DNA of 22,939 nt. It comes from a virus. The notes beneath the pieces are model-generated. The model was given only the letters and a program-made list of their open reading frames with translations, ran no database searches and had not been told where the DNA came from. Where the stretch lies: positions 1 to 22,939 of the IMG/VR virus record IMGVR_UViG_3300031707_000189; one strand, given 5' to 3'. Below are positions 1 to 22,939 of the stretch, one piece after another (within the stretch, counting starts at the first letter, position 1; the number at the start of each line of letters is the position of its first letter). The position numbers and the translations under genes were made by a program.

Positions 1-70
1 GTTTTGATAAATCAAAATCCTTTAACGCGTTTGCGCCTTTTGTTTGATATGTGTTAATGTTCTTTTCCAT
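1..70 (-). CDS. Start of a gene running off the left edge; possible prohead protease
   Basis: Only the first 23 codons are visible. They begin at an ATG at 70 and read MEKNINTYQTKGANALKDFD and a few more residues before the edge. The start lies 18 bases after the portal stop codon in the same direction, so it is the next gene of the packaging/head operon. Seen: an open frame from ATG to the edge, with an A-rich leader. Known: in HK97-type phages the portal gene is commonly followed by a prohead protease, and Bacteroidota versions often begin with a short 'TKG...KD.D' stretch. The protease assignment is inference from position and that weak similarity. A MuF-type head protein or another head gene is possible. 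Confidence 0.45.
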   Translation of the reverse strand, partial: MEKNINTYQTKGANALKDFDLSK

Positions 71-88
71 TACTTACAAAATTACATT

Positions 89-1303
89 TTATTTTTCAAT
101 TGATAACACCGCCAATTTTTCATCATCTGATAAAATAACACCCGCCGTGATGATTTTATTCAATGCATCCGCGCGGGTGTTCAATACGTTTGCCTTTTTT
201 TCCTCATCATCTTGCAAAACGGGCAAATGTGAGAAATCCGCTTTGATTGTGATTCCCTCTTTTGACAATCCCAATTGATGCGCCATTGTGTCATACATTT
301 GTTGCGTTTCGGGAATGATTGTATCCGTGTAACACATACGAATCGCATTTTGAACATTGGCGAATGTCGAACCTTTAACAGATGAAAAAATGTCGTAATT
401 CAATCCATACGCATCAATTATTGCGACCTTATCCGCGTCTAATTCCTCAAATAATAGCAAATCTTTTGTTGGAAAACTCATTGGTTGCCATTGAACGTTT
501 GATTCCGTTATGATAATTTCGTCTTTTGAACGATTATACCAATCTTTTTGTATTTCCTTTTTTTCATCCGCATCCATTGGAATCGCGCCCCCGATATCCG
601 ATTTTTGGGCGGATAAAATACCGATTGAACCGATATTTTCCAATAATACATTCCTTTTGTTGTATGATGCTTTTATGTTGGATAATGGAAATTTTAATGC
701 TGAAATTCGCGATGTTGGTTTGATGATGTTCATTCCATCGGTTGTTGCCAAATACACCATGTCACCAACTTCAATTGTTTCAATCGAATTATCATCATAT
801 TGAAATTTATAATCATTGATTAATCCATCAATATCCATTTGTTTCAATGTTTTACCGCTTGAATTAATTTGAACTTTATTTGATGGTAATGGAACAAATA
901 AATTTCTTGAATCAAATGAACGTTTTGGGCAATAACCAAAGGAATTTGAATATAATGCATCATTCACGGATAATGAATAAACAACATCACTCCATGATTG
1001 CATTGAATTTGGTTTTGCAACCATATCCAAAAACCAATGTTTAGTGATTTCAATTCCGTTTTTATCATACAATTTGGGAACATTTGATGCCATCATTGAT
1101 GCGCGTTTATCAATAACCGCCCTTAATTCTGGAATAGTTAAAAATAATTCCCATGCGTTATTGGTATCAATCCAAATTGCGCGTTTAACGCCCCAAAATT
1201 GGTTCATTGTTGGTAATAGTTGATTGAAACGATTGATGAAACGATTTCCATTATCATCGTTATCCTTTACACCAAAAAATGATTCCCAAAAATTTAATTC
1301 CAT
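89..1303 (-). CDS. Phage portal protein (HK97-like)
   Basis: This 404-residue protein would form the dodecameric ring at the capsid vertex through which DNA is packaged and to which the tail attaches. Evidence is its length, its place directly after the large terminase (24-base gap), and portal-like stretches: an N-terminal region leading to ELRAVIDKRASMMASNVPKL (about residues 57-76), then the D-A-L-Y-x-N-x-F-G-Y segment where portals have 'GNAY'. A middle region carries KSDIGGAIP and a C-terminal helical stem follows. The C-terminus is acidic and lysine-rich (DEEKKANV...), as is usual for the crown. The ATG at 1303 is chosen because it begins MELNFWESFFG, a typical portal opening, after a TTTG-poor A/T-rich leader. 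Family membership is from pattern recognition, not a search. Confidence 0.85.
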   Translation of the reverse strand: MELNFWESFFGVKDNDDNGNRFINRFNQLLPTMNQFWGVKRAIWIDTNNAWELFLTIPELRAVIDKRASMMASNVPKLYDKNGIEITKHWFLDMVAKPNSMQSWSDVVYSLSVNDALYSNSFGYCPKRSFDSRNLFVPLPSNKVQINSSGKTLKQMDIDGLINDYKFQYDDNSIETIEVGDMVYLATTDGMNIIKPTSRISALKFPLSNIKASYNKRNVLLENIGSIGILSAQKSDIGGAIPMDADEKKEIQKDWYNRSKDEIIITESNVQWQPMSFPTKDLLLFEELDADKVAIIDAYGLNYDIFSSVKGSTFANVQNAIRMCYTDTIIPETQQMYDTMAHQLGLSKEGITIKADFSHLPVLQDDEEKKANVLNTRADALNKIITAGVILSDDEKLAVLSIEK

Positions 1304-1327
1304 GTTGTTGTTTTTTACAAATTTACA

Positions 1328-2710
1328 TTATATTTTGAACATTGATTGAACAAAAATTGCCAATCCCGCCAAACAATCTGGTGCATCATCATTTTTGTTT
1401 TTACCCTCTTTGCTAAATGATAAAACATTTTGAATAAATTGTTCACATTCATTTGTTCCCGTTTTAATAAACATCATTGAATTTTGGATGAATGCCGAAT
1501 TCATGATGATACGGGTTATTTTGTTTGTTGTGTTGTTGACTTGCAAAACCTTTGTTTTGGTGTGCAATTGCAATTGTCGGGAAAACATCGCCCCCATTGA
1601 ATTGGATTCAACACGAACGTATTTTGCGCCCCATTTGTTCAACATTCCCGCGCATAAAGGAATGGAAACATCGGTATTCGCGCGGGTGAAAACGTAATCA
1701 ACCAAAAACAATTGGTTTTTTATCAATGCACAAACCGCCATTGACGTATAGTCCGCCCCTTGGTCGCTTACATCAATATAAGCCATACAACCATCAATGG
1801 GTGATGTTCCATCCGCTTTTGTATTTAATCGAATGAATTCATCAAATTCATCCTTTTCCATGTAGCGCAAATCTGAAAATAAACGCCCTTTTGAATCAAC
1901 GGGTTGTTGTTGGTATTCCGCCAACCAAATTTCATTGGCGGTTCGTTTACGCTTTTCAATATATTCATCCGTTGACATTACCGCGGTACAAAATGTTTCA
2001 TCATTTTCATCCATGGCGGAAACCATGATTGATTTTTCATACACGTTTTGTTCCATGTTTCGCCCAATCACATCGTTGATTGACCAACGCGTTCCAATGT
2101 CAACCCGCGCACATCCCGTTTCGAAACGTGAATCATGCGTTGATTCTTTCCATTGGTGTATTCTATCATTTACCGTGTCACTTAACGCATCTTCAATTCC
2201 GCGGTACAAATCATCTGTAATTGCAACTTTTGATGCACCAAAACCAATAATTGTTCCGCCAACACCCGCGCCAAAGTACCCAACTTGTTTTGATTGGTTT
2301 GTGTTCCAACCTTGCAAATTTGCCTTATCATCGGATAAACGAACACGGGGGAAAATATCATTGAATTTTTCGGATTTTACGATTTGCCGAACATCATACG
2401 AAAATTTCAAATACAATGTTGCGGTGCATGTGTTGCGCATGATTGATTCGGTTGGGTTGTTTCCTATCATCCAACCGCAAAATAATGAAGTAATATAAGA
2501 TTTTCCCGCGCGGGGCGGTAATGATGCGGATAATGATTTAATTTTTCCATCCGCGATTTCTTGCAATCCATCCGCGATTTCTTTTAAAAACGGGCGTGAT
2601 TCAAAAAATTCCCTATCATAATGCAAACAGAATTCCCAAAACACACGTTTCGCCAATTCAAATTTCAGTATTTGAACTAAATGTTCTTTTTTAACTGAAT
2701 TATTCGCCAT
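1328..2710 (-). CDS. terL: Terminase large subunit (ATPase and nuclease)
   Basis: This 460-residue packaging motor protein pumps DNA into the prohead and cuts concatemers. The N-terminal ATPase has a P-loop at residues 64-71 (LPPRAGKS, the R-x-G-K-S variant found in terminases). A Walker B-like strand KVAITDD lies at 161-167, and a coupling-motif-like IGTRWSINDVIGR at about 205-217. The C-terminal RNase H-like nuclease has a first acidic residue in YIDVSDQGADYT (D313) and a last one in DDAPDCLAGLAIF (D445), both in expected positions. Its length is normal for the family. The ATG at 2710 overlaps the end of terS by 11 bases, which implies translational coupling. Packaging type (cos or pac) cannot be told from the protein alone. 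Confidence 0.95.
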   Translation of the reverse strand: MANNSVKKEHLVQILKFELAKRVFWEFCLHYDREFFESRPFLKEIADGLQEIADGKIKSLSASLPPRAGKSYITSLFCGWMIGNNPTESIMRNTCTATLYLKFSYDVRQIVKSEKFNDIFPRVRLSDDKANLQGWNTNQSKQVGYFGAGVGGTIIGFGASKVAITDDLYRGIEDALSDTVNDRIHQWKESTHDSRFETGCARVDIGTRWSINDVIGRNMEQNVYEKSIMVSAMDENDETFCTAVMSTDEYIEKRKRTANEIWLAEYQQQPVDSKGRLFSDLRYMEKDEFDEFIRLNTKADGTSPIDGCMAYIDVSDQGADYTSMAVCALIKNQLFLVDYVFTRANTDVSIPLCAGMLNKWGAKYVRVESNSMGAMFSRQLQLHTKTKVLQVNNTTNKITRIIMNSAFIQNSMMFIKTGTNECEQFIQNVLSFSKEGKNKNDDAPDCLAGLAIFVQSMFKI

Positions 2711-3182
2711 TTTCCGCCAATAATTTTTGAATTTCTATTGTTGAAAGTTCGGATAAGTCGGGGCGTTTATCATTCAAATCAATTTCGGTTCGTTCAATGT
2801 ACCCACGTTTGCGACCTTTTGTTTTTAAATAAAAAATGATTGCGGTTGTGTCGGGTTCTTTTTTGTAAACAATGCCATCATCCGTTTTTGAATGAATACC
2901 ATCAATTTTTTGAAATAGTTTTGATTCTACAAAATCCAATGCGATTTCACCGATTTCATCAACTTGCTTTTTGAAATCCGCATCATTGTCCATCCATTGA
3001 TAAAATTGGGTGCGTGAAAATCCCAATTGATTGCATGTACTTGTGATGTTTCCCAAATGAAATTCCAACGCTTCTAAAAAAATCTTTTTATTATCGTTCT
3101 GTTTGATTTTTTTGGTGATTAAATCTTTTCGAATTTCCCCCTTATCGTTTATGGCTTGTTTGTTTGGATGAACTGTTTTCAT
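2700..3182 (-). CDS. terS: Terminase small subunit (DNA recognition)
   Basis: This 160-residue protein lies immediately upstream of terL and overlaps it by 11 bases. An N-terminal helix-turn-helix lies at about residues 42-74: LGNITSTCNQLGFSRTQFYQW is the classic small-terminase/homeodomain-like HTH. A helical oligomerisation region follows (DEIGEIALDFVESKLFQ). Next comes a segment DTTAIIFYLKTKGRKRGY, also typical of this family, and a short acidic tail ending in IEIQKLLAENGE that may contact TerL. Its role would be to bind the packaging initiation site and load TerL. The ATG at 3182 overlaps the stop of the 54-codon gene upstream as ATGA, which supports this start. Confidence 0.88.
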   Translation of the reverse strand: MKTVHPNKQAINDKGEIRKDLITKKIKQNDNKKIFLEALEFHLGNITSTCNQLGFSRTQFYQWMDNDADFKKQVDEIGEIALDFVESKLFQKIDGIHSKTDDGIVYKKEPDTTAIIFYLKTKGRKRGYIERTEIDLNDKRPDLSELSTIEIQKLLAENGE

Positions 3183-3343
3183 TTTTCATGTGTTTTTATA
3201 ATTTCAAATCCAAAAATCAAAAACGAAAATGAAAATGTTGTTGTTTCCATTTCGTTATCAATGGCAAACAATATTGTTGGCAACAAAACGAAATATGCAT
3301 ATTCGTTTCTTTTGTATAATACGTCAAAATGAAATGTTGTCAT
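3179..3343 (-). CDS. Small hydrophobic protein (54 aa), unknown function
   Basis: Hand translation of the apparent gap before terS gives an uninterrupted frame from an ATG at 3343 to a TGA that overlaps the terS ATG as ATGA. The start follows the stop of the preceding gene by 11 bases, so the frame fills the gap exactly. The product begins MTTFHFDVLYKRNEYAYFVL and is rich in F, I, L and Y. It has a short acidic/polar stretch (AIDNEMETTT) between two hydrophobic halves and ends KTHEK. I do not recognise a family. Operon fit and ATGA coupling argue that it is real. The palindromic DNA inside it (3249-3308) could instead mean that part of the region is a cis-acting site. Confidence 0.6.
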   Translation of the reverse strand: MTTFHFDVLYKRNEYAYFVLLPTILFAIDNEMETTTFSFSFLIFGFEIIKTHEK

Positions 3344-3354
3344 AATTGATGTTG

Positions 3355-3597
3355 TTATTCATGGTCAATGCACCAAATAGGTGTGTTTATTCCAAAGTTA
3401 CAATTTAAAAATGATGATGTGAAAAAATCGGTTGCATCCCATTGTGAAAAGTGATTTATCTTTTGAATCTGTTTGATGCATTTTTTTGATGAATAGATTA
3501 CTTTTCCCGAACTTTTGCATGTTCCAATGATGCATGAATCAAAATCACACGAAACAACGCGTTGAAAAGAATCATCTATTTCAAACGCATCATCCAT
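3355..3597 (-). CDS. Hypothetical Cys-containing small protein (80 aa)
   Basis: An 80-residue product with an acidic N-terminus (MDDAFEIDD) and six cysteines (CDFDSC, GTC, KKC, NC, WC), ending CIDHE. The start overlaps the stop of the upstream membrane protein gene by 8 bases and the next gene starts 11 bases after its stop, so it belongs to the packaging operon. No family recognised. The stretch VVSCDFDSCIIGTCKSSGKV resembles a short beta-hairpin with paired cysteines, possibly a metal site, but no full zinc-finger spacing is clear. Confidence 0.6.
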   Translation of the reverse strand: MDDAFEIDDSFQRVVSCDFDSCIIGTCKSSGKVIYSSKKCIKQIQKINHFSQWDATDFFTSSFLNCNFGINTPIWCIDHE

Positions 3598-3820
3598 TTA
3601 TTCGGTATGTCAATAATAAATACATGAAATAAATGATTGTGATGGCGGTAACTCTTATTGTTGACATTCCCATTGATTTGGTATTTCGAAACCATTTTTT
3701 GATGTTGAATCCATCTAAATGGGGCAAAAAAACAAGTATTGCGCGGTCAACGAAATAAACCGAAACAAAAATTGGCAACAATATGAAACCAATGAACATT
3801 TTTAATTTTTTATTTTTCAT
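3590..3820 (-). CDS. Small membrane protein (76 aa), unknown function
   Basis: Translation from the ATG at 3820 (MKNKKLKMFIGFILLPIFVS...) gives 76 residues with two hydrophobic segments, about residues 8-24 and 57-71. Basic residues precede the first segment, so a two-span inner-membrane protein is likely. The frame is open further upstream to a TTG near 3907 and includes an ATG at 3877, but those starts lie in the terminator-like inverted repeat. The 3820 start is preferred because it follows the repeat and has an A-rich leader. It is the first gene after that repeat and overlaps the next gene. It might be a stray lysis, exclusion or host-interaction protein. No function is assigned. Confidence 0.6.
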   Translation of the reverse strand: MKNKKLKMFIGFILLPIFVSVYFVDRAILVFLPHLDGFNIKKWFRNTKSMGMSTIRVTAITIIYFMYLLLTYRING

Positions 3821-3845
3821 TTTTTGATTTGTTAAAGTGAAAAAA

Positions 3846-3911
3846 AACGTTGGCGGGTGAAACATCGCACTTTTCATGGCAGAAACAAAAAAATAGAATC
3901 CCGCCAACGTT
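3846..3911 (-). terminator. Terminator-like long-loop inverted repeat
   Basis: A perfect 12-bp inverted repeat (AACGTTGGCGGG on + at 3846-3857, CCCGCCAACGTT at 3900-3911) encloses a 42-base loop. On the minus strand, where all genes run, the second arm is followed directly by a run of T (complement of A at 3839-3845), as in an intrinsic terminator. It lies just after the stop of the 82-aa gene at 3938. The long loop is unusual for a terminator. It could be an attenuator or carry an inserted segment. Confidence 0.65.
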
Positions 3912-3937
3912 CAAACCTAAACATCAACACAAATATA

Positions 3938-4186
3938 TTAATTTTCGTGTGAATACGGCAACAATAAAATTCGGTGAAAATCACCAATGGTTTCAAAATT
4001 TAATATTCCGATTCCAGAACGGCGCAATTGATGCACAAATTCATCCAAATCAACACAACGTTCAACCATCACCCCGCGGATTAAATCGGTTTCAAATTCT
4101 GGTGTGAATCCAACTAATTTTTCCCCGTTGGTTAATTTGCAAATGATTTGTGCAATGTCAATTTTGGATGGTGTTTTATGCAACAT
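3938..4186 (-). CDS. Hypothetical protein (82 aa)
   Basis: An 82-residue soluble protein (MLHKTPSKIDIAQIICKLTN...) with a middle FETDLIRGVMVERC and a C-terminal DFHRILLLPYSHEN. Its start overlaps the end of the 165-aa gene upstream by 11 bases, and it is the last gene before the long-loop terminator. Alternating charged and hydrophobic residues suggest a small alpha/beta fold. No family recognised and no cysteines arranged for metal binding. Confidence 0.6.
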   Translation of the reverse strand: MLHKTPSKIDIAQIICKLTNGEKLVGFTPEFETDLIRGVMVERCVDLDEFVHQLRRSGIGILNFETIGDFHRILLLPYSHEN

Positions 4187-4673
4187 TTGATTTTGATTTT
4201 TTTGGTTTGGATTCCTTTTTTGGTTTGTTCAACGCTTCAATGAACTTTTGATTGTGTTGCGTGATTGCGGTGTTGTGTGCATTCAAACAAACAACTTTGA
4301 TGATTTCACGTTGTTCACGGCTTAATTTTGACGAATTCGACCAAATCGCACCAATGTTTTCCAAAAAGAAATCCGCGGTTAATCTGTTTTCATTCATCAT
4401 TCGTGATGCCCAATTTGATTTGTATCGTTTTTCTGGTGCTAATTCGGGGCGTGATTCGATTTCAATTCGCATTTGCGTGATTTGCGCATGTAACGATGTT
4501 AAAAAGAATTTATCTTTTAATAGTTCATCTATTGTTTCAAATTCAAAAAATTTTGGTGTTTTCATAGTTTTTTTATTAAATTTTTCAATTTCATCAACGC
4601 GTTTTTGTTCCATATCTTTTGCATGTTGCAAACGGTCTTTTAAATGTTGTTGAATATCTTGTTCCCTTGTCAT
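4176..4673 (-). CDS. Hypothetical protein, helical and charged (165 aa)
   Basis: A 165-residue protein with a strongly helical, charged N-terminus (MTREQDIQQHLKDRLQHAKD), a central KFFEFETIDELLKDKFFLTSLHAQI, the segment YKSNWASRMMNENRLTADFF, and a lysine/serine-rich tail (KPKKESKPKKSKSNVA) that looks disordered and could touch nucleic acid. It overlaps its neighbours on both sides: the YopX-like gene stop at 4670 and the 82-aa gene start at 4186. Position among accessory genes suggests a host take-over or regulatory role, but no family is recognised. Confidence 0.65.
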   Translation of the reverse strand: MTREQDIQQHLKDRLQHAKDMEQKRVDEIEKFNKKTMKTPKFFEFETIDELLKDKFFLTSLHAQITQMRIEIESRPELAPEKRYKSNWASRMMNENRLTADFFLENIGAIWSNSSKLSREQREIIKVVCLNAHNTAITQHNQKFIEALNKPKKESKPKKSKSNVA

Positions 4674-5074
4674 TTTGTTTCGTTTAAATTATCGTTTATA
4701 TTTCCAATTATTTCCACTTTTAAAGAATTCATTTTGTAAGCGGATTTGAATGGATTTCTATTTATTATATCCGTTCCGACCGCATCCGCAACATAAAAAA
4801 AACCACATCTTTTGCCCAACCATTGAACAACTGCAAAATGCGTTGAATAAAACATTTTATCCGATTTAACCATATCACCATCAAAAATGTTTGTTCCGTT
4901 TTTATCCACCATTCCCGTGAATTGGCAAATACTTTTTGAATCAATTATTGGTGCATACAACTCTGTTTTTCCGAATTCATAAATGCAATAATTTCCATCG
5001 TTCAATTTAACCAATGAACCATGAACCCATTTTGGATTGTCAATTGTTTTTGCTTTAAATAAATAATTTTTCAT
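4670..5074 (-). CDS. YopX-like phage protein
   Basis: A 134-residue product matching the YopX pattern as I know it: an N-terminal FKAKTIDNPKWVHGSLV ('f.w..GsL'), then SKSICQFTGMVDKNGTNIFD followed by GDMV. This last is the hallmark 'qyTGl.DkNG..IyeGDiv' motif, at about residues 47-68. A beta-rich middle (FAVVQWLGKRCGFFYV) and a C-terminal KVEIIGNINDN follow. YopX proteins are common small phage proteins of unknown biochemical function. The start ATG overlaps the stop of the upstream small gene as ATGA (5071-5074), giving tight coupling. Confidence 0.85.
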   Translation of the reverse strand: MKNYLFKAKTIDNPKWVHGSLVKLNDGNYCIYEFGKTELYAPIIDSKSICQFTGMVDKNGTNIFDGDMVKSDKMFYSTHFAVVQWLGKRCGFFYVADAVGTDIINRNPFKSAYKMNSLKVEIIGNINDNLNETK

Positions 5075-5247
5075 TTTGATTGTTCTAATTGTTCGTAAAA
5101 TAGTCTTTTTTTGGTTGGCAAATCTGTTAAATTCAAATCAACATGTTTACCAAACACAAATGATTGCCTTTTTTCTTTGATTTGATGCGGTTGTGTGCAT
5201 TTTATCATTGAAAGCGATACGATTGTAAAGATTAATGTTTTTTTCAT
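5071..5247 (-). CDS. Small secreted or lipoprotein-like protein (58 aa)
   Basis: Hand translation of the gap between neighbours gives 58 codons from an ATG at 5247 to a TGA overlapping the YopX-like start. The N-terminus MKKTLIFTIVSLSMIKCTQP looks like a lipoprotein signal: two lysines, a hydrophobic core and a cysteine at residue 17. The residues before the Cys (M-I-K) are not an ideal lipobox, so export is likely but lipidation is unsure. The rest is polar (ending FYEQLEQSK). Phage lipoproteins of this size include superinfection-exclusion factors and outer spanins. It is far from the lysis genes, which makes exclusion or a moron function the better guess. Confidence 0.6.
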   Translation of the reverse strand: MKKTLIFTIVSLSMIKCTQPHQIKEKRQSFVFGKHVDLNLTDLPTKKRLFYEQLEQSK

Positions 5248-5249
5248 GT

Positions 5250-5582
5250 TTAAATCGCTTGTTTTTTAATAATCCAAAATGAACCAAATTTGATTCCGTT
5301 GTATAAAACCATCAATGATTGATGTTTAATCACTGCGCATGGAAATGGTCGGTGAATCCAAAAAATTGATTTATCAACATCCAGAACAAACAACAATGTT
5401 TCAATATCCTTTATTTGACGAACAAAAACCATGTTTTTTGAACAATTATCACCAATTTGAATTGGTTTTTTGATTGCAAACGGTTTTTTTTCACATGCGC
5501 ATTTTCCGCAAACATGGCGAAATGTTCCATCTTTTCGTTTGAATGAACATTTTGTGATTTGGTGTTTTTTACAAATTTCCAT
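5250..5582 (-). CDS. Hypothetical protein with Cys/His-rich N-terminus (110 aa)
   Basis: A 110-residue protein whose first 32 residues carry C4, H7, C12, H23, C25, C28 and C30 (MEICKKHQITKCSF, then HVCGKCACEKK). This resembles a small zinc ribbon, like the 'CkkHg.t.f.......yrCkkC' modules of phage HNH-type proteins, but the HNH part is absent. The remainder is beta-rich (MVFVRQIKDIETLLFVLDVD, then WIHRPFPCAV). The start at 5582 lies 2 bases after the upstream stop at 5585. Nucleic-acid binding is a reasonable guess and nothing more specific can be said. Confidence 0.6.
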   Translation of the reverse strand: MEICKKHQITKCSFKRKDGTFRHVCGKCACEKKPFAIKKPIQIGDNCSKNMVFVRQIKDIETLLFVLDVDKSIFWIHRPFPCAVIKHQSLMVLYNGIKFGSFWIIKKQAI

Positions 5583-5584
5583 GG

Positions 5585-5893
5585 TTATTTTTTTGAAAGT
5601 AAGTAATTCAACATTTTCAATTGTTCTTTCATCGGTTTCAATTCCGATTTCAACAATTTTGGTTTTTTCGTTCCAATAATCTTTTCCGTGAATGCGATTT
5701 TATGAATTGTTTCATCACGTTGTTGATTTATGAATTGTTCGGTTGGGTTTGTTTTCAGATAGTAAATGCACAACTTTAAAAATCTGGATTCATCCCCCGC
5801 CTTTTTTAATTGGCGGGGCGTGAAATCATTTCGTTTGGAATGTTCGGATTGAATCGCGTTGATTGAATCGCGGATTTGGTCAATTGTTTTCAT
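5585..5893 (-). CDS. Hypothetical helical protein (102 aa)
   Basis: A 102-residue, mostly helical, basic protein (MKTIDQIRDSINAIQSEHSK... ending EQLKMLNYLLSKK). The segment RNDFTPRQLKKAGDESRFLK is notable for its charge. It overlaps the upstream gene by 9 bases and ends 2 bases before the Cys/His protein starts. No family recognised. It sits in the run of small accessory genes driven by the promoter at 6586. Confidence 0.6.
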   Translation of the reverse strand: MKTIDQIRDSINAIQSEHSKRNDFTPRQLKKAGDESRFLKLCIYYLKTNPTEQFINQQRDETIHKIAFTEKIIGTKKPKLLKSELKPMKEQLKMLNYLLSKK

Positions 5894-6302
5894 TTTCGGC
5901 GTTTTTTATTTCAATTGACAATTCATTGACTTGCATTTTTAAATCATGCAATTTTTGCGCTTTTTGCGCTTTCAACTTTTCCGCCATTTCTTGTTTGTTG
6001 ATTCCTAAATAATCATTCACAAATTCAGTATAAAAGACAATCAACGCGTTTATTTCTGAAATGGTCAAATTGTACGGAATTTTTATCATTCCAGAATACA
6101 ACGAAATTTCAATTTCTTTTTTCCATTCATTCACGGGTGAAAAATAAATTGCCATTGTTTTGAAATTGTCATTCGTATAAATTCCAATGTTGACGTTTTC
6201 ATTATTAAAATCATTTCGTGTTCCTTGTGAAAGTTGATTTTCTTTTGCGATTTCAACGCATTGATTCGCTAATTGTACTAATTGTTTTACTTGCTTGTTC
6301 AT
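5880..6302 (-). CDS. Hypothetical protein with C-terminal coiled coil (140 aa)
   Basis: A 140-residue protein. Residues 1-100 look globular (NEWKKEIEISLYSGMIKIPY is beta-rich). Residues about 105-140 are a heptad-like coiled coil (EKLKAQKAQKLHDLKMQVNE...) rich in K, E, A and L, suggesting oligomerisation. The leader contains the AACATC element seen before several other starts in this phage. Second gene of the accessory transcript. No family recognised. Confidence 0.6.
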   Translation of the reverse strand: MNKQVKQLVQLANQCVEIAKENQLSQGTRNDFNNENVNIGIYTNDNFKTMAIYFSPVNEWKKEIEISLYSGMIKIPYNLTISEINALIVFYTEFVNDYLGINKQEMAEKLKAQKAQKLHDLKMQVNELSIEIKNAENENN

Positions 6303-6321
6303 GATGTTTGATTTTGATGGT

Positions 6322-6555
6322 TTATATTAAAGATTTGATTAAAAGTTCGATTTTTTCCATTGTCATTGTTGGCAATGTGATTTCACGCGTTGTTTCGAAT
6401 TCATGCATTTCACATGTTCCATCCATTTGAATCCAAATGTCGATTTGGTCACAATTTAAAATGAACCAATCCATAAAATCCCCGCGTGATTTTGTTGATG
6501 ATAATTTGAAACCTAGTTGTTCCAATTGTTCCCGTGTAAAGTTGTAAAATGCCAT
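6322..6555 (-). CDS. Hypothetical protein (77 aa), first gene of the accessory operon
   Basis: A 77-residue acidic protein (MAFYNFTREQLEQLGFKLSS... ending EKIELLIKSLI). The beta-rich centre (WFILNCDQIDIWIQMDGTCE) could form a small sheet. It is the first gene after the promoter at 6586-6615, whose -7 box ends 31 bases before this ATG. The leader just before ATG is a run of A with a CA inside, the same as at several other starts here. No family recognised. Confidence 0.65.
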   Translation of the reverse strand: MAFYNFTREQLEQLGFKLSSTKSRGDFMDWFILNCDQIDIWIQMDGTCEMHEFETTREITLPTMTMEKIELLIKSLI

Positions 6556-6585
6556 TTTTTATGTTTTTTTAAATGTTTCTGTTTT

Positions 6586-6616
6586 CAAATATAGTTTTTA
6601 AATACAATATAACAAT
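6586..6616 (-). promoter_or_regulatory. Bacteroidota-type promoter, copy 1
   Basis: On the minus strand a -33-like TTG (6615-6613) is followed after 19 bases by TATATTTG (6593-6586), matching the Bacteroidota -7 consensus TAnnTTTG. It drives the accessory genes starting at 6555. The 19-base spacer (TTATATTGTATTTAAAAAC) is nearly the same as in the copies at 9988 and 13800. Spacers are normally free to vary, so this points to recent duplication or an operator. Confidence 0.8.
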
Positions 6617-6649
6617 AGCAAAATGAAAATAATTTAAAATAAATATAAC

Positions 6650-6682
6650 ATTAAAACAAAAAACCCACGTTTCCGCGGGTTT
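6650..6682 (-). terminator. Intrinsic terminator at end of early block
   Basis: The minus strand reads AAACCCGCG, loop GAAA, CGTGGGTTT, then a T-rich tail (TTTGTTTT). The 9-bp stem contains one G-U pair and a stable GNRA-type GAAA loop. It follows the stop of the small HTH gene at 6708 and precedes the promoter at 6586. Nearly identical to the terminator at 13861-13897. Confidence 0.88.
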
Positions 6683-6707
6683 CGTGATTAAATTATTTTT
6701 TACTTTT

Positions 6708-6920
6708 TTACTTTGAATTGATAAATTTTCCGATTTTTTCCATTGTTGTGGAATGCAAACCTTTTGATTCATCACCCGAATTCATGTACAACCACAATTG
6801 GTTTTGATGAACGCCAGAACCACGGGCAAACGCGTTCAAAGTTAGTTTTTTCTTTTCCATTGATTCGGAAATCATTTTGCGCGTTAACGCATTAATGTTT
6901 GACAAGTCTTTTGAGGTCAT
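6708..6920 (-). CDS. Small HTH regulator (XRE/Cro-like, 70 aa)
   Basis: A 70-residue protein with a likely helix-turn-helix at about residues 26-48: LTLNAFARGSGVHQNQLWLY fits the XRE pattern (helix, turn at G-S-G-V, recognition helix beginning at H38). The C-terminal helix TTMEKIGKFINSK also matches Cro-like folds ('s..tl.kI..~l'). Last gene of the early block, ending 26 bases before the terminator. It could bind the repeated promoter spacer at 6594, 9996 and 13808, which is inference. The start ATG at 6920 overlaps or abuts the upstream stop region (6922). Confidence 0.75.
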   Translation of the reverse strand: MTSKDLSNINALTRKMISESMEKKKLTLNAFARGSGVHQNQLWLYMNSGDESKGLHSTTMEKIGKFINSK

Positions 6921-6921
6921 T

Positions 6922-7224
6922 TTATCCGTTATTTGAATTAATACCCATTAATTCCATTTTCCATGCTTCTAATGAATTAAAACATTGCGTTTGTCCATTC
7001 TTATCAACGAACAATCGACCGCGCAAATTAACATCAACGGAAACGGTATCACCGATTTTGTACATGTTCAATAAATCACATTTATCATTCGCAAATTGAA
7101 TTTTTAAATGTTGCGGGTATTGCTCCAATGTTTCAACGATAAATTCACGCTTCGCATATTTTTCTGTTACTTGGTTTTTATCGCCAATTGCGTATAAAAC
7201 ACCATCAATTTTTGTGTTTGACAT
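6922..7224 (-). CDS. DUF3127-like protein, probable SSB substitute
   Basis: A 100-residue beta-rich protein. The features match DUF3127, a Bacteroidota family thought to have an OB fold: REFIVETLEQYPQHLKIQFA, then LLNMYKIGDTVSVDVNLRGR and FNSLEAWKMEL, in the same order as in the family ('F.ve....yPq...fq', 'GD.V.v..n.rGr', 'Yfn.l.aW.i'). It sits directly after the exonuclease and ERF genes, so a single-strand DNA-binding role in recombination is likely (inference). The ATG at 7224 is chosen over an upstream TTG at 7251, which would overlap the preceding gene. The leader before ATG is A-rich. Confidence 0.8.
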   Translation of the reverse strand: MSNTKIDGVLYAIGDKNQVTEKYAKREFIVETLEQYPQHLKIQFANDKCDLLNMYKIGDTVSVDVNLRGRLFVDKNGQTQCFNSLEAWKMELMGINSNNG

Positions 7225-7237
7225 TTTTTCTGTTTTT

Positions 7238-8200
7238 TTAAATTTGTTCAAAAATTAAATCATAATATTCACGCGCCATTTCAACGCGCTTTTTGATTTT
7301 TTCAATTACCGCATCATCTTTTTTGATGATGTATTGTTTCACCCTTTTTTCAATTGGAATTTGCGAATAGGTGTTTATTTCGCGAATTCTGGATTCAATC
7401 ATTGTTTCGATTTCAGATTGTGACATTTCCGCGAATTTCGGATTTCCTAATGAACGCCAAATTTCGCGTTGTATCATGTCAATCAACATTTGTTCGGGTG
7501 TATCTGTTAAAACAAACACCAATTCACATTCATTGCGCCCCGTTAACCACATGTATGTTTGCATTTGATAGAAATATGCCTTTGTCGGGTTTTCATCCTT
7601 AAACCATGGGAATGTTAATCCATCCCATGATGATTTGACATCCGCCAACAATGTTGGTGTCAAAACATCTGGTTCGCCACAAACCCATTCATTGAACAAT
7701 CGTTTTTTGTTTTCCGTAACATCAAACCATCCCAAAACTTCGGATGCCATTTCAATTGAAATTGGTTCATTTTGAATTCCCTTTTCCATTTGCTTTGTCG
7801 AAAAATCCTTTTCAATCCCATATTTATCAAACAAAACAATTTTTTGGATTTCTTTTTTTCCCGTTTCTGAAAGTTCGGGTTTTGCATCGCGTTTTGCGGT
7901 TAAATCCGCTATTTTATCCAATTGCGGTTGTGTGTAATGCGGTTTGTCCAATAACTTGTTCAATTCATCCAATTGCTTTTCGGTTATCGGTTTACGCGGT
8001 TTTCCGTTTTCCATTATTTCGTTTGGAAAATCACGAATAATAATCAATTCATCAATTTTTTTTGATTGTGAATCGGAATATTTCGGGCGTTCTAAAAGTT
8101 CATTTAATTCATTCAATTGAATTTCCGTGATTGATGTTTTTGAATTTTCCGCCATGATTGCGCCAACAGATGTTGCGCGAATAATTAATTGATGTTTCAT
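7238..8200 (-). CDS. YqaJ/lambda-exonuclease-type recombination nuclease
   Basis: A 320-residue PD-(D/E)XK nuclease that would resect double-strand ends for the ERF annealing protein encoded next to it. The N-terminus IIRATSVGAIMA resembles the 'RaSs.g.im' start of YqaJ nucleases. Catalytic residues are visible: E145 in GIQNEPISIE, D178 in CGEPDVL, D187 and K189 in LLADVKSSW, and the helix YFYQMQTYMWLTG (Q212/Y216). Between the N-terminus and the core are two tandem copies of a helical unit (TEIQLNELNELLERPKYS and TEKQLDELNKLLDKPHYT), about 50 residues apart, forming a spacer. The ATG at 8200 is preferred to a TTG ten codons upstream. Operon order is ERF, nuclease, DUF3127. Confidence 0.85.
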   Translation of the reverse strand: MKHQLIIRATSVGAIMAENSKTSITEIQLNELNELLERPKYSDSQSKKIDELIIIRDFPNEIMENGKPRKPITEKQLDELNKLLDKPHYTQPQLDKIADLTAKRDAKPELSETGKKEIQKIVLFDKYGIEKDFSTKQMEKGIQNEPISIEMASEVLGWFDVTENKKRLFNEWVCGEPDVLTPTLLADVKSSWDGLTFPWFKDENPTKAYFYQMQTYMWLTGRNECELVFVLTDTPEQMLIDMIQREIWRSLGNPKFAEMSQSEIETMIESRIREINTYSQIPIEKRVKQYIIKKDDAVIEKIKKRVEMAREYYDLIFEQI

Positions 8201-8254
8201 ATTTTTGATGTTTAAATTGGTTTTTTGCAATATTAATAATTTATTTCAATATAA

Positions 8255-8839
8255 TCACACATTCATTTCGTCAATTGTCAAAATTTGTTGTTCGTTCAAA
8301 TCATATTTGGTTTTAATGTACTCTTTTGTGTATTCATTTGATTGAATCCCACCAACGGCGCGAATAAATTGTTTTTCATTCAACTTTGGTTTTTCAACTT
8401 GTGTTCCCTTTTTTGCAATCTGTTTTGGTGCGCCAAATCCATCCGTGTCGCAATCCGTAACGATTCCCAAAATTGATGAAAGCGCGTATCTTTTCAATGT
8501 TGTGATTTGACTTCCCAGAACTTGCAATTTGTTCATTTTCATCAATTCCATTTCGGGGAAAATGTCGATTGAACTTTGTATTTTTTCACCGCTTTCAATG
8601 TGAAAAATAATTGTGATAACAGAACCGCCAACAATCGGTTGCGTGAACCCCAAACCCACTTGTTTCAAAAATGGCGCGATTTGCGCAACGATTGTTGCCA
8701 TGTCCGCGTATTTATATCCATGTCCTTTTGTTTGTTTCTCTATTACGGGGCAAAGGTTTTGAAATTCCGCCAATGCTTTGTATAAATTCAACGGGTTTTG
8801 ATTTGATGATGCGGGTGTTTGTTGTTCGATGATTTCCAT
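8255..8839 (-). CDS. erf: ERF-family single-strand annealing protein
   Basis: A 194-residue recombinase that would pair complementary single strands during phage replication and circularisation. ERF family signs are ALAEFQNLCPVIEKQTKGHG, then YKYADMATIVAQIAPFLKQV with GLGFTQPI, a beta hairpin (SVITIIFHIESGEKIQSS), and ITTLKRYALSSILGIVTDCD followed by TDG, the ERF 'TYaRRYaL...lgi...DdDG' motif. The C-terminal 50 residues are variable, as usual. The ATG at 8839 is chosen because the frame upstream runs into the preceding gene's tail. It lies 2 bases after that gene's stop (8842). Confidence 0.9.
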   Translation of the reverse strand: MEIIEQQTPASSNQNPLNLYKALAEFQNLCPVIEKQTKGHGYKYADMATIVAQIAPFLKQVGLGFTQPIVGGSVITIIFHIESGEKIQSSIDIFPEMELMKMNKLQVLGSQITTLKRYALSSILGIVTDCDTDGFGAPKQIAKKGTQVEKPKLNEKQFIRAVGGIQSNEYTKEYIKTKYDLNEQQILTIDEMNV

Positions 8840-8841
8840 GA

Positions 8842-9585
8842 TTAAAAGTTTTTTGAAAATAAATAAGTAATGTAACAAATAGAAAATACCATTGTGACCG
8901 CCAAACAAATCAATGACAACGCCATGAATTTTTCATATTGCGTTAAATGAATGTATTTGCCGGGGCGTTGTTCATCTATTTCATCATGGTTTATGAATTC
9001 GGAAACCATGGATGAATCGGTTGGTGCAACAAATGGAACATCCGATTTTTCCACCTTTTGTTCTTTCATCTTTTGTTCCCATGCTTTCATTGCGTTTTCA
9101 TCCAATTCAATCACCTTTGTTGATTTTCGCATTTGTCGTTCCAATAACGTTTCACGTTTTCCAATATCTGGTGCATCAAAATCAAATTCCATTGCGGTTT
9201 CACATTTCGGTGTTCCCGTATTTAATAACCCACCGCCCAATTCAATTGGTTGAATTTTTCGTTCTTTAACTTGAAATGTTCCATTTGCTTTTCGCATACG
9301 CAAATCTATTTGATAACGTTTCAATTTGCTTTCAATGGCGTTCACAACTTCAATTGATGGAAATGCGCCAATCCAACGATGTTGTCCAATGCCAATTTTA
9401 ACAATAATATTCAATTCTTTTAAAACGGTAACAACTTGTTTTGAACAATTAAATCGTTCCGCAATTTTTGATGTTGAAACCGTTGAATCCGCATCCAATT
9501 GCGCTTTCAATTCCTTAATAAAACGCAAATAGATTTCGCGCTTCAAATGCTTTGGGTGTGAAACCCTTTTGTTTTTTGTGTTCAT
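8842..9585 (-). CDS. HTH protein with C-terminal membrane anchor (247 aa)
   Basis: A 247-residue protein with an unusual build. Residues about 36-60 (VSTSKIAERFNCSKQVVTVL) look like a helix-turn-helix, followed by WIGAFPSIEVV. The middle is charged and probably disordered (RKSTKVIELDENAMKAWEQK). Residues 220-243 (FMALSLICLAVTMVFSICYI...) form one hydrophobic span just before a four-residue tail, so the protein would be tail-anchored in the inner membrane with the HTH in the cytoplasm. It lies directly upstream of ERF. It might tether DNA or replication factors to the membrane. No family is recognised. Confidence 0.7.
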   Translation of the reverse strand: MNTKNKRVSHPKHLKREIYLRFIKELKAQLDADSTVSTSKIAERFNCSKQVVTVLKELNIIVKIGIGQHRWIGAFPSIEVVNAIESKLKRYQIDLRMRKANGTFQVKERKIQPIELGGGLLNTGTPKCETAMEFDFDAPDIGKRETLLERQMRKSTKVIELDENAMKAWEQKMKEQKVEKSDVPFVAPTDSSMVSEFINHDEIDEQRPGKYIHLTQYEKFMALSLICLAVTMVFSICYITYLFSKNF

Positions 9586-9605
9586 GTTTATTTATGTTTA
9601 TTGGT

Positions 9606-9752
9606 TTACTTATTTGAATTTTTGATTCGAACATATTTTGAACGAACTTTAAATTTTTCGGAAATTGTCATTGAATCATATTTTTCAATTGATATTCCAA
9701 CGGCATCACAAATGATGGCGTTTAATTCTGGAATTGATTTTGATGTTTTCAT
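9606..9752 (-). CDS. Small hypothetical protein (48 aa)
   Basis: Hand translation of the space between neighbours shows 48 codons from an ATG at 9752 (MKTSKSIPELNAIICDAVGI...) to a TAA at 9606. The start is 2 bases after the upstream stop (9755) and the next gene starts 20 bases later. The sequence (EKYDSMTISEKFKVRSKYVR) is helical and basic towards the end and may be a tiny DNA-binding or adaptor protein. No family recognised. Confidence 0.6.
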   Translation of the reverse strand: MKTSKSIPELNAIICDAVGISIEKYDSMTISEKFKVRSKYVRIKNSNK

Positions 9753-9754
9753 GA

Positions 9755-9955
9755 TTAATCAATTATTTTTTCATCAATTGAAACAATTGTTGTGTCAATA
9801 TGAAATTGTTCATCACATTCACCGCAAAAATCAAATTTTCTATCTTTTTGATTATTTGACATTTTTAAAAATTCTTTGTATTCGGATTTTGTCATTTCAA
9901 CAACTTTTGTCATTTGAAATGTTTGCGTTTCCGTGTATGTGATTTCAACTTTCAT
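9755..9955 (-). CDS. Small hypothetical protein (66 aa), first gene after promoter copy 2
   Basis: Starting at the ATG at 9955 the product is 66 residues (MKVEITYTETQTFQMTKVVE...). A beta-hairpin N-terminus is followed by KSEYKEFLKMSNNQKDRKFD, a CGEC pair (FDFCGECDEQFH), and an acidic tail. A longer reading from a TTG at 10009 would translate through the promoter at 9988 and is rejected. The CGEC pair could bind metal or form a disulfide. No family recognised. Confidence 0.6.
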   Translation of the reverse strand: MKVEITYTETQTFQMTKVVEMTKSEYKEFLKMSNNQKDRKFDFCGECDEQFHIDTTIVSIDEKIID

Positions 9956-9987
9956 AATTATACTATTTTTTTGTGCGTTTCTGGCTT

Positions 9988-10018
9988 CAAATCTAAAAAT
10001 TAAATACAATATAACAAC
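9988..10018 (-). promoter_or_regulatory. Bacteroidota-type promoter, copy 2
   Basis: Minus strand: TTG (10017-10015), 19 bases, then TAGATTTG (9995-9988), matching TAnnTTTG. The spacer shares TTATATTGTATTTAA with copy 1. It drives the genes from 9955 on, which include the HTH-membrane protein and the recombination set. Unlike the other two copies it has no intact terminator upstream. The region 10031-10088 between it and ninG has no gene. Confidence 0.78.
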
Positions 10019-10088
10019 AACAAAATGAAAATAAATTAAAAAAATATAGGAAATAATTTAGGACATCAATGATGGCGCGGGTTTTGAA

Positions 10089-10658
10089 TCACAAAAATTT
10101 TTCAATTCTTTTGTTGATTTCTTTGTATTGTTCAATTAATTCAATCAATTCATGTTTCATGTAATGCCGTTTTTCATGCCGTATTGATTCCAAACGCATC
10201 AATTCATCCGTTCCAATCCTTTGTTCAATTCCAATTCGGTATTCATGCGGATTTGAACCCAAATGTTGATTGCAATGCACACATTGACCGTGAACATTCG
10301 TTGGTTCGAATCTTAAATTTCCGTAAACGCCAACGCTGAAAAAATGCCCCGCATCATATTTGATTTGTTTGGTTAAAATCGTTTCACATGAAATGCATTT
10401 TTTGCCCAAATCACGCAAACGAATGTATTTGTTGAATATGATTTGCAATTCATTTTTGTAATGGCTCAAATTCGGCGTTGTTTTCAGATTTTCAACCATT
10501 ATTTTTTTTCTGGTGTGCCAATTCTTTGATTCTTGAATTTTGTGTTTTTTCAACTTTTCCATTGCATCAACAAATTTGCAATCGGTGTTCCAACAATATT
10601 TTTCGAATGATGAAAATTTTGGTTCGAATTTTTCACCGCAATTTTTGCATTTTGCCAT
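10089..10658 (-). CDS. ninG: NinG/Rap-like recombination nuclease
   Basis: A 189-residue protein of the lambda NinG family, which in lambda (Rap) cleaves recombination intermediates. An N-terminal zinc knuckle has C4, C7, C22 and C27 (MAKCKNCGEKF..., YCWNTDC). A basic helix follows (KLKKHKIQESKNWHTRKKIM). Next is the HNH-like core: C88 and C91 (KKCISCET), H105 in YDAGHFFSVGVYGNLRFEPTN, and C126/C129 in HGQCVHCNQHLGSN. The length is close to lambda NinG (about 200). It is the first gene after the cassette-like array, with an ATG at 10658 and a 31-base leader. Its role in phage recombination agrees with the ERF and exonuclease genes downstream. Confidence 0.92.
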   Translation of the reverse strand: MAKCKNCGEKFEPKFSSFEKYCWNTDCKFVDAMEKLKKHKIQESKNWHTRKKIMVENLKTTPNLSHYKNELQIIFNKYIRLRDLGKKCISCETILTKQIKYDAGHFFSVGVYGNLRFEPTNVHGQCVHCNQHLGSNPHEYRIGIEQRIGTDELMRLESIRHEKRHYMKHELIELIEQYKEINKRIEKFL

Positions 10659-10689
10659 AATATCAACTTATAGGTTTATTATTTTGTGT

Positions 10690-10742
10690 TTATAACGTTA
10701 CCTAACTGACATTAAAACGTCAGTTAGCTTTTCATTAGCACC
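10690..10742 (-). repeat. attC-like site 3 (after gene C)
   Basis: Minus strand in order: GGTGCTAA (10742-10735), then a 9-bp stem CTAACTGAC / GTCAGTTAG (10727-10719 and 10710-10702) with an 8-base loop, then GTTATAA (10696-10690). The left outer arm complements the 5' boundary of gene C's cassette (10971-10978) and not the GTTATAA beside it, as expected when GTTATAA belongs to the next segment. It starts 4 bases after gene C's stop. Confidence 0.6.
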
Positions 10743-10746
10743 AATA

Positions 10747-10938
10747 CTACAATCCCTTCATATAATTAACTTCTGTTTCCTTTTCGCCTTTCAAAGCGTT
10801 TTTAGCATATTCATAAGCCTGTCTAACTTGTCTATCGTGGCAAGTAACACCTTTGCTACTGTTATGAATATTTGAAGTTATCCGTAAGGCTTCAATAATC
10901 GTTTCCAATTGAAACTTATAAATTGTTATTTCTTCCAT
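10747..10938 (-). CDS. Cassette gene C: hypothetical protein (63 aa)
   Basis: A 63-residue helical protein (MEEITIYKFQLETIIEALRI, then TSNIHNSSKGVTCHDRQVRQ, ending GEKETEVNYMKGL). The CHDRQVRQAYEYAKNALKGE segment is an amphipathic helix. No known family, although similar tiny proteins recur in Bacteroidota phages as far as I recall. The start at 10938 follows the leader AAATATAAATAGA. The gene is enclosed by 13-base inverted ends (GTA-T/C-TGGTGCTAA) with one mismatch, which define the cassette. Its stop is 4 bases before attC-like site 3. Confidence 0.65.
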   Translation of the reverse strand: MEEITIYKFQLETIIEALRITSNIHNSSKGVTCHDRQVRQAYEYAKNALKGEKETEVNYMKGL

Positions 10939-10970
10939 TCTATTTATATTTAAGTTAATTAATCCGTACT

Positions 10971-11032
10971 GGTGCTAACAGCGTATAAAAGCCATTGAAA
11001 AAACGGCTCTTATACGCAAAACGTTATAAGCC
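10971..11032 (-). repeat. attC-like site 2 (after gene B)
   Basis: Minus strand: GGCTTATAAC (11032-11023), spacer GTTTT, stem GCGTATAAGAGCC / GGCTTTTATACGC (11017-11005 and 10993-10981; 13 bp with one mismatch), 11-base loop, T, then GTTAGCACC (10979-10971). The two outer arms do not pair well with each other. The left arm pairs with gene B's 5' boundary, and the right arm with the hairpin after gene C. It begins 3 bases after gene B's stop. Confidence 0.62.
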
Positions 11033-11035
11033 ATT

Positions 11036-11224
11036 TTAAGACAACACCCATTCTAAAGTTAATAATTCAGCATTTCGTTGATGTAAATCACTAAAGAAAT
11101 CCGCATTGTATTCTTCCGAAACTCCACCATATTTCTCCTTATTTTCGTTTCTTTCTTTGTGCATTTCGTCAATGTCGTTTTTCAAATCCGCAATCTTTTT
11201 TTCTATTTCTTCTTTTGATTTCAT
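11036..11224 (-). CDS. Cassette gene B: coiled-coil hypothetical protein (62 aa)
   Basis: A 62-residue, highly charged, almost entirely helical protein (MKSKEEIEKKIADLKNDIDE, MHKERNENKEKYG, then DFFSDLHQRNAELLTLEWVL). Hydrophobic residues at heptad spacing suggest a coiled coil or helical hairpin. Small dimers of this kind are common cassette products. The ATG at 11224 has an A/T-rich leader (TTAATTAAA). The cassette ends are 15-base inverted repeats (AAAA-T/C-GGCTTATAAC) with one mismatch. No family recognised. Confidence 0.65.
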   Translation of the reverse strand: MKSKEEIEKKIADLKNDIDEMHKERNENKEKYGGVSEEYNADFFSDLHQRNAELLTLEWVLS

Positions 11225-11225
11225 T

Positions 11226-11330
11226 TTAATTAATATTTGTGAAGAAAAAACGGCTTATAACAGCACCTAAACGCAAAAAGGGTTTAAGTGCTTCGTCTGA
11301 CAATCTTTTGGTTAAATAACCTGTGTTCAT
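11226..11330 (-). CDS. Possible mini-ORF inside attC-like site 1 (34 aa)
   Basis: An ATG at 11330 opens a 34-codon frame (MNTGYLTKRLSDEALKPFLR...) ending 2 bases before gene B. The leader AAATATAAATAGA just before it is the same as before gene C. Half of the product is read from the hairpin arm itself, so it may be a remnant of a decayed cassette gene, or chance. Low confidence that it is translated. Confidence 0.25.
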   Translation of the reverse strand: MNTGYLTKRLSDEALKPFLRLGAVISRFFFTNIN

Positions 11331-11390
11331 TCTATTTATATTTTGTGGTTAAAATCCCTTTCTGCGTTTAGCTGCTCAACGTTATAACAC
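11252..11390 (-). repeat. attC-like site 1 (after gene A), long form
   Basis: Minus strand: GTGTTATAAC (11390-11381, overlapping the gene A stop), GTTGA, then arm GCAGCTAAACGCAGAAAGGG (11375-11356). About 65 bases further comes the matching arm CCCTTTTTGCGTTTAGGTGC (11282-11263), then T and GTTATAAGCC (11261-11252). The 20-bp arms have two mismatches. At 139 bp it is within the range of long attC sites such as Vibrio repeats. The loop contains the mini-ORF start and a small hairpin GGTTA-TT-TAACC. Confidence 0.6.
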
Positions 11391-11633
11391 AGTTTGCTCG
11401 TCAATAAAGTATTTGCAATTCTTTTCGGTATTCATCTCTTTATATCGGCATTCAGCTTTAAATCGGCAGTTATCGCAAACCGATTTTATAACAGTAGGTT
11501 GGTGCAATTTACTTAATATTGCATCTGCGATAAGTTCAAAATTATCTTCGTGTATTGCTTTTTCAGTTCTACTACGGTCAACATAACCACCGTACTCATT
11601 TAATAATTCTACAATTTCTTTCTTCGTTATCAT
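11382..11633 (-). CDS. Cassette gene A: Cys-containing hypothetical protein (83 aa)
   Basis: Starting at the ATG at 11633 the product is 83 residues (MITKKEIVELLNEYGGYVDR...). The first half is helical, with DNFELIADAILSKLHQPTV. The second half has SVCDNCRFKAECRYKEMNTE and KNCKYF, i.e. C-x2-C, a further C after five residues, and a last C: a likely small metal-binding knuckle. The stop codon lies inside the outer arm of attC-like site 1, a compact arrangement typical of gene cassettes. An upstream TTG/GTG start at 11666 is possible but less likely. Confidence 0.65.
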   Translation of the reverse strand: MITKKEIVELLNEYGGYVDRSRTEKAIHEDNFELIADAILSKLHQPTVIKSVCDNCRFKAECRYKEMNTEKNCKYFIDEQTVL

Positions 11634-11684
11634 AATCTTTCTTTTTATATTCGTAAACTTCACCAACCTACATGACGTTATAAA

Positions 11685-12524
11685 TTAATTACTTTCTTTT
11701 CCTTTTGGATTTTCACACCAAATAATCATTTTTTCAAAATATATTTTGATGGCGATTTTGTAACATTCAGAAATCACCGCATTTTCATTTTCTTTTGGTA
11801 TCCCCAACGCATCCAAAAATGCTTTTTTCTTTTCAAATTCCGCGCGGTTAATTGATTTTTGATTTTGAATATTATGTTTCATTTTTTCAACGTTTTCAAT
11901 CGCTTCAATTTTGATTTTGGCTTTTTGTTCGTTGGTTAAAATATCGGGGAATTTATCACGTAAAGAATCATAAACGAATCGCGGGTTGGTTATTCCAAAA
12001 TCCAAATGATTTGTTTGTTTAAAATATTCGAACATCGGTTGAATAATTGTTTGCCAGAATTCCAATTGAATTTGTTTTATTTCGGCTTGTGTTGCTTCAT
12101 TCTTTTCATTCAATTCCTTTTGTTGAATTCGCATCAATTCCGCACCAACTTTTCCACGCATTTCCATGTATGAATTCATGATGTTTGCAAAATACAATGG
12201 TGAAAAATTCCCAAAATGGTTTGTTTCGCATGGGAATTGTTTTTTGATTGCTAATTCGAACGCAATTTTTATTTCATCCGCCGTGAAATGTGAATAATTA
12301 TCACGAATGAATTTTAATAATACCGCCGTTTCGATTTTATTGGGTATTTGTTCACCTTTTATGCCAACCAAGGTGAAAACATACCGCAACGACTGAAAAA
12401 TTGGTTCATCATCATCTAAATGACGAATTTTCACACCAAATTCAATTGCGTTTGCAATCTGGTTATTTTCCGAATTCTCGAATCGCTTGTTCCCGTGATT
12501 CTTGTGTGTTGGTAGATTTTCCAT
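11685..12524 (-). CDS. Hypothetical replication-linked protein (279 aa)
   Basis: A 279-residue, mostly helical, soluble protein. The segment PNKIETAVLLKFIRDNYSHF, then TADEIKIAFELAIKKQFPCE and NFSPLYFANIMNSYMEMR (about residues 60-139), resembles the conserved part of Bacteroidota phage proteins that lie next to DUF6291-type replication genes. The second half is charged with long helices (EKAKIKIEAIENVEKMKHNI). The start at 12524 overlaps the DUF6291-like gene by 62 bases in another frame, and no later ATG gives a sensible start before residue 117. A helicase-loader or primosome role is guessed from position. The cassette-like array begins directly after its stop. Confidence 0.65.
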   Translation of the reverse strand: MENLPTHKNHGNKRFENSENNQIANAIEFGVKIRHLDDDEPIFQSLRYVFTLVGIKGEQIPNKIETAVLLKFIRDNYSHFTADEIKIAFELAIKKQFPCETNHFGNFSPLYFANIMNSYMEMRGKVGAELMRIQQKELNEKNEATQAEIKQIQLEFWQTIIQPMFEYFKQTNHLDFGITNPRFVYDSLRDKFPDILTNEQKAKIKIEAIENVEKMKHNIQNQKSINRAEFEKKKAFLDALGIPKENENAVISECYKIAIKIYFEKMIIWCENPKGKESN

Positions 12525-13137
12525 TGATGTTTGTTTTTTGGTTTGTTATCCATTCATTTTTGAAACCCGCCCAACTATTTTGAACGCATAATTTCAATAT
12601 TTCATTAAAATCCACATTTGGATTTCCTTTTTTTACCTCAAAGATAAAAGAATTAAATGCGGTTTTTGTATTCACCGATTTTTTTGCTTTTCGAACCATC
12701 AACCATTCATCGACCAATTCAGAATCAAAACCGTATTTGATTAATTCGTTTCTAAAATTATATTTTGTTTCTTTTTTTAAAAGAATATCACTAACAGTTA
12801 CATTAACAGTTCCATTTACAGTTGAATTTGTTGGAATTTGTTCAACAAATTCAACATGTGTTGATTGTGTTACATTTTGTTTACGTTTGTTGGCTGAAAT
12901 TGTCCCCGCTTGTGAACGTTTTTCACGCATCGATTCCCATTTAACCAAATCGCGTTTGAATTGTTGTTTGATTGGCTCAAAAAGAACATCCAACAACAAA
13001 TCATCAACAACGGGATTTTCATCATTGACATACGCCAAAATTAATTTGAAAAGTTTTCCCGCCGTTTCATCTGGTAATTTTTGCAAAACGTGTTTCAAAT
13101 CTGAATACAACACGAATGATTTTTTATTTTCCGCCAT
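12463..13137 (-). CDS. DUF6291-like protein, probable phage replication initiator
   Basis: A 224-residue protein. The N-terminus KSFVLYSDLKHVLQKLPDET, then AGKLFKLILAYVNDENP, LDVLFEPIKQQFKRDLVKWE and MREKRSQAGTISANKRK (residues about 5-98), is characteristic of DUF6291. This family is common in phages and mobile elements and often carries a C-terminal DnaD-like or winged-helix part. Here a linker rich in T, V and N (residues 100-120) leads to a second domain (FRNELIKYGFDSELVDEWLM... and WAGFKNEWI), as in primosomal or replisome-organiser proteins. Likely role: origin binding or helicase recruitment. Only the family resemblance is seen. Confidence 0.75.
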   Translation of the reverse strand: MAENKKSFVLYSDLKHVLQKLPDETAGKLFKLILAYVNDENPVVDDLLLDVLFEPIKQQFKRDLVKWESMREKRSQAGTISANKRKQNVTQSTHVEFVEQIPTNSTVNGTVNVTVSDILLKKETKYNFRNELIKYGFDSELVDEWLMVRKAKKSVNTKTAFNSFIFEVKKGNPNVDFNEILKLCVQNSWAGFKNEWITNQKTNINGKSTNTQESREQAIREFGK

Positions 13138-13140
13138 GGT

Positions 13141-13374
13141 TTAAATGTTTGATTGAATTATGTGTGTTATTTGCTCTTTTGAATCGATTTCAACACGGGT
13201 TTCCCTTTTTACATTATATTCCATGCAAAACGTGAAATTTGACGTTAAAACGGAAAATTCACCGTTTTCATGTCCATCCATCAATTGTTGTTTTAAAACC
13301 GTGAAAATATAATTCAAATCTTTTAAATTTTCAATTGAAATGTCGATGGAAATGTTTTTAACTTTTTTCGGCAT
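13141..13374 (-). CDS. Hypothetical protein (77 aa)
   Basis: A 77-residue small alpha/beta protein (MPKKVKNISIDISIENLKDL, NYIFTVLKQQLMDGHENGEF, then EYNVKRETRVEID). The ATG at 13374 lies one base after the TGA of the 58-aa gene (13376), and the stop is 3 bases before the replication gene's ATG, so all three are co-translated. No family recognised. The alternation of strands and a single helix suggests a beta-alpha-beta-beta fold. Confidence 0.62.
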   Translation of the reverse strand: MPKKVKNISIDISIENLKDLNYIFTVLKQQLMDGHENGEFSVLTSNFTFCMEYNVKRETRVEIDSKEQITHIIQSNI

Positions 13375-13375
13375 G

Positions 13376-13552
13376 TCAAATGGATTGATTTACAACGTTA
13401 CAAAAGCGCAAATACAATTCAACGTTGAACGAACCGCCCTTGTCATTTTCAGATGATTGACCGCGCCAATGGCGAATCATTTTTGCCATTGTTGGTGTGT
13501 ACGGGATGAAATCATTTTTAATTTCTTTTTTGATGTTTTTTGATTGTGCCAT
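13376..13552 (-). CDS. Small basic hypothetical protein (58 aa)
   Basis: Found by translating the gap: an ATG at 13552 opens 58 codons (MAQSKNIKKEIKNDFIPYTP..., then MAKMIRHWRGQSSENDKGGS), ending at TGA 13376. The product is basic at the N-terminus and ends LYLRFCNVVNQSI. It lies one base before the next start. A Bacteroidota promoter (13576-13606) has its -7 box 24 bases upstream. No family recognised. DNA binding is possible. Confidence 0.65.
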   Translation of the reverse strand: MAQSKNIKKEIKNDFIPYTPTMAKMIRHWRGQSSENDKGGSFNVELYLRFCNVVNQSI

Positions 13553-13575
13553 GATTTTGATGTTTTTTAAGTTTA

Positions 13576-13606
13576 CAAATATAATTTTTTAGTATTATTA
13601 AACAAA
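13576..13606 (-). promoter_or_regulatory. Bacteroidota-type promoter with perfect consensus boxes
   Basis: Minus strand: TTTG (13606-13603), 19 bases, then TATATTTG (13583-13576), a full match to TTTG-N19-TAnnTTTG. The spacer differs from that of the three repeated promoters. It overlaps the last codons and stop of the 57-aa gene and would give the 58-aa gene and the replication genes their own start. Confidence 0.72.
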
Positions 13607-13771
13607 TTTTCGTATTAACTCGGTCGTTATTTTTAAATCCATTTCAACAAAATATTTTGCAACATCACTTGAAAATGTTCTTTTTTGTTCTTTTTGCAAT
13701 TCTCTTTTGGATGTTCTTAATAAATCCAATAATAAATTGATTTCGTCTTTTGATAATTTGAAATTTTCCAT
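13598..13771 (-). CDS. Small helical hypothetical protein (57 aa), first early gene
   Basis: Found by translating the gap: an ATG at 13771 opens 57 codons (MENFKLSKDEINLLLDLLRT, SKRELQKEQKRTFSSDVAKY...), ending at TAA 13598. It is helical, charged, with many K, E and L residues. It starts 29 bases after the -7 box of promoter copy 3 with an A-rich leader, so it should be among the first proteins made from the early block. Its size and charge suit a host-interaction or regulatory factor. No family recognised. Confidence 0.65.
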   Translation of the reverse strand: MENFKLSKDEINLLLDLLRTSKRELQKEQKRTFSSDVAKYFVEMDLKITTELIRKFV

Positions 13772-13799
13772 TTTTCGTTTTTTAAATTGTTTCTATTTT

Positions 13800-13830
13800 C
13801 AAAACTAACTTTTAAATTCAATATAACAAT
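13800..13830 (-). promoter_or_regulatory. Bacteroidota-type promoter, copy 3 (early block)
   Basis: Minus strand: TTG (13829-13827), 19 bases (TTATATTGAATTTAAAAGT), then TAGTTTTG (13807-13800), matching TAnnTTTG. It is located just after the late-block terminator. Spacer and flanks match copy 1 at 6586 over more than 60 bases. Confidence 0.8.
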
Positions 13831-13860
13831 ACTTTTTTAAAAATAATTTAATTTAATATA

Positions 13861-13897
13861 ATAAATAAAACAAAAAAACCCACGTTTCCGTGGGTTT
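13861..13897 (-). terminator. Intrinsic terminator at end of late block
   Basis: The minus strand reads AAACCCACG, loop GAAA, CGTGGGTTT (perfect 9-bp stem, 13897-13889 and 13884-13876), then TTTTGTTTT. It follows the endolysin-like gene's stop (13925) by 27 bases and separates late from early transcription. Confidence 0.92.
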
Positions 13898-13924
13898 CAT
13901 GATGAATTTATTTTTTGCTTTTTT

Positions 13925-14494
13925 TTAAAATTCCTTTAAAATAGCCACATTTAATGTGTTTTTATTCATCAATAATAACCAGCTCAAAAATTGTTTTTCA
14001 ACGTTTCGAACCAAACATGCGGTCGACCAATTTGCAATCACGGTTGAATTTGCCCCCGCGCGGTGACAATTTGCCCCAATAATATCACCATATTGTTTTC
14101 CGATTTCTTCGGCTTTCTTGTCCTTGTCATTATCACGGAAATAAGGGAATCCGCGTTTTTGTCGGTATGCCGGTTTTCCTTTGTGTAATCCATACGAATG
14201 CGAATCATAAACAATGCAATCCGCTTTCAGAACCGCACAACCCAATGAATTATATTCATCAAAATGTTCCAATCCAAATTGCCCCGCATTTGTTGTTCCG
14301 GTGCAAACCATTTTGAAAATTGGTTTCCGATCTGGAAAACATTGAAATGTGTATGCCTTATCATCAAACGCGTTGAATTCATCCTTTGCGGAACGAACCC
14401 ACACATCCAAAAACCCATCCTTTGGGAATCCTTTAAATGATGGCAACGATGCAACCCGCGCCAACAATTGTTCATCGGTGTAATTTTTAACCAT
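13925..14494 (-). CDS. Candidate endolysin (peptidoglycan-active enzyme)
   Basis: A 189-residue protein that follows two small membrane proteins, as an endolysin follows a holin. An N-terminal helical part (YTDEQLLARVASLPSFKGFP) leads to a domain with DDKAYTFQCF..., FKMVCTGTTNAGQFGLEHFD, KADCIVYDSHSYGLHKG and NCHRAGANSTVIANWSTACL. The histidines H99, H104 and H144 and the cysteine C160 in 'H-R-A-G ... N-W-S-T-A-C' recall the HxG...S-x-G-C site of YkuD L,D-transpeptidases, a resemblance I regard as suggestive only. I have seen this family in Bacteroidota phages without a firm function. No signal peptide. It overlaps the holin-like gene by 8 bases and ends just before the terminator. Confidence 0.6.
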   Translation of the reverse strand: MVKNYTDEQLLARVASLPSFKGFPKDGFLDVWVRSAKDEFNAFDDKAYTFQCFPDRKPIFKMVCTGTTNAGQFGLEHFDEYNSLGCAVLKADCIVYDSHSYGLHKGKPAYRQKRGFPYFRDNDKDKKAEEIGKQYGDIIGANCHRAGANSTVIANWSTACLVRNVEKQFLSWLLLMNKNTLNVAILKEF

Positions 14495-14714
14495 TTTCGT
14501 TTGTTTTATCGGTTTTTTCTACTTGCAAACCATTAACAACGGCATGTGTTCCGAACGCAAAAACAACAACATACATTGCAACGGTTGCGATTGGATTGGT
14601 AATTAATCCCGTTGCAATTATTCCCGCGCAAACGGTCGCACATTTGGATGAAAAACGCCCCCACTTTTTATTGTATGCGGGTGTTTTTGCTTTGAATCTT
14701 TGAATTATGTTCAT
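14487..14714 (-). CDS. Small two-span membrane protein, holin-like (75 aa)
   Basis: A 75-residue protein with a basic N-terminus (MNIIQRFKAKTPAYNKKWGR), two hydrophobic segments at about residues 25-40 and 43-62 (CATVCAGIIATGLITNPIAT, VAMYVVVFAFGTHAVV), and a polar charged tail (EKTDKTNENG). This is the layout of a class II holin. It overlaps the candidate endolysin by 8 bases, which supports a lysis pair. Families of Bacteroidota holins are diverse, so the call rests on topology and context. Confidence 0.65.
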   Translation of the reverse strand: MNIIQRFKAKTPAYNKKWGRFSSKCATVCAGIIATGLITNPIATVAMYVVVFAFGTHAVVNGLQVEKTDKTNENG

Positions 14715-14730
14715 GACGTATATTTTTCCG

Positions 14731-14964
14731 TTATTTTGCTTTTAAATTTTCAATTTCCGAATCATGAACCGCAACCATCTTTGAAAGATAACTATTATTT
14801 TTTGCTAATTCCTTTAACATTTCCGTTGTTTCGGCATGTTTTTTATCGTTCGTTTTAATAATCATCACTAAAATAATCCCTATCAAAAAAATGACAATTG
14901 AAAATGGAATCCAATTCCCATTCATGGTTTGTTGCGCAATTTGTTGAACTTCTAAACTATCCAT
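14731..14964 (-). CDS. Small single-span membrane protein with coiled coil (77 aa)
   Basis: A 77-residue protein with a short N-terminal helix (MDSLEVQQIAQQTMN), one membrane span at about residues 16-36 (WIPFSIVIFLIGIILVMIIK), and a charged helix to the end (KKHAETTEMLKELAKNNSYL). It could be an alternative holin or an inner-membrane spanin-like subunit. It sits 16 bases before the holin-like gene in the lysis region. No partner lipoprotein is seen beside it. Confidence 0.65.
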   Translation of the reverse strand: MDSLEVQQIAQQTMNGNWIPFSIVIFLIGIILVMIIKTNDKKHAETTEMLKELAKNNSYLSKMVAVHDSEIENLKAK

Positions 14965-14966
14965 TT

Positions 14967-15275
14967 TTAAAAAATTGTAATGAATGAATCAATTATGTTT
15001 TTTGTCGGTAACGATGCCAAATCATAATCAACAACAAATTCATTGTTTGAAATGGTTAATGGCGTTACACGGTTTAAATCAATCCCAATTGGGGCGTTTA
15101 AAATCGTTATTGAACCGAAATGTTTCATTTCAGATGAAAAGAAATCATTAAACTTTGCCAATTGTTCGGTTGTGAATTCATTTATGTTAACAAAAACCTC
15201 TTTTCCATCAATTAATCCCATGATGCAATTGGTTGTTTCGGGCGCGTTTGAACCGCTTAAAATATTTATTTTCAT
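14967..15275 (-). CDS. Hypothetical protein (102 aa)
   Basis: A 102-residue beta-rich protein (MKINILSGSNAPETTNCIMG..., then EVFVNINEFTTEQLAKFNDF). It ends with IIDSFITIF, a hydrophobic strand. It lies between the beta-helix protein and the lysis genes, 2-3 bases from each neighbour, so it is likely a late protein, either an appendage part or an assembly factor. No family recognised. Confidence 0.6.
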   Translation of the reverse strand: MKINILSGSNAPETTNCIMGLIDGKEVFVNINEFTTEQLAKFNDFFSSEMKHFGSITILNAPIGIDLNRVTPLTISNNEFVVDYDLASLPTKNIIDSFITIF

Positions 15276-15278
15276 TAT

Positions 15279-16823
15279 TTAGAATTTAGGTGTTTTTAAT
15301 AACGCATCAACCGTGAAACCTAGTGACAATTGATTTGTAATGTTTAAATTTAATATTTTATTTGAAACGACATTTGTAAATTGGCACGTTTTTGCAATTG
15401 TACTTTTTACAAATTCACCTAGTAAACCATCTATTTGTGAAACGCAATTAACAACAAAAAGATTTGTTGTTCCCCCCGCATCCAAACTAATTGTTGTTCC
15501 GTCAACAAGCGAATTGTATAAACTGCAATTCATTAAGTATAATGTACCCGCATACATGAAAATTGGATTTCCAGATGTCGCATCACAACTAATTGTTCCA
15601 TTTTTAACAACTATTAATCCAATACCTTGTGTAATTATGTTATTTATATTTGATTGTAAATTTCCGTTTAAAACAATTCGACCAACACCAACATTTGCAC
15701 CCCACAATCCAACAGTTGTTCCCCCGTAAATGTTTCCGTTTATTGTGATTTGACATTGTGAACCGCTAGTATTTAAAACCATGGCTGAAATACCGCCCAA
15801 ATATGCGGGTGATTCGTTTATTAAATCACCGTTTATTGTCAATTCACTTGTTGCGCTTGTCGATGTACAATAAACTATGTGTTTAAAATTACCGCCATAA
15901 ACATTTGCTAATGTTAATATGCTTTTAGGGCAATTTATTATCACTTTACCCAAATGACTTGCATGTAATTGTTGATGTGAATGTGGTGATTTAATATAGT
16001 TTTTCACATTGATATTTACATTACAATTGTTACGCCATGAAAACGCAAACCCACTTCCAACTGTTCGTGTTGATTCAATTGAATTGAAATTGAATGTGAT
16101 GTTTGATGTGCCAACGGTCACATTGTATGCTAAACAGATTGCACCGTTATTGACTAATTTGTCACCCTCTATTAAAACTTCACTTTCAAATTGCCATCTA
16201 AATGGATATTGCGACATTCTTAAATCCCATTTTGCGCTCCCATACCAATTAAAATTCACCGCCGAACCTGACAATTGGTCACTTAAATAAAAATAACCCG
16301 TGAAAACAACCCCAGATTCGCAATAAACATCACAATTATTAAATGGTGTAATGTTACCCGCGTTGAAAAATTCACCCGCACGAACAACAACAACGCCCCT
16401 TGTGGATTTTGTCAACGTTTGACTTGCAACACTATTCAACGCGGTATTAATTGTTAAAAATGGTTTATCAAAACGACCAATCAATCCCGTTGAATCATTT
16501 CCGTTTATATTATCCACAAATGCAACGGTTGAATAATTTATTGGGTTTCCGCCCCCACCGCCAAGGGGCAACTTAAAACCCGTGTTTGCGCGTAAAAATG
16601 TTAAAAGATAATTTGAATCGATTACATTATCGTTGTCGTCAGTCCACAAACCATCTGTAATTTGTTGAAATGGAATTACCATTTGCCCAAATTCCGATTC
16701 ACGAATAATGAATGATTCATCTTTAATTGTGTAAACTGTATTCCCTTTGGAATATTCCGAAACAACACCAATTCCGTTTTGTTCAACGATGATGTAATTT
16801 CCTGATAAATATATTCTATTCAT
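15279..16823 (-). CDS. Beta-helix (pectate-lyase-like) virion appendage protein
   Basis: A 514-residue protein. After an N-terminal part of about 95 residues ending in a poly-Gly hinge (LPLGGGGGNP), the segment VAFVDNINGNDSTGLIGRFD, then KPFLTINTALNSVAS, is the typical entry into a right-handed parallel beta-helix. It is followed by many short repeats rich in N, G, I and V (VINCPKSILTLANVYGG, ITINGNIYGGTTVGLW, IVLNGNLQSNINNI). Such proteins serve as tailspikes or fibre tips that bind or cut surface polysaccharide. No catalytic residues can be named. It is the last large gene of the tail block, where host-range genes lie. Confidence 0.82.
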   Translation of the reverse strand: MNRIYLSGNYIIVEQNGIGVVSEYSKGNTVYTIKDESFIIRESEFGQMVIPFQQITDGLWTDDNDNVIDSNYLLTFLRANTGFKLPLGGGGGNPINYSTVAFVDNINGNDSTGLIGRFDKPFLTINTALNSVASQTLTKSTRGVVVVRAGEFFNAGNITPFNNCDVYCESGVVFTGYFYLSDQLSGSAVNFNWYGSAKWDLRMSQYPFRWQFESEVLIEGDKLVNNGAICLAYNVTVGTSNITFNFNSIESTRTVGSGFAFSWRNNCNVNINVKNYIKSPHSHQQLHASHLGKVIINCPKSILTLANVYGGNFKHIVYCTSTSATSELTINGDLINESPAYLGGISAMVLNTSGSQCQITINGNIYGGTTVGLWGANVGVGRIVLNGNLQSNINNIITQGIGLIVVKNGTISCDATSGNPIFMYAGTLYLMNCSLYNSLVDGTTISLDAGGTTNLFVVNCVSQIDGLLGEFVKSTIAKTCQFTNVVSNKILNLNITNQLSLGFTVDALLKTPKF

Positions 16824-16844
16824 GGCTTCAATTTTTTTTCAAAG

Positions 16845-18296
16845 TTAATAAAATGTTCTGTTTGTTTTGAATTTATCCGACACCTTACATTTTAAAACGG
16901 CTTTTCGGCTTAGTTCTTTGTATTCAATCGTTGCGGATTCCGAAACAATTACGGGTAAATCCAAATAACGATATGAATGGTTGTGAGCGTTGTAATCCGA
17001 TATAAATAATTGGTTTTCACTTAATAAATAAACATCCAACATTGGTTTGATTATACATTCATCCGTTGGTTCGGTTACAATTTCGTAATCATTTAAATTT
17101 TCACGGATAACGCGTTTCATTTCGCGATTTTGATAAATAATATTATCAATTTCGGTGTTTGGTTGGCGGTTTCCGATAAATCCACGGAAACGATGCGTTC
17201 CCTCAACACCCGAACCCGTGAAATCAATTCCATCCGTTTCATGAACACCACTAAATTTTGCCCAAACACGCGCCGTTGTTAACGCATTTTGAATTGTGTA
17301 TGGTTTCAATGTGTAAATTCCAATGTTTAATGTTCCACTAATGCCCGAAATGACGTAATCAATCGACAATTCATAACAACCAATTCCATCCGAAACCAAA
17401 ACATCCGCCCAATTTATGATTGTGAACCATGCATTCGGTTGATTTACGAACGGAACGGGTGTTGGGATGTAATTTGCATCAATACCGTTTTTTTGTAACT
17501 TGAAAACGGCGGAATCCGTTCCGCTTGATAATTTAATCCATGCGGGTGTTTTATCATTTTTCCATGTTTCCGCACCATTACCCGCCAAAACTAAATATTC
17601 GCAACAACAACCGATTAATCCGCGATTTTGGGGAATGAAATTTTCGGGCAATTTTATTGAATCATATTGTTTTTGCAATCTATCTTCTAAAGGTTGACAT
17701 TTGCATGACAATGGGGATGATTGAAATTGTGTCATTGCTTCATTTATCATTTCCCATTCCGTAAATCTTCCTATTGGGCATGTTAAATTCAAATCCAATG
17801 ATGCGAATTCAGTTAACGCAACCGAATCAATCACCAACCATTTTGTTCCGTTCCAAAAAATTTGAAAGGTGATTGCACCAACAATAAATGTGTATGAATC
17901 ACGCCCGTTTATTGGTGAACCCGTAACCGTTTGACGTACATAATCAACCAAATCAAATGTGAATTGTAAATTAATACCACAACCGCAATTCACGGGTGTT
18001 GGTTCGCATATTTCGGTTGTGAAAACGTCAAAAACAAGCGATGCCAACCAAACGGGGAATGATGCAAACGGGCATGGTTCGGTGTTTTCTTTTAAACCCG
18101 TAACAAATGCAAACCCACCAATTCCATCGGTTGTGACGTTCCAACTATCTGTGGAATTATGCCAAATTGAATAAATGGTTGCGCCAATTGTGAATTGAAA
18201 ATAATTGTACCCGTTAAACAATCCCAACGGCAACATTTCAATCGTTACGGGTGAACCTCCAATTTCTTGATATGTAAGTTTTAAACAATTGCACAT
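16845..18296 (-). CDS. Cys-rich virion-associated protein with duplicated domain (483 aa)
   Basis: A 483-residue protein. Residues about 28-83 (NGYNYFQFTIGATIYSIWHN..., CPFASFPVW) and 130-181 (NGRDSYTFIVGAITFQIFWN..., CPIGRFTEW) are two copies of one beta domain. Each is preceded by a C-x-C pair (C2/C4 and C104/C106); a third C-x-C (C198/C200) and a CCC (230-232) follow. The remaining C-terminal part is beta-rich and includes WAKFSGVHETDGIDFTGSGV. It lies between fibre genes, so it is probably part of the tail tip or a fibre. Cysteine pairs could form disulfides in the assembled particle. No family name can be given. Confidence 0.68.
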   Translation of the reverse strand: MCNCLKLTYQEIGGSPVTIEMLPLGLFNGYNYFQFTIGATIYSIWHNSTDSWNVTTDGIGGFAFVTGLKENTEPCPFASFPVWLASLVFDVFTTEICEPTPVNCGCGINLQFTFDLVDYVRQTVTGSPINGRDSYTFIVGAITFQIFWNGTKWLVIDSVALTEFASLDLNLTCPIGRFTEWEMINEAMTQFQSSPLSCKCQPLEDRLQKQYDSIKLPENFIPQNRGLIGCCCEYLVLAGNGAETWKNDKTPAWIKLSSGTDSAVFKLQKNGIDANYIPTPVPFVNQPNAWFTIINWADVLVSDGIGCYELSIDYVISGISGTLNIGIYTLKPYTIQNALTTARVWAKFSGVHETDGIDFTGSGVEGTHRFRGFIGNRQPNTEIDNIIYQNREMKRVIRENLNDYEIVTEPTDECIIKPMLDVYLLSENQLFISDYNAHNHSYRYLDLPVIVSESATIEYKELSRKAVLKCKVSDKFKTNRTFY

Positions 18297-18298
18297 GT

Positions 18299-18787
18299 TT
18301 AATAATTTTGTGAAATGTATGTTGAAATTTTTAATTGAATCCTATCTTTTAATTCTTGTGTAACGTAACCGCCAACAACAACCAAATCACTTTTTTCCAT
18401 GGCGGTAATCCACCAACCATTGTTGATTGAAATAGCAACATCCCAAAACGCATTTTCAATTGTTGCGTTTACAATTCGCGGATAATTATTTGCAATTGCG
18501 TTCAATCGCAATTCAGCCATCAACTGTATGATTGCCACTTTTCCATCATGTTGACGTTCATAATATTTTGCGATTTCATCATTTAATGAATCGATTTTTG
18601 AATGGTTTGCAATTTTAGAATTCAACAATGTTTCATCCGTGATTGAATTTCCGTAAACTGACAATTCGTCATTTTCAATTTGAATCCCAATAAATCCATC
18701 AATCGAATTTGAAAGCATGATTTCATTGTGCAATTTAGATGAATTTACCAATGATTCATCAATGGTGTATGTTTTTAAATTTTCCAT
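18299..18787 (-). CDS. Hypothetical tail-region protein (162 aa)
   Basis: A 162-residue protein (MENLKTYTIDESLVNSSKLH...). The N-terminal part is acidic and beta-rich. The middle has KIDSLNDEIAKYYERQHDGK, a probable helix with heptads, and the C-terminus has WWITAMEKSDLVVVGGYVTQ. The start overlaps the fibre gene stop by one base (TAATG), implying coupling. It may be a fibre chaperone or a small fibre part. No family recognised. Confidence 0.6.
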   Translation of the reverse strand: MENLKTYTIDESLVNSSKLHNEIMLSNSIDGFIGIQIENDELSVYGNSITDETLLNSKIANHSKIDSLNDEIAKYYERQHDGKVAIIQLMAELRLNAIANNYPRIVNATIENAFWDVAISINNGWWITAMEKSDLVVVGGYVTQELKDRIQLKISTYISQNY

Positions 18788-19638
18788 TATCCAATTTTTA
18801 TTGCCGTTAATACTCTATTTCTTACAATTCCCGTTCCGTTTGGCACTTTTGCCATCAAAGAAATGGTTTGAAGTCCAACGATTGAAATCACTTTTTGCGT
18901 TGAAAATGCGCTAAAATATCCGCCAATTTGCGTTTTTGTTTCACGCCCCGTTCCATTTTCATAAACGCCCCCAACACCAATTGAAATAAATATTGATGTG
19001 TTGTTTGTGTTGTGTGTGCATTCACCGTTTGATTGAATTAACCATGTTCCCGTTGGCAAAATTATTGTTTGAATCGGATTGTATATTAAAGTAGTAATAG
19101 ATGAACCAATCGCGGTTTCAACAAAAGATTGTGCATTTGGTGATGGCAAAGATGTTGGAAACGGTACGGGTGAACCCATCCCATTCAAATAATCTGTAGC
19201 CAACCCAATTGGATTGTTAAATTTTCCATTCAATGCACTTTGCAAATCCAATTGCGCGGACAATGTACCCGTAATTGCGCCCCATGCGGTTGATGATGCG
19301 GATAATTCAATATAGGTTGCGCCCGACCATCTAAATTGTTTATTCGTGTCCAATGCAATGTATATTTTCCCCAATTCACCAATCGCGGGAAATGATGCAA
19401 AATTTGCAAATTCCAAAACATCATCAACGAATGATGGCAATTGTGATGATGGAACAAGACCGCCAACCAAATCCGCTTTCAAATTTAGGTTTGCACTTGC
19501 AATAATATCCGCTTTTAATACCGAACCTTTTATTTTTGCGGTTTGGTAAATTAACCCATCCCAATAATCAATATCATAATAATCATTATCGCCAAAAACG
19601 AAACGTTCCAACGGGTATTGGTTTATTTGTAAGTTCAT
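18787..19638 (-). CDS. Tail fibre / receptor-binding protein
   Basis: A 283-residue fibre. Residues about 51-112 contain LNLKADLVGGLVPSSQLPSF, VDDVLEFANFASFPAIGELG and KIYIALDTNKQFRWSGATYI. This is a module widely found in phage tail fibres ('KADLvgGkVPasQLPsyVDDVlEf...GkiYva.dtnk.yrWsGs.Yv.is'). It is followed by WGAITGTLSAQLDLQSALNG, a second common fibre repeat ('WG.itGtls.QtDLqsaL'). The last 130 residues are beta-rich (TIILPTGTWLIQSNGECTHN...), like a jelly-roll tip. It would trimerise and bind the host surface. The C-terminal tip is the part expected to vary with host. Confidence 0.88.
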   Translation of the reverse strand: MNLQINQYPLERFVFGDNDYYDIDYWDGLIYQTAKIKGSVLKADIIASANLNLKADLVGGLVPSSQLPSFVDDVLEFANFASFPAIGELGKIYIALDTNKQFRWSGATYIELSASSTAWGAITGTLSAQLDLQSALNGKFNNPIGLATDYLNGMGSPVPFPTSLPSPNAQSFVETAIGSSITTLIYNPIQTIILPTGTWLIQSNGECTHNTNNTSIFISIGVGGVYENGTGRETKTQIGGYFSAFSTQKVISIVGLQTISLMAKVPNGTGIVRNRVLTAIKIG

Positions 19639-19640
19639 AT

Positions 19641-21899
19641 TTATGTTGTTATTTTGTTATCATTGTTAGTTGTTACCTTAAAATCACCGTTTGTTGTAAC
19701 CTTAAACGCAAACGGTTTTGAATTGCAACCTTTGATTTTTGATGTAAATTTAACACCATTCGACAAATCAATTGCGTTTGGGTTAAAAAAACATTCCATT
19801 CTTGCAACATCGGGTGTTGGATAAGTTATTGCAACAACCGTTCCCGCCATTGGTGAAAGCGGATTGTTTGAATTACCATCATAATCAACAACAGATGATG
19901 CAATAAAACGCGGTGATGATTCGGTTGGTTCAATTGTAATTTGCCCCCATATTTCCAATGGATTCCAAAAATCACCATTAACCAATGTATGTGTTGCAAT
20001 TACGCGCATCAATTGGTTTTCAATTACAACGTCAACGGGTTGATTTGTTGCATCAATTACCAATTGAATTGATTGTGAAATCAACGGTTCACTTGAATAA
20101 TCTTTAATTGTCAATAAATCCGTGAAAATATAACCCAATCCATTTTGAACCAATTCGATGTTTAAACGCAATTCCCAATCACCCGTATTTCCAAATGGAA
20201 ACCAATTCTTTGTTCTTTGATTTGGGTAAAAATCCGCATCCGCGTTTAATTGTTGCAACCAATATTCCCAACGATAAAGGAATGGAAAATAAACATGAAC
20301 ACCATATTGAGTTGGCGTGTCTAATAACGGATTCAATTCTAAAATTGCATTTCTTTTTTCGGATGTTGTTGGTAATGTCATTTGAACGGGTTGAACCATG
20401 TTTAACAAATGTTTTCCAACGTTGTATGGCACGGATGAAAAATTGAAAAAACTTGAATTCAACGTGAATTTTTCCAATGTTGTTGTGTTAAACGCTTCAA
20501 TTTTTGCCGTTAATGAATCATAAACAAGGTTCAAATCCAATAAGAATTTGCCCGTGAACGCTAAATCATCTTCAATATTTGCCGAATAACCCAAAGCGGA
20601 ATCCAATGCGTTTGTGATGTTTTGTGAATGGTCGAAAAAAATGTTTTGTTGCATAACCAACACACCACCAACGGGTGTTTGCTTTTCCATTTGCGATTCA
20701 AAAACCAACAAATTCACATTCCCATATCGCGCCCAAATATAAAACGTTTTATCATCCATTTCACGCGCATCCATGAATGTACCAAATGCAACATTTGGTG
20801 TAAATACAAAATCAATTGTGTTTATTGTTCCAACGGTTGTGATGTTGGTAATTGTCATTGAATACCCCGCGCCGAATTCATTTATTTCAGAAAAAACGGG
20901 TGTTCCAATTATCGGTACATTCGTTCCAATAACCATTGCCAATTGTGATTGGTTAAATGGTCGATGTTTATAATAATCTGGATTGATTGAAACGTATGCG
21001 CAACCAAATCCAAAATCCGTTGATGCCGAATCAATCACAAATTGACCAATTGTCGGGTTTTGATAATCCAGAACATCAACACCATCAACCAATGTTGCAT
21101 CAATCAACGATGTGTTGAACGCTTCATTGAACCAACCATTGTTTGCATCATCTGAAATGATAAATGAATATGTGTCGTATGGTTCACCAAATAAACTTGA
21201 CCAATTAAATCCAACGTATAATTTTAAACAACTTGAAAAATCAAAATTTGTTTGGTTGTATAATCCCGACTGAATTATATCAATTGTCAATTCGTATGTT
21301 CGCAAATTTAACGGGTAAACGGTTACATCCTTAATTGATGCACCAATTTCAAATTGCCCCGATTGGTTACCAACTTGAACGCCATTTATCACGGCATTTG
21401 TAACGTATGAATTTAAGTCAAATGTAAAATTCGAAACCTCGCCATCAATCAAAGAAAATTTGTTTCCCGTTGCGCCGTTCAAAACATGATTCACATTTAA
21501 AACCAATGATTCGCGTTTTCTAGTTACAACTTCAATCACCATTATTTCATTTGATGCTTGAACATACCATTGCGAAATCATCCCAACATCAATTGTGTTT
21601 ATTGTAACGGCGTTAACTGCCGTTGTCCACGTTGTAATCAATGTGCCACCAAACGAAAATATTGAAAATCGCACCGTATCACCAACTCGGAATCCTTCAG
21701 TTAAAAAATTTTCCGTTGAACATTGGACAATATTATTAACCGCATCCAAATAAAACAATGTTTGAACGCTTGTTTGCAATTGTATGGATTCGGTTATTGT
21801 AAATTTTGCCGTTACTTTATCACCCGTATTTGATTGATAAAATGTTTGCGAATTTCCGAAAACATCGGTGAAAAGTTTATTTATTATTTGAACTCCCAT
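19641..21899 (-). CDS. Large virion/tail structural protein (752 aa)
   Basis: A 752-residue beta-rich protein with no signal peptide or membrane spans (opening MGVQIINKLFTDVFGNSQTF). Repeated beta-strand rich blocks (e.g. FTFDLNSYVTNAVINGVQVG, YELTIDIIQSGLYNQTNFDF) and few cysteines are typical of tail-tip or baseplate-associated proteins. It lies directly upstream of the fibre gene in transcription order. The C-terminus ends with a short repeat, FKVTTNGDFKVTTNNDNKI. I do not recognise a named family. Length and neighbours fit the large tail proteins seen in Bacteroidota siphophages. Confidence 0.65.
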   Translation of the reverse strand: MGVQIINKLFTDVFGNSQTFYQSNTGDKVTAKFTITESIQLQTSVQTLFYLDAVNNIVQCSTENFLTEGFRVGDTVRFSIFSFGGTLITTWTTAVNAVTINTIDVGMISQWYVQASNEIMVIEVVTRKRESLVLNVNHVLNGATGNKFSLIDGEVSNFTFDLNSYVTNAVINGVQVGNQSGQFEIGASIKDVTVYPLNLRTYELTIDIIQSGLYNQTNFDFSSCLKLYVGFNWSSLFGEPYDTYSFIISDDANNGWFNEAFNTSLIDATLVDGVDVLDYQNPTIGQFVIDSASTDFGFGCAYVSINPDYYKHRPFNQSQLAMVIGTNVPIIGTPVFSEINEFGAGYSMTITNITTVGTINTIDFVFTPNVAFGTFMDAREMDDKTFYIWARYGNVNLLVFESQMEKQTPVGGVLVMQQNIFFDHSQNITNALDSALGYSANIEDDLAFTGKFLLDLNLVYDSLTAKIEAFNTTTLEKFTLNSSFFNFSSVPYNVGKHLLNMVQPVQMTLPTTSEKRNAILELNPLLDTPTQYGVHVYFPFLYRWEYWLQQLNADADFYPNQRTKNWFPFGNTGDWELRLNIELVQNGLGYIFTDLLTIKDYSSEPLISQSIQLVIDATNQPVDVVIENQLMRVIATHTLVNGDFWNPLEIWGQITIEPTESSPRFIASSVVDYDGNSNNPLSPMAGTVVAITYPTPDVARMECFFNPNAIDLSNGVKFTSKIKGCNSKPFAFKVTTNGDFKVTTNNDNKITT

Positions 21900-22095
21900 A
21901 TTTTTTGGCTATTTCATTTATTTTGTCATTTTCACCGTTTTTTACATGTTCCAAAATAGAATTCACATCCATTTGAATTGGTAATATTTTTTCCCGATGT
22001 TCAATCGGTAATTGTGAAATAAATTTGTTATTCATCGAAATCAACTTATCCAATGATGATTTTAATTCATTCGCCAATTCATTAATATTTTCCAT
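21877..22095 (-). CDS. Small hypothetical helical protein (72 aa)
   Basis: A 72-residue helical protein (MENINELANELKSSLDKLIS..., then MDVNSILEHVKNGENDKINE). It overlaps the 752-aa gene start by 23 bases and starts 2 bases after the upstream stop. It sits inside the tail block and may be an assembly helper. No family recognised. Confidence 0.6.
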   Translation of the reverse strand: MENINELANELKSSLDKLISMNNKFISQLPIEHREKILPIQMDVNSILEHVKNGENDKINEIAKKYGSSNNK

Positions 22096-22096
22096 T

Positions 22097-22939
22097 TTAT
22101 TCGTTTATTATTAACGTTTGAACTTTTCCAACCGCGTAATTGTCAGGAATACTAAATGAAATCGTTGCCAATGATTTTTCATCAACCCATTCCATTCGTA
22201 TAATTTCACAATCCAATCCATCAATTTGCGCAAAATTATTATTCAACAAATATACAAAATCATCTTCGCGCAAACGAATCCGAACATCTGTTTTTGGTTT
22301 CCAACCGTTTAAATCAATTTGATTGATGTAATGGTATGAATCCCACAATGCTTTTGCGGAAACATAATCCTTAAAATTAGAGGGTTGGCGACCATTAATT
22401 GTGTATAGTGATTTTGTAACCGTGAAAAATTGTTGTGATATAGTCAAAACACCTATTCGCGCTTCAATTTGTGATGCAAAATTTGTTCCGCCACCAAAAA
22501 TTCCCGTTAATGTATCAACAACATCAAAAAATTCTTTTGCTAACTTTTCCAACCAATTCAATTTGTCTTTTCGTGCGCCTAATGCAAACGGTACATTCAC
22601 TTCATTCAATCCTTTAATCGTTACCAAATCCGCATTTACAACGTTTAATGGTTCGGTTGAGTATTCCGCATCATGCAAATCATAAATTTCATCGATGGTG
22701 TGAGAATCTGAATAATCTAATTGATGGCGGATGTAATAACGTTTCCAAATGTCGCCAACGTTGTATGAATAAGCATCATCGCGTTCACTTTGCAATGATA
22801 ACGATGGATTCAATTGCAACAACGTTAATTGTTGCCACCAATCACGGCGTTCCATGCGCACAACACCATTTCGAACAACTGTTTTTGCGTTGTATTTTGT
22901 TTCCAATGCCGTAAACAATGAACCCAATGTTGGTGTTGT
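22097..22939 (-). CDS. Tail structural protein, 5' part beyond the right edge
   Basis: The frame is open to the edge of the window, and the TTG near 22927 is not a start. The visible residues begin TTPTLGSLFTALETKYNAKT. About 280 residues are seen, with WWQQLTLLQLNPSLSLQSER, DIWKRYYIRHQLDYSDSHTI, and a C-terminus VRIRLREDDFVYLLNNNFAQ ... ISFSIPDNYAVGKVQTLIIN. The middle has a glycine-rich IFGGGTNF. It looks like a distal-tail or baseplate-type protein of Bacteroidota phages, upstream of the 752-aa protein. No firm family. Confidence 0.65.
   Translation of the reverse strand, partial: TTPTLGSLFTALETKYNAKTVVRNGVVRMERRDWWQQLTLLQLNPSLSLQSERDDAYSYNVGDIWKRYYIRHQLDYSDSHTIDEIYDLHDAEYSTEPLNVVNADLVTIKGLNEVNVPFALGARKDKLNWLEKLAKEFFDVVDTLTGIFGGGTNFASQIEARIGVLTISQQFFTVTKSLYTINGRQPSNFKDYVSAKALWDSYHYINQIDLNGWKPKTDVRIRLREDDFVYLLNNNFAQIDGLDCEIIRMEWVDEKSLATISFSIPDNYAVGKVQTLIINE

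Follow-up and report, generated by a model that had tools for sequence, protein, structure and literature searches.

The DNA between a 279-aa phage gene and ninG in a viral contig of 22,939 nucleotides (the window, that is, the whole stretch analysed) is very probably a recently imported, integrase-less array of integron cassettes (CALIN), in which cassettes would be swapped by an integron recombinase supplied in trans and attC sites read out into the following cassettes. In bacteria, integron cassettes are known above all for carrying resistance and defence genes. The CALIN assignment is based on independent covariance models, the signature of the cassette ends, a foreign composition with matching edges, and the replacement of cassettes at G|TT between closely related phages that carry the same attC family. 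The agreement among these results bore out an earlier interpretation made from the letters alone (the sequence-only reading), which had proposed an integron-like cassette array in a phage. The features are listed in Table 1.

Table 1. Features of the block and its flanks in the window, and tyrosine recombinase genes found beside arrays in other records.
Feature	Coordinates	Strand	Remarks
Whole block, very probably imported	10690..11684	minus	between 279-aa gene and ninG; 3 cassettes, 4 attC
Left flank, 279-aa phage gene (phrog_26016)	11685..12524	minus	
attC0	11486..11683	minus	198 nt; R'' TTATAAC, R' GTTATAA; crossover between 11492 and 11491
attC0 stem boxes			L'' GTAGGTTGGTG, L' CACCAACCTAC; loop, ATG + 47 codons
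83-aa reading frame, predicted chimera	11382..11633	minus	join 11492|11491, ...SKLHQPT|VIKSVC...
Cassette 1	11261..11491	minus	G|TT to G|TT; R'' TGTTAT vs own 5' end TTTTAT, 5/6
attC1	11255..11387	minus	133 nt; model R2, 92.0 bits
Cassette 2	10979..11260	minus	holds 62-aa coiled-coil-like gene, 11036-11224
attC2	10973..11029	minus	57 nt, short class; model R1, 52.0 bits, E 4e-11
Cassette 3	10696..10978	minus	holds 63-aa gene, 10747-10938
attC3	10690..10740	minus	model R1, 24.9 bits, E 3e-4; loop CGTTTTAATG
Right flank, ninG	10089..10658	minus	Pfam NinG, E 2e-35
Array-side recombinase, L160	2490-3284		264 aa
Array-side recombinase, L161	13010-13840		276 aa
Array-side recombinase, G025			432 aa
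Array-side recombinase, phi13:2 gp038			428 aa

The sequence-only reading had claimed three hairpins, each an attC-like site behind a small gene. All three were present on the minus strand within a few bases of where they had been placed, and they were recognized there both by attC covariance models (92, 52, and 25 bits) and by folding of the gene strand, with z-scores of -4.5 for attC1, -4.2 for attC2, and -3.2 for attC3. Its count of sites was incomplete, as a fourth site, attC0, which overlaps the 5' half of the first “gene”, had been missed. The two covariance models were built entirely from sites on off-window contigs, R1 from 20 short attC-like sites and R2 from 44 sites of about 130 nt. 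Together, they recovered all four attC sites, every one on the minus (gene) strand and thus in the orientation of the three small genes. The score of attC0 with R2 was 41.5 bits (E 5.5e-7); attC1 was missed by R2 when the whole window was scanned with default filters and reached 92 bits with the filters off. A simple detector, which looks for an R'' ending in AACG, an R' beginning with GTTA, and an L''/L' stem, gave scores of 17.7 for attC0 (R''-R' pairing, 7/7), 20.3 for attC1, and 15.4 for attC2, and no site scoring at least 15.4 arose when the minus strand was shuffled 100 times with its dinucleotides preserved. attC3 is outside the reach of the detector, with a degenerate R'' that reads AAT instead of AAC (CTAAT where CTAAC is expected); its loop is also seen in other sites of the short-attC alignment. 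In the two attC alignments, compensatory changes maintain the stems (96% and 92% paired), with covariation scores of 0.64–0.65 versus 0.16 after shuffling, which is supporting evidence only, since the sites were partly chosen by complementarity and the covariation is partly built in. GTTA was constant in the R' cores, this being partly a condition of the search, and the cores GTTATAA and GTTAGCA depart from GTTRRRY. At 198 nt, attC0 exceeds the usual length of an attC site.

Hairpins of ordinary transcription terminators, or of structured intergenic RNA uninvolved in recombination, would also sit between genes and fold as these do, and one terminator-like match overlaps attC3. This match, however, lies on the plus strand, whereas the genes are on the minus strand, where the sites gave no such match; in Rfam, no family matched the sites. 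Terminators, moreover, predict neither a match of R'' to the R' tail of the previous site, nor swaps at G|TT, nor a foreign block bounded by attC sites, and we give this explanation hardly any credence. Plain terminators occurring elsewhere, unrelated to gene boundaries, had been named in the sequence-only reading as an outcome that would speak against it; the hairpins were instead found to recur between the cassettes of arrays.

The cassette ends provided a further distinction. The final bases of R' in an integron are part of the cassette that follows, and the R'' of a cassette should therefore match the 5' end of that same cassette and not its present R' partner. The 5' end of cassette 2, GTTATAAGCC, is the exact reverse complement of its own R'', GGCTTATAAC (10/10), the cassette beginning with G|TTATAAGCC, and the 5' end of cassette 3, TTAGCACC, is likewise the exact reverse complement of its own R'', GGTGCTAA (8/8). 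Over about 119 consecutive attC pairs from viral contigs and phage records, R'' matched the own cassette end at a mean of 4.87 of 6 positions, with 58 perfect matches, versus a mean of 2.85 of 6 and a single perfect match for the present R'. Permuted pairs gave 2.88 (sd 0.098), which places the own-end match about 20 SD above them. A match of this kind marks cassettes that were circular and were cut at G|TT, and neither terminators nor random hairpins predict it.

The same data bear on the proposal that homologous recombination between conserved attC stems in co-infected cells is the only way in which the cassettes move, with no site-specific enzyme acting now. With nearly identical attC stems and loops present in many phages, crossovers could take place in the short stretches of common stem; an Erf-like annealing protein and an exonuclease are also encoded by the phage. 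Homologous recombination alone, however, leaves the match kept in R'' unexplained (58 perfect matches to the own end against 1 to the present R'), and circular cassettes cut at G|TT were therefore needed at some time. We consider exchange by homologous recombination only to be very unlikely and retain the CALIN with a recombinase supplied in trans as the preferred reading.

The block was also set apart by its composition, being the most atypical of 88 windows in 4-mer usage. Words avoided by the backbone occurred at 79 per kb in the block versus 10 per kb in the backbone, densely clustered between 11671 and 10724, and rho(AG/CT) was 0.89 in the block and 0.25 in the backbone. The edges of the foreign composition coincided with the first and last attC. 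On the left side, the foreign DNA starts at the R'' of attC0 and not at a bare cassette start, so that simple stepwise insertion fails to explain the left junction; from this edge, the array would have entered with a leading attC, whose own cassette was lost or was never more than attC0.

Several features of the backbone itself (1–10689 and 11685–22939) were observed along the way. It strongly avoids AG and CT (rho 0.25) and TA (0.47), with 1 GATC seen versus 67 expected, 1 AGCT versus 67, and 3 GAGA versus 101. The AG/CT rho is 0.22 in the relative L008, and the relatives L001, L002, L006, L009, and L010 have values of 0.20–0.31 for TA and 0.30–0.57 for CG. The avoidance may be driven by an enzyme or by a modification. 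The second most atypical composition was found at 15195–16939, over a 514-aa gene for a probable tail or fibre protein, and this region is possibly another import.

No direct relatives of the 279-aa gene were found in viral contigs, and hence no DNA-level relative was obtained from that gene. A search through ninG gave 80 loci, the best of which (L001–L010) were syntenic, with 49–54% identity in ninG and about 50% protein identity. Four of these, L001, L002, L008, and L009, were read base by base and are tightly packed, without cassettes, at the place of the block, and the attC models found no site in L001–L010. Retention of the same three genes by related phages had been regarded as evidence against an exchangeable array; 0 of the 10 nearest relatives keep them. 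No empty-site phage close at the DNA level was found, and a phage lacking the block would be expected to show the junction ...AATTAAT|TTATAAACAC....

Replacement of cassettes was seen in other members of the attC family. Contigs L095 and L109 have flanks 94–98% identical to those of L148; the sequences are common up to ...GTGCTG|TTAT, and different cassettes follow. The cassette of L148 recurs at 93% identity in L093, a contig that differs otherwise, where the short attC core preceding it is identical. The difference between L095/L109 and L148 is a cassette replacement at the expected crossover base.

Searches for the functions of the cassette genes gave few matches. Pfam and PHROGs contained no convincing family for the three genes, the cassette-1 protein had no match in 84,980 prokaryote genomes, and the cassette proteins had none in plasmids. 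Only the cassette-3 protein matched a phage protein, weakly, in Bacteroides phages DAC (45% over 51 aa, E 3e-3), where the relative sits in an ordinary packed gene context. The sole match of cassette 2, on contig L084, was rejected as a spurious coiled-coil similarity to a structural gene. The cassettes probably serve the phage as accessory or counter-defence genes.

We then consider the relation of the attC sites to the reading frames around them. A 94-aa frame for the first gene of the block was set aside, the 83-aa frame from the ATG at 11633, which starts inside attC0, being the better reading. The loop of attC0 contains an A-rich leader and this ATG, from which an in-frame stretch of 47 codons extends across L' and R' to cassette 1, and the frame is completed by 36 codons of cassette 1. 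The first “gene” of the block is thus, as read from its sequence, a chimera of attC0 and cassette 1. The attC0 stem occurs with other loops and other downstream cassettes in L086, L089, L090, L091, and L092; the N-part of the 83-aa frame is common to L091 and one L092 site (80–85% identity), and the C-parts differ past the join. Among 110 long attC sites, a continuation of at least 25 codons was found in phase 1 in 36 of the 46 with an open loop ATG versus 10 of the 64 without (p = 2.9e-11), and in phase 3 in 14/26 versus 18/84 (p = 0.002). In phase 2, no association between a loop ATG and a continued frame was seen in the same 110 sites. The fused products include, by inspection only, methyltransferase-like sequences and lipoprotein-like signal peptides. 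The loop of attC1 opens a 34-codon leader (11226–11330), which exits through R', leaving 1 nt between its stop and the ATG of the following gene, and the loop ATG of attC2 opens a 6-codon frame (10975–10995) ending at a TAG inside R'.

The loop CGTTTTAATG of the 54–57-nt attC sites was nearly invariant, and in 48 of 56 sites the phase-2 frame from its ATG reached R' without a stop, in a sample fetched partly with this loop as the search motif. The frame stops in R' where R' reads GTTAG and is a possible conserved leader ORF.

We consider it moderately likely that attC sites act in Bacteroidota phages also as exchangeable gene starts, which provide initiation regions and N-terminal codons in a frame common to many cassettes and so lead to chimeric proteins, and that a large pool of cassettes belongs to these phages themselves. 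The read-out frames, as seen at the sequence level, are probably translated.

The same attC family is widespread. Scans with cassette 1, the attC0 stem, and the short-attC motif revealed its arrays on dozens of viral contigs, and 15 of 39 array records contained a terminase match. Further members of the family were located in the cultured phages Cellulophaga phi13:2 and Tenacibaculum JQ as well as in a Chryseobacterium plasmid, and arrays of this family are carried by the uncultured phage genomes L169 (LR745206, 635 kb) and L170 (LR756500, 462 kb). The attC0 stem pattern CAACCTACTGTTATAARWTCGG had no match in prokaryote genomes, and a related pattern was present in five array-bearing viral contigs; a match on a sixth, L087, has no second attC arm and was dismissed as due to chance. 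Matches in Staphylococcus phages were many, but they were short, low-scoring, and all in one 42-base stretch, and were not accepted.

Two of the arrays have features of their own. On a 73-kb viral contig (G025 12868–24770, equal to L175 2868–14770), an array of at least 15 cassettes ends in several successive DNA methyltransferase-like genes, after which come an HTH gene and a gene for a tyrosine recombinase of 432 aa similar to phi13:2 gp038; one of the methyltransferase-like genes, at 21817–22461 of the contig, has an N-terminus from an attC. In L022 (2642–4474), ninG (3062–3604) lies between attC sites at 2642–2734 and 3717–3810, and a core-type gene may there sit in a cassette.

The identity of the acting recombinase was considered next to these arrays. 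A canonical IntI (TIGR02249) was found neither in the window nor, above the cut-off, in any of the 40 array records (the window and 39 others), and the window contains no tyrosine recombinase; a complete integron, with an intI gene having the IntI-specific region beside attI, was thus not seen. Four clear tyrosine recombinase genes, three among the 40 array records and one in phi13:2, are each located downstream of an array on the same strand (Table 1). Those of L160 and L161 are XerA/IntI-like and directly downstream of attC arrays, lack the IntI-specific stretch, and score below the IntI cut-off. Such positions, together with the absence of canonical IntI, would suit an integron-like phage system in which a phage-encoded tyrosine recombinase beside the arrays, and not an integron integrase, recombines the sites. 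The array-side recombinases, however, are of at least two kinds, XerA-like and 430-aa Bacteroidota-type integrases; their relatives are annotated as flavophage integrases and may simply mark an accessory region near attP, and the window and most array records are without a tyrosine recombinase. A phage-encoded enzyme of this sort appears unlikely, and supply of the integron recombinase in trans by the host is probably the default. Complete integrons are reported to be very rare in Bacteroidota (PMC9024848), and given this rarity, the phage arrays raise the question of the acting recombinase.

In the scheme that we favor, three cassettes and four attC sites would have entered a Bacteroidota phage recently, between the replication genes and ninG. 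An integron-type tyrosine recombinase provided in trans by a host integron or a co-infecting element would act on the folded attC strand at G|TT in R', and whole cassettes would thereby be excised, inserted, and exchanged among phages. In many long attC sites, a start codon in the loop and a frame open through L' and R' would lead into the next cassette, the downstream protein thereby receiving its initiation region and N-terminus from the upstream attC, as predicted for attC0 and cassette 1; short sites and attC1 would supply a short leader frame instead. Phages carry long cassette arrays exchanged at attC, some of them rich in DNA methyltransferase-like genes with a likely role in counter-defence. 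If start codons and N-termini come from attC loops, the shuffling of cassettes would be a natural protein-recombination device; to our knowledge, such a device has so far been considered mainly as an idea for engineering.

Phages with integrase-less cassette arrays have been reported before. CALINs have been published in 17 phages, including the Bacteroidota phage Polaribacter phage P12002L, for which two attC sites were assayed and one of them underwent recombination with IntI1 (Qi et al. 2023, PMC9892861); the present array is thus not the first in a Bacteroidota phage, the sequence-only reading having been unaware of one in the early region of such a phage. P12002L matched the same attC model with 56 bits, and methyltransferase genes and NinG lie in the same region of its genome. 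The published phage CALINs and the block are alike in having small genes bounded by attC in phage genomes without an integrase. The present data differ in the fourth, 198-nt attC with a coding loop, in the cassette-end statistics, foreign-composition edges, and replacement between close phages, and in a far wider spread that covers viral contigs and very large phages. The text of PMC9892861 makes no mention of start codons, and read-through attC sites carrying a start, together with replacement between related phages, were not described in the open-licence literature found.

With the cassettes of bacterial integrons, the block shares the R''/L''/L'/R' layout, the G|TT crossover, an R'' matching the own 5' end of the cassette, a folded single strand, and attC length classes of about 54 to 135 nt. 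It differs from bacterial integrons in a core of GTTA followed by T or G in place of a strict GTTRRRY, in the 198 nt of attC0, and in the lack of a canonical IntI beside the arrays. The closest parallel to the read-out is found in ORF-11 of attI1 and the short ORFs inside attC (Hanau-Bercot; Jacquier 2009; reviewed in PMC8876359), in which a start codon likewise lies at the recombination site and the frame crosses the crossover to be closed by the incoming cassette; the attC2 frame stops at a TAG within R', as ORF-11 of attI1 does (PMC8876359). ORFs of the ORF-11 type are short leader peptides linked to translational coupling, whereas many of the frames described here run for at least 25 codons and would form the N-terminus of the next protein.
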